NCBI GenBank assembly: GCA_015478655.1
Contig: JADMIJ010000009.1
Location: 1-64,000, forward strand
Source of the DNA: Acidimicrobiales bacterium
GTDB lineage: Bacteria > Actinomycetota > Acidimicrobiia > Acidimicrobiales > RAAP-2
DNA length: 64,000 nucleotides
Direction: 5' to 3'
The position numbers and the translations under genes are program-made. This document shows, piece after piece, positions 1-64,000 of the stretch. Below the pieces are notes generated by a model that was not told where the DNA came from, did no database searches, and saw only the letters and a list, made by a program, of their open reading frames with translations. Each line of letters opens with the position of its first letter. Position 1 is the stretch's first letter.

Positions 1-51
1 CGATCTGGCCGCAAATCGCGAGCACCAACGGGAGAATTGTTCAACAGTCTC

Positions 52-759
52 CTAGCGAAAGGCCAGGTCGTCGACGAACGCCCATGAGCGCCGATGGATC
101 GAGGTCAGGCCGAAACCGGCCAGGGCCGTGCGGTGCACCGGCGAGGGATAGCCCTTGTTGCGGTCGAAGTCGAAGGGCGGAAAGCTGGCCGACATCGTTC
201 GCATCATTCGGTCCCGGGTGACCTTGGCCAAGATCGAGGCCGCGGCGATGGAGACGCACGATGCATCTCCCCGGACCACCGTGCGCACCGGTGGCGTCGG
301 GCTGACGGCCGACGCCGCCTCGTCGGCCTGGCCCGGTTCGGTCACATAGTCGAAGGCGCCGTCCATCAGGACGACGCAGGGCTGGAAGCTCAGCCCGTCA
401 AGGGCGCGACGAGCGGCCAGCCGTAAGGCAGCGGTCATGCCCAGCGAGTCGCACTCCTCGGGACCGGCATGACCGACCGACCACGCCGACGTCCACTCGG
501 TGATGAGCGGGTAGAGGGCCTCGCGACGGTCCTCGGTCAGCATCTTCGAGTCGCGCACACCCTCGGGGGGCTCCAGGTTCTCGGGGAACACGACCACTCC
601 CACGGAAACCGGACCGGCCCATGCGCCGCGGCCCACTTCGTCCAGGCCGGCGACGAATTGCATCCCTCCGTCGCGCAGGGAGCGCTCGACCCGGTCGTCC
701 GGCGCCGATACCGGCGCCCGGACCGGGGTGCGGGCGACCGCCTTCGCCGTTCGCCTCAC
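52..759 (-). CDS. rnhB: Ribonuclease HII
   Basis: Endonuclease that nicks 5' of ribonucleotides in RNA-DNA hybrids and misincorporated ribonucleotides in the cytoplasm. The motif GLDEVGRGAWAGP (Asp40-Glu41 from this start) carries the first two metal-binding acids. The third lies in VVLMDGAFDY, and the block SIAAASILAKVTRD plus GYPSPVHR are family signatures. The conserved lead-in VERSLRDGG just before the core resembles that of Streptomyces and Mycobacterium enzymes, so the ATG at 663 inside it is too short a start. GTG at 759 is chosen (235 aa). GTG at 825, overlapping the stop of the upstream ligase as GTGA, is an alternative with a longer, low-complexity extension. It follows the ligase gene in the same direction, so the two may be cotranscribed. 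Confidence 0.9.
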   Translation of the reverse strand: MRRTAKAVARTPVRAPVSAPDDRVERSLRDGGMQFVAGLDEVGRGAWAGPVSVGVVVFPENLEPPEGVRDSKMLTEDRREALYPLITEWTSAWSVGHAGPEECDSLGMTAALRLAARRALDGLSFQPCVVLMDGAFDYVTEPGQADEAASAVSPTPPVRTVVRGDASCVSIAAASILAKVTRDRMMRTMSASFPPFDFDRNKGYPSPVHRTALAGFGLTSIHRRSWAFVDDLAFR

Positions 760-821
760 GTCCGGGGATCGATCTGGCCGAGGGGGGAAACCAACGCCAC
801 CTGCGCAACCTACAGCCAACT

Positions 822-2327
822 TCACTGCCGCAGCTGGTTTCGCATCACCTTGCCCAGGGCGTTGCGGGGTAGGTCCTCGACGATGCGGACCAGGCGGGGG
901 CGCTTGTAGGGGGCCAGCGTGGCCGATGTGAATTGGGCCAGATCGTCGACCGACGGAGGGAAGCCGTCGGCCACGATCCACGCCGTGACCACTTCGCCCC
1001 ACTCGTCGGACGGCGTGCCCGTTACCGCCACTTCGGCCACCCGGGGATGGGTGGCCAGCACGTCCTCGACCTCGGTGGGGTAGACGTTGAAGCCTCCCGA
1101 GATGATCAGCTCCTTGGAGCGTCCGTTGATGACCAGGTACCCGTCATCGTCGCGGCCCTGGTCAGCCGTCCGGAACCAGGGCGACCCGCCGTCCTGCGAA
1201 GGCACGAAGGCCTCGGCGTCGGCCGCCGGTCGGTTCCAGTAACCGTCGAACACGTTCCGGCCTCGCACCAGGATCTCGTCTCCGGCGCCGAGCATGATCG
1301 CGACTCCCGGAAGTGGGAAGCCCACCGTTCCGGCCCGCCGATCGCCGTCGTACGGGTTGGAGGAGAGCATCAGCGTCTCGGTCATCCCGTACCGCTCGAG
1401 CACCGGCGAGCTGATGGCGGCACTGACGGCGGCGTGCAGATCCGACGACAGTGGAGCCGATCCCGACACGCACAGCCGTAGGCGACGGAGGTCCGACGCG
1501 TAGCCCGACCGGACCAGGCGGTGGTACATCGTCGGCACCCCGAAGAAGAGGGACGCCTTCTCCTCGAGTGCCTCCGCGGCCACACCGGCCGGATCGAAGC
1601 CCGGGAGGAGCACGGCAGAAGCACCGGCCAGCAGGGTGCCGTAGACGCCGACACACAGACCGTGGGCGTGGAACAGGGGCAGGCAGTGGACCAGCCGGTC
1701 CTCGGGACCCCACCGCCATGCGACCCTCACCGATTCCGTGCCGGCCAGGAGGTGGCTGTGCCGCAGCACGGCGCCCTTCGGCGCGCCGGTGGTGCCCGAG
1801 GTGTAAAGGATCAAGGCCGCGTCGTCCGGGCGGGCGGCATCCAGCGGCCCGACGTCGCCCTCGGGGAGGTCCACCTCCGGGCCGACCGTCACCACGGCTC
1901 CGGGCGAGGCCCGGCGAACCCACTCGGCCTGCTCGGCGCGTTCCACCACGGCGGCCGCGGGTCGGACATCGGTCACGATGTGGGCCAGCTCCCGCTCGGA
2001 GTAGGCGGTGCTGAGCGGTACCACCACCAGGCCCGCCCGGAGCGCGCCGACGTTGGCCACCAGGGCCGCCACCGATGCAGCCGTCGACCAGACCATCCGA
2101 TCACCCGGCGCCAGACCGGCGGCCCGGAGCCTGCCGGCCACCCGACGGGTGGCCTCGTCGAACTCCCCCGCTGTCCACCATCGGCGCCCGACCGGGATTT
2201 CCCCATCGGAGCCAGAGGCCGGTCCACCGGGGCGAGAGGCGGAACGCCCGGGCTCCCTCCACAGGGGCGCATCCGGAGCGGACTGCCATCGGGCGGACCA
2301 GGCGCGCAGCAGGGTGCCCGATGACAC
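822..2327 (-). CDS. AMP-forming acyl-CoA synthetase, malonyl-CoA synthetase (MatB)-like
   Basis: ANL-superfamily ligase that would adenylate a carboxylic acid and load it on CoA. The P-loop YTSGTTGAPKG lies near residues 175-185, RYGMTET is the central motif, and the C-terminal lid has GRSKELIISGGFNVYP and the catalytic lysine in NALGKVMRN (about Lys493 of 501). Overall layout and the short length (about 500 aa) fit the MatB branch that makes malonyl- or methylmalonyl-CoA, but the substrate cannot be read from sequence alone. The open frame runs upstream across the opposite-strand gene at 2632. GTG at 2327 is preferred because GGAGGG stands four bases before it and because the first domain begins there. 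Confidence 0.82.
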   Translation of the reverse strand: MSSGTLLRAWSARWQSAPDAPLWREPGRSASRPGGPASGSDGEIPVGRRWWTAGEFDEATRRVAGRLRAAGLAPGDRMVWSTAASVAALVANVGALRAGLVVVPLSTAYSERELAHIVTDVRPAAAVVERAEQAEWVRRASPGAVVTVGPEVDLPEGDVGPLDAARPDDAALILYTSGTTGAPKGAVLRHSHLLAGTESVRVAWRWGPEDRLVHCLPLFHAHGLCVGVYGTLLAGASAVLLPGFDPAGVAAEALEEKASLFFGVPTMYHRLVRSGYASDLRRLRLCVSGSAPLSSDLHAAVSAAISSPVLERYGMTETLMLSSNPYDGDRRAGTVGFPLPGVAIMLGAGDEILVRGRNVFDGYWNRPAADAEAFVPSQDGGSPWFRTADQGRDDDGYLVINGRSKELIISGGFNVYPTEVEDVLATHPRVAEVAVTGTPSDEWGEVVTAWIVADGFPPSVDDLAQFTSATLAPYKRPRLVRIVEDLPRNALGKVMRNQLRQ

Positions 2328-2631
2328 CAGGCCCTCCGAGGTCAGACCGGAGCCGTCCGGTAGATGATCACGCCAGGGACGCAGGGCGCCCTCCTTGCTC
2401 GGTCCGGTCACCGGGCGGGGATGCCCGAGGCACCCGAACGGCCCGGCAACAGTGCGGGCCCCAGTCTTAGTCGAACGGAGGCGGGCCTCGACCGGCACCC
2501 GACGCCTGGACGGTCGTGGGCGATCCGCGGTGCAGATCGGGTGCACCGGTGGCAGACTGATCCGGCGAGCGCCCCAGCTGTCCGAGACAGGTTCCTGTCG
2601 GCGGGCGGCGAGGATCGAAAGGAACCAGACC

Positions 2632-2886
2632 ATGGGACTGATGGACAAGGTCAAGGCATCGGCCGAGATCGGACTGGCCAAGGCCACCGAGGCGGGCAAG
2701 GCCGGCCAGGCCAAACTGGACGCCGCCCAGGCCAAGCACAAGGCCGACGGGCTCCTCCGCGACCTCGGGGCCGCCATCTACGCCGACCATTCTGGGCGCG
2801 GATCCGACCAGACGACCAAGGACGCCGAGCGGATCGTGGGCGAGCTCCAGGCCTACGAAGCGGAGTACGGCCCCATTCCTTCGTGA
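2632..2886 (+). CDS. Small helical protein of unknown function, coupled to GH38 gene
   Basis: An 84-residue soluble protein, not assigned to a family. It begins MGLMDKVKAS and is almost wholly predicted helix, rich in Ala, Lys and Glu with an amphipathic repeat (residues 5-45), followed by a Gly/Ser/Asp hinge (HSGRGSDQ) and a second helix ending GPIPS. It has no signal peptide or membrane segment. AAAGGA lies about eight bases before the ATG. Its stop overlaps the GTG of the alpha-mannosidase (GTGA), so the two are translationally coupled. The composition recalls small stress or stalk-like helical proteins, but no function is claimed. Confidence 0.7.
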   Translation: MGLMDKVKASAEIGLAKATEAGKAGQAKLDAAQAKHKADGLLRDLGAAIYADHSGRGSDQTTKDAERIVGELQAYEAEYGPIPS

Positions 2887-5576
2887 GCACCTCGGGAGGG
2901 CCCCGCCGCATCGCAGTCGTCCCCCACACCCACTGGGACCGGGAGTGGTACGAGCCGTTCCAGACCTTCCGGCTCAAGCTGGTCCGCCTCATCGACGGCC
3001 TGCTCGACCAGATGGAGCAGGACAGCTCCTACACCCACTTCCTCCTCGACGGCCAGGTGGCGGTCATCGACGACTACCTCGAGATCCGCCCGGAGAATGA
3101 ACAACGGCTCCGCGCTCTGGCCACCGCGGGTCGGATCACCATCGGACCGTGGTACATCCTGATGGACGAGTTCCTGGTGTCCGGTGAGACCATCATCCGC
3201 AATCTCCAAGCCGGAATCCGCCGTGGCGCCGCGTTCGGCGGGGTGATGGCTGTCGGCTACCTGCCCGACATGTTCGGCCACATCGCCCAGATGCCCCAGA
3301 TCCTCTCCGAGGCCGGATTCGATGGCGCCGTGGTGTGGCGCGGGGTGCCGTCCGCCGTCGACCGGTCGGCCTTCCGGTGGGAGTCCCCGGACGGTTCGAG
3401 CGTTCGGGCCGAGTACCTGGCCGCCGGGTACGGCAACGGCGCCGCCCTTCCCGAGGACGCCAAGGCCCTGGTGCGCCGCCTGCACGCCCACCTCGAGGAG
3501 TTCGGGTCCTTCCTCCATGACGGTGACCCGCTGTTGTTGATGAACGGCAGCGACCACCTTCGCCCCCAGCCGTGGTTGGGACGGGTGGTCGCCGAGGCCA
3601 ACCAGATCCAGGGCGACTTCGAGCTGACCATCTCCTCACTGCCCGACTACCTCGAACTGGCGCCCGAGCGTGACCTCCCACACTGGCAGGGCGAGTTGCG
3701 CTCCGGTGCCCGCACGAACCTGTTGATGGGGGTCGGCTCCAACCGGGTCGACGTGAAGCAGGCCGCAGCCAGGGCCGAGCAGTGGCTCGAGCGCATGGCC
3801 GAGCCGCTCTCGGCGTTGTTCCTCCCCACCACGTCCTGGCCGGCGTCCTTGTTGGATCTGGCCTGGACCTTGATGATCCGCAACGCCGCTCACGACTCGA
3901 TCTGCGCCTGCTCGATCGATGACGTGGTGGATGCCGTCCTGCACCGCTACGCCGAGGTCCGCCACATCGGGCAGGGTCTGGCCGACCAGGCCCTGGCGGC
4001 CGTGGCCGCGTCGATGGCCTCGGCCGGACCCGTCGTGGTCAACCCGTCGGCCCGGGAGCGCGGTGGAATGGTCGAGGTGGTCGTTCCGGCGGCCGGCGAG
4101 ATCGGGCCCGACGTTCAGGTGCTGTCCGAGCGGCTGGGGCTACCGGGGTCGATGACCCTCGACGGCCCGACGGTCCTCAACATGCTCGGGCTCATCCAGG
4201 GCGCCCGTATCGACGACGACACCTACATCACGGATGTCACCCTGGCCGAGGATGAGACGGGGCTCGACATCACCATCGTCCTCGGCGCCGAGCCGCGCGA
4301 CGGGGTGCCCGTCGAGGAGATCAAGCGTGAGCTGTTCACCCGGCTCACCGCCCGGCCCGACACCGAGGTCCGCCTGACGCTCGACCAACCACCGATGCGG
4401 CGCATCCTGGCCCGACAGACCGAGGTCGCCGGGTTCGGATGGGCCCCGTTCGATCCCGCCCCCCTGGTCCATCCGGTCCGCGTGGAGGGCGACGCCCGGG
4501 GTGCCATCACCCTGGCCAACGGCCTGGTGACGGTGGCCATCGACCCGGCAGACGGCACGTTCTCACTCAACGGGGTCGGCGGATACGGGCGTCTCGTCGA
4601 CAGCGGCGACTACGGCGACACCTACAACTACTCGCCGCCCCGGATCGATCACGCCGTCTCCTCGCCCGACTCGGTGTCGGTGGCCATCGTCGATCGCGGA
4701 CCGGTCCGGGCCACCGCCGCCATCACGTCGGTGTTCACCTGGCCCGATCGGGTGGATCACGACACCAAGGCCAGGGTCGGAAGCCGCCAGGTGTCGGTCA
4801 TCACCACCGTCGAGCTCCGTGCCGACGAGTCGCTGGTCCGGGTGAGCACCAGCTTCGACAATCCGTCGAGGGACCATCGGGTGCGGGTGCACCTCCCCCT
4901 ACCCGAGCCGGCTGCGACATCGCAGGCCGAATGCGCCTTCACCGTCGTCCAGCGCGGCCTCACCGCCGAAGGTCGGGCCGACGAGTTCCCGACACCCACC
5001 TTCCCGTCGCGCCGGTTCGTGTCGAGCGGCGGCCTGACCGTCGTCCATGAGGGGCTCCTCGAGTACGAGCTGGTGGACATCGAGGGGTCCGGGCCCGGGG
5101 GAGCCGGCGAGGCCCGGGCATTGGCGCTCACGCTGCTGCGCTCCACCGGCATGCTGTCCCGGCTGGGAATGAGCACCCGGCCCCTGCCGGCCGGGCCGAT
5201 GACGCCGATCGAGGGCCCACAGCTCATCGGCCCCATCGAGGTGAGCTACGCCCTGCAGGTAGGCGACGTCGATCCCTACCAGGCGGCCGAAGACCTGCTG
5301 GTGCCCCTGGCGACCACGGTGTCCTTCGGCGGCGGCGACCGGGCCGGTCGTGGTTCGGCCCTGACGGTGCGAGGAGCCGAGGTCTCTTCGGTCCGTCGGG
5401 AGGGCGGACTCCTCGAGGTGCGGGTGTTCAATCCACAGTCGACCCCGACGTTCGTCGAACTCCCGGGGCGGACCGGCTGGCTCGTCGACCTACGGGGCGG
5501 GCCGGTCGTCCCCTTCGAGGGGGGCTTCGAGCTCCGGACCCAGGGAATCGCCACGGCCCGGCTGGCCGGGGACTGA
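2883..5576 (+). CDS. Glycoside hydrolase family 38 alpha-mannosidase
   Basis: Zinc-dependent retaining alpha-mannosidase, 897 aa from the GTG that overlaps the preceding stop. The N-terminal metal motif HTHWDREWY places His and Asp ligands at about 17 and 19. YLPDMFGHIAQ holds the probable nucleophile Asp at about 129, and AAHDSICACSIDD (about 336-346) carries the second-shell His. The C-terminal half is the beta-sandwich of the family. There is no signal peptide, so it should act in the cytoplasm, perhaps on mannosylglycerate or on N-glycan-like or polysaccharide fragments; the exact glycoside is not determined. The last 87 bases overlap the convergent cyclase gene. Confidence 0.9.
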   Translation: MSTSGGPRRIAVVPHTHWDREWYEPFQTFRLKLVRLIDGLLDQMEQDSSYTHFLLDGQVAVIDDYLEIRPENEQRLRALATAGRITIGPWYILMDEFLVSGETIIRNLQAGIRRGAAFGGVMAVGYLPDMFGHIAQMPQILSEAGFDGAVVWRGVPSAVDRSAFRWESPDGSSVRAEYLAAGYGNGAALPEDAKALVRRLHAHLEEFGSFLHDGDPLLLMNGSDHLRPQPWLGRVVAEANQIQGDFELTISSLPDYLELAPERDLPHWQGELRSGARTNLLMGVGSNRVDVKQAAARAEQWLERMAEPLSALFLPTTSWPASLLDLAWTLMIRNAAHDSICACSIDDVVDAVLHRYAEVRHIGQGLADQALAAVAASMASAGPVVVNPSARERGGMVEVVVPAAGEIGPDVQVLSERLGLPGSMTLDGPTVLNMLGLIQGARIDDDTYITDVTLAEDETGLDITIVLGAEPRDGVPVEEIKRELFTRLTARPDTEVRLTLDQPPMRRILARQTEVAGFGWAPFDPAPLVHPVRVEGDARGAITLANGLVTVAIDPADGTFSLNGVGGYGRLVDSGDYGDTYNYSPPRIDHAVSSPDSVSVAIVDRGPVRATAAITSVFTWPDRVDHDTKARVGSRQVSVITTVELRADESLVRVSTSFDNPSRDHRVRVHLPLPEPAATSQAECAFTVVQRGLTAEGRADEFPTPTFPSRRFVSSGGLTVVHEGLLEYELVDIEGSGPGGAGEARALALTLLRSTGMLSRLGMSTRPLPAGPMTPIEGPQLIGPIEVSYALQVGDVDPYQAAEDLLVPLATTVSFGGGDRAGRGSALTVRGAEVSSVRREGGLLEVRVFNPQSTPTFVELPGRTGWLVDLRGGPVVPFEGGFELRTQGIATARLAGD

Positions 5577-6848
5577 GGCCGGGACATCCCGTTCCGGTCG
5601 GGGCGGCTGCGACTGGCCGGCTTCCCCCGCGGGTGGTCGGGAGGCGCGGACCACCAGCTGCTCTCCCCGATCGCGCAGCTCATCCAGCTCGCGCAGCACC
5701 TCGCCGAGTCGCTCCCACCTCACGTTCCTGCGGCGATCGGCCCCGGGCTCAGTACCGGCCCGGGACAGCTTCCACACCTGCACCCGGCCGATGTCCTTCA
5801 GGTTGCGGGTGCGGAGCGCCCGCGTGGTGAAGCCCTCCGCACCCTCGGCCTCGAGCGCCGTGCGGAAGTCGTCGGAGACGAGGACGGTCCCAGGGTTGGC
5901 CACACCGACCAGCCGGCTGGACAGGTTGACCACGGGACCGTAGAAGTCTCCGTCCTGGACCAGCACCGGTCCCACCGCCAGGGCCACCCGCACATCGGAC
6001 AGGAGCTCATCATCCGCGTACGCCTCGGCCAGGCTCAACCCGATCTCGGCGGCACTGGTGGCCGTCGGGACCACGAACATCGCCTCGTCGCCGATCATCT
6101 TGACCACACGGCCGCCCAATGCCACCACCGTGTCATGGGCCAGTTCTTCGAACCGGGCCACCACGGCGGCGAGGTCCTCGTCACCCAGATGCTGGCTGAG
6201 CACGGTGAAACCGACCATGTCGGCGAATCCCACCGTCATGACCGGGCTGATGCCCTCTTCGGAGGCACGGGCCCGGAGCAGCATGGCCCGCCGCGTCGCC
6301 GCCTGCAGATGACGGCGCCAGACGTACTCGAGGAGGCGGCCCATGGCCGGAAGCGCCTCCCCCGCCTGCATGGCGAACTCGTCGGCGTCGATGATGCTGT
6401 CGCCCGACGCCGCCAGGATGGGGGTCGTGGCCCCTCCCGTCTCGGCCTCGGCGATTCGGGCCATCGACGAACCGATCACCCGGGCCATCTGCACCGCTGA
6501 ATCGATGTCGACAAGGCCCATGGCCACCATCGACTGGAACAGCCGGACGGCTTCGATGTCCATCTCGGTGAAGGCGAGGTCATCCTCATCGACGTCGAGG
6601 AAGCCGAGGGCGCGCCAGAAACGCCGAGCGACTTCGATGGGGATGTCCGTTCGCTCGGCCACCTGGGCCTGCGTCAAGCGAGTCCCTGCCGGGGCCAGCA
6701 TCCTGTCGACCACCAGGAGGTCCAGCACATCGTCGGCCACCGCCCGGTCGATCTCCTCTCTCGTGCATCCCAATTCGAGGAGAAGGGAACGGACCCGGGC
6801 CAGGGCTTCCATTCGTTGTTGGCCCTCGGTGGCGACCTTGTTGGACAC
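5490..6848 (-). CDS. Class III adenylate/guanylate cyclase with N-terminal regulatory domain
   Basis: The C-terminal cyclase homology domain (about 195-395 of 452) makes cAMP or cGMP. FADMVGFTVLSQ supplies the first metal Asp, and MIGDEAMFVV the second. The roughly 190-residue helical N-terminus resembles the autoinhibitory, pH-sensing domain of mycobacterial Rv1264-type cyclases (recalled, not searched), and the pair gives a soluble, signal-responsive cyclase. After the catalytic domain comes a proline- and arginine-rich tail that reads over the end of the GH38 gene. GTG at 6848 is chosen over GTG at 6854 because TAGGGT lies exactly six bases before it, the leaderless layout seen elsewhere here. 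Confidence 0.85.
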   Translation of the reverse strand: MSNKVATEGQQRMEALARVRSLLLELGCTREEIDRAVADDVLDLLVVDRMLAPAGTRLTQAQVAERTDIPIEVARRFWRALGFLDVDEDDLAFTEMDIEAVRLFQSMVAMGLVDIDSAVQMARVIGSSMARIAEAETGGATTPILAASGDSIIDADEFAMQAGEALPAMGRLLEYVWRRHLQAATRRAMLLRARASEEGISPVMTVGFADMVGFTVLSQHLGDEDLAAVVARFEELAHDTVVALGGRVVKMIGDEAMFVVPTATSAAEIGLSLAEAYADDELLSDVRVALAVGPVLVQDGDFYGPVVNLSSRLVGVANPGTVLVSDDFRTALEAEGAEGFTTRALRTRNLKDIGRVQVWKLSRAGTEPGADRRRNVRWERLGEVLRELDELRDRGEQLVVRASRPPAGEAGQSQPPRPERDVPASVPGQPGRGDSLGPELEAPLEGDDRPAP

Positions 6849-6854
6849 GATCAC

Positions 6855-6860
6855 ACCCTA
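6855..6860 (-). promoter_or_regulatory. Probable -10 box of leaderless cyclase transcript
   Basis: On the minus strand TAGGGT is followed by six bases and then GTG at 6848. No ribosome binding site precedes that GTG. The same TANNNT-N6-8-start arrangement recurs at several other genes in the window. Confidence 0.4.
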
Positions 6861-6900
6861 GGTCGACACGCCGTCGGGGAAGGATCGGCGGGTCGCCCCC

Positions 6901-6906
6901 TACACT
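6901..6906 (+). promoter_or_regulatory. Probable -10 box of leaderless fbiD transcript
   Basis: TACACT, six bases, then the GTG start at 6913. With transcription starting about seven bases after the box, the mRNA would begin at the start codon. No clear -35 hexamer is visible at the usual distance. Confidence 0.5.
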
Positions 6907-6912
6907 GTCACG

Positions 6913-7539
6913 GTGGCAGCCGCTTCTCTCCGGTCATCGCTGCCGGGCCATCCCCTTCGCTTCGGGCCCCGCGCCGTGCTCATCCCGGTCAAAGCGTTCG
7001 ACCAGGCCAAGCGCCGACTCCATCTGGCCCTGAACGAAGTGCAACGCGCCGACCTGGCACGCGCCATGGCCGACCGGGTCATGAGCGCCGCACACCCGTT
7101 GCCGGTCGCCGTGGTCTGCGACGACACCGAGGTGGCCGATTGGGCCCGCGCCCGGGGGGCGTTGGTGGTGTGGGAACCGGGGCGCGGCCTCAACGGCGCC
7201 GTCCAAGCGGGCGTCGAGCACCTGCGGGCCGGGGGCGTGACCCAGGTGACCGTGGCCCACGCCGACCTCCCCCGTGCCTCCGATCTGGCCGGCGTCGGCG
7301 ATGCCTCGGTCATCACGCTGGTGCCCGACCGCTATGGCAACGGCACCAACGTGATCGCGCTGCCGGCCGATGCCGGGTTCCAGTTCTCCTATGGACCGGG
7401 CTCCTTTGCCCGACACACTGCTGAAGCGCACCGGATCGGGCTTCCCGTCCGGGTGCTCGATCGTCCGGACCTGGCCTTTGACATCGACGAGCCCGGTGAC
7501 GTCGTGCCCGTGGCCGCCAGTCGTGATTCGGCCTTGTGA
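6913..7539 (+). CDS. fbiD: 2-phospho-L-lactate / phosphoenolpyruvate guanylyltransferase (F420 biosynthesis)
   Basis: Nucleotidyltransferase of the CofC/FbiD family (208 aa) that activates phosphoenolpyruvate or phospholactate with GTP to start the tail of coenzyme F420. VLIPVKAFDQAKRRL is the family's N-terminal nucleotide-binding motif, AHADLPRASDL is the metal/substrate loop, and DRYGNGTNVIAL and the ending FDIDEPGDV are typical. Three luciferase-like oxidoreductases of F420-using type lie further along the window, consistent with an F420-rich metabolism. The GTG start has no ribosome binding site and is probably leaderless. The stop overlaps the next gene's GTG. Confidence 0.9.
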   Translation: MAAASLRSSLPGHPLRFGPRAVLIPVKAFDQAKRRLHLALNEVQRADLARAMADRVMSAAHPLPVAVVCDDTEVADWARARGALVVWEPGRGLNGAVQAGVEHLRAGGVTQVTVAHADLPRASDLAGVGDASVITLVPDRYGNGTNVIALPADAGFQFSYGPGSFARHTAEAHRIGLPVRVLDRPDLAFDIDEPGDVVPVAASRDSAL

Positions 7540-8393
7540 CGGGGCTTGAAGGCGCCACCGATGGCCACCAGGGTCCGAGCGGGCTTCCCGTGGGCGATCT
7601 CCTCTCTGCCGGACCCGTCACGGTCGATCTCCCGGTGCCCGCCGCCGTGCTGGCCGTCGGCGCCCACCCCGACGACATCGAATTCGGATGCGGCGCCACC
7701 CTGGCCAAGTGGGCCGCGGCCGGGTCGGAGCTCCACTACCTCGTGCTCACCGACGGCTCCAAGGGAAGTTGGCGCCCCGACGCCGATATCCGCCAACTGG
7801 TGGCCGACCGCCGACAGGAGTGTCACGACGCAGCCGCGGTCGTCGACGGCATGCCGCATCGAACGACACCGCCCCCGGACCGGGTCTTCTTCCTCGAGCG
7901 GGTCGATGGCGAGCTCGAGAACGGCATCGACGAGCGGAGGGCTGTGGCCCGGCTCATCCGCCTGGTCCGCCCGACTGTGGTGCTGGGCCACGACCCGTGG
8001 CGACGGTACCGGCTCCATCCAGATCACCGGGCTGCGGGCTTTGTCACCGTCGATGCGCTCGTCGGGGCTCGCGACCGGAACTTCTTCACCGAACTGGGGC
8101 TCGAGCCCCATCGACCGGAGTCCCTTCTGCTGTGGGAGGCAGACCTACCCAATCACCTCGAGGATGCGAGGGGATTCGAAGAGGTGAAGATCGAGGCGCT
8201 GCTCTGCCATCACAGTCAACTGGAATCGACGATGGGCCTCGGGGACCTGGCACCGTCATCGGGCAGCTCGGGACCGGAGAGCGTCCCGCCGGGGTCCGAG
8301 TTCGCCTCGAAGGTGCTACGCCAACTGGCGACCCATGGATCGCTCGCCGGCTACCCATCGGCAGAGGCCTTCCGACTGATGACCGATCTCTGA
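7536..8393 (+). CDS. PIG-L / LmbE family zinc deacetylase
   Basis: 285-aa N-acetylglucosaminyl-type deacetylase. The zinc motif GAHPDDIEFGCGATLAKW and the downstream HPDHRAAG supply the metal ligands and general base. Relatives include MshB (mycothiol biosynthesis), mycothiol conjugate amidase and LmbE-like proteins of unknown substrate; the sequence does not decide between them. The GTG start overlaps the fbiD stop (GTGA), so the two are coupled. A strong hairpin follows at 8408. Confidence 0.82.
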   Translation: MTGLEGATDGHQGPSGLPVGDLLSAGPVTVDLPVPAAVLAVGAHPDDIEFGCGATLAKWAAAGSELHYLVLTDGSKGSWRPDADIRQLVADRRQECHDAAAVVDGMPHRTTPPPDRVFFLERVDGELENGIDERRAVARLIRLVRPTVVLGHDPWRRYRLHPDHRAAGFVTVDALVGARDRNFFTELGLEPHRPESLLLWEADLPNHLEDARGFEEVKIEALLCHHSQLESTMGLGDLAPSSGSSGPESVPPGSEFASKVLRQLATHGSLAGYPSAEAFRLMTDL

Positions 8394-8407
8394 TCCGCTT
8401 CCGACGC

Positions 8408-8437
8408 GTCAGCAGGGGCCCGAAGGCCCCTGCTGAC
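8408..8437. terminator. Bidirectional hairpin terminator
   Basis: A perfect 13-bp stem (GTCAGCAGGGGCC) with a CGAA tetraloop lies between the convergent PIG-L and HU genes. It has no long T-run on either side, as is common for actinobacterial hairpins, and can serve both strands. Confidence 0.75.
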
Positions 8438-8474
8438 AATTCGTTGGCGGCACCAAAGGTGCCGACCTGCGCAG

Positions 8475-8867
8475 CTACCGCCTCTTGGCCGTCCGCTTGA
8501 CGGCCTTGCGGGCCGGAGCCCTCTTCTTGGTCGTGCGCCTGGCCGTGGACTTCCGGGCTGCCGTCTTGCGGGCCGGAGCCTTCTTGGCCGTCCGCTTGCG
8601 GGCCGGAGCCTTCTTGGCCGTGCGCTTGGCCGTGGACTTCCGGGCTGCCGTCTTGCGGGCCGGAGCCTTCTTGGCCGTCCGCTTGCGGGCCGGAGCCTTC
8701 TTGGCCGTGCGCTTGGCGGCAGTTCGCTTCGCTGCAGTCTTACGGGCCGGAGCCTTGCGGGCCGGAGCCTTCTTCACCGCCTTTTTGGCTGTCGACTTAC
8801 GGGCCGCTGTCTTCTTGGCCGGAGCCTTGCGGACCGTCCTCCTGGCTGCTGCCTTCTTTACTGCCAT
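8475..8867 (-). CDS. Possible internally initiated histone-H1-like basic protein
   Basis: Inside the HU gene, at the junction between the HU domain and the basic tail, the minus strand reads CTAAGGAGGGAGTATCA and then ATG. This is a strong ribosome binding site seven bases before an in-frame methionine (residue 97 of the long form). Initiation there would give a free 130-aa Lys/Arg/Ala protein (AVKKAAARRTVRK and on) without the dimerising HU domain. The site falls exactly between domains. It could be chance, since Lys-Glu-Gly codons can mimic AAGGAGGG, or a true second start. Confidence 0.4.
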   Translation of the reverse strand: MAVKKAAARRTVRKAPAKKTAARKSTAKKAVKKAPARKAPARKTAAKRTAAKRTAKKAPARKRTAKKAPARKTAARKSTAKRTAKKAPARKRTAKKAPARKTAARKSTARRTTKKRAPARKAVKRTAKRR

Positions 8868-9155
8868 TGATACTCCCTCCTTAGGGTTCAACGCCGATTT
8901 GAACGCCGAACCGGTGGCGAACCGGACACCTTTCGACGCCGGGATACGTACCACTGCTCCAGTCCGTGGATTTCGACCCACTCGGGGGCCACGATCGGTC
9001 GGGTTGAATGTCCCGAATCCGATCACTGTGACCTTCCGTCCGGATCGAACCTCGGCGACGATCGTTTCGAACAGCACATCAACCACGTCTTCCACAACGG
9101 TGCGAGACGACATCGTCGACCCACTCACTGATTTGACGAGTTGAGATTTGTTCAC
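8475..9155 (-). CDS. hupB: HU-family nucleoid protein with histone-H1-like Lys/Arg/Ala tail
   Basis: The N-terminal HU domain (about 1-92) binds and bends DNA, with the arm motif RVGRNPRTGAVVRIPASKGV. The C-terminal 130 residues are a PAKKA/PARK-type basic tail, as in mycobacterial HupB/Hlp (226 aa here against about 205-215 there). The tail contains a 29-residue unit duplicated exactly in sequence (DNA period 87 bp). GTG at 9155, giving MNKSQLV, is chosen because GGAGGTGATC, fully complementary to the usual 16S tail, stands directly before it. GTG at 9161 lies inside that site. A second strong ribosome site and ATG occur inside the gene at 8867. Confidence 0.9.
   Translation of the reverse strand: MNKSQLVKSVSGSTMSSRTVVEDVVDVLFETIVAEVRSGRKVTVIGFGTFNPTDRGPRVGRNPRTGAVVRIPASKGVRFATGSAFKSALNPKEGVSMAVKKAAARRTVRKAPAKKTAARKSTAKKAVKKAPARKAPARKTAAKRTAAKRTAKKAPARKRTAKKAPARKTAARKSTAKRTAKKAPARKRTAKKAPARKTAARKSTARRTTKKRAPARKAVKRTAKRR
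8526..8700. repeat. Two 87-bp direct repeats in the HU tail
   Basis: An 87-bp unit occurs twice in tandem with only a few differences near its first edge, each encoding 29 residues of the basic tail (AKRTAKKAPARK and on). Such repeats expand or contract easily, so tail length is likely to vary between strains. Confidence 0.75.
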
Positions 9156-9445
9156 GATCACCTCCTCAGCGATACGTAACCCCTACTAGCAAAATGGGTT
9201 TTTGCGGCCAGGTCAAGGACCTTTGCGCGCGACGCGACCACGCGCCCACGCCGTGCGCGTGGCGCGCTCGAGAGTTCAGCGCGTCGTTGTGAACGAAACT
9301 CCGGCACGCTCACGATCGACCATGGACAGAAAACCGTTTGTTTGCAAGGATTATTTGGCATCGGCGCTCGTGCGCCGTGATCGTGCGCCTCGGGTGCGCT
9401 GCTACACATCGACGTCGAAAGCACCGATTGCGAGCCGCATATCCG
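9156..9445. other. Divergent hup-virD4 intergenic region with inverted repeats
   Basis: About 290 bases without a gene. It holds the hup promoter and a GC-rich near-perfect inverted repeat: arms at 9241-9251 and 9257-9266, one bulged base, five-base loop. An AT-richer stretch follows (9310-9360), leading to the VirD4-type gene. Hairpins beside relaxase and coupling-protein genes make this a candidate transfer origin, but no nic consensus was recognised. Confidence 0.4.
9187..9216 (-). promoter_or_regulatory. hupB: Candidate hupB promoter
   Basis: On the minus strand TTGACC is followed by 18 bases and TTGCTA, about 30 bases upstream of the GTG start and its ribosome site. The -35 element overlaps the small palindrome GGTCAAGGACC (9211-9221), which could be an operator. 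Confidence 0.45.
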
Positions 9446-10930
9446 ATGGAAAATAATTCTTCGTCAGTACCCTCCTCAGCCGCTACTTCGTGCCATCGCG
9501 CCGCATTGAGTGCATCGGCAGACGCGGACCACGGCGCGTATCTGGGGCACGATGAGCTCGGTTGGCACTTCGTCGAACCTCAGCATTCGGTGATGATCCT
9601 CGGTCCGCCGCGGTCGGGTAAGACGACATCGCTGATCATTCCCAATGTGTTGGCCAGCAACGGGGCGGTGGTGTCCACGTCGACCAAACCGGATGTCATG
9701 GCGGCGACCTTGTCGGCGCGTTCAGCACTCGGCACCTGCCTCCTGTTCGATCCGACCGGGTGGGTCGAACCACCCCGCGGGGTGCTCCCCCTCCGGTGGT
9801 CCCCGTTGCAGTCCTGCACCACATGGATGGGGGCGCTGGCCATGGCCCGGTCCCTGGTCGAGGTGGGGTCGCCGTCCGGCGCCACCGGGGGCCGGCGGGG
9901 CGATGGATCACACTGGAGCGAGCGCGCCCAGGCCCTGCTGGCACCACTGCTGCATGCCGCCGCCCTGGATGGTGCCACCATGCGCACCGTCCTGACCTGG
10001 GTCGATCGCCGACAAGCGCTGCCGGCCCAGCAGATTCTGGCCGGCGGGCCCCGTCGATCCACCGAGCTGGCCCGGAATCTGCTCGACGGGATCGCCGCCA
10101 CCGACGAACGGGAGCTCAGCGGCATCTGGTCCACGGCCTCGGGATCGCTCACTGCCTTCCGGTCAGACCATGCCCTCGAGGTCACCGCCGACCCGGACTT
10201 CGACCCGCCCCGCTTCGTGGGCTCGTCGGACACCATATTCATTGCCGCCCCGGCCCACCGCCAGAGCCTGGTCGCCCCGATGGTGGTGGGCCTCATCGAA
10301 GACATCCGACAGGCGTGCTACGCACGCAGCGCCCAACTCCCCCTCGGAGGCCGATCGGGTCCACCCGTCCTGCTGGCTCTTGACGAGGTGGCGAACATCG
10401 CCCCCCTCCCCGACCTGCCCTCGATGATCAGCGAGGGAGGCGGACAGGGCCTGGTCACGGTGGCGTGCCTGCAGGACCTCTCGCAGGCGCGGGATCGGTG
10501 GCCTGAGCGGGCGGACGGCTTTCCCTCCTTGTTCGGCACCACGGTGGTGCTCCCGGGCATCGGGGATGTGCGGACGCTCGAGGCCCTGTCCACGCTGGCC
10601 GGCGATGAGGAGATTCCCACCCGGACGGTCTCTGCCGGCCGGACCCTCACCGACCGGCCCATGGTCGACCTGTTCACCGGAGGCCGGCCGCAGCACGGCG
10701 AGAGCGTGTCGACATTGTGGCGAAGGCGGCTGCCCCCCGACCAGATCGCCCGCGGCCAACCCGGTCACGCGCTCGCCTTCGACCATCGCAATCGTCCCGC
10801 GTGGTTCCCTATGGCGCCCTCCCACGCCGTCGAACCATGGCGGACCCTGCGCGGCCTCCAACGCACAAGCCATCGACCGGAGCCGGCGCACGATCGATCG
10901 CGTCTGCCCGTGCCCGGCCTCGAGCGTTGA
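9446..10930 (+). CDS. VirD4/TraG-type conjugative coupling ATPase, soluble form
   Basis: 494-aa RecA-like motor of the type IV secretion coupling-protein family, which brings DNA-relaxase complexes to a transfer channel. Walker A GPPRSGKT is at 53-60, and Walker B ends LLALDEVANIAPLPDLP at about 309-325. The following ISEGGGQGL and TraM-recognition-like C-terminus fit TraG/VirD4. It lacks the N-terminal membrane helices of typical VirD4, as in some Gram-positive forms. ATG at 9446 is used. It is convergent with the relaxase gene, and no VirB4, VirB6 or other channel gene is in the window, so it may be a remnant or a minimal mobilisation pair. Confidence 0.8.
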   Translation: MENNSSSVPSSAATSCHRAALSASADADHGAYLGHDELGWHFVEPQHSVMILGPPRSGKTTSLIIPNVLASNGAVVSTSTKPDVMAATLSARSALGTCLLFDPTGWVEPPRGVLPLRWSPLQSCTTWMGALAMARSLVEVGSPSGATGGRRGDGSHWSERAQALLAPLLHAAALDGATMRTVLTWVDRRQALPAQQILAGGPRRSTELARNLLDGIAATDERELSGIWSTASGSLTAFRSDHALEVTADPDFDPPRFVGSSDTIFIAAPAHRQSLVAPMVVGLIEDIRQACYARSAQLPLGGRSGPPVLLALDEVANIAPLPDLPSMISEGGGQGLVTVACLQDLSQARDRWPERADGFPSLFGTTVVLPGIGDVRTLEALSTLAGDEEIPTRTVSAGRTLTDRPMVDLFTGGRPQHGESVSTLWRRRLPPDQIARGQPGHALAFDHRNRPAWFPMAPSHAVEPWRTLRGLQRTSHRPEPAHDRSRLPVPGLER

Positions 10931-10949
10931 CCGTTGGTGGATCGAGCGG

Positions 10950-12272
10950 TCATCGGGTCAGGTGATGGGACGGTTCACGCCGGTCCGCCCGTGAAGCCGG
11001 GTCTGTTCGACTCCGGCCGTGGTCGAGCTGCAGCCCGACCGTCGCAGGGGATCGGCCGACCCCGACGGCCCGGTCGCTACGGAGGGCCGGACCGGCCAGG
11101 ATGGCCGCGCTCTCTCGCTCCAGGGCCCGGGCCACCTCTCGGGCCGGCCATCGTCGCCCGGCGCCCATCGGCGGACCTGAGGCCTCTGCCATCCGCGAGG
11201 CGACGGACTCGACCACGCGTGCCGTCGCCCCGAGAGTGGATGCGGCCGCCACCACCGCCACCAGGTCACGCGGGGCCACCGTCCGGTTGCCATGGGCGAA
11301 CTCCCCCAGCCCGTCCCGCACCCGTTGGGGATCGATCTCGTTGCCGGCCTCCAGGTTCCGCTTGCTCCCGACCACCAGGGTCAAGTCGCCGAGGTCGAAC
11401 CCGAAGTCCGCGGCTCGCCGCTTCCACTCGAGCATCAACGATTCGACCGTGCGGGTGCGGTTCTTGTCGGGACGCGTGGCGTGGAACGCTCCGTGGCGGG
11501 ACGGGCGTTGCGACGGACCGGCCCGCGTGTACCGATACTCCTCCATGGCGGCCGAACGTTGCGAAAACAGTCGACGCAAACTCCCGGCCACACCGATCAC
11601 GTCGCCGAGACCCGAGGCACGCAGGTCCCAGGTGGCACCGATTCGCCCGCCCAGTTCGAGGCGGAGCCGGGCGTGGTACACGCCCCGTGCCGCGTGAGCG
11701 TGCGCATAGACCCGCCTGCTGTCCACCGCAGACCACGACCCGTCGACGCCCTGAGCCACGTTGGCCACCACCACGTGCGTGTGGAGGTGCGGATCGAGGG
11801 TCCGACTGGTGCGATGGACGAAATGACCCGACACCGCCCCCGTGGAGGGCAAGAGGCTGACATCTCCGCCCCGGGCCCGGCGCACGCCCACTGCCGCCCG
11901 TCCCAGGTAGTCGGTGGCGTCGTTCACCGCCTCCCGGTGACCGGCACCGACCTCAGTGGCGATCTCCTTCGGAGCCAGCAGGTGCAGGAGGCTCACCGAC
12001 TTGGGTGCGGCGAAGGTCAGGTCGTAGGCGGCCACGCTGCCAGCCCCGCGCCGGACCCGCAGCGACCTTCCGGACACCGGGTCCCGGCCGGCCAGCACCT
12101 CGGCAAAGGCCTGCGGCTCAACGGTGCCCCGCAGGCCCAGGCCGACGGATCCGCCGCCCGACCACATCCCCGGATCCTCGCCCGCCACCAGGGTCCCCTC
12201 CGCCCTACCGGGGACGAGGTCGTTCACGTAGTAGTGGTGGCCGCCCTCGCGGACCACATGGATTCTCAGCAC
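10950..12272 (-). CDS. MobF (TrwC/TraI)-family relaxase domain protein
   Basis: HUH endonuclease that would nick an origin of transfer and attach to the 5' end through tyrosine. The N-terminus has the tyrosine pair HHYYVND (residues 12-18), the family block DLTFAAPKSVSLLHLL (about 84-99), and the metal triad in LDPHLHTHVV (His162, 164, 166). At 440 aa it is only the relaxase part; the helicase domain of TrwC/TraI is absent and the C-terminus is basic and low in complexity. GTG at 12272 follows GGGAGGT by nine bases; the upstream ATG at 12308 has weaker support. The upstream stretch 12300-12360 is markedly AT-rich for this genome. Confidence 0.82.
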   Translation of the reverse strand: MLRIHVVREGGHHYYVNDLVPGRAEGTLVAGEDPGMWSGGGSVGLGLRGTVEPQAFAEVLAGRDPVSGRSLRVRRGAGSVAAYDLTFAAPKSVSLLHLLAPKEIATEVGAGHREAVNDATDYLGRAAVGVRRARGGDVSLLPSTGAVSGHFVHRTSRTLDPHLHTHVVVANVAQGVDGSWSAVDSRRVYAHAHAARGVYHARLRLELGGRIGATWDLRASGLGDVIGVAGSLRRLFSQRSAAMEEYRYTRAGPSQRPSRHGAFHATRPDKNRTRTVESLMLEWKRRAADFGFDLGDLTLVVGSKRNLEAGNEIDPQRVRDGLGEFAHGNRTVAPRDLVAVVAAASTLGATARVVESVASRMAEASGPPMGAGRRWPAREVARALERESAAILAGPALRSDRAVGVGRSPATVGLQLDHGRSRTDPASRADRREPSHHLTR

Positions 12273-12339
12273 GACCCGGGACCTCCCGCCCAGATCGTAC
12301 TGAATCATGATGTTTCAGACAATACCATATCTTTTTATG

Positions 12340-13344
12340 TCATTTGGAATCTGGATAACGCGCCAGGATCCGCGAGGCCGCATCGGCGGCCAGTGATTGG
12401 TACTCCGGGGGATCCACCACCCGGGCATCGGGGCCCAGGCGAAGCAGCAGGCGCTCCAGCCAGGCGTCTCCCCCCACGAAGAGCTCGAGCTCGACACGTC
12501 CGTCCACCGACACGGGAGGTCCGGTGGAGGGAACCGACTCGAGCAGCCAGGCCATGGCCGGGTCGAGGGAGATCCGCACTCTCCGGCTGTCGGGGCCCGG
12601 GACAAAGGGGTCGAACCCGGGGGAGCCGGCATCTCCCTGCCCCTCCCCACCGACTCCGCCACCCTCGCCGGGATCGACCGGTGGGCCGGCGACGCCGTCT
12701 CCGGCCTCTGGGTCTCCTGGAATCGCATCCGCCCCTCGGATGCGGTCGACCCGGAAACGCCGCAGGTCGCCGGCCGTGCTGCACCTGGCGTCGACATACC
12801 AGTGGCCCTGCGAGGCGAAGACCCGGACCGGCGCGATCTCCCGTTCGGTGACCCGATCGGTCGATGCCGAGTAATAGGAGATCGACAGCCGTTGGCCGGC
12901 GGCGGCCGCATCACGCACCAGCGGCAACAACTCCGGCGCGTCGAGCTCCACCGCGATCCCTTCGCCCCCCAAAGCCCGGTCGAGCTTGTCCAGGGCCCTG
13001 GACAGGGCCCCGCTCTCGTCGCTGCCGGAAACGGCAAGCAGGGCCCGGGCCGATGTGGCCAGGGCGAAGCCCTCGGACGGGCTCAGCCGGCGCGGCCGGG
13101 CCAGCGCCGTGCCCACCCGTGTGGACACCGTGGTGTCGGTGACCACGATCTCCATGAGCTGGTCCGGGGTATAGGGAGGAACACCGCAGCACGCGGCCAT
13201 CTCGAGCTCGGTGACCAGCGCCTCGGGAGTGAGCTCGAAGCGGGCGGCGATCTGGTCGATCGGAGCCTCGCCGACCTGGGCCAGCCAGGCCAGGATGGCC
13301 AACAGGCGACGGAGGCGGACGGCGGTGTCGGCCCTGGCGGTCAC
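12340..13344 (-). CDS. pafC: WYL-domain transcriptional regulator, PafC-like
   Basis: 334-aa regulator with an N-terminal winged-helix part (about 1-70), a WYL ligand/ssDNA-sensing domain centred on SISYYSASTDRVTEREI and GHWYVDARCSTAGDLRRFRVDR (about 155-205 region), and a C-terminal WCX extension. Between them is a Gly/Asp/Pro-rich insert (about 205-245). PafB and PafC form a heterodimer that activates DNA-damage genes in mycobacteria. Here the GTG overlaps the pafB stop (GTGA), so the pair is coupled as in other actinobacteria, but no Pup-proteasome or tatA gene is adjacent. Confidence 0.85.
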   Translation of the reverse strand: MTARADTAVRLRRLLAILAWLAQVGEAPIDQIAARFELTPEALVTELEMAACCGVPPYTPDQLMEIVVTDTTVSTRVGTALARPRRLSPSEGFALATSARALLAVSGSDESGALSRALDKLDRALGGEGIAVELDAPELLPLVRDAAAAGQRLSISYYSASTDRVTEREIAPVRVFASQGHWYVDARCSTAGDLRRFRVDRIRGADAIPGDPEAGDGVAGPPVDPGEGGGVGGEGQGDAGSPGFDPFVPGPDSRRVRISLDPAMAWLLESVPSTGPPVSVDGRVELELFVGGDAWLERLLLRLGPDARVVDPPEYQSLAADAASRILARYPDSK

Positions 13345-14318
13345 CGGCTGGACCTGTCGCCGGCTCCACTGGCCCGGCGGGCTCCACTGTCCACCAGGCG
13401 CTCGACGACCGCGGCGCGCACGGATTCTGGGCCCAACACCACGGCATGATCCAACAGTTCGAGGACCCAGAGAAGGAGCGCGTCAACATCGGTCACCGGG
13501 AGCCGCACCACCACCCCGCCGTTGTCCCGGTGCTCCACGACCGCATCGGCGCCGAGCTCCGCCACCACCCGTCCCGACTCGGCACCGTCGATGAGCACGT
13601 CCACCTCGATCTCCTCCCCAGCCCCGAACTGCCAGGGGTCGCGCCCGAAGGTCGAGTCGATGTCGAAGTCCGACGGCACCTGGGCCGACGACGGCTCACC
13701 GAGCTCGGGCACGCCCTCGATCCGGTCGACGCGGAAGGTCCGGGCCTCGCCCCGGTCGCGATCGAACCCGACGAGGTACCAATTGCCGGTCCGGAACCGG
13801 AGACCGGCCCCGTCCACGTGGCGCCTCTTCCCGCGGTAGTCGAACTCGACGGAGGCGCCCTGGCGGATGGCGTCGAACAGGACGGCCAGGGCCGGCAGTC
13901 CGTCGATCAGCCGCAGATCCACCAGCGGGGCTGCTGATTCGCGGCTCGTCGACTCCTCGCTGGCGCCCAATTTCAACAGGGCATCCTGGCCGATAGGCTC
14001 GCCCAGGTGGACTCCGGCGACGGCCAAGTTCAGTGCAGCCTGCTCCTCCGGCTCCAGACCGAGGTCGGGAAGGTAGTAGGAGTCGGGGTCAACCCGATAC
14101 CCGAGTTGCTCCTCGCCGCCGATGGGCACCACGATCACCGGCACCCCCTCGTCCCGGAGCAGCCGCTTGTCTCGCTCGAACGCCTGGCGCCGGGCCCCGT
14201 GGGCGTCCGGGTACCCCGGCACCCGGTTGGCGATCTCACGCAGGCTCAGCGGGTGCGGTGTGTCGAGGAGCACCAACAGCAGGTCAGTCACCCGTTCAAG
14301 CCGATCGAGACGTTGCAC
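13341..14318 (-). CDS. pafB: WYL-domain transcriptional regulator, PafB-like
   Basis: 325-aa partner of PafC. The N-terminus VQRLDRLERVTDLLLVLL leads into the winged helix (FERDKRLLRDEGVPV, about residues 44-58). The WYL domain has VEFDYRGKRRHVDG and GNWYLVGFDRDRGEARTFRVDR. The WCX domain ends the protein. GTG at 14318 is preferred: it matches where PafB proteins begin, and TAGATT lies seven bases upstream, suggesting leaderless initiation. TTG at 14327 and ATG at 14384 are in frame, but the latter lies inside ctaG. Confidence 0.85.
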   Translation of the reverse strand: MQRLDRLERVTDLLLVLLDTPHPLSLREIANRVPGYPDAHGARRQAFERDKRLLRDEGVPVIVVPIGGEEQLGYRVDPDSYYLPDLGLEPEEQAALNLAVAGVHLGEPIGQDALLKLGASEESTSRESAAPLVDLRLIDGLPALAVLFDAIRQGASVEFDYRGKRRHVDGAGLRFRTGNWYLVGFDRDRGEARTFRVDRIEGVPELGEPSSAQVPSDFDIDSTFGRDPWQFGAGEEIEVDVLIDGAESGRVVAELGADAVVEHRDNGGVVVRLPVTDVDALLLWVLELLDHAVVLGPESVRAAVVERLVDSGARRASGAGDRSSR

Positions 14319-14325
14319 CGGGGTC

Positions 14326-14331
14326 AATCTA
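14326..14331 (-). promoter_or_regulatory. Probable -10 box of leaderless pafBC transcript
   Basis: TAGATT on the minus strand, seven bases before GTG 14318, in the 38-base divergent gap between pafB and ctaG. No Shine-Dalgarno sequence is present. Confidence 0.4.
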
Positions 14332-14356
14332 GAACCCTGAAGGCGAGTTTCTGATC

Positions 14357-15385
14357 GTGGGGGCGGTGACCAGCCCCTACGCATGGGATCCCCATCTGGT
14401 CACCTGGTCGATTCTGATTCTGGCTGCGGCCCTGGTGGTCGGCGGCCACCGCCGCCTGTCGCGCACCGTCGAGCGCCCTATCCCATGGACCCGACACCAG
14501 ATCGTCCTCTTCGCTGGTGCCTTCGCTGCTTCGGTGGTCGCCCTCACTTGGCCGATGGCCGACCTCGCCGCCCACTGGTCGCTCACCGCCCTCGTCACCC
14601 AGCGGTTGGTCCTGCTGCTGGCCGTAGCCCCCATGCTCCTGCTGGGCCTCCCCTACGACCTCATCCAATGGCTCACCCGTCCCGCCGCCCTCGACGCCGT
14701 CCTGAACCGCCTCCAACGACCGCCACTGGCCGTCGCCACCGTGACCGTCCTGGTGGTGGGATCGATGACCCCGGCCCTGGTCCGGGCCCAGGCCACCTCT
14801 CCCCTGGCCCGGGGCGGCCTGGATGCGCTCATCGTCGTGGCCGGGCTGGTGCTCTGGATCCCGGTGCTGGGCCGGATACCGGGCATCCTCCGGCTCAAAC
14901 CCGTCGTTCGCTTCGGCTACCTGGTGATCCAGGCCGTCGTCCCGGCCTTCCTGTCCTTCATCTACATCTTCGCCGTCCACCCTCTCTATCCGACGTTTGC
15001 CCGGTCCCACGCCGCCATCGGCATGCGCCCGCTCAACGACCAGCAGATCGCCGGGTTCGTCTCGAAACTGAGCATGTTGTTGATCCTGCTCTCGGTGGGC
15101 GCCGTGGTGCTGGCCCGGGCCTCGACCTCGGATGCGGAGCTCGGCGACAATGACCCCCTGGTTTGGGCCGACGTCGAGCGGGAGTTCGAACGGGCCGACC
15201 GGCGCAGCTCCAAGGTCGTGACCGGGTCGTCGACGGGACCCTCCGTTCCGCCCGGATCTGACCCGGCGGATGGGATTGATCCCGGACGCGCATCGGGCCC
15301 CGGCAGTGCGACCGGTCATGACTTCACCGACCACCGGTCCGGATCGGTGGATCCCCCCGACACCGACCCGCCCGACACTCCCTGA
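14357..15385 (+). CDS. ctaG: Cytochrome c oxidase assembly factor CtaG, caa3-type
   Basis: 342-aa membrane protein with about seven helices: first near residues 16-30, then 50-68, 78-98, 120-140, 150-170, 185-205 and 230-248. It is followed by a polar, Pro/Asp/Ser-rich cytoplasmic tail of about 80 residues. The pattern AHWSLTALVTQRLVLLLAVAPMLLLG, split across helix 3, is typical of the caa3_CtaG family, which helps copper insertion into cytochrome oxidase. It starts with GTG and is divergent from pafB. No oxidase subunits are in the window. Confidence 0.85.
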   Translation: MGAVTSPYAWDPHLVTWSILILAAALVVGGHRRLSRTVERPIPWTRHQIVLFAGAFAASVVALTWPMADLAAHWSLTALVTQRLVLLLAVAPMLLLGLPYDLIQWLTRPAALDAVLNRLQRPPLAVATVTVLVVGSMTPALVRAQATSPLARGGLDALIVVAGLVLWIPVLGRIPGILRLKPVVRFGYLVIQAVVPAFLSFIYIFAVHPLYPTFARSHAAIGMRPLNDQQIAGFVSKLSMLLILLSVGAVVLARASTSDAELGDNDPLVWADVEREFERADRRSSKVVTGSSTGPSVPPGSDPADGIDPGRASGPGSATGHDFTDHRSGSVDPPDTDPPDTP

Positions 15386-15443
15386 CAGAGCGCCGCCGAC
15401 CCTCGGCGAACGACCATGGCGGGCGCAGCCGCCAACGCATCCC

Positions 15444-15449
15444 TAGCAT
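15444..15449 (+). promoter_or_regulatory. Probable -10 box of leaderless carboxyltransferase transcript
   Basis: TAGCAT, six bases, then GTG at 15456. No ribosome binding site is visible. Confidence 0.45.
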
Positions 15450-15455
15450 GGGAAC

Positions 15456-16814
15456 GTGACCCTGCAAGCGCCTTCGGCGCCGATCTTCCGCCGGCTTGTC
15501 ACCGGAACGGTCCAGGCCGGTGTCGAGGAGTGGGGCGGCCGACATGTCATGGTGGCGCGCTCGGTGTCCTCCCTGCGCCGCGGGGCGCTGTCCATGGAGG
15601 ACGGCGAGACCATCCGGGTGGCGGCGGCATCGGCGCTGTCCTTCCGGATACCGATGGTGATGGTGCTGGCGTCCAGCGGTGCGGACGTGTCGGCCGGGGT
15701 GGCATCGCTGCACGGATGGGGCCAGGCGGCGCGGGCCTTGACCATGTGCTCTGGGATCGTGCCCGTCGTGGTGGTGGTGACCGGGCCGGCCATCTCGGGG
15801 CCGGCGCTCCTCTTGGGCATCGCCGACCTGGTGGTGATGACCACCGACGCCTTCGCCTTCGTCTCGGGGCCGGCCATGGTCGAGGACTTCACCGGTGTGC
15901 GGATCGGCATCCACCAGCTGGGTGGAGCCGCCATGCATGCCCGGTCGAGCGGGCTGTGTGCCATCGAGGCCGCAACCGAGGAGGATGCGCTGGCCCATGT
16001 TGCCCACCTGCTGAGCCTGCTTCCGTCCCATGCCGATGAGCTGGCCCCGACCCTGTTGACCGACGATCCGCCCGATCGCCAGGTCGGGGAGCTCCGCGAG
16101 ATCATTCCGTCCCGGGCCACCAGCTCCTACGACGTGCGCCGGGTGGCCGCGGCGCTGGCCGACGACAACGACGTGACCGAGTTGTGGACGAGGTGGTCGC
16201 CCCAGCTGGTGACGGCACTGGGGCGCATCGGCGCACGGACCGTCGGGTTCATCGCCAACCAACCGCAGGCACTGGCCGGGACGCTCGACATCGCCGCCTC
16301 GCAGAAGGGGGCCCGCTTCGTCCGCTTCTGCGACGCCTTCAACCTCCCGCTGGTGACGTTGGTGGACACGCCCGGATTCCTGCCGGGCAAGGACCTCGAG
16401 TGGAGGGGGATGATCCGCCACGGGGCCGAGCTGGCCTTCGCCTACGCCGAGGCCACCGTGCCCAGGGTGTGCGTCATCCTGCGCAAGGCCTTCGGGGGCG
16501 CCTACATCGTGATGGACTCCAAGGGACTCGGCAACGACCTCTGCTTTGCCTGGCCGGGCGCCGAGATCGCGGTGATGGGCGCCGAAGGGGCGGTGCAGAT
16601 CCTGCATCGGCGGGCACGCCCCGAGGATCAGGAATCGTTGCGGGCCGACTACTCCGAGCGGTTCCTGACCCCGTGGCAGGCCTCCGAACGGGGATTCGTG
16701 GACGCCGTGATCGACCCCGGTGACACCCGGGCCGTGGTCGCTGATGCGCTCGGCGCGCTGGAGACATCACGGGAGATGCTGCCCGGCCGCAAGCACACCG
16801 TGGGGCCGATGTAG
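15456..16814 (+). CDS. Acyl-CoA carboxylase carboxyltransferase (AccD-like)
   Basis: 452-aa biotin-dependent carboxyltransferase with two crotonase-like halves. It would pass CO2 from biotin to acetyl- or propionyl-type CoA. The N-half has GPAISGPALLLGIADLVVMT and the C-half has VDTPGFLPGKDLEWRG and RKAFGGAYIVMDSKGLG, which form the acyl-CoA and biotin oxyanion sites. It is shorter than typical AccD5/PccB (about 510-550 aa), lacking part of the N-terminus, and no biotin carboxylase gene is adjacent. The preferred acyl-CoA is unknown. GTG start, probably leaderless. Confidence 0.82.
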   Translation: MTLQAPSAPIFRRLVTGTVQAGVEEWGGRHVMVARSVSSLRRGALSMEDGETIRVAAASALSFRIPMVMVLASSGADVSAGVASLHGWGQAARALTMCSGIVPVVVVVTGPAISGPALLLGIADLVVMTTDAFAFVSGPAMVEDFTGVRIGIHQLGGAAMHARSSGLCAIEAATEEDALAHVAHLLSLLPSHADELAPTLLTDDPPDRQVGELREIIPSRATSSYDVRRVAAALADDNDVTELWTRWSPQLVTALGRIGARTVGFIANQPQALAGTLDIAASQKGARFVRFCDAFNLPLVTLVDTPGFLPGKDLEWRGMIRHGAELAFAYAEATVPRVCVILRKAFGGAYIVMDSKGLGNDLCFAWPGAEIAVMGAEGAVQILHRRARPEDQESLRADYSERFLTPWQASERGFVDAVIDPGDTRAVVADALGALETSREMLPGRKHTVGPM

Positions 16815-16880
16815 GTTCCAGATGTAAGTTCGCCAGCGTGGACTAGGGCGTCGTACAAGCCGGCGTGCCGGTGGACCCCA

Positions 16881-18218
16881 TCAGATGGCCACGTGATCTC
16901 GCTGCGTTCCGACCGTCTGATCCGGGAACGCCGCTGTCTGAGGGAAACGGGCCCCACCCCACCCCAGTGGATCGGGGAGAATGCCCATTGACCATCGGCT
17001 CCGCCCGGAATCAGGTGTTGCCATCGCCTCTTGACCCGGCCACGCCAAGACGAGGCCGGCCGTTAGCAGGATCACCATCGGGATCCAGTACCCCCACTCT
17101 GACAGCCGTTGCGATGAAACCACGGTGGCGATCATGGCGATCGTCCAAGCAGCCCACAGCCTGCGCCAATTGTTCCGCAATGAGGTCGCCAGCACGATCA
17201 TCGCCAAGGGTGGACCCAGGTAGAAAGACACCATGACCGCTTCGAAAAAGCATCGGAGGCACAGCGCAAGGGCACAAAGCCAAATGACTCCTGGCCATGA
17301 CGGCCGCCAGCGGGCAGCCGCGATCCCCAGCAGTACGGCAACGCCGATGGCGATCAAACGGCCAGGTCCCGCTCCCACGCTGATGGTGCTGAGCCGAGGT
17401 GAGAGCGCGACCCAAGGGGTCGCATGGTCCAGGTATTCGAAGTTGGCCTGGTGGAACAGGACCCTCGACGTGGCCTTCCACTCGGCGATCAACGGAGTAC
17501 CGACCAGGACAAGCGACGGGACCGCTCCAACCACGCAGAGCCGGAACCGGCGTCCCTTCGGCGCTCGTGCCAGGGCCAGAGGGAACATGAGGATCACCAG
17601 CGGCTGGACGACGATCGCCGCCCCCCACAACCAGGCCGACAGGGACACGCGGCTCCGGAATCCGGCCAGAAGGGCGTAAATCGCCAGGGCCATGGCCACA
17701 AGGTCCTCCGGATGGCCCCAGATCGCCAATACCTGGAAGATGATGGCGGCCTCCATCCAGCACAACACCGCTCTTTTGGCCTTGTCGACGCCTAGATCCT
17801 CAGCCATTGCATCGAATGCAAAGAGGCATGTCGAGCCCAAGAGGCACATCACCGGTCCAAGCACCAACCACGATGTAGGTCGAGCCAGAAAGATGGGGGC
17901 GATGGACTCGCTCAGCCCCAGCGCGCCGGAGATCATGGCCACCGGAGCCAGTAGGACGGCCACTCCTGGGAAGGAGACGAGAGCCGTATCCTTTCCATAC
18001 ACCGACCCGAGGTCTCCCCATCCCACCCAGTGCGCAGCACGAAACGTTGACCAGAGATCACCGGGAATGACCCAACCCTGGGAATGATGGATCACGGGAT
18101 TCCACCAGAATGAGTAGGCCATCGTGACAACCAGCAGCACGATCGTCATCACTACCGGCCAGGTCCGGCTGATCAGGTGGCGAACGATCCAGACCTGGTG
18201 CTCGCTCGAATCTGACAT
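16881..18218 (-). CDS. Polytopic membrane protein, GT-C/GT87-like layout (paralogue of the gene at 18238)
   Basis: 445-aa integral membrane protein with roughly ten helices. It shares with the next gene an almost collinear set of motifs: WNPVIHHS near residue 38, DLWSTFRAAHWVGWG, FPGVAVLLAPVAM, WGHPEDLVAMALAIYALLA, the TPWVALSP loop and RCFFEAVMVSFYLGPPL. The charged HPED-type loop and helix count recall GT-C membrane glycosyltransferases of the DUF2029/GT87 type, but this is inference. ATG at 18218 gives MSDSSEH; the long upstream frame overlaps the neighbour. It lies 19 bases after the paralogue's stop, so the two form one unit downstream of the pilins. Confidence 0.7.
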   Translation of the reverse strand: MSDSSEHQVWIVRHLISRTWPVVMTIVLLVVTMAYSFWWNPVIHHSQGWVIPGDLWSTFRAAHWVGWGDLGSVYGKDTALVSFPGVAVLLAPVAMISGALGLSESIAPIFLARPTSWLVLGPVMCLLGSTCLFAFDAMAEDLGVDKAKRAVLCWMEAAIIFQVLAIWGHPEDLVAMALAIYALLAGFRSRVSLSAWLWGAAIVVQPLVILMFPLALARAPKGRRFRLCVVGAVPSLVLVGTPLIAEWKATSRVLFHQANFEYLDHATPWVALSPRLSTISVGAGPGRLIAIGVAVLLGIAAARWRPSWPGVIWLCALALCLRCFFEAVMVSFYLGPPLAMIVLATSLRNNWRRLWAAWTIAMIATVVSSQRLSEWGYWIPMVILLTAGLVLAWPGQEAMATPDSGRSRWSMGILPDPLGWGGARFPQTAAFPDQTVGTQRDHVAI

Positions 18219-18237
18219 GGCAAGTCCCGGCTGTGGG

Positions 18238-19722
18238 CTAGGCCGACGCTGGCTGGGCATGGCGATGCCTGTTGAAGGTCGGAACAGGTAAGCGACGCTC
18301 GGCCACGACGGGACGTCCGAGACGAGGCGGTCCCTCCGGGACGACGGAATGCTGGCCATCATCCAGAGGGTCCGTGGGCACGCGGTCGACTGGGTAGCCG
18401 AGCGCCACAATGCCGGCGAGGCCGAGCACGATCGCCGACCACCAGATCCAAGGGTTGAGATGGTGGTACGCGAGGATCGTGACCTCCAGCGAAAGTACCG
18501 CCGCCGCCCAGAAGCGAGCCCCTCCCGCCCGAGCGGCAAGCACCAATGCGAGGAAGAGCGGTGGAGCCAGGTAGTACGGCGTCATCACCGGTTCGAAGAA
18601 GCATCGGGACGCCAGCACACACAATGCCAACCAGAGAACCCTCACGGCTGACTGGGGCTTACGCCAGACGAGCACACCCACCAGCACGGACAACATGACA
18701 TCGATCACCCGTCCGGGGCCACCGGCCACGAATGCAAGCGATTGGGTCATGGCGGACGAGTGGGTGACCGAGATGTGCCCATGGGAATGCACAATGGACG
18801 CATAGTTGGTGAGGTGACGTCCTCCCGAAGTGATCTTCGGAGTCAGTGAGACCCAGGGGGTCGGGTGGTTGAGAGCCGGTGGCGTCGGTTGCTCAACCAA
18901 GGCACGAAAGGTGTCGCCAAAGTTACCCGCAGCTGCCACGGCGATGAGCACGAATGAAAGGGCCGATGAGCGAACCGCCAACATGATTCGCATCCCCCGG
19001 GGGGTTGCGGCGATGAACAGAGGAAGCGTTAGAGCCACTAACGGCTGCAGCACGATTCCTAGGCTGAAGAGCCAACCGCAACGGACCCACTTGCCTTCGA
19101 GCATCGCGATCATCGCGTAGAGGGCGAACGTCATGGCCAAAGACTCTTCGGGATGGCCCCAGACCGAAGCGGTCAGCCAGGCAATCACGGCGACCAGGAC
19201 GCAGAGCGCCGCTCGTCGGCGAGTTCCGACCTGCAGGCTCTCTGCCAACGCATCGGTGGCAAACACCACACTGGCGGCCATCACGAGTTCGATCGGGACG
19301 AGCAGCAAGGCCGCTGTCGGATACGGCACCGTGTAGGGCATGAAGGACTCGCTCAGGTGGAGGGTTCCGCTGAGCATCGCCACCGGAGCCAGCAAAGCGG
19401 CCATGCCGGGGAAGGTGATGATGCCGTTCGCCGGATCGTAAATGCCCCCGAGGTAGCCCCAGCCGACGTAGTGAGCGGCCCGAAAGGTATTCCAGAGATC
19501 ACTCCCAATATTCCAACTGTCCGAGTGATGGACGAGCGGATTCCACTCGAACATGAAGGCCATACCCGTTGCCAGCATGGCGATCGAAAGGAGCAGTGGC
19601 CACCGCCTACGAAAACATCGCCGGGCGATGGAGGTTCCGGCCCGATGGCCGAGGGTTGAGACCGACAGATCGGGTCGCGATGGACTGTGGGCAGGAGGTG
19701 CTGCCGGCATGACGATGGTCAC
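18238..19722 (-). CDS. Polytopic membrane protein, GT-C/GT87-like layout, with pilin-leader-like N-terminus
   Basis: 494-aa membrane protein, paralogous to the gene at 16881 (WNPLVHHSDSW, NTFRAAHYVGWGYLGG, WGHPEESLAMTFALYAM, PTPWVSLTP, SRCFFEPVMTPYYLAPP). It has a longer cytoplasmic C-terminus ending in basic and proline-rich sequence. Its first 30 codons and upstream DNA are homologous to the leader and promoter of the first pilin gene: SRPDLSVSTLGHRAG here against SRPDVWDRTLRHQAG there. GTG at 19722 is chosen by that alignment; ATG at 19710 is the alternative. The position after the pilins suggests a pilus role, for example modification of pilin, but this is a guess. Confidence 0.7.
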   Translation of the reverse strand: MTIVMPAAPPAHSPSRPDLSVSTLGHRAGTSIARRCFRRRWPLLLSIAMLATGMAFMFEWNPLVHHSDSWNIGSDLWNTFRAAHYVGWGYLGGIYDPANGIITFPGMAALLAPVAMLSGTLHLSESFMPYTVPYPTAALLLVPIELVMAASVVFATDALAESLQVGTRRRAALCVLVAVIAWLTASVWGHPEESLAMTFALYAMIAMLEGKWVRCGWLFSLGIVLQPLVALTLPLFIAATPRGMRIMLAVRSSALSFVLIAVAAAGNFGDTFRALVEQPTPPALNHPTPWVSLTPKITSGGRHLTNYASIVHSHGHISVTHSSAMTQSLAFVAGGPGRVIDVMLSVLVGVLVWRKPQSAVRVLWLALCVLASRCFFEPVMTPYYLAPPLFLALVLAARAGGARFWAAAVLSLEVTILAYHHLNPWIWWSAIVLGLAGIVALGYPVDRVPTDPLDDGQHSVVPEGPPRLGRPVVAERRLPVPTFNRHRHAQPASA

Positions 19723-19770
19723 GTATGTTTCATCGTGACGAGTGATGGCAGGCTTGAGTTTATTTGCGGC
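19636..19770. repeat. Diverged copy of the pilin-1 promoter/leader segment
   Basis: About 135 bp roughly three-quarters identical by eye to 20406-20545, covering the region upstream of, and the first about 30 codons of, the membrane-protein gene. Homology stops where the identical pilin block begins in the other copy. Confidence 0.65.
19718..19739. repeat. Inverted repeat over the start of the membrane-protein gene
   Basis: GTCACG and CGTGAC arms separated by ten bases; the GTG start at 19722 lies within. The same arms with nine bases between occur at the first pilin start (20493-20513). Conservation at both sites suggests a shared operator or RNA element. Confidence 0.45.
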
Positions 19771-19869
19771 AGCGTCGAGGGTCACCCCTCGCCCATTTGG
19801 GACAGCCCCCTTCCCCCCTTCATTCCGATGAGATGCCCGATCTGCCGGCCAACTCACTGCTCCATCAGG

Positions 19870-20411
19870 CTCAAGGAGCGAAGCTGTTCTGCTGCCACAC
19901 CATGCTGGCCAGCCCGGTGGCGGAGCTGCACTGCGCGGCGGTGGCGCCGGCCCACTTGCCGTACCACACACCAGCGGCGACCGGAACGGATCCAGCGGCC
20001 GTGCTGTTGGTGTACTGGACCGGGTTGGCCGGAGTATTGGTGATCGCCTGGGTATTGTCGGCAATCCCCCAGCAGTTGTTCGACTTCGAGAACGCCACCA
20101 ACACGACGCCATTGCCGTCTGCGGAGGTGTACAGGGAGATGGTCGACTGCGCCCCGCTGTTGGCAGTGGTGTAGCTCAGGCTGGGCTCGGCCGAGGACAA
20201 CGTTGCCGCGTTCAGGGTGGTGTACGTCTGACCGGCCTGCTGGAACGCAGCCTTGGCGTTGACCAGGGCGGTGTTCAGGTTGGACTGCGAGGCCCGGTCG
20301 TTCGCCGACTTCGTCACACCGAGGAAGGTCGGGATGGCGATGGCGAGCAGAATGGCCAGGATCAGCAGCACGACCATGAGCTCGATGAGGGTGAAACCGG
20401 CGTCTTCACCG
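19870..20411. repeat. 542-bp perfect direct repeat, copy A (pilin coding)
   Basis: Identical base for base to 20690-21231 (offset 820). It spans exactly from the pilin stop codon to the codons just before the prepilin cleavage site. Perfect third-position identity means recent duplication or ongoing gene conversion. Confidence 0.95.
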
Positions 20412-20497
20412 GCCTGGTGGCGGAGGGTGCGGTCCCACACATCGGGTCGCGATGGGCGGTGGGCAGAAATTGTGGCAGGCGTCACGACGATAGTCAC
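19871..20497 (-). CDS. Type IV prepilin, copy 1 (long leader)
   Basis: 208-aa major-pilin-like protein. The class III signal ends EDAG before FTLIELMVVLLILAILL: cleavage between Gly34 and Phe35 would leave a 174-aa mature pilin with Glu5 and a 20-plus-residue hydrophobic helix. Two cysteines near the C-terminus (NNCWG, AQCSS) can form the D-region disulfide. The mature part is identical to copy 2, but the 34-residue leader is unusually long and is homologous to the start of the neighbouring membrane protein. GTG at 20497 has no ribosome binding site, so expression is probably lower than, or regulated differently from, copy 2. Confidence 0.88.
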   Translation of the reverse strand: MTIVVTPATISAHRPSRPDVWDRTLRHQAGEDAGFTLIELMVVLLILAILLAIAIPTFLGVTKSANDRASQSNLNTALVNAKAAFQQAGQTYTTLNAATLSSAEPSLSYTTANSGAQSTISLYTSADGNGVVLVAFSKSNNCWGIADNTQAITNTPANPVQYTNSTAAGSVPVAAGVWYGKWAGATAAQCSSATGLASMVWQQNSFAP

Positions 20498-20513
20498 GTT
20501 TGTTCATCGTGAC
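20493..20513. repeat. Inverted repeat over the start of pilin copy 1
   Basis: GTCACG - nine bases - CGTGAC, spanning the GTG start at 20497. It matches the arrangement at 19718-19739. Confidence 0.45.
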
Positions 20514-20600
20514 GAACGATGTCGGGCTTGAGTCTTTGTTTCACCGCTGAGATCGTGATCCACAACGCTGCGGTCAATAACGGTGGATCACGAGTCAACG

Positions 20601-20634
20601 GAGAAGGCCCCGTCCAGATGGACGGGGCCTTCTC
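20601..20634. terminator. Hairpin terminator between the two pilin genes
   Basis: A perfect 15-bp stem (GAGAAGGCCCCGTCC) with a four-base loop, 57 bases after the stop of pilin copy 2 on the minus strand. There is no U-tract. It should end the highly expressed copy-2 message and insulate copy 1. Confidence 0.75.
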
Positions 20635-20689
20635 GTCGGTCACACCGGTGAGAATCCGGTACTCCCTGCTAGATAGTCACTCCGTCAGA

Positions 20690-21231
20690 CTCAAGGAGCG
20701 AAGCTGTTCTGCTGCCACACCATGCTGGCCAGCCCGGTGGCGGAGCTGCACTGCGCGGCGGTGGCGCCGGCCCACTTGCCGTACCACACACCAGCGGCGA
20801 CCGGAACGGATCCAGCGGCCGTGCTGTTGGTGTACTGGACCGGGTTGGCCGGAGTATTGGTGATCGCCTGGGTATTGTCGGCAATCCCCCAGCAGTTGTT
20901 CGACTTCGAGAACGCCACCAACACGACGCCATTGCCGTCTGCGGAGGTGTACAGGGAGATGGTCGACTGCGCCCCGCTGTTGGCAGTGGTGTAGCTCAGG
21001 CTGGGCTCGGCCGAGGACAACGTTGCCGCGTTCAGGGTGGTGTACGTCTGACCGGCCTGCTGGAACGCAGCCTTGGCGTTGACCAGGGCGGTGTTCAGGT
21101 TGGACTGCGAGGCCCGGTCGTTCGCCGACTTCGTCACACCGAGGAAGGTCGGGATGGCGATGGCGAGCAGAATGGCCAGGATCAGCAGCACGACCATGAG
21201 CTCGATGAGGGTGAAACCGGCGTCTTCACCG
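20690..21231. repeat. 542-bp perfect direct repeat, copy B (pilin coding)
   Basis: Exact copy of 19870-20411; see that entry. The flanks diverge at once on the leader side, and after a few bases on the stop-codon side. Confidence 0.95.
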
Positions 21232-21287
21232 ATATCTCCCGCAGCGTCACGCCTGTCATTAAGGCGCCCAATTACAGATGAAAACAT
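20691..21287 (-). CDS. Type IV prepilin, copy 2 (major pilin)
   Basis: 198-aa prepilin with a 24-residue leader (MFSSVIGRLND to EDAG) and then the same 174-aa mature pilin as copy 1, from FTLIEL to NSFAP. The basic leader is a normal prepilin signal. GAGGAGG lies about six bases before the ATG, a strong ribosome site, and a hairpin terminator follows. It sits just downstream of pilC and is the probable main structural subunit of the fibre. The N-methylated Phe1 helix would pack in the filament core and the small Ser/Thr/Ala-rich head would be exposed. Confidence 0.92.
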   Translation of the reverse strand: MFSSVIGRLNDRRDAAGDIGEDAGFTLIELMVVLLILAILLAIAIPTFLGVTKSANDRASQSNLNTALVNAKAAFQQAGQTYTTLNAATLSSAEPSLSYTTANSGAQSTISLYTSADGNGVVLVAFSKSNNCWGIADNTQAITNTPANPVQYTNSTAAGSVPVAAGVWYGKWAGATAAQCSSATGLASMVWQQNSFAP

Positions 21288-21584
21288 TTGAAGCCTCCTC
21301 GTAGTTATTGATGCATCAATATGTGGATACCTGGATTGGTGTCCGGTAGCTGCATCGTCATGACTTCGGCGTACCTTTAGGACATTTTTAGAGATTCTTT
21401 CGGCCTCTTTCGTTTAGCGGCAGCGAGCCCACACTGGAATCAGAGGAGGCAAGCGTTTGCTCGCTTGACCATGTTCAGCTGGACGTACTTCCGCCGGAGT
21501 TCCTGCAGCCGCGGTTAGGACAGCAGGTACGCGGCGCGCCAAACTTGGCCGGTGCCTCTGCCTCCAACCCGTGAATGCTGGATA
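21288..21584. other. Intergenic region upstream of the major pilin
   Basis: 297 bases between pilC and pilin copy 2 without a convincing gene. It includes an AT-rich part (21300-21415) with several T-runs, the likely place for the pilin promoter. No riboswitch or clear hairpin was recognised. Confidence 0.5.
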
Positions 21585-22814
21585 TCAGTTGTGGATAAGT
21601 TTGATATAGCTGAACATGGGAAGGTACAGAGAGATGACCATGAGGCCCACACCGATGCCCATAACCACGGTCAAGAGGGGCTCGAGCAGAGCAGTCAGGT
21701 TGGCCACCGTCACCTCGACCTCCTGGTCGTAGAATTCGCCGACCTTTTTGAGCATGCCATCCAATGCACCGGTCTGTTCGCCTACCTCGACCATTTGGAC
21801 GACAAGGGTTGGAATCACATCTTCGTGTTCCCGCAGCGGGTCGGCCAGTGGTCGTCCCTCCCTCACGCCATTCTTCGCCTCCAGGAGGACGTCGCCCACC
21901 GTTCGGTTACCCGCCGTGTCGGAGCAGATGTCCAGTGACTCGAGGATGGGTACTCCGGAGCTGATCAAAGAAGCCAACGTTCCAGTGACGCGGGCGAGGG
22001 CCACCTTGTGGAACAGGGGACCGAAAACGGGAGGCTTGAGCATCCACCGATCCCACCGTCGCCGTCCGTTGTCCGTGGCGATCCACTTTCGCACGCCGAT
22101 GATCCCACCGACAATGACACCGATGATTACCAACACCCAGGGGCTGGTGATCGTCTGCGACACCTTGATGAGGATCTGGGTCGGCAATGGCAGCTTTCCA
22201 CCCAGCGTCTTGAAGAGATTCTGAAACACGGGAACGATGAACACGATCATGGCGGTGAAGATGACCACCATGACGCTCAACACCACGGCGGGATACGTCA
22301 TGGCCGAGCGAATGGTCTTATTGAGTTGTGCCTGCTTCTCGATCGTGTTCGCCAAACTGCCGAGGACCTCGTCGAGGTTACCGCCGACTTCACCGGCTTG
22401 GATGAGCGTGCAGTAGAGATTGGAGAAGATCTTCGGGTGTTTGGCACAGGCAATCGAGAGTGAGGAGCCGTGTTCGAGATCCAAGCGGACTTCATTCAGC
22501 ACCCGAGCCAGTGTCGGATTCTCCACCTGCGCCGCGAGAATGCCGAGGGAACGAACGACCGACAGTCCGGAGTCGACCATGGTCGACAGCTGTCGAGTGA
22601 TGACGGCAATCTCTCGAAGCTTCACCCGATCAGATAGTCCGGGGATTTTGATCTCCGTCTTGAGGTTCACAGCTGACTTCGGGGATACGGAGATCGGCAT
22701 ATATCCCATCTCGCGCAACCGCCGCACGACAAGCGCCATGCTGTCGCCTTCGAGTTGTCCTTCGACCAGGTCGCCAGCCTTGTCTCGGACCTTGTAGTCA
22801 AATGTGAGTGCCAC
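21585..22814 (-). CDS. pilC: Type IV pilus inner-membrane platform protein PilC
   Basis: 409-aa T2SSF-family protein with two homologous cytoplasmic helical domains: about 65-190 with RQLSTMVDSGLSVVRSLGIL, and about 270-395 with GTLASLISSGVPILESLDI. There are three membrane helices, near 165-190, 220-240 and 375-400. It is the platform on which PilB and PilT act to add or remove pilins. GTG at 22814 (MALTFDYKVRDKAG) is normal for the family. It lies 40 bases after the PilT-like gene in the same direction. Confidence 0.93.
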   Translation of the reverse strand: MALTFDYKVRDKAGDLVEGQLEGDSMALVVRRLREMGYMPISVSPKSAVNLKTEIKIPGLSDRVKLREIAVITRQLSTMVDSGLSVVRSLGILAAQVENPTLARVLNEVRLDLEHGSSLSIACAKHPKIFSNLYCTLIQAGEVGGNLDEVLGSLANTIEKQAQLNKTIRSAMTYPAVVLSVMVVIFTAMIVFIVPVFQNLFKTLGGKLPLPTQILIKVSQTITSPWVLVIIGVIVGGIIGVRKWIATDNGRRRWDRWMLKPPVFGPLFHKVALARVTGTLASLISSGVPILESLDICSDTAGNRTVGDVLLEAKNGVREGRPLADPLREHEDVIPTLVVQMVEVGEQTGALDGMLKKVGEFYDQEVEVTVANLTALLEPLLTVVMGIGVGLMVISLYLPMFSYIKLIHN

Positions 22815-22854
22815 AATTCCCCGCTTCGTCGATCAAATGGATAGTTGGATGAGG

Positions 22855-24507
22855 TCAGGTGTTGAGGTGGTTTCGGAGATCTTCCTCATTGGCAGAGCGG
22901 TCATAGGCGATGCTTTCGGAGATCACTCCCTCTTTGACTAGCTTCGCCAATCCCTGGTCCATGGTCTGCATGCCGAATGAACCGCCCACCTGCATGAGTG
23001 AATAGATCTGGTGGGTCTTCGATTGGCGGATCAGGTTGCGGATGGCCGCGGTGCACATCAACACCTCCGAGCAGGGGACACGCCCGCTGCCGTCAGCGTT
23101 GACGATCAATTGTTGGGTGACCACGCCCTCGAGCGTCCCGGCCAACATCACTCGAATCTGCTCTTGTTGGTTGGTCGGAAACACGTCAATGACTCGGTCA
23201 ATGGTCTGGGGGGCGTCTTGGGTGTGGAGCGTGGCGAACACCAGGTGACCAGTTTCTGCAGCCGTCAGCGCCGTCGAGATTGTCTCCAGATCGCGGAGCT
23301 CGCCCACCAGGATCACGTCGGGATCTTGGCGAAGGACTCGTCTCAGCGCCTCGGCGAACGAGTTGGTGTCCTCCCCAATTTCCCTTTGTGTGACGATGGA
23401 TTGCTTGTGATCGTGGAGAAACTCAATCGGGTCCTCTACTGTCACGATGTGCAAGGGCTTGGTCCGGTTGATGATGTCGATCAGCGAAGCCAGCGTGGTC
23501 GACTTTCCAGAACCGGTGGGGCCGGTGACGAGCACCAGCCCTGTCCGAAGGTCGGTGAAGGACTTGATAGATTCCGGCAAGCCCAACGAGTCGAATTCCG
23601 GCATCTCGTGAGGGATGGGACGCAAAGCGGCGGCGACAGTCCCGCGCTGCATGGAGACATTGACGCGGAACCGTCCGATCCCGGCGATGGAGTGCGAGGT
23701 GTCCAGTTCGTTCTCAGCTTCGAATCGCTCCCGCTGCGACGCCGGGAGGATGCCGAATACCATGTCCCGGAGTGTCTCGTTGTCGAGTACGGGACACCCC
23801 TCGATCGGCCGGATGGCGCCGTGCACCCTGATCGAGCCCGGCATCTGCGCGGTGAGATGGAGATCGGACGCTCCCACGGAGACTGCGAAGCGGAGCAAGT
23901 CGTCGATGTGGAGTGCCACGTTACCGTTGGTGGCCGCCGCCGGTATGCCATGCTCGAGCAAGTTCTGGACAGTTGGTACGCCACTGGGGCGCTCTGGGGC
24001 AGCCCCATTTGCTACCGCCATCGAATCGACGGTGGCAATTTGTGTCGTTGCGGAGCCTCCACCGGCCCTCAGTGACTGCGTGATCAGGACCGGATCGGCG
24101 AGTACCGGATTGATGGGACACCCGGCCCTCGAGGAAACCACTTCCAGGTCCTCCTGAGAGGGTGGCTCGCCAAACGCTACGGCCAGGACACCGTTGTCGA
24201 TCTGGAGCGCCACAGCCTCGAATTCGTGAGCAACATCCGCGGGAAGCGCCTGGGCTGCATCACCGCTGGGAGTGACTGCCCCCAGATCGACGGCGGGCAG
24301 CTGAGCCAGATGGGCGAGAGCTCCGACCACCACGCCCGGAAGGGCCAAGTTCCGGCTGATGAGCAGAACTGCCAGCGGCTCTCCCGTGGCACGCGATTCC
24401 GCCAGTAAGGGCGCGAGATTCGATTCGGTCTCGTAGCCGCCTTGTACCAGCGCCTGTGCCAGTCTGGTCGACCATTCACTACGCGTCTCTGCCGTGACCG
24501 GGCTCAT
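22855..24507 (-). CDS. PilT-like retraction ATPase with N-terminal MshEN-like extension
   Basis: 550-aa hexameric secretion ATPase. About 185 N-terminal residues look like a GspE/MshEN-type domain (LAPLLAESRATGEPLAVLL). Then comes the PilT body: LRFAVSVGASDLHLTAQMPGS, Walker A GPTGSGKSTTL (Lys about 335), the Asp box, Walker B DPDVILVGELRDLETI and His box GHLVFATLHT. Body motifs favour PilT over PilB, and the PilB tetracysteine is absent. PilT proteins are usually about 350-370 aa, so the extension is unusual. ATG overlaps the pilB stop (ATGA). A second, canonical PilT is at 30983. Confidence 0.87.
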   Translation of the reverse strand: MSPVTAETRSEWSTRLAQALVQGGYETESNLAPLLAESRATGEPLAVLLISRNLALPGVVVGALAHLAQLPAVDLGAVTPSGDAAQALPADVAHEFEAVALQIDNGVLAVAFGEPPSQEDLEVVSSRAGCPINPVLADPVLITQSLRAGGGSATTQIATVDSMAVANGAAPERPSGVPTVQNLLEHGIPAAATNGNVALHIDDLLRFAVSVGASDLHLTAQMPGSIRVHGAIRPIEGCPVLDNETLRDMVFGILPASQRERFEAENELDTSHSIAGIGRFRVNVSMQRGTVAAALRPIPHEMPEFDSLGLPESIKSFTDLRTGLVLVTGPTGSGKSTTLASLIDIINRTKPLHIVTVEDPIEFLHDHKQSIVTQREIGEDTNSFAEALRRVLRQDPDVILVGELRDLETISTALTAAETGHLVFATLHTQDAPQTIDRVIDVFPTNQQEQIRVMLAGTLEGVVTQQLIVNADGSGRVPCSEVLMCTAAIRNLIRQSKTHQIYSLMQVGGSFGMQTMDQGLAKLVKEGVISESIAYDRSANEEDLRNHLNT

Positions 24508-26993
24508 GCGACCACCCGCAGCACTTCTTCGATGGTGGTCTCACCGTCGAGGGCCTTGCGCAGCCCGCTCTGGCGCAGTGTCGTCATGCCTTGGGCCACT
24601 CCGACCCTGTGAATCTCTTCCACCGATCCTCCTTCAATAATCGTGCGTTCGATCTCTTCGCTCATGGGGAGCAGTTCGGCCAGGGCCTTTCGGCCCCGGT
24701 AACCGGTATTGGCGCAGGCTGAACATCCTGCGGCGCGGTACACCGTGGAAATTCCTCCCATGGCCTCTACCTCCTCCAGCTTCCAACCTGCGCTGACGAA
24801 CTCCGACTCCGTCGGCTCATAGGCCTGTTTGCAGTGGGCGCACAGGCGCCGGGCCAGGCGCTGGGCAAGCACTCCCGAGACTGAGGACGTGACCAGAAAC
24901 GGCTCGAGACCCATCTCGATCAATCGCATCGGGGTCGAGGCAGCATTGTTGGTATGAAGCGTTGCCAGCACCATGTGGCCAGTGAGGGCAGCCTCAATGG
25001 CGATGACGGCGGTCTCCTTGTCCCGTATCTCGCCGACGAGGACGATGTCAGGGTCGGAGCGCAGGATGGCGCGCAGGGCGGAGGCGAAGTTCAGGCCGGC
25101 CTTCAGGTTGAGCTGAACCTGGTTCACTCCCTTCAGAGGGAGCTCGACCGGATCCTCCACGGTGATGATGTTCTTCTCTGGCGAGTTGAGGGCGGTCAGG
25201 GTGGTGTAGAGGGTGGTGGACTTGCCGGATCCGGTCGGTCCGGTGACCAGGATGGTCCCGTACGGTTTGGTGTAAATACTCTCGTAGGTCTTCAAGAGAT
25301 GCTCTTCGAAGCCCAGGTCGGCGAAGCCGAGGACAACGCTGGACTTGTCCAGTACGCGCATGACGACCTTCTCGCCGTAGATCGTCGGTAGCGTCGCCAT
25401 GCGCAAGTCGATGCCCTTGCTTCCCACGTTGAGTGAGATCCGTCCGTCCTGGGGGATCCGATGCTCGGCAATGTTCATGTCGGCCATCACCTTCAACCTT
25501 GTGGTGACGGCCGGAGCAATCGTCCGAGGAGCTGTTGAGACGTCATGAAGGACGCCGTCGATCCGGTACCGGATCCGAAGGTCCTTCTCCGTGGGCTCGA
25601 TGTGGATGTCAGAGGCACGTTCATTGAGCGCTTGGAGAATGAGCAGATTGACATAGCGAACGATCGGGGCCTCTTCTGTGACGGCCTGAATGTCATCGAC
25701 AGACGTGTCAGGCCCGGATCCATCGAATCCGAGCGACGCCTCCATGGCCATGTCGCTGGCGTCGCCACTGTTGAAGGCGCGTCCGATGTAGGCGGCGATC
25801 TGGGACCTGGTGGCGACCACCACGATGAAGTTCCGACCGATGATGGTGCGGAGATCGTCCATGGCGAACACATCGGTGGGGTTTGAAGCAGCCACCACGG
25901 GCACACCGTTGTCATTGGCGATGACAATCACGTTGTGGTGCCGGGCGGTTGCCTCGGGGATCGTCCCGGCCTCAGAGAAATCCAGGCCGACGATGTCGAG
26001 GTCGACAAACTCGAGCCCCATCTCTTGAGCCATCCCCCACATCAGGTCGGCTTCGGTGACGAGGCCCTGCGCCGTCAGGATCCGGGCGACGCTCTGCCCG
26101 GTTCGGTCGTGCTCGTCGAGCACCCCCTGCATGTCGTCGAGCGAAACCCTCTCCCCCTCCACGAGGGCCCTCGCCAGTGGCGGGAACATCGCCGCGTCGT
26201 TCGACGTCGTGCCCTCTGGGGCATCAGCCGGCTGTTCCTCCTGCTGCTTCTCCTCGTAGGTGGCCACCACTTCGGCCACAAAGTCGGCGGCCTGCGTTGT
26301 CGTGTCGAGGCTCGGCTCTTCTCGGTCCTCTCGTTCCTCTCGGACCTGTGGAACCTGTTGATCCTCCTGCGTGGTGCGCGCCAGTTCGGCGAGTTCTTCA
26401 ACGCTGGCGGTCAGCGCACTGTCGAAGGACGGAGGCTCAGGGACCGGCGCGTCGGGGACAGGCGAGTCGGGAGCCTCCGTGATCTGGACGCTCGACTCCG
26501 CTTGGAGGGTTGACAATTCGTCCTCGAGGGTCGACATGGCGTCGGCTGCGAAATCAATCGTTTCCATGGCGTCCGCCGAGCCCACGGCGGCCGGGTCTCC
26601 GTCGGCATCGAGGAGATCCAGGGCTCTCGATTCATCGGTCCCGACCCCGTTCGAATTCTCATCGGCCGAGAAGTTCTCGAAGACGAGCCCGTCGTCGTCT
26701 GGACCGAAGAGTTGATCGAGGTAGGTAATGATCTGGTCCCTGGAGGCGACCACGGAGATGAAATCACGACCAATGGAGGCGCGGACGGTGTCCTGGGCAT
26801 TGAAGTCATCGGGATCCGAGGTTGCGACCACCGGGGTCCCGAATTTCCGCTTGATGGCTACGACTTTGTGCCGCCGGGCCAGGGACGCGGGCAGAATTTC
26901 GCCCGCGGTCGGATCGACCCCGTAGGTGTCGAGGTCGACAAATTCGAGGTCATGGTCTCGCGCCACCCTCCGGATGGTGTCGACGTCGGTCAC
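24504..26993 (-). CDS. pilB: Type IV pilus extension ATPase PilB
   Basis: 829-aa assembly ATPase. It has two MshEN-like N-terminal modules: one at about 1-95 (LEFVDLDTYGVDPTAGE) lacking its usual first helices, and a fuller one at about 280-420 (LEFVDLDIVGLDFSEAG). An acidic linker separates them. The ATPase core has Walker A GPTGSGKSTTL (Lys about 591), Walker B DIVLVGEIRDKET and ATLHTNNA, and a zinc tetracysteine (CAHC, then CSACANTGYRGR) near 717-775. MshEN domains can bind c-di-GMP, so extension may be second-messenger controlled. GTG at 26993 follows GGAGGAGAG; the open frame extends 56 codons further. Confidence 0.92.
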   Translation of the reverse strand: MTDVDTIRRVARDHDLEFVDLDTYGVDPTAGEILPASLARRHKVVAIKRKFGTPVVATSDPDDFNAQDTVRASIGRDFISVVASRDQIITYLDQLFGPDDDGLVFENFSADENSNGVGTDESRALDLLDADGDPAAVGSADAMETIDFAADAMSTLEDELSTLQAESSVQITEAPDSPVPDAPVPEPPSFDSALTASVEELAELARTTQEDQQVPQVREEREDREEPSLDTTTQAADFVAEVVATYEEKQQEEQPADAPEGTTSNDAAMFPPLARALVEGERVSLDDMQGVLDEHDRTGQSVARILTAQGLVTEADLMWGMAQEMGLEFVDLDIVGLDFSEAGTIPEATARHHNVIVIANDNGVPVVAASNPTDVFAMDDLRTIIGRNFIVVVATRSQIAAYIGRAFNSGDASDMAMEASLGFDGSGPDTSVDDIQAVTEEAPIVRYVNLLILQALNERASDIHIEPTEKDLRIRYRIDGVLHDVSTAPRTIAPAVTTRLKVMADMNIAEHRIPQDGRISLNVGSKGIDLRMATLPTIYGEKVVMRVLDKSSVVLGFADLGFEEHLLKTYESIYTKPYGTILVTGPTGSGKSTTLYTTLTALNSPEKNIITVEDPVELPLKGVNQVQLNLKAGLNFASALRAILRSDPDIVLVGEIRDKETAVIAIEAALTGHMVLATLHTNNAASTPMRLIEMGLEPFLVTSSVSGVLAQRLARRLCAHCKQAYEPTESEFVSAGWKLEEVEAMGGISTVYRAAGCSACANTGYRGRKALAELLPMSEEIERTIIEGGSVEEIHRVGVAQGMTTLRQSGLRKALDGETTIEEVLRVVA

Positions 26994-27367
26994 CTCTCCT
27001 CCATCGGCAGACTGGAGGGCGAGATTGAACCCGAATCCAATTGTTCGGTTTTCGGACCCGTCTCGCCGACCCGGATGCTTGAAGAGACCGCTTCTCGACT
27101 GGGAGGCGGTGCTACGGTGCCTCGGCTCTGGCCGATCTCCAAGCTGTGAGCCGTGGTCCAAGCCGCGTAGGGGACGGCCAGGAGTCAGGAGCGGAGGATG
27201 TGGCGGTCAGCCATCGAGATCTCAAGGCTTGCAGTCCCATCCGACAACGTCCGTCTGGCTGCGAGGCATGCGTCTCCGAGGCGGCCGTCCCTCCGCTTGC
27301 CAGATGGCGAAAGGCTTGCCCGACGGCGGACGGCCTCACATGGCTTGATGGCATTAATTCGTAGCTA
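26994..27367. other. Divergent pilB-prepilin peptidase intergenic region
   Basis: 374 bases with no convincing gene, though the pilB frame stays open through part of it. It should contain divergent promoters. ATTAAT/TAATTC boxes lie 7-15 bases before the peptidase ATG at 27368, and no ribosome site precedes it. Confidence 0.45.
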
Positions 27368-28180
27368 ATGGACTCTCATCATTTGTCACTATCTTTTGTG
27401 ATTCTGGCCGCGGGACTCGCCGGTCTGTTGGTTGGCTCATTCCTGAACGTCGTCGTCTACCGAATTCCTCGAGGGCTCTCCGTCTCAGGTCCGCGTTCGT
27501 TCTGCCCGACATGCAACCGGCAGCTGACGTGGTGGGAGAACGTGCCGGTGGTGTCGTGGGTTGCCTTGCGGGGCCGGTGTCGAACCTGTCACCAACTGAT
27601 CTCCATTCGCTATCCGCTGGTGGAGCTGGGAACCGGGGCCGCCTTCGCTCTGGTGACTTGGGGTTGGGATGGAACCATCGTCTCCGCCGCCTACTGTGTG
27701 CTGGCCGCCACCATGGTTGCTGTCAGCCTCATCGAATACGACGGCAAGCGCGCCCCCTTGTCGGTCGCAGCCATCGGTACGGGGATCGCCCTGGTCATCA
27801 TCTTCGTGGGAGCCGGACGGCAGGGGCACTGGTGGTTGGTCGGTGGATCTGTTATCGGTGCCGCGGTGGGCCTTGTTGCCGTTTCACTGCTCCGGGCCCG
27901 CGATCCAGAGTGCCTGGATCCAAGGGAATTCGGCCGCAGTACCCTCGTGGTCGCCGGTTGCTGGTTCGGCGGCCTGGGTTTGCGTCCCACTGCCTTCGGA
28001 GCGGTGACGTGGGTCGTCGTCTACTTCCTCTGCATGCTGGGTGTCTGGACGACGCGTCAAAGAACTGCAGCCAGCGGTGGCGTTATCGCTACCGGTCGGA
28101 GCGCGGTGCCGTTGCTGAACGTGCCGCTGGTCTCCGCGCTAGCGCTGGCTATGCCGGTCGCCCTCATTGCCCGAGGCTGA
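27368..28180 (+). CDS. Prepilin peptidase-like membrane protein with atypical active site
   Basis: 270-aa membrane protein of the PilD/GspO family. The first helix and VGSFLNVVVYRIPRGLS are characteristic, and the two Cys pairs CPTC and CRTC (about 47-79) form the zinc-binding loop of the N-methylating subtype. The peptidase half, however, reads SLIEYDGKRAPLS where the family has a LID.D..LPD-type stretch. No GxGD motif occurs at the second aspartate; the aligned place reads EFGRSTLVVAG. It may be a diverged or methylation-only enzyme, with another peptidase elsewhere. It is divergent from pilB, so a pilus role is likely. Confidence 0.75.
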   Translation: MDSHHLSLSFVILAAGLAGLLVGSFLNVVVYRIPRGLSVSGPRSFCPTCNRQLTWWENVPVVSWVALRGRCRTCHQLISIRYPLVELGTGAAFALVTWGWDGTIVSAAYCVLAATMVAVSLIEYDGKRAPLSVAAIGTGIALVIIFVGAGRQGHWWLVGGSVIGAAVGLVAVSLLRARDPECLDPREFGRSTLVVAGCWFGGLGLRPTAFGAVTWVVVYFLCMLGVWTTRQRTAASGGVIATGRSAVPLLNVPLVSALALAMPVALIARG

Positions 28181-28772
28181 CGGCGCCAACAGGCTGGCCG
28201 GACATCTCTGTAGCCCGTTGTTGCTCCTGTAGGCACACCAGCAGGCACCAGCTCTCTGGATGCACAAGGCGTCGGCACGAGCACGGATGCGCCGACTGGC
28301 CGAACGGGCGCCCTCAAGTCAGGCCAGTGAGTGCAATTCCGATGCCTCCGATCTGCGGTTGTCGGGATGGATCGATTCACCGATTGGAGTCGAGGGTTCT
28401 GCCCACCAGCCAATGACCATTGACAGCCCACTGGGACCACCGACATTGAAGCTTGATGACCGCCGCCTGGTGTCCGGTTTTGATGCATCGCTGACGGCCT
28501 TCAACCGACAGATTCCGATACGCCGATTGGCCTGGGACGAGGCGTTCGAGACGGAGTCGAGCTCGCCGCTGTCCAAAGCCGTTGTGCAACCTCCGGCGAC
28601 GATTATCAACGTGTGCCGGATTGATCACAACGGATTCGTCGCTGTTCTCCCAGGCCATCAACCGGTAGAGTCGTCTCGGCCGTTCTAGTTCCCACCCCAG
28701 TGGCTCGCAACTGTCACCCAACCGAAATGAAATCGAGGGTTGAATCTCATCAATTCGTGGGATACTGACTCC
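28181..28772. other. Gene-poor region after the prepilin peptidase
   Basis: About 590 bases. Open frames exist on both strands (for example 28260-28688 plus, 28319-28609 minus), but none shows a recognisable domain, good ribosome site or convincing composition. It may hold a decayed gene. Confidence 0.4.
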
Positions 28773-29069
28773 GTGGACGAGATCATCATCGAGTCATGCC
28801 ACAGCACATGGATCATCGACATGGATCACTCGAGGTTCCGTCGGGTGGTCAAAGGATCGAACAATCACGCCACGCCTGCTTCCACGGAATGGCAGGCGTG
28901 CTACGGCGTCGAGATCGATCCGTTGTCGGAGTCATTCGTCGTGCTGCTCAACCCCGAGGGGACACGCCTATTGCGGAGCTGGCGCCACGTGGAGCATTGC
29001 TCGCAGTGCGGCGGTGAGGCCACCTCGGAGCTCTCTCTCCGAGATCTCCGTTCTGCCGTTCGCGGCTGA
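28773..29069 (+). CDS. Small conserved-looking protein of unknown function
   Basis: 98-aa soluble protein starting at GTG 28773 (VDEIIIESCHSTWIIDMD). The pattern of alternating hydrophobics, VEIDPLSESFVVLLNPEGTRLLRSWRH, and a late Cys pair CSQC suggests a compact beta-rich fold. It is not assigned to a family. GATACT six bases before the GTG gives a plausible leaderless promoter, which supports the start. It stands alone between the pilus blocks. Confidence 0.5.
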   Translation: MDEIIIESCHSTWIIDMDHSRFRRVVKGSNNHATPASTEWQACYGVEIDPLSESFVVLLNPEGTRLLRSWRHVEHCSQCGGEATSELSLRDLRSAVRG

Positions 29070-29433
29070 CGGCCCTCCGGCTCTCCCCGGGAGCGTCCAA
29101 ATCGCAGTGGACCCTGCCCAACTCCCTGTTTGGCGATCGATGACGGAGACAGGGGCATTGCGGCTCTTGCTACGGGTGCGGCCGTCTGATTTCTGAGCGA
29201 ACCAGCCTGTCCGAAATTAGCCTGCGATCTTGCTTGGCGGGCCAATTGCGAAATCGCCTTGATTTCTGCCGATTTCGGGACGATAGACAAGAGATGAGAG
29301 TGGATCGCCGCATGGGACGAACGCGGCTGGAGGCACCGTGGGTGCGCCCCAAGGCACCGAGAGGTGGACCGGTTGCAATGCCGAGGACCCGCATGCGCCA
29401 GCCGAAGCCTTCGAGCGGATCGGATCGATTTCG
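29070..29433. other. Intergenic region with an inverted repeat
   Basis: 364 bases without a supported gene. A perfect 8-bp inverted repeat (CGAAATCG at 29249-29256 and CGATTTCG at 29270-29277, 13-base spacer) is the only structure seen. It could be an operator for the following gene or a weak terminator. Confidence 0.4.
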
Positions 29434-29775
29434 ATGACCAATGATCATGCATTCAGCGGCAAGAACCGAGGGATAGAGCTCCGACACCAAGCCGGGTTCC
29501 GTGACGCCACCACCGGGAACGAGCCGCCTCCCCCCCCACCACCTCCAGGGCTCGCTCCTCCGTTGGCGCGCACCGACTTCACCGCCAGCGCGGCAATGCT
29601 GAACGACATCCTTTCAGTGGCACCGGATGACGAACGACCGGAAGATCCTCCTCAGCCACCCGACACCACCGATGTCGAGGAGCTGGTGACGCCCGCCGCG
29701 CTTTCGGTACCCCTGGCGTCGGACTTCTTCTTCACCACCGCCAAGCGGAAGAAGCGGTTCCGGCACTCCAAGTAG
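29434..29775 (+). CDS. Hypothetical protein with proline run and basic C-terminus
   Basis: 113-aa protein beginning MTNDHAFSGKNRG. It has a run of eight prolines (about 31-38), an acidic proline-rich middle (DDERPEDPPQPP) and a basic end TAKRKKRFRHSK. No domain, signal or membrane segment is seen. Likely disordered. The start is uncertain because the frame is open upstream to 29338 and no good ribosome site precedes the ATG. Confidence 0.4.
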   Translation: MTNDHAFSGKNRGIELRHQAGFRDATTGNEPPPPPPPPGLAPPLARTDFTASAAMLNDILSVAPDDERPEDPPQPPDTTDVEELVTPAALSVPLASDFFFTTAKRKKRFRHSK

Positions 29776-29847
29776 GTCGTCCCAAAGCAGGCTGTCGCCC
29801 CTCGGGTCCGGGTTCGACCGTCTCTTGACGCCCAGGACTAAGCACCA

Positions 29848-30333
29848 TCAGAGCAGGGGATCCCGCTTCCAGACTCCCGAGCTCCCGCCCGTCTTCTCCC
29901 ACAGCATGAGCTGGCCGATGCTCATCGTCCGGTCGGTCGTCTTGCACATGTCATAGACGGTGAGGGCGGCAATGGCGCAGGCTGTCATGGCCTCCATCTC
30001 CACCCCGGTCCGATCCACCGCTTCGACCTTGGCCTCCACCTCGACGTAGTCGTCGCCGATGGTGAAGTCGACGTGCACCGCCCCGACCAGCAGGGGGTGG
30101 CACATGGGGACGAGCTCGGCTGTGCGCTTGGCGGCCTGGATCCCGGCCACCCTGGCGGCGGCGAGCACGTCGCCCTTAGTGATGGCATTGTTGGCCACCT
30201 TGGCGGTGGTCTCGGGCTTCATGGCGACCTGGCACCGGGCCAGAGCCCGCCGATGGGTCGCCTCCTTGGGCGACACGTCGACCATCCGGGTACCGCTAAA
30301 CGGATCCAGGTGGCTCAGACTTCGGTCGCTCAT
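29848..30333 (-). CDS. moaC: Cyclic pyranopterin monophosphate synthase
   Basis: 161-aa molybdenum-cofactor enzyme that converts the MoaA product to cyclic pyranopterin monophosphate. SGTRMVDVSPKEATHRRA, VPMCHPLLVGAVHVDF (catalytic region) and MCKTTDRTMSIGQLMLWEK are MoaC signatures, and the length is standard. ATG at 30333 (MSDRSLSHLDPF) is chosen; the open frame runs further upstream without support. No other moa gene is in the window. It is divergent from the zinc-ribbon gene at 30457. Confidence 0.93.
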   Translation of the reverse strand: MSDRSLSHLDPFSGTRMVDVSPKEATHRRALARCQVAMKPETTAKVANNAITKGDVLAAARVAGIQAAKRTAELVPMCHPLLVGAVHVDFTIGDDYVEVEAKVEAVDRTGVEMEAMTACAIAALTVYDMCKTTDRTMSIGQLMLWEKTGGSSGVWKRDPLL

Positions 30334-30456
30334 GGGCAAACGCCGTGGATCACGGACCACAGTGTATGGGAGAAGGGTCCTCGAGGGCGGCATTGGCACT
30401 CTCTCAGGTAGACTGCCAACTCCAAGCATGTCTCGCCCTGAGAGGAATGCCCCGCT

Positions 30457-30864
30457 TTGCCAACGTACGAATACCACTGCGACAGCTGCGATCAGAACTT
30501 CGATGTCGTGCAGTCCTTTCAGGACGATCCACTGACGGTCTGCCCGACCTGCGGTTCGCCCGTCCGAAAGGTGTTCGGCAATGTCGGGATCGTGTTCAAG
30601 GGTTCGGGGTTCTACAAGAACGACAGCCGCCAGAAGACGCCGACGAAGGCAGCCGCCGGCGAATCCTCGACGACGCCCACGACGGGTTCGGAGAGTCCCG
30701 GTGGTTCGGACGGGTCCGAGTCGAGCTCCGATGGAAAGAAGGCCCCGGCGACGGGCGAGAGCTTGCCCTCCAAACCGGAGACTCCCGCCAAGAAGCCAGA
30801 TCCCGTCGCATCCTCAACTTCGGGCAGTTCCAAGCCGTCTGATTCGGGATCGTCGACCCCCTGA
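30457..30864 (+). CDS. FmdB-family zinc ribbon protein
   Basis: 135-aa protein. The N-terminal about 40 residues are the FmdB regulatory zinc ribbon: MPTYEYHCDSCDQNFDVVQ followed by CPTCGSPVRKVF, two CxxC pairs. The C-terminal 80 residues are a disordered Ser/Pro/Lys tail. It starts at TTG 30457, with AGAGGA 11 bases before, and this is the only start that keeps the family's MPTYEY beginning. TAGACT at 30409 may be a -10 box. The family is widespread, with an unproven role in gene regulation or amide metabolism. Confidence 0.85.
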   Translation: MPTYEYHCDSCDQNFDVVQSFQDDPLTVCPTCGSPVRKVFGNVGIVFKGSGFYKNDSRQKTPTKAAAGESSTTPTTGSESPGGSDGSESSSDGKKAPATGESLPSKPETPAKKPDPVASSTSGSSKPSDSGSSTP

Positions 30865-30968
30865 CTCCTCGAGTTGTGCGACCGCGATCGACCAGCGTCG
30901 ACGGACCAGGTACGAATCGTGGCCGGGACGGATTGAATTGGTCCTCGCCAATTGGTAGAGGGTGCCCG

Positions 30969-30974
30969 TACACT
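30969..30974 (+). promoter_or_regulatory. Probable -10 box of leaderless pilT transcript
   Basis: TACACT lies eight bases before GTG 30983, with no ribosome binding site. Confidence 0.45.
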
Positions 30975-30982
30975 GTTCGTCT

Positions 30983-32098
30983 GTGGACACCGCCAACCTT
31001 GATCGCCTGTTGATGATGCTGGCCGAACTCGACGGCTCGGACCTGCACATCAAGGCCGGGGCCCCTCCTCGGATGAGGGTTGCCGGCGCCCTGCAGACAC
31101 TCGAAGACGAGCGATCATTCACCGCCGAAGAGACCAAGTTGATCGCAGAATCGATCATGCCGCCTGCCATCCTCGAGATCTTCACCGAGCGCCACGAGGC
31201 TGACTTTGCCTACGGCCTTTCTGGGACGGGGCGATTCCGCGTCAATGCCTACTACCAGCGAGGATCGGTGGCCCTGGCCATGCGCCGGGTCCGAGCCAAC
31301 GCCGCCACGGTCAGTGATCTGGGGCTGCCCCCGGTCGTCACCCGGCTGGCCGAGGAGATGCGGGGCCTGGTGCTGGTCACCGGACCCACAGGGTCGGGCA
31401 AGACCACGACGCTGGCGGCCATGGTCGACCACATCAACCACACCCGATCCTGTCACGTGGTCACCATCGAGGACCCGGTCGAGTACCTCCACACTGATGA
31501 CCTGGCTGCCATTGACCAGCGCGAGGTGGGGTTCGATACCGATTCCTTCTCGTCGGCGATGAGGGTGATGCTCAGGCAGGACCCGGATGTCATCCTGGTG
31601 GGCGAGATGCGGGACACGGAGACCGTCGCCGCCGCGCTCACCGCGGCAGAGACCGGTCACCTGGTGTTCTCGACGCTGCACACCATCAACGCGACCGAGA
31701 CGATCAATCGGATCGTGGACTTCTTCCCGCCCCACCAGCAAACCCAGACCCGGGTGAGTCTGGCCGGGTCGCTCCGAGGGATCGTCTGTCAGCGACTGAT
31801 ACCAACGGCCGATGGGAAGAACAGGGTGCCGGTTCTCGAGTTGTTGGTCATCAACGGCAGAATTCAACAGGCCATCATCGATCCCCTCATTACGGGGGAC
31901 ATCGAAGCCATCGTGGCCGAAGGCGAGTACTACGGGATGGTGACGTTCGACCAGTCGCTGGTCAAGCTCGTGGGCGACGGGACCATCGACTTGGTCGAGG
32001 CCATGAACACGGCCTCCAATCCGCACGACCTCAAGGTCATGCTGGAGCGTGCTGGCATCATGCAGACCGGCCAGTTCGCCGCGGCCAACTTCACCTGA
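30983..32098 (+). CDS. pilT: Type IV pilus retraction ATPase PilT
   Basis: 371-aa twitching-motility ATPase of normal PilT length. LAELDGSDLHIKAGAPPRMR is the N-terminal PAS-like start. Walker A GPTGSGKTTTL (Lys about 140), Asp-box EDPVEYLH, Walker B DPDVILVGEMRDTET, and His box GHLVFSTLHT are intact. AIRNLI is replaced by a related NGRIQQAI segment near the C-terminus. It drives pilin disassembly with PilC. GTG 30983 fits the family start and is likely leaderless. It heads the plus-strand pilus block with PilM-PilN and PilO. Confidence 0.93.
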   Translation: MDTANLDRLLMMLAELDGSDLHIKAGAPPRMRVAGALQTLEDERSFTAEETKLIAESIMPPAILEIFTERHEADFAYGLSGTGRFRVNAYYQRGSVALAMRRVRANAATVSDLGLPPVVTRLAEEMRGLVLVTGPTGSGKTTTLAAMVDHINHTRSCHVVTIEDPVEYLHTDDLAAIDQREVGFDTDSFSSAMRVMLRQDPDVILVGEMRDTETVAAALTAAETGHLVFSTLHTINATETINRIVDFFPPHQQTQTRVSLAGSLRGIVCQRLIPTADGKNRVPVLELLVINGRIQQAIIDPLITGDIEAIVAEGEYYGMVTFDQSLVKLVGDGTIDLVEAMNTASNPHDLKVMLERAGIMQTGQFAAANFT

Positions 32099-32390
32099 TC
32101 TGCGGAGGCTCCCAACCGGTTCCCAACCGGCCAAGCCCGATCAAGAGGCAGGCCGGAGGGTCGACCACGGGGTCAGGCTGACCTCGACAATCCTCGCATG
32201 GGGGCTGCGCTCACATTAGAGCCCCCCAAGCGACACAGAAGCTCAAGGTGCCGCGGATTCGGTCCGATAGACCCTCGTACAACCTGGTGCAGTCTCAGAC
32301 CGGCGCCAGCACAACAGATGATCGCCCTCGGCGGTCGTAGAGGGACCGGACAATGACCTTGGACATCGTGGTGAAGGCGGGGGACGTCAC
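32099..32390. other. Intergenic region upstream of pilMN
   Basis: About 290 bases without a gene. GGGGGA precedes the pilMN ATG by about seven bases. No riboswitch match was recognised. A direct repeat CCCAACCGG occurs at 32111-32132. Confidence 0.4.
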
Positions 32391-34100
32391 ATGGCTCAGC
32401 TAGTCGTCGGGCTGGATATCGGGACCAGTGCGGTACGAGCTGCTGAGCTCGACCTGAGTCGTTCTCGTCCCGTTCTGCTCACCTACGGCCAGGTCGGGCT
32501 GCCACCGGACTCGTTGGTCGACGGCGAGATTCGCGACGCGTCCGCCGTAAGCGAGGCCATCACCAAGCTGTGGGAGAACGGTCAGTTCTCCAGCAAGTCG
32601 GTGATCGTGGGAATTGCCGGCCTCCGGGCCATCACCCGTGAGATCGATCTGCCCTTCGTCCCCGACGACGAGATTGACAGCGCCGTGCGGTTTCAATCGG
32701 AAGAGGTCATCCCCTTTCCCCCCGACCAGACGATCCTGTCGTCGCAGATTCTCTCTGACTACACCTCGCCCGAGGGCGACAAGATGCGGCGAATCCTGGT
32801 GGCCGCGGCTCATGTCGACCTGGTCGACGGCGTGATCGATGCCGTCGAGAAGGCCGGATTGGTCGTCGAAGGCGTCGACCTGGCTTCTTCCGCATTGGTC
32901 CGGGCCATTGGTGGGCCAGACCAGACCGACAAGCCCGAAGCGATCGTCTCGGTTGGAGCCGGATTGACCGTGGTGGTCATCCACCAACAGGGTCGGCCCC
33001 AGTTCGTACGGACCATCGGCTCCGGCGGCAATGCCACCACCGCGGCCATCTCGGCCGCGCTCGGCATTCCCATCAACGACGCCGAGGGTCTGAAGCGACG
33101 CATCGGTGACGAGGGTGGCCAACAGCGGAGCGGGGCGGGCGCCGCCCAGGCCAGCATGGCCGAGTTGGTCGGCGAGATTCGCAATTCGATCCAGTACTTC
33201 GCCTCGCTGCCCGGTCGGCCGCCCATCTCGCGGGTTCTGGTCACCGGCGGCGGTTCGGCGCTGAACGGACTGGTGGCCATGCTCGAGGGCCAGGTGCACC
33301 TCCCGGTGCTCACCGTGTCGCCCCTGGCCCGTCTCGACACGTCCAGGCTGGAGCTCTCGCCCGAACACGCAGAAGAGGTGCGACGGGTACTGGCCACACC
33401 CATCGGGCTGGCTCTGCCGGAGCCCGACAAGTCGGTCAAGAAATTCAACCTGCTCCCGCCCGAAGTCGCCCGGCGCAGCCGGATGAAGAAGATCCAAGAT
33501 CGGACCCTCGTCGGGTGTGTGGCCGTGCTGGTCCTGCTCCTGGCCTTCGGGGCGTGGAAGTTCTTCCAGGTCCACAAGGCACAGAACGACGTCAATGCCC
33601 TGCAGGCGAGCATCGGCACCCTGAACGCCCAAGTGCCGAAGTACGACCTTGTGGTGGCGGCCAATAACGCCTACTCGGCGGGCATTGCCCGTCGGGCCTC
33701 GGTGCTCAATGCCGCCGTGGACTGGCCCCTGGCCCTCAACGAGCTGATCGCCATCACGCCGCCGAAGGCGGAAGTGCAGACGTTCAATGGCTCGGCAACC
33801 GCCGCTGGCACGGGATCTGCCGCCTCCACAGGCACGACCGCAGCTTCCCCGGCCACCGGGTCCCAAGGGGCAAGTCCCACGACCTCGGCGGCCATCGGCA
33901 GCATCCAGCTGGCCGTGACTGGGCCGGGTCCGAGCCTCTCCATCTCGGAGGCCTGGATCAATGCCGTCGCCGGATCACAGCTGTTCGCCAACCCGGTCCA
34001 GGGGGCGACGACGGTGAACCCCGACTCGACGATCTCGTTCCCGTTCACCGTCTCCATCACCCCGAGTGCCAGCCTCGACAAGAATGCGAGCCTCAAATGA
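32391..34100 (+). CDS. PilM-PilN fusion, pilus assembly platform
   Basis: 569-aa fusion. Residues 1 to about 345 are the actin-like PilM: VGLDIGTSAVRAAELD phosphate loop, IVSVGAGLTVVVIHQQG, VLVTGGGSALNGL. Then KKFNLLPPEVARRS, the PilN N-terminal peptide that in other bacteria binds PilM as a separate protein, leads to one membrane helix (about 379-397) and an extracellular PilN-like domain with a Ser/Thr/Ala-rich linker (about 470-510). In one chain it links the cytoplasmic ring to the envelope. The stop overlaps the pilO ATG (ATGA). Confidence 0.88.
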   Translation: MAQLVVGLDIGTSAVRAAELDLSRSRPVLLTYGQVGLPPDSLVDGEIRDASAVSEAITKLWENGQFSSKSVIVGIAGLRAITREIDLPFVPDDEIDSAVRFQSEEVIPFPPDQTILSSQILSDYTSPEGDKMRRILVAAAHVDLVDGVIDAVEKAGLVVEGVDLASSALVRAIGGPDQTDKPEAIVSVGAGLTVVVIHQQGRPQFVRTIGSGGNATTAAISAALGIPINDAEGLKRRIGDEGGQQRSGAGAAQASMAELVGEIRNSIQYFASLPGRPPISRVLVTGGGSALNGLVAMLEGQVHLPVLTVSPLARLDTSRLELSPEHAEEVRRVLATPIGLALPEPDKSVKKFNLLPPEVARRSRMKKIQDRTLVGCVAVLVLLLAFGAWKFFQVHKAQNDVNALQASIGTLNAQVPKYDLVVAANNAYSAGIARRASVLNAAVDWPLALNELIAITPPKAEVQTFNGSATAAGTGSAASTGTTAASPATGSQGASPTTSAAIGSIQLAVTGPGPSLSISEAWINAVAGSQLFANPVQGATTVNPDSTISFPFTVSITPSASLDKNASLK

Positions 34101-34828
34101 ACAACATCCGTGAGTACCGCGTGCCGCTGTTGATCGGCGCGGGCACGCTGGTTGTCGCTCTGCTTGTGTGGGTGGCGCTCGTCTCGCCCCAGAATTCGAA
34201 GTTGTCGAGCCTCGGGACGCAACAGACCCAACTGCAGAGCCAGCAGGCGGGCCTCCAAGCCAAGCTCTCCTCATTGAGGACGGAGCAACGCAAACTCTCG
34301 ACCAGCTGTGCGGACCTGCAGAAGATCACCACCCAGATCCCCAGCGTGCAGACCCCGACGGACGTCGCTGCCGAGGAATCCTCCTTCGAGAGCCAATTCA
34401 ACGCACTGGCGGCAGCGACGGGCGTCGCCCTGAGCCAGTTCAGCGGATTTGCGCCCGCCACCACCGCCGCCACCACACCATCAGGAACGACGCCGGGCGT
34501 GGTGGCGGTCCCGACCAACCTGGCGGTCACCGGGACCTACGCCCAAATGTTGGCCTTCGTCAACGGCCTGGACACCTTCCCCCGACTGTTCGTCATCCAG
34601 AAGTTCGTGCTCAGCTTCGGTGCGATCGCTCCGGGCACCGCCGGTGCCACAACCGCCACCGCGAGCGCGGCTGCGGCCGCGGCCGGAGCCCCTCCCCTCT
34701 GGACAGGTGGTACACCGACGGCACCTTCGACTGCTCCCTACAACCTGGCAATCACCGGATCGATTTACTACACGTCGACACCCAGTGCCCTGGCTGCGTG
34801 CACCAAGGCCATCGAGGTCTCCAAATAG
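34097..34828 (+). CDS. pilO: Pilus assembly protein PilO
   Basis: 243-aa bitopic protein: short cytoplasmic N-terminus, a helix at about 10-29, a coiled coil (about 33-75, many Gln/Leu/Ser), then a ferredoxin-like PilO domain with GTYAQMLAFVNGLDTFPRLFVI as the family signature. A low-complexity Ala/Thr/Gly loop is inserted near 180-215. It pairs with the PilN part of the upstream fusion to align the machine. No PilP or PilQ follows, in keeping with a single-membrane cell. Confidence 0.88.
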   Translation: MNNIREYRVPLLIGAGTLVVALLVWVALVSPQNSKLSSLGTQQTQLQSQQAGLQAKLSSLRTEQRKLSTSCADLQKITTQIPSVQTPTDVAAEESSFESQFNALAAATGVALSQFSGFAPATTAATTPSGTTPGVVAVPTNLAVTGTYAQMLAFVNGLDTFPRLFVIQKFVLSFGAIAPGTAGATTATASAAAAAAGAPPLWTGGTPTAPSTAPYNLAITGSIYYTSTPSALAACTKAIEVSK

Positions 34829-34916
34829 GTCGTCTCCCAGCAGGTCGTCTTCAAAGAGGGGCGTCAGAACTGGGTCAGGCGGCTGGAGTCCGCATCGAGC
34901 AGCGTTTGGCGGACGC

Positions 34917-36335
34917 TCAGATCCCGCTGATCTGCATGTCGCCCACGGCGAGGGTCTGGCCGGCGGCGATCCCGGGCAGCCACTCGACGTCCGATCCCAC
35001 CGCCACCAGTGACAGCAGGATCCGCTGCAAGGTCGACGCCACGGTGATCTCCCGCACCGGTTCGGCCAGCTTCCCGTCGCGGATCATGAGGCCCTCGGCG
35101 CCCACCGAGAAATCACCGCTGATCGGGTTCACCCCCGAATGGACCCCGGTCATCGACTGGACGAACAGGCCCTCGCCGACCGCTGCCAGTACGCCGTCCT
35201 CGTCGTAGCCCTCGGGCCCGGGGGCCAGGGTCAGGGCCCGGCAACCCGGACCGGGGGTACCGGAGAAGCCCCCCCGGACGGCAGAGCCGGTGGAGGACAC
35301 GCCTGCCCGCGAGGCGGACACCGTGTCGTAGAGGAATCCCTGAAGTACCCCGGCGTCAATGAGCACGTTGCGTCGGCAGGCCAGCCCTTCGGCGTCATAG
35401 GCCGCCGCTCCGTAGGCCCGGGGGTCGGTGGGGTCGTCCACCAGGGTGAGACCAGGGTCACCGACCAGCTCCCCGATCCTTCCGGCGAAGAACGAGCGCC
35501 CCTTGGCCACCGCCTCGCCCGACAGTGCCGACGACACCACCGACAGCAGCGTGGTGGCGATCCGCCGGTCGAAGACCACGGTCGAACGTCCCGACGGCCC
35601 CTTCGTGGCACCGAGCAGGCGCACGGCGCGCTGCACGGCGTCGGCGGTGGCCTTGTCTGGATCAAGGCCCTCGAACCCGCGACCCACGCTGAATCCGCCT
35701 CCCGTCTGGCTGGCGTCGCCGTCGCCGGCGATGACACCCACCGAGAGGTAGCCCGACGTCTTGCGACTCGACGCACGGATGCCGGTGGTCGAGACCAGGG
35801 CGACCTCGACCGAGCCATCGCCGTAGTCGGCCGAGCTCACCTGGCGGATACGGGGATCCGCCCCCCGAGCCTGCGCCTCGAGGGCCAGCGCCAGCTCCAC
35901 CTTTTCGGTCGTCGGGACCGAGGCCAGCGTTTCGTCCCACAGGTCGATGGGGACGGCGGCGACGCCGTCGGGCGATGCCAGCTGCACGTGCTCGTCCGGG
36001 GTGGCGAAGGTGGCGTTGTCCTGGGCCTCGGCCAAGGTCTCGGCCAACACCGATTCGTCGAGCGACCCGGCCCAGGCGAAGCCGAGCCGGTGGTCCGCCA
36101 CCACCCGCACGCCGATGCCGGCCGAGGTGGCGGAGGTCAGCGACTCCACCTCACCGGCGTAGGCCCGGACTTCCGTCTCGTCGCCGCGGGCCACGTACAC
36201 CTCGACCTCCTCGCCGGTCCCCGCCCAGCCGGCCACCCGGTCGGCGATGGCCAGGAGCTCGTCGGCATCGGGCTGTGGGACGCCGACGCGCCGATGCTCA
36301 GCAGTGGTCCGGGCGGTGTCGGTGGCGGTGCTCAC
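34917..36335 (-). CDS. Metalloprotease-related protein TldE/PmbA
   Basis: 472-aa partner of TldD. The TldD/TldE pair degrades unfolded peptides and matures some ribosomal peptides. This subunit lacks the HExxxH zinc motif, as TldE proteins do, and serves as the non-catalytic half. Signatures include EVEVYVARGDETEVRAYAGE, GIGVRVVADHRLGFAWAG and GSAVRGGFSGTPGPG. GTG at 36335 overlaps the tldD stop (GTGA), so the pair is coupled in the usual order. Confidence 0.9.
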   Translation of the reverse strand: MSTATDTARTTAEHRRVGVPQPDADELLAIADRVAGWAGTGEEVEVYVARGDETEVRAYAGEVESLTSATSAGIGVRVVADHRLGFAWAGSLDESVLAETLAEAQDNATFATPDEHVQLASPDGVAAVPIDLWDETLASVPTTEKVELALALEAQARGADPRIRQVSSADYGDGSVEVALVSTTGIRASSRKTSGYLSVGVIAGDGDASQTGGGFSVGRGFEGLDPDKATADAVQRAVRLLGATKGPSGRSTVVFDRRIATTLLSVVSSALSGEAVAKGRSFFAGRIGELVGDPGLTLVDDPTDPRAYGAAAYDAEGLACRRNVLIDAGVLQGFLYDTVSASRAGVSSTGSAVRGGFSGTPGPGCRALTLAPGPEGYDEDGVLAAVGEGLFVQSMTGVHSGVNPISGDFSVGAEGLMIRDGKLAEPVREITVASTLQRILLSLVAVGSDVEWLPGIAAGQTLAVGDMQISGI

Positions 36336-37732
36336 TCGGCCGTTCCCCCGATCGTCACGCCGGTCAGGCGCAACGTGGCCTGGCCGCAGCCGACGGGAAC
36401 GCTCTGGCCGTCCTTCCCGCACGTGCCTGGAGTCATGGCGAAGTCGGTGGCCACGGCGTCGATCCGCTTGAGGATCTCGGGGCCGTTGCCGATGAGGTTG
36501 GCATCTCGCAGGGGCTCGGTGAGCCTGCCCCCCTCGATGAGATAGGCCTCGGTCGTCCCGAACACGAAATCGCCGGTGGTCGTGTTGACCTGGCCGCCGC
36601 CGAGCTTGGCCACGTAGACCCCGCTCGGAGTCTGGGCCACGATCTCATCGGCATCCTCCTGGCCGGGGAGGAGGAACGTGTTGGTCATCCTCACCATGGG
36701 CAGGTGCTGATAGGTCTGGCGGCGCCCGTTGCCCGACGACACCCATCCTTCTTTGCGGGCCCGCAGATAGTCCCACAGGTAGTCGGTGAGGATGCCCTTG
36801 TCGATGAGCACATTGCGCTGGGCCGGCCGTCCTTCGTCATCGAATGCGAACGTGCCCCACTCCGAGCCCACGGTGCCGTCGTCGACCAGGGTGACCAACG
36901 GGCTGGCCACCTGTTGGCCGACCATCCCGGTGTAGACCGAGGCGTCCTTGACGATGTGGTCCGCCTCGAGGCCGTGGCCGCAGGCCTCATGGAACAGGAT
37001 GCCCCCGCTCCCTCCGGCCAGCACCACCGGGAGCTCACCCGAGGGGGCCGGCCGGGCCGACAGCTTGGAGAGGGCGCGGTTGGCCGCCAGCTGGGCCAGC
37101 TCCTCCACCGAGATCTCGTCGAAAAGCTCGAACCCGAGGGTCCGAGCCGCCGATTCGAACCCGGTCTGCAGCCCGGTGTCCCCGGTGGCCACACAGGAGA
37201 CACTGAAACGGGTGCGGGCCTGCTCATCACGGGCCAGCAGCCCCTCCGAGTTGGCGATCAGGACCTGGCGGCGAGAGGTGCCGCAGCCGGCCTGGACCTG
37301 GGAGATGGCGTCACCCGAGGCCCGGGCGGCATCGTCGGCCCGGGTCAGGAGCTCGAGTGTGTCGGCCTTCGACCCCGGCGAGCGGGTGACGGGCCGGTCC
37401 CCGCCGCCACCGGCATCGCCGTCCGCGGCGAGCGGGCCCACAGCCAGGGACGTGGTTCCCCCACCTCCGCTCCGGGCCACGGCGGACGCGGCCTCCGCCG
37501 CCCGCAGCAGTCCCGACTCGCTCAGGTCGGCCGTGTGGGCAAAACCGGTGGTCTCCCCGGACACCACCCGGATGCCGGCCCCCCGCTCCCGTCCGGAGGA
37601 AAGCTCCTCGACCCGTCCGTCATCGAGCATGGCCGACGACGTCGACCGGTCCTCGGCGAACACCTCGGCGAACTCCCCTCCGTGCCGAAGCGCCTCGGAC
37701 AGTACCCGTTCGAGCACGGGGGAATCGATCAC
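36332..37732 (-). CDS. tldD: Metalloprotease TldD
   Basis: 466-aa catalytic half of TldD/TldE. The zinc motif FHEACGHGLEAD (about 246-257) is intact and GGQVNTTTGDFVFG supplies the third-ligand region. The N-terminus has RGAGIRVVSGETTGFAHT, typical of the family. GTG start at 37732. The downstream tldE is coupled. No microcin-like precursor peptide was found nearby, so a general peptide-degrading role is the simplest view. Confidence 0.92.
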   Translation of the reverse strand: MIDSPVLERVLSEALRHGGEFAEVFAEDRSTSSAMLDDGRVEELSSGRERGAGIRVVSGETTGFAHTADLSESGLLRAAEAASAVARSGGGGTTSLAVGPLAADGDAGGGGDRPVTRSPGSKADTLELLTRADDAARASGDAISQVQAGCGTSRRQVLIANSEGLLARDEQARTRFSVSCVATGDTGLQTGFESAARTLGFELFDEISVEELAQLAANRALSKLSARPAPSGELPVVLAGGSGGILFHEACGHGLEADHIVKDASVYTGMVGQQVASPLVTLVDDGTVGSEWGTFAFDDEGRPAQRNVLIDKGILTDYLWDYLRARKEGWVSSGNGRRQTYQHLPMVRMTNTFLLPGQEDADEIVAQTPSGVYVAKLGGGQVNTTTGDFVFGTTEAYLIEGGRLTEPLRDANLIGNGPEILKRIDAVATDFAMTPGTCGKDGQSVPVGCGQATLRLTGVTIGGTAE

Positions 37733-37788
37733 CGCAGCCTCCTCGCTACACCGCTCGGCGCTCGGTGGCCGACGCCTGTTGGGTCACC

Positions 37789-37794
37789 TATCGT
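37789..37794 (+). promoter_or_regulatory. Probable -10 box of leaderless thioesterase transcript
   Basis: TATCGT, six bases, then GTG 37801; no ribosome site. Confidence 0.45.
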
Positions 37795-37800
37795 ACCGGC

Positions 37801-38178
37801 GTGGCGCCTCACACCGGTCTGTCCGCCCGAATCGAACTGCAGGTGACCGAGGCCGACACCGCGGAGGCCTTTCGCACGGGCTCCGTCCCGGTGCTGGCGA
37901 CTCCCCGGCTCATTGCCTTGTGCGAAGAGGCCAGCTGCTCGGCCATCGCCGACTCGCTCCCGGGCAATTGCACCTCAGTGGCCAAACGAGTGCAGTTCGA
38001 CCATCTGGTGCCTGTTGGGGTCGGGGGAACGGTGTGGGCCGAGGCCACGCTGGACCGCATCGAGGGTCGCCGCCTCGTCTTCACCCTCTCGGTCTCCGAG
38101 AGCGCCGGTCTGGTTGCGGCGGGCAAGCTGATCCGGGTCGTCGTGGACCGGACGGCATTCTTGTCGAACGTCCGCTGA
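37801..38178 (+). CDS. Hotdog-fold thioesterase, fluoroacetyl-CoA thioesterase (FlK)-like
   Basis: 125-aa hotdog protein. VLATPRLIALCEEASCSAIADSLP holds the Thr and Glu of the FlK-type active site, and a His is expected in VQFDHLVPVGVGG. The order and spacing match FlK-like acyl-CoA thioesterases, most of which act on short acyl-CoAs, not on fluoroacetyl-CoA. GTG at 37801 is set by TATCGT six bases upstream and by the family length. It is divergent from tldD. Confidence 0.8.
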   Translation: MAPHTGLSARIELQVTEADTAEAFRTGSVPVLATPRLIALCEEASCSAIADSLPGNCTSVAKRVQFDHLVPVGVGGTVWAEATLDRIEGRRLVFTLSVSESAGLVAAGKLIRVVVDRTAFLSNVR

Positions 38179-38210
38179 TCCCGAACTCCGCCCGAAGCAG
38201 GAAGCCGGAA

Positions 38211-38224
38211 GCCCAGCGCTGGGC
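38211..38224. terminator. Palindrome between convergent genes, possible weak terminator
   Basis: GCCCAGCGCTGGGC is a perfect 14-base palindrome between the thioesterase and AIM24 genes. It has no loop or T-run, so a terminator role is only possible. Confidence 0.3.
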
Positions 38225-38241
38225 GCCGGGCACGACTGCAC

Positions 38242-38997
38242 TCAGAGGTTCTTGCCGATCATCCCCCCCAGCACCCCGCCGATCCCGGCGTCGGCGACCG
38301 GGTGGTTGTCACCCTGAGGCAGGTAGGGGGCGATGGCCTGCGCCAGTACCGGCACCGGCATGCTCTGCAGCCAGACCGTCCCGGGGCCGGTCAGCGACAC
38401 CAGGTGATAGCCGTCGCCCCCGAAGGCGATGTTCTTGATGCCCGACAGGCGGGTGATGGTGAAGCTCACGCAGTCCTCGAACAACCCGACGTGCCCGGGG
38501 TGGACCAGCATGCTCTGGCCCGGGGCCAGCTCGTAGGTGGTGATCTCGCCGGACAGCTCGATCCAGGCCTGACCCTGGCCTTCGAGGCGCTGGAGGATGA
38601 ACCCGTCACCGCCGTAGAACGCCCCACGCATCGTCTGCTGCATGCCGACGGTGGGCACCACGCCATCGGTGCCGCACACCCAGCCGTGCCGATGGACCAG
38701 GTAGCCCCGTCCGTTCTCGATCGTCACCGGGAAGATCCGGCCCGGAAGCTTGGCACCGAACGCCACCATGCCCTGGCCGCCCTGCGCCTCGTACTTGGTC
38801 AGGAAGATCCCGCCGCCTCCGATGGCCCGCTTGAGCCCACTCATCAGGCCCTTCTGGCCCCCGGTGGCGGTGGTCTGCGACAGCTGCACGTTCGGCGACA
38901 TCCACGACAACTCGCCGTGGCTGGAGATGATCGACTCACCCGACTCGAGGATCATCTCCAGGAGTGGCATCGTGGTGCCCTTGACTTCGGCTTGCAT
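38242..38997 (-). CDS. AIM24-family protein (TIGR00266-like)
   Basis: 251-aa beta-rich protein of the AIM24/TRAP-like family. The repeated jelly-roll signature is seen in FPVTIENGRGYLVHRHGWVC, GGDGFILQRLEGQGQAWIEL and FGGDGYHLVSLTGPGTVWLQSM. The C-terminus is Gly-rich (GGVLGGMIGKNL). The biochemical role of the bacterial family is unknown. ATG at 38997 (MQAEVKGTTMP) has AAGGAGAG eight bases before it; the open frame further upstream is not supported. Confidence 0.85.
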   Translation of the reverse strand: MQAEVKGTTMPLLEMILESGESIISSHGELSWMSPNVQLSQTTATGGQKGLMSGLKRAIGGGGIFLTKYEAQGGQGMVAFGAKLPGRIFPVTIENGRGYLVHRHGWVCGTDGVVPTVGMQQTMRGAFYGGDGFILQRLEGQGQAWIELSGEITTYELAPGQSMLVHPGHVGLFEDCVSFTITRLSGIKNIAFGGDGYHLVSLTGPGTVWLQSMPVPVLAQAIAPYLPQGDNHPVADAGIGGVLGGMIGKNL

Positions 38998-39239
38998 GGT
39001 CTCTCCTTCGTGGCCGGGACCTGGCGCCCAGCTCCAGTTGGGTACCGCTATCTTGCTCGGATCGGGTCCGTCGGACGAGGATGCCGGGCTGGAGCAAGTC
39101 CTGGGAGCCAGCGCTGGACGCTGGTAGTGGATCCATCGCCTCCGCAGGCTTGGCGCGTGCACGCTCCCGGCCGATCCGCCGTGCTGGCACGGGCCATCTG
39201 GAGCGCCTGGCGGATCGGGGCCGCAACCCTGTGCGCTGG

Positions 39240-39245
39240 TAGCCT
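39240..39245 (+). promoter_or_regulatory. dxs: Possible extended -10 box for dxs
   Basis: TGGTAGCCT (extended TGN-TANNNT form) lies 24 bases before the dxs ATG. No good -35 element was identified. Confidence 0.3.
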
Positions 39246-39269
39246 GGCCGCAAAGGCCCACCTTCGCTC

Positions 39270-41342
39270 ATGATCCTCGAACACATCGACAGCCCCGCCG
39301 ACCTCCGCACCCTCTCACCAGAGGAGCTGAGCACGCTGTCGGCCGAGATCCGTGGGTTCATCGTCGATGCGGTGACCGCCACGGGCGGCCATCTGGGATC
39401 CAACCTGGGCGTGGTGGAGCTGACCCTGGCCCTCCACCGCACGTTCGACTCACCGAGGGATGTGGTCCTGTGGGACACCGGGCACCAGGCCTATGTGCAC
39501 AAACTGGTCACCGGGCGGCGAGCGGCCTTTTCCAGCCTGCGTCAGGCCGACGGGCTCTCGGGCTATCCGAACCGCACCGAGTCCGAGCACGACTGGGTGG
39601 AGAACAGCCACGCCTCGACCATCCTCAGCTACGCCCACGGTTTGGCCAGCGCCTTCGAACTCCAGGGCAGCAACCGGCGGGTGATCGCCGTGGTGGGCGA
39701 CGGCGCCCTGACCGGTGGCATGGCCTACGAGGCTCTCAACAACCTCGGCCACTCGGGCAAGCCGGTGGTCATCGTGCTGAACGACAACGGGCGCTCGTAT
39801 GCACCCACCGTGTCCCGGCTGTCGCTCAGCCTCACCCATCTGCGGCTCAATCCGGCCTACGTGCACGCCCGGCAGCGCATCCGTCATCTCATCCGTGAGA
39901 TCCCGGGCGTCGGCGACCTCGCCTACTCGGGGGTACACGGCCTCACCAGCGCGCTGCGTGAGGTGGTCACACCGCACACGTTCTTCGAGGCCTTGGGCAT
40001 TCGCTACGCCGGACCCATCGACGGGCACGACATCGCCGGAGTGGAGCAGGCCCTGGCCAACGCGGCGGAGTGGCCGGGTCCGATCGTCGTCCATGTGCTC
40101 ACCCAGAAGGGCCGGGGATATGCACCGGCCGAAGAGGACGAGATCCAACGGCTGCACGACGTCAAGGTCAGCGTCCCCCCCGCGGCAGAGATCTGCGTCG
40201 CCGAGGGCCCGGACTCGGCGGATGCGTCGGCGGTTGCCGGAGGTGTTGCGGCGTCGGACGGGCAGATCCTGCCGAGGAGCGCCGCCGGCCTCGATCTCGA
40301 CCCCGACCAGGTGGCCCAGCTGCCGGTGACCACCTTCACCGATGCCTTCACCAGGTCGCTCCTCCATCACGCCGAATCCGACCCCCGGATCGTGGCCATC
40401 ACCGCGGCCATGCCCGGTCCGACCGGGTTGCTGCCGTTCCAGGCCCGCTTCCCCGAGCGGTTCGTGGATGTCGGCATCGCCGAGCAGCACGCGGTGACCT
40501 CGGCTGCCGGCATGGCCATGGCCGGGATGCGACCGGTGGTGGCGGTCTACTCCACCTTCTTCAGCCGGGCCTTCGATCAGGCCAACCTCGATGTCGGCTT
40601 GCACCGACTGCCGGTGGTCATGGTCCTCGACCGGGCCGGGATCACCGGTGACGACGGGCCCAGCCACCATGGGGTGCTGGACATGGCGCTGGCGCTGTCC
40701 ATCCCCGGCATGACGGTGTTCGCGCCCTCGTCGGCTCCGGAGGTCGAGGTGATGCTGGCCGAGGCCCTCACCCTCGACGGTCCCTCGGTCATCCGATTCC
40801 CCAAGACCCCGGCACCGTGGGTGGCACCGGGCGCGGTCGGCTCGGGCATGCTGGCCCGGCGCACCCGCAAGGGGGACGGATCGGCATGCATCCTGGCCGT
40901 GGGCAAGATGGTGGCGGCAGCCGAGGAGGCCGCTGAGTCATTGAGCGGCGACGGGCTGGACGTGACGGTGTGGGACGTTCGGGTCGTGTCAGACCCCGAC
41001 CCGGCCATGCTGGCCGATGCCGCACGCCACGCCGTCGTGATCACGGCGGAGGACGGCATCCGCCAAGGCGGGGCGGGCATGTTCGTGGCGGACGCCCTCC
41101 GCCACTCGTGTCCCGGCGGAACTGCTCCCCCGGTGGTGTCGCTCGGCATTCCCCGCGCCTACATCACCCAGGGAAAGCCCACTGACATCCTGAGCCGGCT
41201 CGGGCTCGACGGTCCCGGGTTGGCCCGCTCGGTTCGAGAGTCGGTGAGCGGCCTGACCGGGAACGTGGTTGTCGAGGCACCGGACGGTCAGGCATCAAAC
41301 TCGCTCCCGGCGACCATGGCAGCCAAGGACGTCCTGGACTGA
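39270..41342 (+). CDS. dxs: 1-deoxy-D-xylulose-5-phosphate synthase
   Basis: 690-aa thiamine-diphosphate enzyme that joins pyruvate and glyceraldehyde 3-phosphate, the first step of the MEP isoprenoid pathway. GDGALTGGMAYEALNNLG and the following NDNGRSYAPTVS bind TPP-Mg. EDEIQRLHDVKV ends the first domain, FPERFVDVGIAEQHAVT and DRAGITGDDGPSHHGVLD belong to the Pyr domain. A 40-residue Ala/Asp-rich insertion sits between the domains (about 312-350). It is complete, of slightly greater than usual length, and stands alone; the other MEP genes are outside the window. Confidence 0.95.
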   Translation: MILEHIDSPADLRTLSPEELSTLSAEIRGFIVDAVTATGGHLGSNLGVVELTLALHRTFDSPRDVVLWDTGHQAYVHKLVTGRRAAFSSLRQADGLSGYPNRTESEHDWVENSHASTILSYAHGLASAFELQGSNRRVIAVVGDGALTGGMAYEALNNLGHSGKPVVIVLNDNGRSYAPTVSRLSLSLTHLRLNPAYVHARQRIRHLIREIPGVGDLAYSGVHGLTSALREVVTPHTFFEALGIRYAGPIDGHDIAGVEQALANAAEWPGPIVVHVLTQKGRGYAPAEEDEIQRLHDVKVSVPPAAEICVAEGPDSADASAVAGGVAASDGQILPRSAAGLDLDPDQVAQLPVTTFTDAFTRSLLHHAESDPRIVAITAAMPGPTGLLPFQARFPERFVDVGIAEQHAVTSAAGMAMAGMRPVVAVYSTFFSRAFDQANLDVGLHRLPVVMVLDRAGITGDDGPSHHGVLDMALALSIPGMTVFAPSSAPEVEVMLAEALTLDGPSVIRFPKTPAPWVAPGAVGSGMLARRTRKGDGSACILAVGKMVAAAEEAAESLSGDGLDVTVWDVRVVSDPDPAMLADAARHAVVITAEDGIRQGGAGMFVADALRHSCPGGTAPPVVSLGIPRAYITQGKPTDILSRLGLDGPGLARSVRESVSGLTGNVVVEAPDGQASNSLPATMAAKDVLD

Positions 41343-41434
41343 TCCGCCGTCGTCTTTCCCGATGGTTCCGGCTCGGTCCGCCAGCCCGTCCGGGCCTGGG
41401 CCGGCGGGCCCCGGCCACTGTTTGCCGCCCGAAT

Positions 41435-41448
41435 GGAAACGTGTTCTA
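41435..41448. promoter_or_regulatory. KstR-like operator candidate upstream of FadD19-like gene
   Basis: GGAAACGTGTTCTA fits the mycobacterial KstR core TNNAACNNGTTNNA except for its first base. It ends 12 bases before the ATG at 41460, a position where bound repressor would block transcription. Confidence 0.4.
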
Positions 41449-41459
41449 CTAACGGCCCG

Positions 41460-43103
41460 ATGACGTTCAACCTCGCTGATCTCTTTGAGGCGGCCGTCGA
41501 CGCGTTCGGCGACCGCGAGTACCTCGTCGCCGCCGGTGAGCGACGCACCTACGCCCAGATGGAGGAGCGGGCCAACCGGCTGGCCCACTACCTGGCCGGC
41601 CAGGGTGTGGGGCCCGGGGACCACGTCGGCATCTACTCGCTGAACAGCGTGGAATGGGTCGAGACGGCTTGGGCCGTCTTCAAACTGCGGGCGGTGTGGA
41701 TCAACATCAACTACCGCTACGTCAAGGACGAGCTGCGGTACCTGTTCACCAATGCCGACCTGGTGGCGCTGGTCCATCAGGCCGAGTACGGGCCGCGGGT
41801 CGCCGAGCTCCTCCCCGATCTCCCCGACCTCCGGCTCATCATCGCCATCGAAGACGGGTCCGGCGAGCCGTTGGCCGAGGGCACCGTGGCCTACGAAGAG
41901 GCCCTGGCCCTGGGAAGCCCCGAACGGGACTTCGCCCCCCGCTCGAACGACGACCACTACATCCTCTACACCGGGGGCACCACCGGGATGCCCAAAGGGG
42001 TGGTATGGAGGCACGAGGATGTCTTCTATGCCCTCGGCGGCGGCGTGGACCCTTCCACCAATACCCGCATCCAGCGGCCCGAGGAGATGGTCGAGAAGGG
42101 GCGGAACGGACAGCTCACCCTGTTGCCCATCGCCCCCCTCATGCACGGCGCCACCCAGTGGTCGGTAATGGGACAGAGCTTCGTGGGCAATCGGACCATC
42201 CTCGTCCCCAAGTTCGATCCTCACACGGTGTGGCGCCTGGTGGAGAGCGAGAAGGCAAACTCGATCATGATCACCGGCGACGCCATGGGCAAGCCTCTGA
42301 TCGAGGCCCTCGACGACCCCGGCGTCTCCTACGATCTCTCCTCCCTGTTGGCGGTGACCTCCTCGGCTGCCCTGTTCTCGTCCCCGGTCAAGGACGAGTT
42401 CTTCAACCACCTCCCGAACATCGTGATCGTCGACGCCGTCGGTTCCTCGGAGTCCGGCAACAACGGCATGGCCACGGTGAGCAAGGGAGACACCGCCATG
42501 AAGAGCGGGCCGACCGTCTCCGTGCTCGGCAACACCGTGGTCTTCGACGAGGACATGCATCTGGTGGCCCCGGGGTCCGGAGTGATCGGCAAGATCGCCC
42601 GCTACGGGGACATCCCGGTGGGCTACTACAACGACCCGGTGAAGACAGCAGAGGTGTTCATCACCGTCGATGGCACCCGCTATGTGATGCCCGGCGACTT
42701 CGCCACCCTGGAGGCGGACGGGACCATCACCTTGTTGGGCCGGGGATCGGTGTCCATCAACTCCGGCGGCGAGAAGATCTTCCCGGAAGAGGTCGAGTCG
42801 GCGGTCCGCTCCCACCCCGAGGTGTTCGATGCCATCGTGGTGGGGGCTCCCGACGATCGATGGGGTCAGCGGGTGGCGGCCATCATCCAGCCCCGGGCCG
42901 ACGGCCACCCCAGCCTGGAGGACATCCAGGCCCACTGCCGCGACGCCATCGCCGGCTACAAGGTCCCGCGGCAGCTCCACGTGGTGGACACCATCCTGCG
43001 ATCTCCGAGCGGCAAGCCCGACTACCGCTGGGCAGCCGAGATCGTGGCCGAGGTCCCCGAGGAGACCGACAGCGGCGGCGCCCGCACCGCCTCGGGGCAG
43101 TGA
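41460..43103 (+). CDS. Acyl-CoA synthetase, FadD19-like (steroid side-chain type)
   Basis: 547-aa AMP-forming ligase. YILYTGGTTGMPKGVVWRHED is the P-loop region (first half: YTGGTTGMPKG). DAVGSSESGNNG is the central motif, GRGSVSINSGGEKIFPEEVE the hinge, and SGKPDYRW holds the catalytic Lys. Details such as VNxNYRY-type NINYRYVKDELRYLF and KGVVWRHEDVFY closely follow mycobacterial FadD19, which activates the C26 cholesterol side-chain acid. That assignment rests on recalled similarity. ATG 41460 begins at the conserved MTFNLADLFE. A KstR-like site lies just upstream. Confidence 0.83.
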   Translation: MTFNLADLFEAAVDAFGDREYLVAAGERRTYAQMEERANRLAHYLAGQGVGPGDHVGIYSLNSVEWVETAWAVFKLRAVWININYRYVKDELRYLFTNADLVALVHQAEYGPRVAELLPDLPDLRLIIAIEDGSGEPLAEGTVAYEEALALGSPERDFAPRSNDDHYILYTGGTTGMPKGVVWRHEDVFYALGGGVDPSTNTRIQRPEEMVEKGRNGQLTLLPIAPLMHGATQWSVMGQSFVGNRTILVPKFDPHTVWRLVESEKANSIMITGDAMGKPLIEALDDPGVSYDLSSLLAVTSSAALFSSPVKDEFFNHLPNIVIVDAVGSSESGNNGMATVSKGDTAMKSGPTVSVLGNTVVFDEDMHLVAPGSGVIGKIARYGDIPVGYYNDPVKTAEVFITVDGTRYVMPGDFATLEADGTITLLGRGSVSINSGGEKIFPEEVESAVRSHPEVFDAIVVGAPDDRWGQRVAAIIQPRADGHPSLEDIQAHCRDAIAGYKVPRQLHVVDTILRSPSGKPDYRWAAEIVAEVPEETDSGGARTASGQ

Positions 43104-43211
43104 TCCGTACGCGGTCAGGCCCTGGTAAGCCCGGCCCCTCCCCAGTCCTTTCCCGAGTAAGTGATTGTTCGCTCGGGCCTGGCCGGAGGGGCCGACCCGG
43201 AGACGAGCGCC

Positions 43212-43844
43212 ATGCCCATCGACCTTCGTGACCTGGTCGCACCGGAGCGGTGTGGAGTCCTCACCATGGAGATCCAGCGCGGTGTGGTCGGGGATCTGAG
43301 CTCGTTCCCCCAGCTGGCCGAGGCCTCCCGCCATGTCGGGGTGGTCCCCAATACGGCCAGGCTCCTGGCCGCCGCCCGGTCCCACGGGGTGCCCGTCGTC
43401 CATTGCACGGCAGAGTTCCGCGCCGATCGAGCCGGCTCCACGGTGAACTGCCAGCTGATCGCCGCCATGGTGCGCAATCCCAACCATCTCCTGGCCGGCA
43501 CCGCTGCCACCGAGATCATCCACGAGCTGGGTCCGGAGCCGGGTGACCTGGTGTCACCACGCCTCCACGGGGTGTCGCCGTTCACCGGCACCTCGCTCGA
43601 CACCTGGTTGCGCAGTCTCGGGGTCGACACGGTGGTGGCCACCGGGGTCTCGGTCAACCTCGGGGTGCTCGGCCTGGCCATCGAGGCCGTCAACCTCGGC
43701 TACCAGGTGGTCGTGCCCCGTGACGCGGTGGCGGGAATCCCCCGGCCGTACGCCGATGCCGTCCTCGACAACACCTTCCCGCTCATCACCACGCTTAGCA
43801 CTGTGGACGACGTGACCGAGGCGTGGGCCACGGCGGCGGACTGA
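43212..43844 (+). CDS. Isochorismatase-fold protein lacking the catalytic triad
   Basis: 210-aa member of the isochorismatase-like superfamily by fold pattern: LTMEIQRGVVGD at the start, SPFTGTSLDTWLRSLGVDTVV and ATGVSVNLGVLGLAIEA, then NLGYQVVVPRDAVAG. In cysteine hydrolases these places carry Asp, Lys and Cys; here they read Glu, Pro/Arg and Gly. It may be a non-catalytic relative or use other chemistry. GGAGA lies before ATG 43212. It follows the FadD19-like gene by about 110 bases in the same direction. Confidence 0.75.
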   Translation: MPIDLRDLVAPERCGVLTMEIQRGVVGDLSSFPQLAEASRHVGVVPNTARLLAAARSHGVPVVHCTAEFRADRAGSTVNCQLIAAMVRNPNHLLAGTAATEIIHELGPEPGDLVSPRLHGVSPFTGTSLDTWLRSLGVDTVVATGVSVNLGVLGLAIEAVNLGYQVVVPRDAVAGIPRPYADAVLDNTFPLITTLSTVDDVTEAWATAAD

Positions 43845-43864
43845 CCGACGGGCCTTTGCGGCCA

Positions 43865-43906
43865 GACCCTCGCAAGTTGACCCTCGCAAGTTGACCCTCG
43901 CAAGTT
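43865..43906. repeat. Three tandem 14-bp repeats
   Basis: GACCCTCGCAAGTT occurs three times without interruption, followed by a degraded fourth start. It lies between convergent genes, so it does not affect coding, and is a likely site of copy-number variation. Confidence 0.9.
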
Positions 43907-43966
43907 GATCATCGCGGGTCGATCAGCGTGAACTGATCATCGGGACCGGGTGCACGGCCCCGGTCG

Positions 43967-45190
43967 TCACATGGTCCGGGTGCCGTCCAGCTGGATCATG
44001 GCATTGGTCGGCAGCTCTTCGACCGTGATGTCCGGGATCGGGAAGTTGAAGTCCTGGTACTTCCGCTGGGCCGTCTGGCGGTATCGGGTGGTGGAGTGCA
44101 GCGGATCGGCGTCGAACTGCGGGATCACCTTGGTGCCGAACACCTCGAGCATCTCGTGGACCTCGTCCTCCATCAACGAGTCCGACGGGAGCCCGAAGAC
44201 AACCTGGTCGCAACCCACGGTCTGATACTTGGACACTTGTTCGGCCACCTCGTCGGGCTCGCCGCACAACATCCACCCCTCTTCGATGAGGTGGTCGAGC
44301 ATGCCCTCGTCGCTGACGGTGTGGGGCCGCTCGGGCCACACCGGCACACCGTCTTGATGGGGAATGGTGTCGTGGTAATTGCACACCAGCGAATAGAGGT
44401 AGCCACGGCCACGCCGCAGTGCGATCTCCCTCGCCCGCTTCCTGTCGTTGAGGCAGATGACGGCGTTGGTCATCATCACGTTGTCATTCTTGAACTGGCC
44501 GAGGGGCTCCGTGCAGTTGGCGATCCCCTCCTTGTAGGCATCGATCCGGCCCTTGAGGTTGTAGATGGGCTCGAAATTGAAGGCGATGGCGCCGATGCCC
44601 AGCTCGCCCGCCTGGGTGAAGGTCCCGGGGTTGCCGCAGCCGACCCAGATGGGGGGATGGCCCTGGCCCTGGTAGGGCTTGGGCAGGATGTTGTGGGGGT
44701 ACGGGACGGTGAAGCTCTCGCCCTCGTACATGTAGTCCTTTTCCTCCCACATGCGGGGGATCTGACGGATGACTTCGTTCCACTCGGCCTTGGTCGAGTT
44801 CTTGTCGAGGTTGTTGAAGGCGGCGATCTCGTGGCTTCCCGCCCCCCGGCCGGTCCCCCACTCGAACCGACCTTCGAGCACATGGTCGAGCATGGTCACC
44901 CGCTCGGCGCAACGCACCGGGTGATTGACCCGCGGGGAAAGATTCATGATGCCCGTCCCGATGTGAATCCGCTCGGTGGCGTGGGCCAGGTAGCCCATCA
45001 GCACCTCAGGGGAGGACATGTGGCTGTACTCGGTGAGGCAGTGGTGCTCGCCAATCCACGCGTACTTCCAGTTGTACTTGTCGGCCTCGATGACGTACGC
45101 CATCTCGCGCCGGTACATCTCGTGCTCGCATGCTGGATCGTGGGCGGCCTGACCGGGCAAGTAGCCGTTGAGAAAGACTCCGAACTCCAT
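43967..45190 (-). CDS. LLM-class flavin/F420-dependent oxidoreductase
   Basis: 407-aa luciferase-like TIM-barrel monooxygenase/oxidoreductase. It starts MEFGVFLNGYLPGQ, with WIGEHHCLTEYSHMSSPEVLMG, then RIHIGTGIMNLSPRVNHPVRCAERVTMLDH (family core) and LEGRFEWGTGRGAGSHE. The longer form and EHH motif fit FMN/F420 LLM enzymes often found with steroid or fatty-acid catabolic genes. ATG 45190 has AGAGGAG about ten bases before it. It is divergent from the FadD17-like gene across a region with a KstR-like site. Confidence 0.82.
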   Translation of the reverse strand: MEFGVFLNGYLPGQAAHDPACEHEMYRREMAYVIEADKYNWKYAWIGEHHCLTEYSHMSSPEVLMGYLAHATERIHIGTGIMNLSPRVNHPVRCAERVTMLDHVLEGRFEWGTGRGAGSHEIAAFNNLDKNSTKAEWNEVIRQIPRMWEEKDYMYEGESFTVPYPHNILPKPYQGQGHPPIWVGCGNPGTFTQAGELGIGAIAFNFEPIYNLKGRIDAYKEGIANCTEPLGQFKNDNVMMTNAVICLNDRKRAREIALRRGRGYLYSLVCNYHDTIPHQDGVPVWPERPHTVSDEGMLDHLIEEGWMLCGEPDEVAEQVSKYQTVGCDQVVFGLPSDSLMEDEVHEMLEVFGTKVIPQFDADPLHSTTRYRQTAQRKYQDFNFPIPDITVEELPTNAMIQLDGTRTM

Positions 45191-45255
45191 GGTGGGGGTG
45201 CTCCTCTCGCGCTCCGCTCTGGCGCCGTTTACGGTAACACGATGATCTGATAAAT

Positions 45256-45269
45256 TGCAACGCGTTCCA
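45256..45269. promoter_or_regulatory. KstR-like operator candidate between LLM and FadD17-like genes
   Basis: TGCAACGCGTTCCA fully matches TNNAACNNGTTNNA, in the divergent region 45191-45484. Close by, GTTTACGGTAAC (45228-45239) is another short palindrome nearer the LLM gene. Confidence 0.5.
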
Positions 45270-45484
45270 GATTTGTGCCTAGCTCCGGCCTTCGCAGGGC
45301 AATTGCAGCTCCTGTCGGGGGCTGCGGCCGGTCGGGGGCGTCGGCCGTTCGGTGGTCTTCCCGTTCCGTGGTCTTCCCCTCCGCTCTACGGTGGCCCGAC
45401 GACTGTGATCCGGGCCACCACGGGTTGCACGTCGGATTGACCATCATCGGGCCCTGATCCGGGTTCTACGACCAGAGGGATGCG

Positions 45485-47152
45485 ATGCAGACCATCGACG
45501 AGCTGATCCGACAGCGCGCAGGAGATGACTCGGTGGGATTGATGTGGTCCGACCGCACCTGGACCCACCGCCAGGTGGTCACGGCCCAGGCTGAGCGGGC
45601 CGCCGTCCTGGCCTCGTTGCGACGACCAGGCCCCTTCCATGTGGCCCTGCTGCTCGACAACGTCCCCGAGTACGTGTTCTGGATGGGCGCGGCGGCTCTG
45701 GCCGGCGCCGTGCTCGTCGGAGGGAATCCCACCCACCGGGGGGACGAGCTGGCCCGGGACCTCTCGCACACCGAGTGCCAGCTCCTGGTCACCAACCTCG
45801 AGTACCGGGCCCTGGTCGAAGGGCATGACCTCGGCGTTGCCCTGCCGCCGGAGCGCATCCTGGTCATCGACGATCCCTCGGGAGACGGCGACGAGAAGGC
45901 GGACACCGCGTATGGCACGCTGCTGGGCGACGTGGCCGGGGCGGCTCTCCCCGACCCTGCCGTGACCCTGGTCACCGAGGAGTCGCTCGGTCTGCTGCTG
46001 TTCACCTCGGGAACCTCAGGGGCCCCCAAGGCGTGTCTGTGCAGCCAAGGCCGGCTGGCCCGCATCGGCGGCATCGTCGCTCAGATGTTCGAGCTCACGT
46101 CCGATGACGTGTGCTACATGGCCATGCCGCTGTTCCACTCCAACGCCCTCATGGCGGGATGGGCACCCGCCCTCAACGCCGGAGCCACCGTCGCCCTGCG
46201 CGAGCGGTTCAGCGCCTCGCAGTTCCTCATCGATGTGCGGCGGTACGGCGTGACCTATTTCAACTACGTGGGCAAGCCCCTCTCCTACATCCTGGCCACC
46301 CCGGAGCTGCCCGATGACGCCGACAACACGCTGAGGCGGGCATTCGGAAACGAGGCGGCCGAAGCCGACGTGGCCCGGTTCGCCGAGCGGTTCGGCTGCA
46401 CGGTGCAGGATGCCTACGGCTCCACGGAAGGGGGTGCCTCCGTGCAGCGCACCCCGGACACGCCGCGGGGTGCACTGGGCCGGGCCCTCCCCGGCACCCT
46501 GATCATCAATCCGGAGACCGGCGAGGAGTGCCCCCGGGCTGTCTTCGACCAGGACGGCAGGCTGCTCAACGCCGAGGAGGCCATCGGCGAGATGGTCAAC
46601 CAGGCCGGGGGGGCCGGGTTCGAGGGCTACTGGCGCAACGCCGAGGCCGAGTCGGCCCGGGTGCGCAACGGCTGGTACTGGACCGGGGACCTGGCCTACC
46701 GGGACCATGACGACTTCTTCTACTTCGGGGGCCGGGACTTCGACTGGCTGCGAGTCGACGGTGAGAACTTCTCGGCAGCCCCGGTCGAGGGGGTGCTCCA
46801 GCGGCATCCCGACGTGGTGCTGGCCTCCGTCTACGCGGTGCCCGACACCGTGGTGGGCGATCAGGTGATGACCACGCTGCTGCTGCGTCCGGGGAGCACG
46901 TTCGAGCCCGAGGAATTTGCCGGCTTCCTGGCGGGCGAGTCGGACATGGGGACCAAGTGGGCTCCCCGGTACGTGAGGATCACGGAGGAGCTCCCAGTAA
47001 CAGCCACCACCAAGGTGCTCAAGCGGGTGCTCCGCAACGAAGGCTGGCGCAGCCCGGACCCGGTGTGGTGGCGGCCGCAGAAGGACGCCCCCTACCGGTT
47101 GCTCACTGCGGCGGACGCCGACGACCTCGACCGGGCCATCGCCGGGCGATAG
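45485..47152 (+). CDS. Acyl-CoA synthetase, FadD17-like
   Basis: 555-aa AMP-forming acyl-CoA ligase. LLLFTSGTSGAPKACLCSQG is the P-loop, DAYGSTEGGASV the central motif, GRDFDWLRVDGENFSAAPVE the hinge, and TATTKVLKRVL near the end carries the catalytic Lys. The N-terminal MQTIDELIRQRAGDDSVGL and the WRNAEAE block resemble mycobacterial FadD17, a gene of the KstR regulon (by recall). AGAGGG precedes ATG 45485 by six bases. Its substrate is unproven; a steroid side-chain or fatty acid is likely from context. Confidence 0.82.
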   Translation: MQTIDELIRQRAGDDSVGLMWSDRTWTHRQVVTAQAERAAVLASLRRPGPFHVALLLDNVPEYVFWMGAAALAGAVLVGGNPTHRGDELARDLSHTECQLLVTNLEYRALVEGHDLGVALPPERILVIDDPSGDGDEKADTAYGTLLGDVAGAALPDPAVTLVTEESLGLLLFTSGTSGAPKACLCSQGRLARIGGIVAQMFELTSDDVCYMAMPLFHSNALMAGWAPALNAGATVALRERFSASQFLIDVRRYGVTYFNYVGKPLSYILATPELPDDADNTLRRAFGNEAAEADVARFAERFGCTVQDAYGSTEGGASVQRTPDTPRGALGRALPGTLIINPETGEECPRAVFDQDGRLLNAEEAIGEMVNQAGGAGFEGYWRNAEAESARVRNGWYWTGDLAYRDHDDFFYFGGRDFDWLRVDGENFSAAPVEGVLQRHPDVVLASVYAVPDTVVGDQVMTTLLLRPGSTFEPEEFAGFLAGESDMGTKWAPRYVRITEELPVTATTKVLKRVLRNEGWRSPDPVWWRPQKDAPYRLLTAADADDLDRAIAGR

Positions 47153-47244
47153 GCACCAGGTTCCTTCCGTCGCCCGATACTGGCGGACGGCGGACGGCGG
47201 ACGGGCCGGATACAGTGCACGTTCAAGAAGACGTCCTTCTGACC

Positions 47245-47321
47245 CACTGAGTGTCGGTGAGCCTCACTCATTCTCCCAGGTCAGGATGGCTCTTACGCCG
47301 AGCGTGCCGGTGCGTTCGGCG
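47245..47321. repeat. Imperfect direct repeat flanking the DrrAB cassette, left copy
   Basis: About 77 bases matching 49763-49839 at roughly three of four positions by eye, with the exact block GTGTCGGTGAG and the later GCGTGCC.GT.CGTTCGGC. The copies lie 2518 bases apart and enclose exactly the three-gene cassette. Confidence 0.65.
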
Positions 47322-47421
47322 TCGTCGGACGAGCGCAGGGCCGGCACGGCGCATCAGCTGGAGTCCTCCTGCTCCCATCCACCGCCCGTGGGTGTGTCCA
47401 GTTGCGCCGCTTCGGAGACCT

Positions 47422-47445
47422 AGATAACAGAGATTTGTGTTATCT
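47422..47445. promoter_or_regulatory. Palindromic operator AGATAACA-N8-TGTTATCT
   Basis: Perfect 8-bp arms with an eight-base spacer. The right arm overlaps the -35 hexamer of the promoter for the GbsR-like gene, as expected for autorepression by a dimeric winged-helix protein. Confidence 0.7.
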
Positions 47446-47463
47446 CAGTTATATCTGTATAGT
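47435..47463 (+). promoter_or_regulatory. Promoter of the GbsR-DrrAB operon (leaderless)
   Basis: TTGTGT, 17 bases, TATAGT, then six bases to ATG 47470. This is the best-formed promoter seen in the window, and it implies an mRNA that starts at the start codon. Confidence 0.65.
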
Positions 47464-47469
47464 GTTGGC

Positions 47470-47982
47470 ATGCCGACAGATGCGCAGGTCACGTTCGCCG
47501 ACCACATGGGCCGCTTCTACGCCAACCGGTACGCCTTTCCGCCCATGGTGGGCCGGTTGATCGGCTACCTGGCGGTCTGCGACACGCCCGAACAGACCAT
47601 CGCCGAGCTGGCCGATGCCCTGCTCGCCAGCCGTAGCGCCATCACGGGCGCGGCAAAGGCGCTGGAGACGATGCACGTGATCAGGCGGTCGCGGTCAGCA
47701 GGGGAGCGTATGGATCGGATCAGGATCGACATGAGCTCTCCAGAGGCCATGGGGATGGACATCACCGAGTACCGGGAACTCGGCGAGCTCGCCCGCGAGG
47801 GCCTCGAGGTGCTGAAGGACGCCACCCCTGAGCGGCGGGCAATCCTCCTCGAGTTGTCTGCCTTCGCCGACTTCCTGGTGGAGCAAATGGTGCGATTCGA
47901 ACAGGAATGGAAGGAGCGCCGTGCCGCGCTCGTCGCCGCCGGCGAACTGCCTCCGGAGACCGATAGTGGAGGACAGCGATGA
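47470..47982 (+). CDS. GbsR/MarR-family winged-helix regulator
   Basis: 170-aa regulator. FPPMVGRLIGYLAVCDTPEQTIAELADALLASRSAITGAAKALE is the winged-helix DNA-binding part (about 20-70), with a coiled C-terminal dimerisation region. The fold order matches GbsR-like MarR relatives often paired with DrrAB-type exporters. It lies upstream of the two ABC genes with an ATGA overlap and probably represses the operon through the palindrome at 47422, the signal being an exported drug or lipid. Confidence 0.85.
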   Translation: MPTDAQVTFADHMGRFYANRYAFPPMVGRLIGYLAVCDTPEQTIAELADALLASRSAITGAAKALETMHVIRRSRSAGERMDRIRIDMSSPEAMGMDITEYRELGELAREGLEVLKDATPERRAILLELSAFADFLVEQMVRFEQEWKERRAALVAAGELPPETDSGGQR

Positions 47983-48935
47983 GCACGACCGGCCAATCGG
48001 CCATCGTCGCCGCCGGCGTGCGAAAGGCCTTCGACGAGACGACCGTGCTCGACGGGGTCGACCTCACGGTGGCCGAAGGCACGATCTTCGCGCTACTCGG
48101 TCCGAACGGTGCAGGGAAGACGACCATGGTCCGGATCCTCTCGACCTTGATCACACCCGACGCCGGCCAGGTCTGCGTGGCCGGACATGACGTGGCCCGA
48201 GAGCCCGATGCCGTGCGCGGCCTCATCGGGGTCACGGGCCAGTTCTCCGCCCTCGACGACCTGTGCACGGGACTGGAGAACATGCGACTGATGGCCGACC
48301 TCAATCATCTCGGCAGCAGCGCCGGGAGGTCGCGGGTGAGCGAGCTGCTCGACCGGTTCGGGCTCGCCGATGCGGCGCACAAGCCGGTGACGACGTACTC
48401 AGGCGGCATGCGCCGCCGGCTCGACCTGGCCATGACCCTGGTGGGGAACCCCCGAGTGATCTTTCTCGACGAGCCCACCACCGGACTCGATCCGGGCAGT
48501 CGCCGCATGATGTGGGACAGCATCCGTGAGCTCGTCGCCGGCGGCGTCACGATCTTGTTGACGACCCAATACCTGGACGAGGCCGACGAGCTGGCTGACC
48601 GGATCGCCGTGCTCGACCGCGGCCGGATTGTCGCCGAAGGCACGGCAGACGAGCTCAAGCGGCGCGTCTCCGGTGGCCATGTCCGGTTGCAGGTTCCGAC
48701 TGCCCGTTGCCTGCACGGAGCTGTCGCCCTGCTCGACGGCGCGTCGTATGACGAGGAGAAGCTCGAAATCGAGGTGCCCACGGACGGCACCGTCTCCGCC
48801 CTCCGCCACCTGCTCAGCGTGCTCGACGACGGCGACATCGAGGTAGATCAGCTGTCCATCCATACGCCCGATCTCGACGACGTGTTCTTCGCCGTCACCG
48901 GTCACCCGACCGAGGAGGTTCTCGCTCTTCCATGA
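47979..48935 (+). CDS. DrrA-like ABC transporter ATP-binding protein
   Basis: 318-aa ATPase. Walker A GPNGAGKTTMVR, signature TYSGGMRRRLDLAMTL, Walker B VIFLDEPTTGLDPGSRR and the switch QYLDEADELADRIAVLDRGR are intact, and the DrrA-type C-terminal domain follows. It pairs with the permease below for export of hydrophobic drugs or polyketide lipids. Overlaps at both ends (ATGA) show a tightly coupled three-gene operon. Confidence 0.92.
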   Translation: MSTTGQSAIVAAGVRKAFDETTVLDGVDLTVAEGTIFALLGPNGAGKTTMVRILSTLITPDAGQVCVAGHDVAREPDAVRGLIGVTGQFSALDDLCTGLENMRLMADLNHLGSSAGRSRVSELLDRFGLADAAHKPVTTYSGGMRRRLDLAMTLVGNPRVIFLDEPTTGLDPGSRRMMWDSIRELVAGGVTILLTTQYLDEADELADRIAVLDRGRIVAEGTADELKRRVSGGHVRLQVPTARCLHGAVALLDGASYDEEKLEIEVPTDGTVSALRHLLSVLDDGDIEVDQLSIHTPDLDDVFFAVTGHPTEEVLALP

Positions 48936-49735
48936 CGACCATTGCCTACACCTTGCGCGATTCGGCCACGATGACGCGCCGAAACGTCAGGCGCCTGCTG
49001 CGCTACCCGTCGATGACGATCGTGCTCGTCGGCATGCCGGTCGTGTTCTTGCTCCTATTCGTCTACGTGTTCGGAGGTCAACTCAGCCATGGCCTGGGCG
49101 GCGCGCTCAGCGGCGGCCACGTCGGCCGCAACGGCTACTTGAACTACGTCGCTCCCGGCGTCCTGCTGTTGACGGTCGCCGCCGCCGTGCAGGGCACGGC
49201 CATCGTGGTCGCCATGGACATGACCAGCGGCATCATCGACCGGTTCCGTACGATGGCCATCGCCCGCTCCTCCGTGCTGACCGGGCACGTCCTGGCCGCG
49301 CTCATCCAGACGATGGCGGGCCTCGCCTTCGTCATCGGCTTCGCTGTTGCCCTCGGGTTCCGCCCGACTGCGGGCGTGGTCCCCTGGCTGGCCGCGATCG
49401 GGTTACTCGGACTGTTCGCCTTCGCGCTCGTCTGGCTGGCGACCGCGCTCGGCCTGGCGGCCAAGAGCGTCGAGACGGCCAGCAATACGCCGATGTTCAT
49501 CATGCTGCTGGTGTTCCTCGGCAGCGGGTTCGTCCCGGCCAGCACCATGCCGGCCGGTCTGGAGCAGTTCGCCCGCTACCAGCCCTTCACGCCGGTGACA
49601 GAGACGCTGCGTGGGCTGCTCACCGGGACCCCGATCGGCAGCAACGGTATCGAGGCCGTCGCCTGGAGCGCCGGCATCGCCTTCGTGTCGTACCTGTGGG
49701 CGATACACCTCTACAGGCACCGGCGGGCTTCGTAG
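48932..49735 (+). CDS. DrrB-like ABC transporter permease
   Basis: 267-aa ABC-2 permease with six helices (about 26-50, 72-95, 115-140, 150-170, 180-200, 235-255). LNYVAPGVLLLTVAAAVQGTA and the end motif FVPASTMPAGLEQFARYQPFTPVTETLRGLL are the typical DrrB/ABC2 pattern. ATG overlaps the drrA stop. With it forms the exporter. The substrate is unknown. Confidence 0.92.
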   Translation: MTTIAYTLRDSATMTRRNVRRLLRYPSMTIVLVGMPVVFLLLFVYVFGGQLSHGLGGALSGGHVGRNGYLNYVAPGVLLLTVAAAVQGTAIVVAMDMTSGIIDRFRTMAIARSSVLTGHVLAALIQTMAGLAFVIGFAVALGFRPTAGVVPWLAAIGLLGLFAFALVWLATALGLAAKSVETASNTPMFIMLLVFLGSGFVPASTMPAGLEQFARYQPFTPVTETLRGLLTGTPIGSNGIEAVAWSAGIAFVSYLWAIHLYRHRRAS

Positions 49736-49762
49736 CACCTTCACCGAGCCCACCTCCGTGTG

Positions 49763-49839
49763 CACTGCGTGTCGGTGAGAATGACTCATGCTCGAAGGTC
49801 ACGAGGGCTATGGCGCGGAGCGTGCCCGTCCGTTCGGCC
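49763..49839. repeat. Imperfect direct repeat flanking the DrrAB cassette, right copy
   Basis: Right-hand counterpart of 47245-47321. It begins a few bases after the permease stop and ends shortly before the convergent phosphorylase gene. Confidence 0.65.
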
Positions 49840-49861
49840 GTAGCCGCACCAATGATCGAGG

Positions 49862-50701
49862 CTAGAGGGCGAGCACAACCTCACGGATCAGGCGGCCGAG
49901 CTCGGCTGCCCGACCCCGGGCCACGCCGATGATCGAACGGGGCGAGACGCCCTCGGGCGTCATCCCGGCGGCCATGTTGGTCACCAGGGACAGGCCCAGG
50001 ACCTCTGCGCCCAGCTGACGGGCGGCGATCGCTTCCACGGCGCTCGACATCCCGACCAGATCGGCGCCCATGGTCCGGAGCATCCGGATCTCCGCCGGCG
50101 TCTCGAAGTGCGGTCCGGCGAGCTGGGCATAGACCCCACCGGCCAGTGACCCGTCCACGCCCTTGGCCACCTCCCGCAGACGGGGGGACCAGGCATCGAC
50201 CAGGTCGACGAAGGCACTCGGACGGTCTCCACGTGCCGGCGGGCCGGCCAGTGGGGAGGCCCCGGTGAGGTTCAGGTGGTCGGTGATCAGCACGGCATCG
50301 CCGGGAGCCAGGTCGGCGCGGAGCGCACCTGAGGCGTTGGTGATCACGATGACCTCGCATCCGGCGGCTACGGCCGTACGGACCGGATGCACCACGTCGG
50401 CGGCGCTGTAGCCCTCATAGAGGTGGGGGCGCCCGAGGAAGGCGAGGACACGGTGGTCGCCGATCTCGACGGACCACACCTCTGATCGTTGATGGGCCAC
50501 GACAGAGGCGGGAAATCCGGGCAGCTCGCCCAGGTGATGCTGCGAGGAGCGGGAGCCGAGGGCGGATGCTGCGCCGGCCAGGCCGGAGCCGAGGATGACC
50601 GCCACGTCGTGGGATCGGGCGCCGCTGAGGGTGGCGAGCTTCGACGCCGCCCGATCGGCGAGATCGAAAGCGTCGAACGTGGGCCCGGGGACGTCGGTCA
50701 G
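49862..50701 (-). CDS. Purine nucleoside phosphorylase, probable CTG start
   Basis: 279-aa trimeric-type PNP: cleaves purine nucleosides with phosphate for salvage. AVILGSGLAGAA is the phosphate loop, FLGRPHLYEGYSA, VIVITNASGAL and GPHFETPAEIRMLRTMGADLVGMS form the base and ribose sites. The first ATG/GTG in frame (50605) would cut off the normal N-terminal helix. The frame upstream reads FDAFDLADRAASKLATLSG, typical of PNP, back to CTG at 50701, which overlaps the thiolase stop as CTGA with CGGAG seven bases before. A rare CTG start is therefore preferred. Confidence 0.85.
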   Translation of the reverse strand: MTDVPGPTFDAFDLADRAASKLATLSGARSHDVAVILGSGLAGAASALGSRSSQHHLGELPGFPASVVAHQRSEVWSVEIGDHRVLAFLGRPHLYEGYSAADVVHPVRTAVAAGCEVIVITNASGALRADLAPGDAVLITDHLNLTGASPLAGPPARGDRPSAFVDLVDAWSPRLREVAKGVDGSLAGGVYAQLAGPHFETPAEIRMLRTMGADLVGMSSAVEAIAARQLGAEVLGLSLVTNMAAGMTPEGVSPRSIIGVARGRAAELGRLIREVVLAL

Positions 50702-51885
50702 CTATCCACTCCGAGGATGAGCCCGCTGGTGGGCACGCCCGTGCCCGCGGTGACCAGCACGTGGCTCACATCGGGAACCTGGTTGACCGAGGTGCCCCGC
50801 ACCTGGCGCACGCCCTCGGCGATACCGTTCATCCCATGCAGGTAGGCCTCGCCCAACTGCCCTCCGTGGGTGTTGACGGGCAGTCCCCCGCCGATCTCGA
50901 TGTTGCCGTCCCGCACGAAGTCCTTGGCCTCGCCCTTCCCGCAGAAGCCGAGCTCCTCGAGCTGGTACAGGACATAGGGGGTGAAGTGGTCGTAGAGCAC
51001 CGCGGTCTGGATGTCGGCAGGCGACAGTCCGGAGGTCCGCCACAGTTGGCGGGCCACCGCTGCCATCTCCCCCAGCCCGCACAGGTCATCGTAGTAATAG
51101 GAGGTCATCATCTCCTGCCCGGGCCCGGCGCCCTGGGCGGCCGCCTCGATGACCACCGGCGTGCCCGGGAGGTCACGCGCCCGCTCGAGGGAGGTCACCA
51201 CCAGGGCCTGGCCCCCGTCGGTCTCCTGGCAGCAGTCCAGGAGGTGGAGGGGCTCGACGATCCACCGCGACGCCTGGTGCTCCTCGAGGGTGATCGGCTT
51301 CTCGTAGAACCACGCCTTGGGGTTGTTGGCCGCATGCTTGCGGTCTGCCACCGCCACCCTCCCGAGATCCTCCGAGGTGGCGCCGGTCACTTGGAGATAC
51401 CGCTGTGCCGCCATGGCCACCCATTGCGCCGGGGTCAGGAGCCCGACCGGCGCGTACCAGGCGAAGTTGGCCGTCTCGGCATTGGGAACCGGGGGGCGGT
51501 CCTGCACCCCGCTGCCGAAACGGTTCCCCGATCGCTCGTTGAAGGCCCGGTAGCACACGACGACATCCGCCACGCCCGACTGGACGGCCATGGCGGCCTG
51601 CTGGATAGTGGCGCAGCCGGCACCGCCTCCGTAGTGGATACGGCTGAAGAAGGTGAGCTCGCCGATGCCGAGACTCCGGGCGATCTCGATCTCCGGGTTG
51701 GTGTCCGAGCTGAAGGTGACCATGCCGTCCACTTCGGCCGGCGGGATGCCTGCGTCGCGCAGGGCCAGGTCCACGGCCTCGGCCGCCAGGCGGAGCTCGC
51801 TGCGACCGGATTCCTTGGAGAACTCAGTGGCTCCGATCCCGACGATGGCGGTGTTGTTGGTGAAGGCGTGATGCTCTCCGCTCAT
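50698..51885 (-). CDS. ltp2: Thiolase-fold lipid-transfer protein, Ltp2-like aldolase
   Basis: 395-aa thiolase-superfamily protein. TNNTAIVGIGATEFSKESG, RIHYGGGAGCATIQQAAM and NTHGGQLGEAYLHGMNGI are the SCP-x/Ltp2 pattern. In mycobacteria Ltp2 with ChsH2's DUF35 domain performs the retro-aldol cleavage that removes the last side-chain fragment of cholesterol as propionyl-CoA. Here it follows ChsH1-like and ChsH2-like genes in the same order as in the igr operon. Its ATG overlaps the upstream stop (ATGA). Confidence 0.85.
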   Translation of the reverse strand: MSGEHHAFTNNTAIVGIGATEFSKESGRSELRLAAEAVDLALRDAGIPPAEVDGMVTFSSDTNPEIEIARSLGIGELTFFSRIHYGGGAGCATIQQAAMAVQSGVADVVVCYRAFNERSGNRFGSGVQDRPPVPNAETANFAWYAPVGLLTPAQWVAMAAQRYLQVTGATSEDLGRVAVADRKHAANNPKAWFYEKPITLEEHQASRWIVEPLHLLDCCQETDGGQALVVTSLERARDLPGTPVVIEAAAQGAGPGQEMMTSYYYDDLCGLGEMAAVARQLWRTSGLSPADIQTAVLYDHFTPYVLYQLEELGFCGKGEAKDFVRDGNIEIGGGLPVNTHGGQLGEAYLHGMNGIAEGVRQVRGTSVNQVPDVSHVLVTAGTGVPTSGLILGVDS

Positions 51886-52373
51886 CGGCCCAACGCCTTC
51901 CCGGCCGGCAGGCGCAGGGCGACGGTGCCGGTGACATGATCCCCGAGGCTGTTGGCCCCTCGCAGCGTCACCTCGACGCCGCCGTAGCCATCGGCGTCGA
52001 CGGCCTCGTCCTTGGCGGTGACGGATCCGGTCAGGGTCATGGTGTCGTCCGGATAGTTGGGTGCGCCCAGTCGGATCTTGACGTCGGTCAACACCGCGCC
52101 AGGCCCGGACCAGTCGGTCACGTATCTCCCGACGAGCCCGTTGGTCGAGAGGATGTTCATGAAGATGTCCTTCGAGCCGCGTTCGACGGCCAGAACCGAG
52201 TCATGGTGGACGTCCTGGTAGTCGCGGGAGGCGATGGCCGTCGAGACGATGAGGGTACGGGTCAGGGGAATGGCCAACTCGGGAAGGTGGTCCCCCACGG
52301 CAACGTCTTCGAACCGGAGCGTCGCCACCTTCGCGGTGGTGGTGCCCCCTGTCGTCTGAGCGGTCCCGCTCAT
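51882..52373 (-). CDS. MaoC-like hydratase subunit, ChsH1-like
   Basis: 163-aa hotdog protein: LTRTLIVSTAIASRDYQDVHHDSVLA holds the usual hydratase Asp/His pair, and GLVGRYVTDWSGPGAVL and VSAKD-type VTAKDEAVDADG are family features. In mycobacteria ChsH1 joins the MaoC half of ChsH2 to hydrate the enoyl-CoA of the two-carbon-shortened steroid side chain. It is slightly longer than mycobacterial ChsH1. Overlaps on both sides place it in the operon. Confidence 0.82.
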   Translation of the reverse strand: MSGTAQTTGGTTTAKVATLRFEDVAVGDHLPELAIPLTRTLIVSTAIASRDYQDVHHDSVLAVERGSKDIFMNILSTNGLVGRYVTDWSGPGAVLTDVKIRLGAPNYPDDTMTLTGSVTAKDEAVDADGYGGVEVTLRGANSLGDHVTGTVALRLPAGKALGR

Positions 52374-53530
52374 GCCGGCACCGACCGGCCGGCCTGCAGC
52401 TCGCCGGTGACCTGTCGTCCCAACCGGGCCAACTGGGCGCTCGGGGAGCCGAGCATCAGCTCGATCTGCTTCCCCCAGAGGAAGTAGCGGTGGATCGGGT
52501 ACGAGATATCGGCCCCCATCCCCCCGTGGAGGTGCTGGGTGGAGAACACGGCCCGCTGGCCGGCCTCGGAGGCGAACCACGAGGCCACGTTGACGGCGAG
52601 GGCGGCGTCGAGTCCGTTGTCGAGGCGCCAGGCCGCCTGCCACATGGTCACGCGGATCGACTCGGTGTCGATGGCGGCATCGGCGGCCCGGAGCATCGTG
52701 CCCTGGAAGGTCGACAACGGTCGACCGAACTGCTCACGGCTGTTGAGGTAGGCCGCCGTCTGGGACACCGCGGCCTCGGTGACACCGACCTGCAACGCGC
52801 ACAGCCCGGTCCACGCCCGCTCCAGCATCCAGGCCAGCACCTCAGGTCCCCGAGAGGGATCGCCCTCGGCCAGCAGGTGGTCGTTGGCCACCACCACTCC
52901 CTCGAGATGGAGATGGGGATGGACCTCGCGGTTGGTGGTGAGCGCCCGCTCCATGGTCACCCCCGCAGCCGAGGGGTCGACAACGGCGACGACCACGCCC
53001 TCGTCGAGGACGGCCGGGACCAGCACCCGATCGGCCACGTGGGCGTAGGGAACGGCAAAGGCCGTTCCCGACAGGACGATCCCATCGCCCCCGGCCGTGG
53101 CCGTGACCGCGGGGTTGCCCGGGCCTCCGACGGCAACGTCGGCGGCCACGTCGGTCAGGGCGGCGGTGAGCACCGTCCGACCCGCGGCCACACGGGGCAG
53201 GATCGCCGACTTGGCGGCCTCCGATCCGAACTCGGCCAGCGGCATCGCCCCCAGCGCCATGGTGGCCCACAGAGGCACAGGTGCCACCGCCCGGCCCTGC
53301 CCCTCGAGGACCAGGGCCAGCTCCACCATGCCGTAGCCCCCACCCCCGAAGGCCTCGGGGAGGGAGAGGCCCAGCAGGTCGGCCTTGGCCATCGCGGCCC
53401 ACAGGTCCCGGTCGAACCGGTCCTCCGTGCCCTCGACCTCCTGCACCCGGTCGGGCGTCACCAACCCGGAGAAGATGCCCTCGACGGCCTCTCGCACCGC
53501 CAGTTGCTCCTCGTTGAAGGTGAAGTCCAT
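52370..53530 (-). CDS. Acyl-CoA dehydrogenase, FadE28/ChsE1-like
   Basis: 386-aa flavin dehydrogenase subunit. Helical N-domain MDFTFNEEQLAVREAVEG, beta-domain with Ala/Val-rich blocks, and C-domain NSREQFGRPLSTFQGTMLRAAD. SRVSFGQ-like FSTQHLHGGMGADISYP marks the C-terminal FAD region. In mycobacteria FadE28 and FadE29 assemble as an alpha2beta2 enzyme that dehydrogenates the steroid C22 acyl-CoA; the second partner is at 54744. The ATG shares its A with the upstream stop (TGATG). Confidence 0.82.
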   Translation of the reverse strand: MDFTFNEEQLAVREAVEGIFSGLVTPDRVQEVEGTEDRFDRDLWAAMAKADLLGLSLPEAFGGGGYGMVELALVLEGQGRAVAPVPLWATMALGAMPLAEFGSEAAKSAILPRVAAGRTVLTAALTDVAADVAVGGPGNPAVTATAGGDGIVLSGTAFAVPYAHVADRVLVPAVLDEGVVVAVVDPSAAGVTMERALTTNREVHPHLHLEGVVVANDHLLAEGDPSRGPEVLAWMLERAWTGLCALQVGVTEAAVSQTAAYLNSREQFGRPLSTFQGTMLRAADAAIDTESIRVTMWQAAWRLDNGLDAALAVNVASWFASEAGQRAVFSTQHLHGGMGADISYPIHRYFLWGKQIELMLGSPSAQLARLGRQVTGELQAGRSVPA

Positions 53531-54747
53531 CAGCTCGTCCTCTCGTCTTGGGCGGCGTCCTGGGCGACGTCCTGGGCGCCCGCTCCGCCGGTGGCGACCC
53601 CGCCGGTGCCGGTGGCGCCCGGGTCCGGGCGGAACACAGGCAGCGTGAGGTCGTCGTCGAATGCTTCGAAGCCGGCGATCACCGGCATCCCGATGAACAC
53701 CGAGTCCGGCGTGATGTCGGCGACGTTGGCCACCAGTCGGGTGCCCTCTTCGAGCTCGACCAACGCCACCACCAGCGGATAGTCGAACGCGGGGACCTGG
53801 GGATAGTGGTTGACCACGAAGCTGTAGATGGTGCCCCGGCCAGAGGCGGTGACCGTGCCCCACTCGAACGACTGGCACTTGGCACACGACGGTCGCGGGG
53901 GATGCCGGAGGGTCCCGCAGTTGGAGCAACGCTGGATGAGGAGCTTGTGCTCTTTGGCGCCGTCGAAGAAGAAGCGGTTGTCCTGGGTCAGTGCCGGCCG
54001 GGGCCGCTTGGGCCGCGGGGCGGACCCGGACGAAGGAACCGACGAAGGAGCGGATGTGGATGCCGCTGACGTCGATGCCGCTGACGTCGATGCCGCTGCG
54101 GACGCAGATGATGTCGGAACGGACGCCGGCGCAGCCGCGTCGGCCTTGGGCCGAGGCCGGAACTTGAGGATCCGGAAGAGCATGGTGGCCACCAGCTCAT
54201 CGTTCTGGACGGTGTACTCGAGCCGAGTGGTGACGAAGTGGCCGGTCCCCAGGCCGGTGGCCTTCTCCGTCGAGACCGAGTCGATGACCGAGGTGCACGT
54301 GAGGAAGTCGCCGGGCACCAGGGGACGCACGTAGTGCTGATCGCAGTTGGTGGCCACCACCGAGGTGAACCCGGCCTCGTCGAGCATCATCATCAATCGG
54401 TCGTTTGGCGAAGCCCCCTTCAGTTCGCGGTTGGCGCGGGCCGCGTCGGCCGCCTCGGAGGCGCGCAGACCGCGCATGGTCCACGCCTGCAGCATGGTTG
54501 CGGGGGCGATGACTCCGGGGAATCCGGCCTCCCGCGCTGCGGCATCGTCGACGTAGACCGGATTGTGGTCTCCCATGGCCTCCACCCAGTGGCGGATCAT
54601 CGGCTGGTTGACCGGGTCCCACGCCCGCACGGGCGGCCCGGTGGTCTGCCCGACGAAGGCCTGCAGTCGTTCGCCCAGCGACGGGCCGTCGGACGCCGAG
54701 GTGGCCGAGGCCTCGGCGTCGGGGACTGCCGTCTCCTGGGCGCTCAC
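53530..54747 (-). CDS. MaoC-DUF35 fusion, ChsH2-like
   Basis: 405-aa two-domain protein. Residues about 25-185 are a MaoC-like hotdog (MIRHWVEAMGDHNPVYVDD, GDFLTCTSVIDSVS). A Ser/Ala/Thr linker (about 190-240) with three 15-bp DNA repeats follows. Then DUF35 with zinc-ribbon pairs CSNCG and CAKCQ and an OB-fold (GRGTIYSFVVNHYPQVPAFDYP). Mycobacterial ChsH2 has this order: the MaoC half works with ChsH1, and the DUF35 half with Ltp2. GTG overlaps the upstream stop (GTGA). Confidence 0.87.
   Translation of the reverse strand: MSAQETAVPDAEASATSASDGPSLGERLQAFVGQTTGPPVRAWDPVNQPMIRHWVEAMGDHNPVYVDDAAAREAGFPGVIAPATMLQAWTMRGLRASEAADAARANRELKGASPNDRLMMMLDEAGFTSVVATNCDQHYVRPLVPGDFLTCTSVIDSVSTEKATGLGTGHFVTTRLEYTVQNDELVATMLFRILKFRPRPKADAAAPASVPTSSASAAASTSAASTSAASTSAPSSVPSSGSAPRPKRPRPALTQDNRFFFDGAKEHKLLIQRCSNCGTLRHPPRPSCAKCQSFEWGTVTASGRGTIYSFVVNHYPQVPAFDYPLVVALVELEEGTRLVANVADITPDSVFIGMPVIAGFEAFDDDLTLPVFRPDPGATGTGGVATGGAGAQDVAQDAAQDERTS
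54057..54100. repeat. 15-bp tandem repeats in the ChsH2-like linker
   Basis: The unit GATGCCGCTGACGTC repeats nearly three times, encoding Ser-Thr-Ser-Ala-Ala blocks in the flexible linker. Linker length may vary between strains without harming either domain. Confidence 0.7.
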
Positions 54748-55904
54748 CGGGACGACCGCTTCATTCCCAGTCCGGCCATGGCCAGGATCTCGCGCTGGAT
54801 CTCGTTGACCCCGCCGCCGAAGGTGTTGATCTGGGCCTGCCGCCCGGCGCGCTCGAGCTCCCCGTGGAGGGCGGCACCGGGCGAGCCGGGGCTCAGATAC
54901 CCGGCGGCACCGACCACGCCGAGCAGGCGCCGGTAGATCTCGACCGTCGACTCGGTGCCGAACACCTTGACCGCCGACGAGTCGGCCGGGCCCAGGGTGC
55001 CGTCGGCCACGGCCGCCGTCATCCGCCAGTTGAGCAGCTTCTGGGCCTCCAACAGGGCGTACGTGCGGGCCAGCTCCTCTTGGATCCACCCCACACCGGT
55101 GAGGCCCTGGTCGGTCACCCACTCGGCCACCTCGGCCCACAGCCGCCGGGCGAGTGCGCTGACCGCCGCCAGGCCCACCCGTTCGTGATTGAGCTGTCCG
55201 GTGATCAGGCGCCAACCTTCGTTGAGCTCACCGACCAGGGCGGAGCGGGGCACTCGCACGTTGTCGTAGTAGGACGCGGTGGTGGCGACGCCGCCCACCG
55301 TCACCAGGGGCGTACACGAGAACCCGGGTGACGAGGTGGGCACCAAGAAGATGGAGATCCCCTTGTGCTTGGGGACATCGGGGTCGGTGCGGGTCGCCAA
55401 CCAGATGTAGTCCGCCTGGTCGGCTCCGCTGGTGAAGATCTTGTTGCCGTTGATGGTCCATTCGTCGCCGTCCAGCACGGCCCGGGTTCGCAGCGAGGCC
55501 AGGTCGGTCCCCGCTCCGGGCTCCGTGTACCCGATGGCGAAGTTGATCTCGCCCGCCAGGATCCCCGAGAGGAAGAAGCTCTTCTGCTCGTCGGTCCCGA
55601 AGCGCATGATCATGGGCCCGACCGTGTTCAGGGTCACGAACGGGAACGGCGCCCGGGCCCGCTGCACCTCGGTGAAGAAGATGAACTGATCGGACGTCGG
55701 ACGCCCCTGGCCGCCGTACTCCTTGGGCCAGCCGATGCCCAGCCAGCCGTCCTTGCCCATCCGCCGCACGAAGGAGCGGAACGCTTCGCCCCCCTCGCTC
55801 TCGGTGTCGAGCGCCCGGCGCACATCCTCGGTCAGCAGCTCGGCGAAGTAGGCCCGGAGCTCCTCCCGGAGCGCCAGCTGCTCAGGAGTCTCCTCGAGGT
55901 ACAT
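54744..55904 (-). CDS. Acyl-CoA dehydrogenase, FadE29/ChsE2-like
   Basis: 386-aa dehydrogenase: MYLEETPEQLALREELRAYF at the start, GWPKEYGGQGRP, INFAIGYTEPGAGTDLASLRT (flavin/substrate), GGVATTASYYDNVRVP, and the ending NTFGGGVNEIQREILAM. The length and these blocks fit FadE29, partner of FadE28. ATG 55904 is chosen; GGAGGG lies 12 bases before it. It opens the operon, which continues through ChsH2, FadE28, ChsH1, Ltp2 and PNP. The P450 gene is divergent. Confidence 0.85.
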   Translation of the reverse strand: MYLEETPEQLALREELRAYFAELLTEDVRRALDTESEGGEAFRSFVRRMGKDGWLGIGWPKEYGGQGRPTSDQFIFFTEVQRARAPFPFVTLNTVGPMIMRFGTDEQKSFFLSGILAGEINFAIGYTEPGAGTDLASLRTRAVLDGDEWTINGNKIFTSGADQADYIWLATRTDPDVPKHKGISIFLVPTSSPGFSCTPLVTVGGVATTASYYDNVRVPRSALVGELNEGWRLITGQLNHERVGLAAVSALARRLWAEVAEWVTDQGLTGVGWIQEELARTYALLEAQKLLNWRMTAAVADGTLGPADSSAVKVFGTESTVEIYRRLLGVVGAAGYLSPGSPGAALHGELERAGRQAQINTFGGGVNEIQREILAMAGLGMKRSSR

Positions 55905-56207
55905 GACGTGTGATCCCTCCACTCTCGACATCAGAACCAAGCGGTGCTGCCCGGGCCACCATCGACGTGACGGCCGCGGGGCGACCCGAAGCGAGTGGGG
56001 ACTTCGGGCAGCTCACGCCGTTCGACCCCTCCGACCCCCTGCACCGCTCAGCTCGAACGGCTGCGCCACCGTGCCACATCTGGTGGAGGCTCGCGGTGCC
56101 GCTCGCCTATGATAACTGATACGCGTTCTAGAAACGTCATCGCCAACCAGGGGCGAACGGGTCGGGTGTCAGAGGGCGCCGACCAGCTAGCAAGCGGGGG
56201 AGACACC
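55905..56207. other. Divergent regulatory region of the igr-like locus
   Basis: About 300 bases without a gene, between the FadE29-like and P450 starts. It holds a KstR-like site (56117-56130) overlapped by the short palindrome TTCTAGAA, a natural place to control both transcripts. Confidence 0.55.
56117..56130. promoter_or_regulatory. KstR-like operator candidate in the igr-like locus
   Basis: TGATACGCGTTCTA matches TNNAACNNGTTNNA at all but one defined position (TAC for AAC). It lies about 80 bases before the P450 start. Confidence 0.4.
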
Positions 56208-57437
56208 ATGGACCTAGCCGATATCGACCTGGGCGACCCGGAGAGGTTCGTGGACAGCGTCCCTCACGAGTGGTTCGCCTTCCTCCGCCGCGAGGCGCCC
56301 GTCCAGTGGCATCCGGATCCCGACGGCTTCGCCGAGGGGTTCTGGTCGGTGACCCGCTATGACGACTGTGTGGGCGTCAACCGCGACTACGAGCACTTCT
56401 CTTCCTACCGGTCGACGGCGCTGTTCCACGACATGGACGATGAGAACCTGGCCCAGCAGCGCATGATGATGCTGAACATGGACCCGCCCATGCACACCCG
56501 CTATCGAAGGCTGGTCAACAAGGGGTTCACCCCCCGGATGATCCGTGATCTCGAGGCCAAGGTGGTGGCGTCGACCGACTCCATCCTCGACGCCGTGTGC
56601 GAAGCGGGATCGGCCGATTTCGTCGAGCAGATCTCCGCCGAACTCCCCCTCCAGGTGATTGCTGACCTGATGGGGGTGCCCCAGGACGACCGGCACCTGG
56701 TCTTCGACTGGTCCAACAAGATGATCGGCTCGGAAGACCCCGAGTACCAGCTCGGACCCGATGCCGGTGCCCAGGCGGCCATGGAGCTCTTCGCCTACGC
56801 CGACGAGCTCTGCGCCAAGAAGCGCCTCGACCCCCACGAGGACCTGTTCAGCGTCCTGACCCAGGCGGAGATCGACGGCGACCAGCTCACGCAGCTCGAG
56901 CTCGACCTCTTCTTCCTCCTGCTGGCCGTGGCCGGCAATGAGACGACCCGCAACCTGATCTCCGGCGCCATGGTGGCGTTCTTCGACAACCCCGGACAGT
57001 GGGAGCGGCTGCGGGCCGACCGCTCACTCCTGCCTTCGGCGGTCGAGGAGATGCTGCGCTACGTGTCCCCGGTCATGCACTTCCGACGGTCGGCCACCGC
57101 CGATGTGGTCATCGGCGACCAAAAGGTGTCCGAGGGCGACAAGGTGGTCTTCTGGCACATCTCGGCCAATCGGGACGAAACCGTCTTCGCCGACCCCGAC
57201 ACCTTCGATATCGCCCGGACCCCCAACAACCACATGGCGTTCGGTGGGGGCGGACCCCACTTCTGCCTGGGGGCCAATCTGGCCCGCATGGAGATCCGGG
57301 TGATGTTCGACCGCCTCCTCGACCGGGTCCCCGACATCCGTCTCGACGGTGAGGTCCAGCGGCTGCGGTCCAACTTCATCAACGGCGTGAAGCACATTCC
57401 GGTGGCCTTCTCCCCATCGGCACCCCTCGGTCGCTGA
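56208..57437 (+). CDS. Cytochrome P450, CYP125/CYP142-like steroid C26-monooxygenase
   Basis: 409-aa soluble P450. I-helix LLAVAGNETTRNLISG, K-helix VEEMLRYVSPV (ExxR), and heme loop FGGGGPHFCLGANLARME with the thiolate Cys. CYP125/142 proteins oxidise the terminal carbon of cholesterol/cholestenone, and cyp125 opens the igr operon in mycobacteria; here it is divergent. The assignment rests on heme-loop resemblance and on context. ATG 56208 has GGGGGAG six bases before it. Confidence 0.87.
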   Translation: MDLADIDLGDPERFVDSVPHEWFAFLRREAPVQWHPDPDGFAEGFWSVTRYDDCVGVNRDYEHFSSYRSTALFHDMDDENLAQQRMMMLNMDPPMHTRYRRLVNKGFTPRMIRDLEAKVVASTDSILDAVCEAGSADFVEQISAELPLQVIADLMGVPQDDRHLVFDWSNKMIGSEDPEYQLGPDAGAQAAMELFAYADELCAKKRLDPHEDLFSVLTQAEIDGDQLTQLELDLFFLLLAVAGNETTRNLISGAMVAFFDNPGQWERLRADRSLLPSAVEEMLRYVSPVMHFRRSATADVVIGDQKVSEGDKVVFWHISANRDETVFADPDTFDIARTPNNHMAFGGGGPHFCLGANLARMEIRVMFDRLLDRVPDIRLDGEVQRLRSNFINGVKHIPVAFSPSAPLGR

Positions 57438-57472
57438 CCGGGGACGAGCAAGCAGAGAGCGGACCTCCGATC

Positions 57473-58366
57473 ATGCGCTTCCATCAAGCAGTGACCTTCC
57501 TTCCCCTCGAGGAGGTACAGAGCCTGACCCTCGCCTCCGAGGACCTGGGCTATTCGGGGATCTACCTGTCCGACCATCTGTTCAATCCACGTGACCTCAA
57601 GTCGCGCTACACCTATTCGAAGGCACCCGACGGCGCACCCTTCTGGGAGAAGGAGACGTCATGGCCGGATCCCATGTGCCTGATCTCCTCCTTGTCCTCG
57701 GTGACCACCAAGCTGACCTTCACCACCGGCATCTACATCGCACCGGTCCGCGACCTCATCACCGTGGCCAAGTCGGTGGGCACCGCCGCGGTGCTGTCCG
57801 CCAACCGGGTCCGGCTGGGCGTCGGGGTGGGCTGGTGCGAGGAGGAGTACGTGCAGACCGGCCAGGACTTCTCCAACCGGGGCAAGCGATTGAACGACAT
57901 GATCCCGGCCCTGCGGGCACTGTGGAAGGGCGGCTGGGTCGAGTACCACGGGTCCCACTACGACGTCCCGGCCTGCCAGATGAACCCCTCGCCCACGCTG
58001 CCAGTGCCCTTCATCGGTGGGGGCGACTCCGAGGCGGCGCTCGTGCGCGCCTCCACCTTGTGCGACGGCTGGGTCAACACCGGGGCGGCCACTCCCGACG
58101 AGGCATTCGTCCAGGTGAGCAAGATCAAGGACGCCCTCAAGCGGGCCGGGCGGGACAACGAACCGTTCTCCCTCTACCTGGCGGTCCGGGCCTTTCCCGA
58201 CCTCGACCTCTACCGGCGGCTCGAAGACGCGGGGGTGACCGACCTGCTGTGCGCCCCCTGGATGTCCGTCCGGGCCACGGAGGGCGACACGCCCGAGTCG
58301 ATCCACGATGCGCGCCTGGCGGCCTGCGAGCAGTTCGCCGAGCACTTCATCAACGTGCCCCTCTGA
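57473..58366 (+). CDS. LLM-class F420-dependent oxidoreductase
   Basis: 297-aa luciferase-like barrel. MRFHQAVTFLPLEEVQ leads the first strand, SGIYLSDHLFNPRDLKSRY the substrate loop, KLTFTTGIYIAPVRDLITVAKSVGTAAVLSAN (in two pieces) the core, and RLGVGVGWCEEEYVQTGQDF the TIGR03619-like F420 motif. It lies 35 bases after the P450 and is probably cotranscribed, suggesting work on the same steroid or acyl substrates. Its stop overlaps the convergent permease by 17 bases. Confidence 0.85.
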   Translation: MRFHQAVTFLPLEEVQSLTLASEDLGYSGIYLSDHLFNPRDLKSRYTYSKAPDGAPFWEKETSWPDPMCLISSLSSVTTKLTFTTGIYIAPVRDLITVAKSVGTAAVLSANRVRLGVGVGWCEEEYVQTGQDFSNRGKRLNDMIPALRALWKGGWVEYHGSHYDVPACQMNPSPTLPVPFIGGGDSEAALVRASTLCDGWVNTGAATPDEAFVQVSKIKDALKRAGRDNEPFSLYLAVRAFPDLDLYRRLEDAGVTDLLCAPWMSVRATEGDTPESIHDARLAACEQFAEHFINVPL

Positions 58367-59783
58367 ACCCGGCTCGCAGTGCTTCTTCCTCGGATTCCTC
58401 GGACGTGAGGGAGGCCTCCGGGTGGGCCGCTAGCTTCCGCAGCGGGTAGTACACCAGGCCGGCGACCGCGAATCCGACGTAGATCGAGATGTCGGCACCG
58501 TCCAGTCTCGTGGCCACGGGACCCACCACCAGGCCGGTGTTCATGAACGGCACCATGGCGGCAAAGCCCACGACCAGTGCCAGCAGAGCGGGCCATCCCG
58601 AACGGAGATTGGCCCACGGGAGCATGTGGATCAGCGTCCGGCGATCGACCTGGCTCCTGCGCTCCCTCCAGTCGATGAGGATGACGGCCAGGAAGGGGGC
58701 GATCCAGTAGGCCGTGAACAGCAGCACGTTCTGGAACTTGGCCGACACGTTCCCGGTGTGGAGCCAGAGGATCAGGAAGAAGGCGATGGCCGTCCCGAAG
58801 GCGGCCGAGATGTGCCGTTTGATCCGCACCCCTCCGGCCTGGACGGCGAGCGATCCGGAGTAGTCGTTCATGGCGTTGCTGGTGACGGCGCCGAACACGA
58901 TGGCGATGAGGGCCAGCGTGCCCAGCACTCCCCCGCCCATGAGGGTCTGCACGCCGGCGGCGGTCTGGTCGGTGAGGGCCTTGGCCCCTAGGAGCCCGAT
59001 GGCGTAGACCCACAGGAACGAACCCGCCAACCCGGCGAACGTGAGCCAGAAGAGCGGCCTGGGTGGGGTGTCGGTGGCCATGTAGCGGCTGTAGTCGGCG
59101 GCGTAGGTGGCCCAGCTGAAGCCGCCGCTGAAGGCGATGGTCGTCATGAGGACGAAGGTCCCGACGGCGGCACCACCGTGCACGGTGTTGTGCATGGGGA
59201 AGTTGCCGTGGGCCAGGACCTTGGCGGTAAGGACCACGAAGAGCACGGTGAGGATGCCTGCGCCCCACGCCTCCAGCCGATGGATGAACTCGTAGCCGAG
59301 GATCCCCACCAATCCCTCCATGGCGAGGACGACGGCGACCCCCACGGCGAAGGGGACGTGGAACAGGATCTGGGCTGCCTCGCCCCCGAACAGACCGACC
59401 AGGCCGTCCCAGGCCACCGAGGAGACCCACTGGACCAGGGCCGGGATGGCGATGGTCTTGCCGAAGGGGAGCCGGGCCAGGGGGAGCTGGGCCATGCCGG
59501 TCTTCGGCCCCCAGAGCGAGAGGGTGGCCAAGGGGAGCGCTCCGAGCACCACGCCGATGGCGATGGCGGCCAGCCCGGTCCACAGGCCCAATCCCAGGGT
59601 GGCGGCCAGGGTGCCGGTGAAGACCCCGGACAGCTCCATGTTGGGTGCGAACCACACCGTGAAGTTGCGCCGGAGCGCGCCGTACCGGGCGTCCTCGGGG
59701 ATGGGGACGATCCCGGCCGTCTCGACGGTGAGGTCGCCCTCACGCCGGGGTCTGGACCCGTCGAAGACGCTGATCGCTGACAA
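58350..59783 (-). CDS. NCS1-family purine/cytosine permease
   Basis: 477-aa permease with about 12 helices. GALRRNFTVWFAPNMELSGVF, then SLWGPKTGMAQLPLARLPFGK and the second-half TSNAMNDYSGSLAVQ match the NCS1 cytosine/allantoin/uracil family; the substrate is unknown. TTG at 59783 is chosen because GGAGG stands four bases before it and the conserved part begins soon after. The GTG at 59924 would add a repetitive, unnatural N-terminus made by DNA repeats. Confidence 0.85.
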   Translation of the reverse strand: MSAISVFDGSRPRREGDLTVETAGIVPIPEDARYGALRRNFTVWFAPNMELSGVFTGTLAATLGLGLWTGLAAIAIGVVLGALPLATLSLWGPKTGMAQLPLARLPFGKTIAIPALVQWVSSVAWDGLVGLFGGEAAQILFHVPFAVGVAVVLAMEGLVGILGYEFIHRLEAWGAGILTVLFVVLTAKVLAHGNFPMHNTVHGGAAVGTFVLMTTIAFSGGFSWATYAADYSRYMATDTPPRPLFWLTFAGLAGSFLWVYAIGLLGAKALTDQTAAGVQTLMGGGVLGTLALIAIVFGAVTSNAMNDYSGSLAVQAGGVRIKRHISAAFGTAIAFFLILWLHTGNVSAKFQNVLLFTAYWIAPFLAVILIDWRERRSQVDRRTLIHMLPWANLRSGWPALLALVVGFAAMVPFMNTGLVVGPVATRLDGADISIYVGFAVAGLVYYPLRKLAAHPEASLTSEESEEEALRAGFRGAR

Positions 59784-59792
59784 CTGTCCTCC

Positions 59793-59867
59793 GTGCTGGT
59801 CGGGAGCGTGCTGGTCGGGAGCGTGCTGGTCGGGGGCGTGCTGGTCGCGGGCGTGCTCGTCGGCGGG
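59793..59867. repeat. Five tandem 15-bp repeats in the permease leader
   Basis: The unit GTGCTGGTCGGGAGC is repeated: two perfect copies, then three with one to four changes. On the minus strand they lie just upstream of the permease ribosome site and so in its 5' leader. Confidence 0.85.
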
Positions 59868-60165
59868 TGCTGGTCGGGTGGGTCCCCGCTCATCGGCACC
59901 ACGGACGGGTCGGCAGCAACCCACGCGGCCAGCGGTCGACGCTGAGTGTTCGTGTAGCAGTGAAGACCGCCCGGACCCGGTCTGTCAAAGGGTATCGATC
60001 CCGGACGATGCCGGTTCCCATCTGGCACAACGTCCGGTTCCCGTCTCACCGGGCACCGGCGCAGCGCTAGCCTTCGGCCGGAGAGCTGGCCCATTGAGGC
60101 CCGGTAGGGTCGGTGCGGCATCAGCACGCACCAGGGTTTGTGCAACACGCACCAGGGAGGACGCC
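59868..60165. other. Divergent permease-LLM intergenic region
   Basis: About 300 bases beyond the tandem repeats with no supported gene. It contains CACGCACCAGGG twice (60125-60136 and 60146-60157) with a 21-base period just before the LLM ribosome site. Confidence 0.5.
60125..60157. repeat. 12-bp direct repeat, 21-bp period, upstream of LLM gene
   Basis: CACGCACCAGGG twice, two helical turns apart, ending nine bases before ATG 60166. The spacing would suit two regulator subunits on one DNA face. Confidence 0.7.
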
Positions 60166-61200
60166 ATGAAGGACATGAAGCTCGGCCTGCAGCTCGGCTA
60201 CTGGGGTGCAGGCCCGCCGGCCGGTGCCACCGAGATGGTGGCGGAGGCCGAGCGGCTCGGCTTCGATTCGATCTGGACCGCGGAGGCCTATGGCTCGGAC
60301 GCCCTCACCCCGCTGAGCTGGTGGGGATCCCAGACGACGCGGGTGCGGCTGGGCACGGCACTCTGTCAGCTGTCGGCCCGGACCCCGACCGCCATGGCCA
60401 TGGCCGCCATCACCCTCGACCACCTGTCGGGAGGCCGGTTCGTGCTCGGGCTCGGCGTGTCCGGTCCCCAGGTCGTCGAAGGCTGGTACGGACAATCGTT
60501 CAAGAACCCGCTGGCCCGTACGACCGAGTACATCGACATCGTCCGCCAGGTCATCGCCCGGGAGGCACCGGTCACCAATGAGGGACCCAACTACCCGCTC
60601 CCCTTCCCGGGCGGCACCGGACTGGGCAAGCCCCTCAAGCCCATCGTGCACCCGCTCCGGAAGGAGATTCCCATCATCATGGGAGCGGAGGGTCCGAAGA
60701 ATGTCGCCCTGGCGGCGGAGATCGCCGACGGGTGGTTCCCCATCTTCTTCTCACCCAACGCGGTCAAGGCCTTCGAGCCGGCGCTGGCCGAAGGGTTCAG
60801 CCGCGAGGGGGCGAGGCACACCGCCGACGATTTCGAGGTCATCGCTTTCGCCCCGACCCTGATCGACGACGACATCGAGCGGGCCGCTGATGGCTTCCGA
60901 CCGTTCATCGCCCTGTACATCGGCGGCATGGGGGCCAAGTCCATGAACTTCCATTTCGACGTCTTCGCCCGCATGGGGTACGAGGCCGAGGCGAGCAAGA
61001 TCCAGGAGCTCTATCTGGAAGGGCGTAAGGACGAGGCCGCCGCCGCCGTCCCCACCTCCCTCATCGAGGACACCGCCCTGATCGGACCGAAGGAGAAGAT
61101 CCGCGACGACCTCGAGGGATGGAAGGAATCCATCGCCACCACGCTGCTGGTTTCCGGCAGCCCCGACACGCTGCAGACCATGGCCGAATTGGTGCTGTAA
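60166..61200 (+). CDS. LLM-class F420-dependent oxidoreductase (TIGR03559-like)
   Basis: 344-aa luciferase-like enzyme: MKDMKLGLQLGYWGAGPP at the start, SIWTAEAYGSDALTPLSWW, RVRLGTALCQLSARTPTAMAM and SGGRFVLGLGVSGPQVVEGWYG. These are the hallmarks of the actinobacterial F420 LLM family TIGR03559. GGGAGG lies five to six bases before ATG 60166. Its substrate is unknown. It is a single gene here, divergent from the permease. Confidence 0.9.
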   Translation: MKDMKLGLQLGYWGAGPPAGATEMVAEAERLGFDSIWTAEAYGSDALTPLSWWGSQTTRVRLGTALCQLSARTPTAMAMAAITLDHLSGGRFVLGLGVSGPQVVEGWYGQSFKNPLARTTEYIDIVRQVIAREAPVTNEGPNYPLPFPGGTGLGKPLKPIVHPLRKEIPIIMGAEGPKNVALAAEIADGWFPIFFSPNAVKAFEPALAEGFSREGARHTADDFEVIAFAPTLIDDDIERAADGFRPFIALYIGGMGAKSMNFHFDVFARMGYEAEASKIQELYLEGRKDEAAAAVPTSLIEDTALIGPKEKIRDDLEGWKESIATTLLVSGSPDTLQTMAELVL

Positions 61201-61355
61201 GGGCGCACAAAGGTGAGCCGCCCGATGCTGGCGGTCGTCGACCCGATGGCCGGTCGTGCCAATCGATGTGTGCTTGACCTATCCGTGGGGAGATCGGCTT
61301 GACCGGTTGAATCCGTTACCTCTCGATCCCCGTTGATGGCCTCATTGCAGGCCCG

Positions 61356-64000
61356 TCAGCGCTTGCCGGCTGCCAGCGATCTCCGGCGTGTGAGTGACCG
61401 ATAGAGGTCCATCGTCCTGGGATGTACCGAATCGAATGGTTCGACGTCATCGGCCACGAGCTTGACCAGCTCGGCCATCACGGCCTCTACGCCGGCGGGA
61501 TGTCCACCGAGATCGGCGGCCCGCATGAGCATCCGGTACAGGCGCTCGTCGTAGGGGCTCACCAGGAGACCCTTGCGCGAAGCCCACTCGGCGCCCTTGG
61601 GGTCCCCCGTCGCCAAGCAGGCACCGGCCAATCGCCCGCTGAGGTCGACCACTGCTGCTTCGATGGCTGGTCCGATCCCCTCGAGGATCGGCCAGTCCGC
61701 TGACCGCAGACCTTCGAACGGCCTGCCTCTCACCAGCTCCAGCGCGGATCGCCGATCCTTGTTGTCACGTGAGTCGGCAAGCACCACGAACCGGTCCCAG
61801 TCCGTCGCCACTGTCGATGACAGAGCCAGCCGGCCGTGCGACCGGGGCAGGTGATCGAGCCCGTCTGGAGACTGGCCGAGTGCTCGACGCGCCACCGACG
61901 CCGTCGAGTGGAGACTCGAAGGGGCCATCAGTCGGTCGGGCCACAACGCGGTGGCCCATGCCTCATTGGACGCACCATTCGGATGCAGAGCCAGGTAGAT
62001 CACCAGTTCGCGTGCCCCCGCCCTGGTGAACTCCCGGGCCGCGCCGCGAATCTCGATCGGTCCGAGCACGGCCACCTCGACCTGGTGGACTCCTCCGTTG
62101 AGCTCTGATGTCACCGGGCCGGTCGCTGCACAACCATTCAACGAGTCGGTCGTCGGACGCGCGGGCACCGGTCCACCGACCGACCGGACGTCCTCTTCCA
62201 CGGGAGCGGGCAGTGGTATCGGAAGGTCCACGTAGGGCTCGTCCGACGACAGGATTGACTCGCGGTTCGATGCTGTGTCCAGAAGCAAGGTGACCTCGTC
62301 GAGTTCCTCGGACTCGAGCCGTTGAGGGAACACGACGGAACCGAGGAGATCCAGCGATGACGGGTTGTCGGTACTGGTGAGGCTGATGAGGAACGGGGAA
62401 GCCGCCTGACCGCCGACCGTAACGATGGCAGTCCCCTGACTTGGGTCCGACGCAAGGCCCAGCAGATTTTCCGTATCGGATTTCGGCGTCGCAGGACCAC
62501 AGATGACGACCACGGGGTCCCACGCATCCGACGCCTCCACACATCGGGCATGGGCGAAGGACCGGTACCCAGTGGCCTCCAATAGCGCCGTACCGCTGAT
62601 CCTCCGGTGACTCAACTGGCGGATGAGCCACGGCACGTCGGGAACGGTGGTGACTCGCTCGAAGCGTTCCAGTTCGGCTCCGAATCCGACCAGAAACAGG
62701 TCGAACTGGCCAGCCCAGAGCGAGGTCGCCAGCTCCAATGCCAGGGCGCGCACAACTCCTTCGCAGCCGGCGGGATCACCGTTGATGACGAGGGAACCCA
62801 TGGATTCCAAGTTGACCATGACGAGACCGTCCTCACTCAGCCCGACAGTCGCCAGCATGGGGGCCGGTGCCCCCTTCACCTCAGCGCCCGATGTCCGTTG
62901 ATCGGATACGACCCCGCGATCGATCAGGACCGATCTGCCGTCCTCCTTGAGTGCGAACGGATCACAGGCCGGGCCGGCGTCGACGGCGCTCTCCAAGACG
63001 AGCTCGATCACCTCTCGATGGACACGGACCCCGTTCACCACCGGCATCCCTCGGCCTGACGCCATCCAGGTCCGCACCAGCAACCTGAGCGAGTGGTCGA
63101 CATCGTGGACAACAGCGGGACCGTCACCGATTCGAAGTCTCTGTTCGAACGCCCTCCCCATTTGGTCCGGCAGCCTGATGTAGGTGCCATCGTTGCGGTG
63201 CCGTTGCTGCGCACGTCTCATCCGCTCGAGGAGATTGACGACGCCGGCGCCAACCACGCCACCACCGACGGGGGTGAACGGGGGCAATGGGTGCCCGGCC
63301 GGATTGCCGCGATTTGTCGGCACCGACGGAATGACAGCAGCTTGGGTACGGGCGCCGATGAACCCATTGGCGTACCCGGGTAGTCCGTCGGAGAGCAATG
63401 GAGGTGGCCCCGGATCGGGCCGATTGTCGATGCCACGGTGTCCGTGACGCATGGCGCCGCGTAGGTCGCCCTCCGGGGGACGGGCGGGTGTGTCCCGGCG
63501 ACGGTCGCATGGGTCCGGGGGACGGTTGCGTGTGTCCGGGTGAGGATCACCCGTGACCGGGGGAAGCCTGAGGCTCCACCCAGGCCTGACCCAGTGGTCC
63601 GTCGTGAGAGCGTCCCCGTCGGGCTGGGTCATCCCATAGTTGAGTTCGGCGATGTCCTTCCAGAGCAGGGCCGATCCGAGTCGGCTCGCCGCAATGGACC
63701 ACAGCGTTTCTCGAGGCAGGACGACGTGCGAAGGACTCGGGTGGCGCTCCCTAGGTTCTGGCAGATCCGCCGCTGACAAGAGCGGACCGGCCGAGGGCGA
63801 CGACCTGCCCGATGGCACCTGAATTGAGCCGACCGTCCCCTCGACCTCGTGGCCCGCAGCACTACCACGGAGCAATACCTCTGAGTCATGACCGGGTGCA
63901 CGACAGCCGCCGCCATTCAGCATGCCGTGGAATGGCCGATCGGACGAAGGTGGCCAAGGTCGGTCGGCCCGGACAGTCGAATCGATCGGGTCAATCGGGT
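61356..64000 (-). CDS. LysM and BTAD domain protein, 5' end beyond the window
   Basis: At least 880 codons; the frame stays open to the edge, so the start lies outside. From the visible N-terminus: proline-rich stretch, LysM-like VLPRETLWSIAASRLG and KDIAELNYG, a long disordered part, then a region with VGLSEDGLVMVNLESMG and a Rossmann-like middle. The C-terminal quarter is VEVAVLGPIEIRG (OmpR/BTAD start), EWATALWP-like winged helix, and the BTAD helical repeats. Such LysM-BTAD proteins, often with N-terminal membrane helices, are common in actinobacteria, with unknown roles. The ATG at 63923 is probably internal. Confidence 0.75.
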   Translation of the reverse strand, partial: PIDPIDSTVRADRPWPPSSDRPFHGMLNGGGCRAPGHDSEVLLRGSAAGHEVEGTVGSIQVPSGRSSPSAGPLLSAADLPEPRERHPSPSHVVLPRETLWSIAASRLGSALLWKDIAELNYGMTQPDGDALTTDHWVRPGWSLRLPPVTGDPHPDTRNRPPDPCDRRRDTPARPPEGDLRGAMRHGHRGIDNRPDPGPPPLLSDGLPGYANGFIGARTQAAVIPSVPTNRGNPAGHPLPPFTPVGGGVVGAGVVNLLERMRRAQQRHRNDGTYIRLPDQMGRAFEQRLRIGDGPAVVHDVDHSLRLLVRTWMASGRGMPVVNGVRVHREVIELVLESAVDAGPACDPFALKEDGRSVLIDRGVVSDQRTSGAEVKGAPAPMLATVGLSEDGLVMVNLESMGSLVINGDPAGCEGVVRALALELATSLWAGQFDLFLVGFGAELERFERVTTVPDVPWLIRQLSHRRISGTALLEATGYRSFAHARCVEASDAWDPVVVICGPATPKSDTENLLGLASDPSQGTAIVTVGGQAASPFLISLTSTDNPSSLDLLGSVVFPQRLESEELDEVTLLLDTASNRESILSSDEPYVDLPIPLPAPVEEDVRSVGGPVPARPTTDSLNGCAATGPVTSELNGGVHQVEVAVLGPIEIRGAAREFTRAGARELVIYLALHPNGASNEAWATALWPDRLMAPSSLHSTASVARRALGQSPDGLDHLPRSHGRLALSSTVATDWDRFVVLADSRDNKDRRSALELVRGRPFEGLRSADWPILEGIGPAIEAAVVDLSGRLAGACLATGDPKGAEWASRKGLLVSPYDERLYRMLMRAADLGGHPAGVEAVMAELVKLVADDVEPFDSVHPRTMDLYRSLTRRRSLAAGKR

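Follow-up and report, generated by a model that had tools for sequence, protein, structure and literature searches.

The chromosomes of one large clade of Acidimicrobiales almost certainly carry domesticated conjugation genes. Two of these, encoding a soluble VirD4-type ATPase and a short MobF relaxase, lie side by side in the 64,000-nucleotide stretch of Acidimicrobiales DNA analyzed here (the window), and we give a probability of about 0.5 to the reading that they are the DNA-processing half of a domesticated machine that would nick chromosomal DNA and pass one strand between cells. Sequence comparison showed that the MobF nickase has kept its active site intact and has lost first the activity of its helicase and later the helicase itself, and that a soluble VirD4-type motor lies beside it. 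By the same evidence, the pair is vertically inherited at a fixed chromosomal address and under purifying selection, an unlinked and equally conserved channel operon co-occurs with the ATPase, and the relaxase is tightly linked to pafBC. We infer the transfer of DNA itself and put DNA exchange as the function at about even odds; the machine is possibly regulated by damage.

Comparisons were made with a sample of 120 related genomes, of which 73 belong to the same family (the source genome included) and 47 to 47 other families of the order. The ATPase gene (9446 to 10930, plus strand) encodes a 494-residue VirD4/TraG-type protein (PF02534, E 2.6e-20; PF12696, E 1.6e-18) of what we term the core type, the type found in this pair. 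Its open reading frame opens at a TTG at 9338, and homology begins at the ATG at 9446, which is likely the start. The relaxase gene (10950 to 12308, minus strand) encodes 452 residues of TrwC fold, with strong matches to PF08751 (E 1.6e-62) and NF041492 (200.8 bits against a cut-off of 100). These matches bore out the description of the two genes as convergent neighbors in an earlier note on this DNA. The gap between them (10931 to 10949) is 19 bp, and in relatives the genes are usually about 0 to 65 bp apart or overlap.

The ATPase is RecA-like and, in keeping with coupling proteins, has Walker A and B motifs and a TraG-D C-terminal domain; its Walker A and LDE-A-N motifs are near-invariant among 80 homologues. 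The AF2 model (pLDDT 88.7) had Cag-beta and TrwB as the best matching folds in the PDB, with Foldseek E values of 1e-16 to 1e-12, and HerA-type motors scored lower. The fold and nucleotide motifs are common to the soluble ATPase and these coupling proteins, but it lacks their N-terminal membrane domain, and a second, anchored VirD4 is encoded in the T4SS operon discussed below. No N-terminal transmembrane or hydrophobic segment was found in the model or in 75 of 76 homologues; the anchor characteristic of coupling proteins is missing, as the earlier note had stated.

Divergent from the ATPase gene is one encoding an HU-type nucleoid protein whose tail is rich in Lys/Arg (8475 to 9161, minus strand; PF00216, E 2.1e-23), an arrangement that recurs in one subclade and several other families. 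Beyond it lies a PIG-L deacetylase gene (7590 to 8393, plus strand; PF02585), which synteny marks as a conserved chromosomal flank and which we took as a boundary marker outside the system. The divergent promoter region between the HU and VirD4 genes (9162 to 9445) holds a GC-rich inverted repeat with 12-nt arms at 9225 to 9236 and 9256 to 9267 (92%). The repeat had been called strong and the segment from 9190 to 9300 suggested as an oriT. The arms exist, but their fold is better than those of shuffled sequences by just 2 SD, with 7 of 200 shuffles as good, and the closest relatives do not share the repeat; all that they conserve is the HU promoter-proximal side and a short AT-rich stretch close to the ATPase. 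With the candidate hairpin weak and unconserved, we rejected an oriT at 9190 to 9300; this hairpin was the sole candidate examined, and it leaves no supported oriT or nic site. No tRNA was found in the window and no integrase among the annotated neighbors of the pair, the base composition of which is close to that of its surroundings.

The active-site residues of the window relaxase are Tyr26/27, H165, H174, H176, and H178, and its model matches TrwC (1omh) with a TMt of 0.90 over the relaxase domain. The catalytic P(H/Q)xHxH motif is kept in 80/80 relaxases examined, and the catalytic Tyr26 (Y28 in stop-to-stop numbering) in 62 of 65 family members. The HUH fold, double tyrosine, and three-histidine site are common to these proteins and the MobF relaxases TrwC and TraI of R388 and F. 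In contrast to TrwC and TraI, which carry a helicase required for transfer, the relaxases of the whole clade have a dead helicase or none. Domain searches revealed no helicase domain or P-loop in the window relaxase, confirming that it is the HUH part only. A helicase P-loop following the HUH domain was found in 0 of 76 core relaxases, as against 6 of 6 non-core, element-type relaxase frames scored, which represent five genes since two frames came from the same gene. Nine core relaxases outside the family retain 420 to 900 residues after the HUH domain, and four of them (G093, G099, G109, and G118) have a dead but recognizable AAA_30 domain. The loss of the P-loop in all, together with these dead remnants, indicates that the helicase was inactivated early and deleted later in the family. 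The MobF helicase has been described as required for plasmid transfer (PMC12857230), and its loss here would therefore need a substitute. A narrowly worded literature search gave no match for a helicase-less MobF relaxase.

Upstream of the relaxase gene are two genes for WYL regulators, pafC (12340 to 13344, minus strand; HTH_PafC PF19187, WYL, and WCX) and pafB (13341 to 14318, minus strand; WYL PF13280 and WCX), the start of the latter at 14318 being read from the sequence. Given the 31-bp gap between pafC and the relaxase gene and the 4-bp overlap of pafB and pafC, the three form one tight minus-strand cluster headed by pafB, suggestive of co-transcription. The relaxase gene is likewise third in this cluster in relatives, with a median gap of 43 bp; it lies less than 100 bp after pafC in 47 of 61 genomes, and the adjacency is seen across families. 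The earlier note had merely pointed to PafBC next door, and the link proved stronger than claimed. In mycobacteria, PafBC is switched on by ssDNA (PMC11804915). A search of the window for the mycobacterial PafBC P1 promoter motif gave nothing beyond chance, and none near pafB or the ATPase gene.

A type IV pilus cluster adjoins pafB in the window. In small genomes that we inspected, such as L084, tldD/pmbA lie close behind pafBC and leave no room for it. Since the pilus cluster is missing there and the pair and T4SS are kept, the pilus was rejected as an obligate partner and left out of the system.

The core-type ATPase was found in 69 of the 73 family genomes; 67 family loci were read out, and at 65 of them the relaxase is its convergent neighbor, the other two being contig ends or having a relaxase detected only by profile. 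The gene order F5mann-F16-F12-F6-PIGL-(HU)-VirD4> <Relax <PafC <PafB is kept across the family. This synteny, flanked by chromosomal genes to either side, is the opposite of a pair present in a single strain between element ends. The full order is found also in family f21 (G092), and approximately 14 further families retain parts of the locus. Where the pair is split (G116, G110, G104, G080, and G099), the relaxase gene remains with pafBC, and the ATPase gene is found on the F5/F6 side wherever the contig extends far enough to tell. The G103 genome has the ATPase, the T4SS operon, and, about 7 kb from pafBC, a 684-aa relaxase with its tyrosines and histidines intact. A second collection, in which the isolate Aciditerrimonas ferrireducens stands beside Acidimicrobiaceae/Acidimicrobiales MAGs recovered from peat, permafrost, lakes, and mine waters, shares members with the 120-genome set and gave the same picture, with the convergent pair at 54 of 80 loci (82 with the two G103 loci added); many of the remainder are contig ends or split loci. 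When contigs were scanned for loci, an alignment query gave matches and a single-protein query gave none.

The core-type ATPase was found only in this clade, scoring about 230 bits or more inside it and at most 198 outside in class and phylum samples, a gap that disregards partial genes. At best, plasmid matches were 35 to 37% identical to the ATPase and 44% identical to VirB4. Pairwise distances for the ATPase and relaxase correlate with those for chromosomal neighbors (r 0.71 to 0.83) much as the neighbors do with one another (0.70 to 0.87), and dN/dS was 0.06 to 0.23 for the ATPase and 0.13 to 0.47 for the relaxase. Genomes of only 1.4 to 2.3 Mb still keep the genes. Support for deep branches of the relaxase tree was low, and the tree position is uncertain for a G087 relaxase whose gene lies beside the T4SS operon, divergently oriented.

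The pair had been called isolated, with no channel genes. This holds within the window, but the search of the genome for VirB genes that had been proposed revealed a core T4SS operon with VirB4 on contig C40, as well as a separate, element-like conjugation region with a full-length relaxase on contig C239. The C40 operon encodes DUF6112, an SCO6881-family membrane protein, an SCO6880-family protein (253 bits against a cut-off of 60), VirB4, and a membrane-anchored VirD4. The DUF6112 protein is considered VirB2-like and the SCO6881-family protein, which at 37.6 bits is below its cut-off, VirB6-like, both assignments being weak. The VirD4 of the operon has an N-terminal hydrophobic segment in most genomes. 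Like the pair, the operon has a fixed address, ROK-amidase-LuxA-P450-[T4SS]-HK-RR, in family f1 and other families.

Outside the family, the core ATPase and core VirB4 were found together in 14 of the 47 genomes and never apart (14/14 versus 0/33), with a Fisher p of 3e-12, or 1e-10 when the divergent G103 VirB4 is left out, for genomes that are not independent; the co-occurrence may represent one evolutionary event. Within the family, G034 is without the ATPase and VirB4 and has at most a relaxase fragment at a contig end. In G007 the 5' end of the relaxase gene has been replaced at a recombinase-bearing insert, the ATPase gene is frameshifted, and core VirB4 was not found at 98% completeness. 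In all, core VirB4 went undetected in six pair-bearing family genomes (G001, G007, G013, G025, G038, and G071), some of which are incomplete.

A further association was seen with ComEC (PF03772), which is absent from 73/73 family genomes, including the source genome, and from 14/14 other core-bearing genomes, all from other families. Of the other 33 families, 29 have ComEC, and some of the absences were deduced from this tally and the members it lists. The core ATPase and T4SS are thus confined to lineages without ComEC, with no overlap in the 47 families. This exclusion may likewise stem from one evolutionary event, and replacement of ComEC is unproven. Literature searches for the loss of ComEC in Acidimicrobiia, and for genes of conjugal transfer in Acidimicrobium ferrooxidans, turned up no paper.

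We propose that upon DNA damage PafBC would express the relaxase, which would nick chromosomal DNA and stay attached to the 5' end. The soluble ATPase would take over, or make up for, the strand movement once provided by the lost helicase and hand the strand to the membrane VirD4-VirB4-VirB6 channel, by which single-stranded chromosomal DNA would reach other cells and serve in repair or recombination. A relaxase acts on DNA already in the cell, which makes export or exchange between cells likelier than import of free DNA.

By analogy, the nearest functional parallel would be the Ced and Ted systems of Sulfolobales and Thermoproteales, which are likewise conjugation apparatuses domesticated in the chromosome, with VirB4, VirB6, and VirB2-like parts (PMC9905601). 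Here also the core VirB4, VirB6-like, and VirB2-like genes, the last two weakly assigned, are chromosomal and vertically kept. Ced is induced by DNA damage and linked to repair (PMC9905601), for which the PafBC linkage would be the counterpart. Ced and Ted are, however, archaeal, lack a relaxase, and import DNA, whereas here the clade has kept a MobF relaxase along with two VirD4 ATPases. As of 2023, no conjugation apparatus domesticated for DNA transfer was known beyond the two archaeal groups (PMC9905601). Among bacteria, the GGI of Neisseria gonorrhoeae and ComB of Helicobacter are also non-plasmid uses of a T4SS, in the release of chromosomal DNA or the uptake of DNA, but the GGI is a genetic island whose relaxase is of the MOBH type, and ComB lacks VirD4 and takes up DNA (PMC12857230). 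Mycobacterial distributive conjugal transfer is likewise an exchange of chromosomal DNA in actinobacteria, but it employs type VII secretion and no T4SS (cited in PMC9905601).

We consider it fairly unlikely that the relaxase and soluble ATPase instead serve as an intracellular repair or replication device that processes damaged or stalled DNA without feeding a T4SS. The position of the relaxase gene directly downstream of pafC, the sensing of ssDNA by PafBC (PMC11804915), the solubility of the ATPase and the lower-scoring likeness of its fold to HerA-type motors, and the six genomes with the pair and no detectable core VirB4 are all in keeping with such a device. Against it are the strict co-occurrence of core ATPase and VirB4 outside the family, the joint decay in G007, and the coupling proteins that are the closest folds of the ATPase.

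The strongest warning against DNA exchange comes from the cmdABCDEF operon of Streptomyces (SCO4126-4131), likewise a core chromosomal operon encoding VirB4-, SCO6880-, and SCO6881-type proteins, which functions in sporulation and the segregation of chromosomes and leaves plasmid transfer unaffected (PMC2782261). A segregation or development apparatus of this kind, with a T4SS-like operon moving DNA across a septum or membrane and the relaxase as an accessory, would account for the VirB4, SCO6880-, and SCO6881-family homologues in the core operon, cmdB, cmdC, and cmdD resembling SCO6878, SCO6880, and SCO6881 (PMC2782261). We nonetheless find it improbable, as the cmd operon is described without a relaxase or VirD4 (PMC2782261), whereas here a relaxase co-occurs with the operon and its catalytic residues and two VirD4 ATPases are kept.

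Export of effectors by a Gram-positive T4SS is known from Streptococcus suis 89K, yet a core T4SS that secretes protein effectors here and has nothing to do with the relaxase and soluble ATPase is very unlikely given that a conserved nickase and a second coupling ATPase track with the system. Although the gene types, the helicase loss, and the decay in one genome (G007) would suit a decaying remnant of an integrative or mobilizable element, that origin is scarcely credible in the face of an address and flanks fixed across many families rather than a sporadic distribution in varying insertion contexts, purifying selection and invariant active sites, the lack of a tRNA in the window and of close plasmid relatives, and a synteny that could be reconciled with it only if parallel insertions had struck one site repeatedly. 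The earlier note had offered an element remnant, a mobilizable unit, or a domesticated system for DNA movement or repair; the first two fell to the fixed address, and the third was supported, because synteny with chromosomal flanks, neighbor-like divergence, and purifying selection all run counter to an element remnant.

To our knowledge, bacterial conjugation machinery almost always belongs to mobile elements. We raise, tentatively and as a doubtful extension of the domesticated DNA-exchange machine, that damage-regulated chromosomal conjugation, derived from a captured plasmid machine, took over the gene exchange of the clade upon loss of ComEC-dependent transformation, which would make it a relaxase-driven bacterial counterpart of Ced. 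If true, this would be a bacterial case of domestication with a defined route to the single strand, the piece missing in the archaeal systems. The prediction could be tested in cultured species such as Aciditerrimonas ferrireducens and Acidimicrobium ferrooxidans, and the clade itself is a large one, at home in soil and fresh water.

Across the 47 other families of the order that were compared (genomes G073-G119), ComEC, the DNA-uptake channel of competence (PF03772), showed zero overlap with the core relaxase/VirD4/T4SS system. The former was present in 29 families and the latter in 14, while 4 had neither.

Adjoining pafB is a type IV pilus cluster (window 19871-34828) encoding two N-methyl pilins, PilC (21585-22814), two PilB-type ATPases (22855-24507 and 24504-26993), a PilT-type ATPase (30983-32098), PilM (32391-34100), and PilO (34097-34828). 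The genome carrying this cluster is without ComEC, and some of the family's small genomes apparently lack the cluster at this pafB-side position. A 228-aa HU protein, encoded at window 8475-9161, has a long tail rich in Lys/Arg/Ala, likewise seen in mycobacterial HupB-like proteins; because its repeats are in phase, a long spurious ORF lies over the gene on the opposite strand.

The relaxase-ATPase neighbourhood occurs in two arrangements, since genome G109 (extracts L093 / L240) has the tandem order PafB>PafC>Relax>VirD4> rather than the convergent one. In genome G007, an insert of approximately 4 kb, with a large serine-recombinase-type gene (extract L110, 9519-11108), separates pafC from a truncated relaxase.

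Examination of the source genome (G000) revealed a separate, element-like conjugation region on contig C239 (extract L067, 22001-42000, reaching 44496). Its relaxase is a full-length MobF with the P-loop GQAGTGKS, and close relatives of this relaxase are present in G037 and other genomes; the region also encodes VirD4, VirB4, and an SCO6880-family protein. Genome G183, whose family is without the core pair, encodes a VirB4 fairly near the core type (354 bits; G183:C1:1087170-1088381, extract L286), which could belong to an element or be a relative of the ancestral system.
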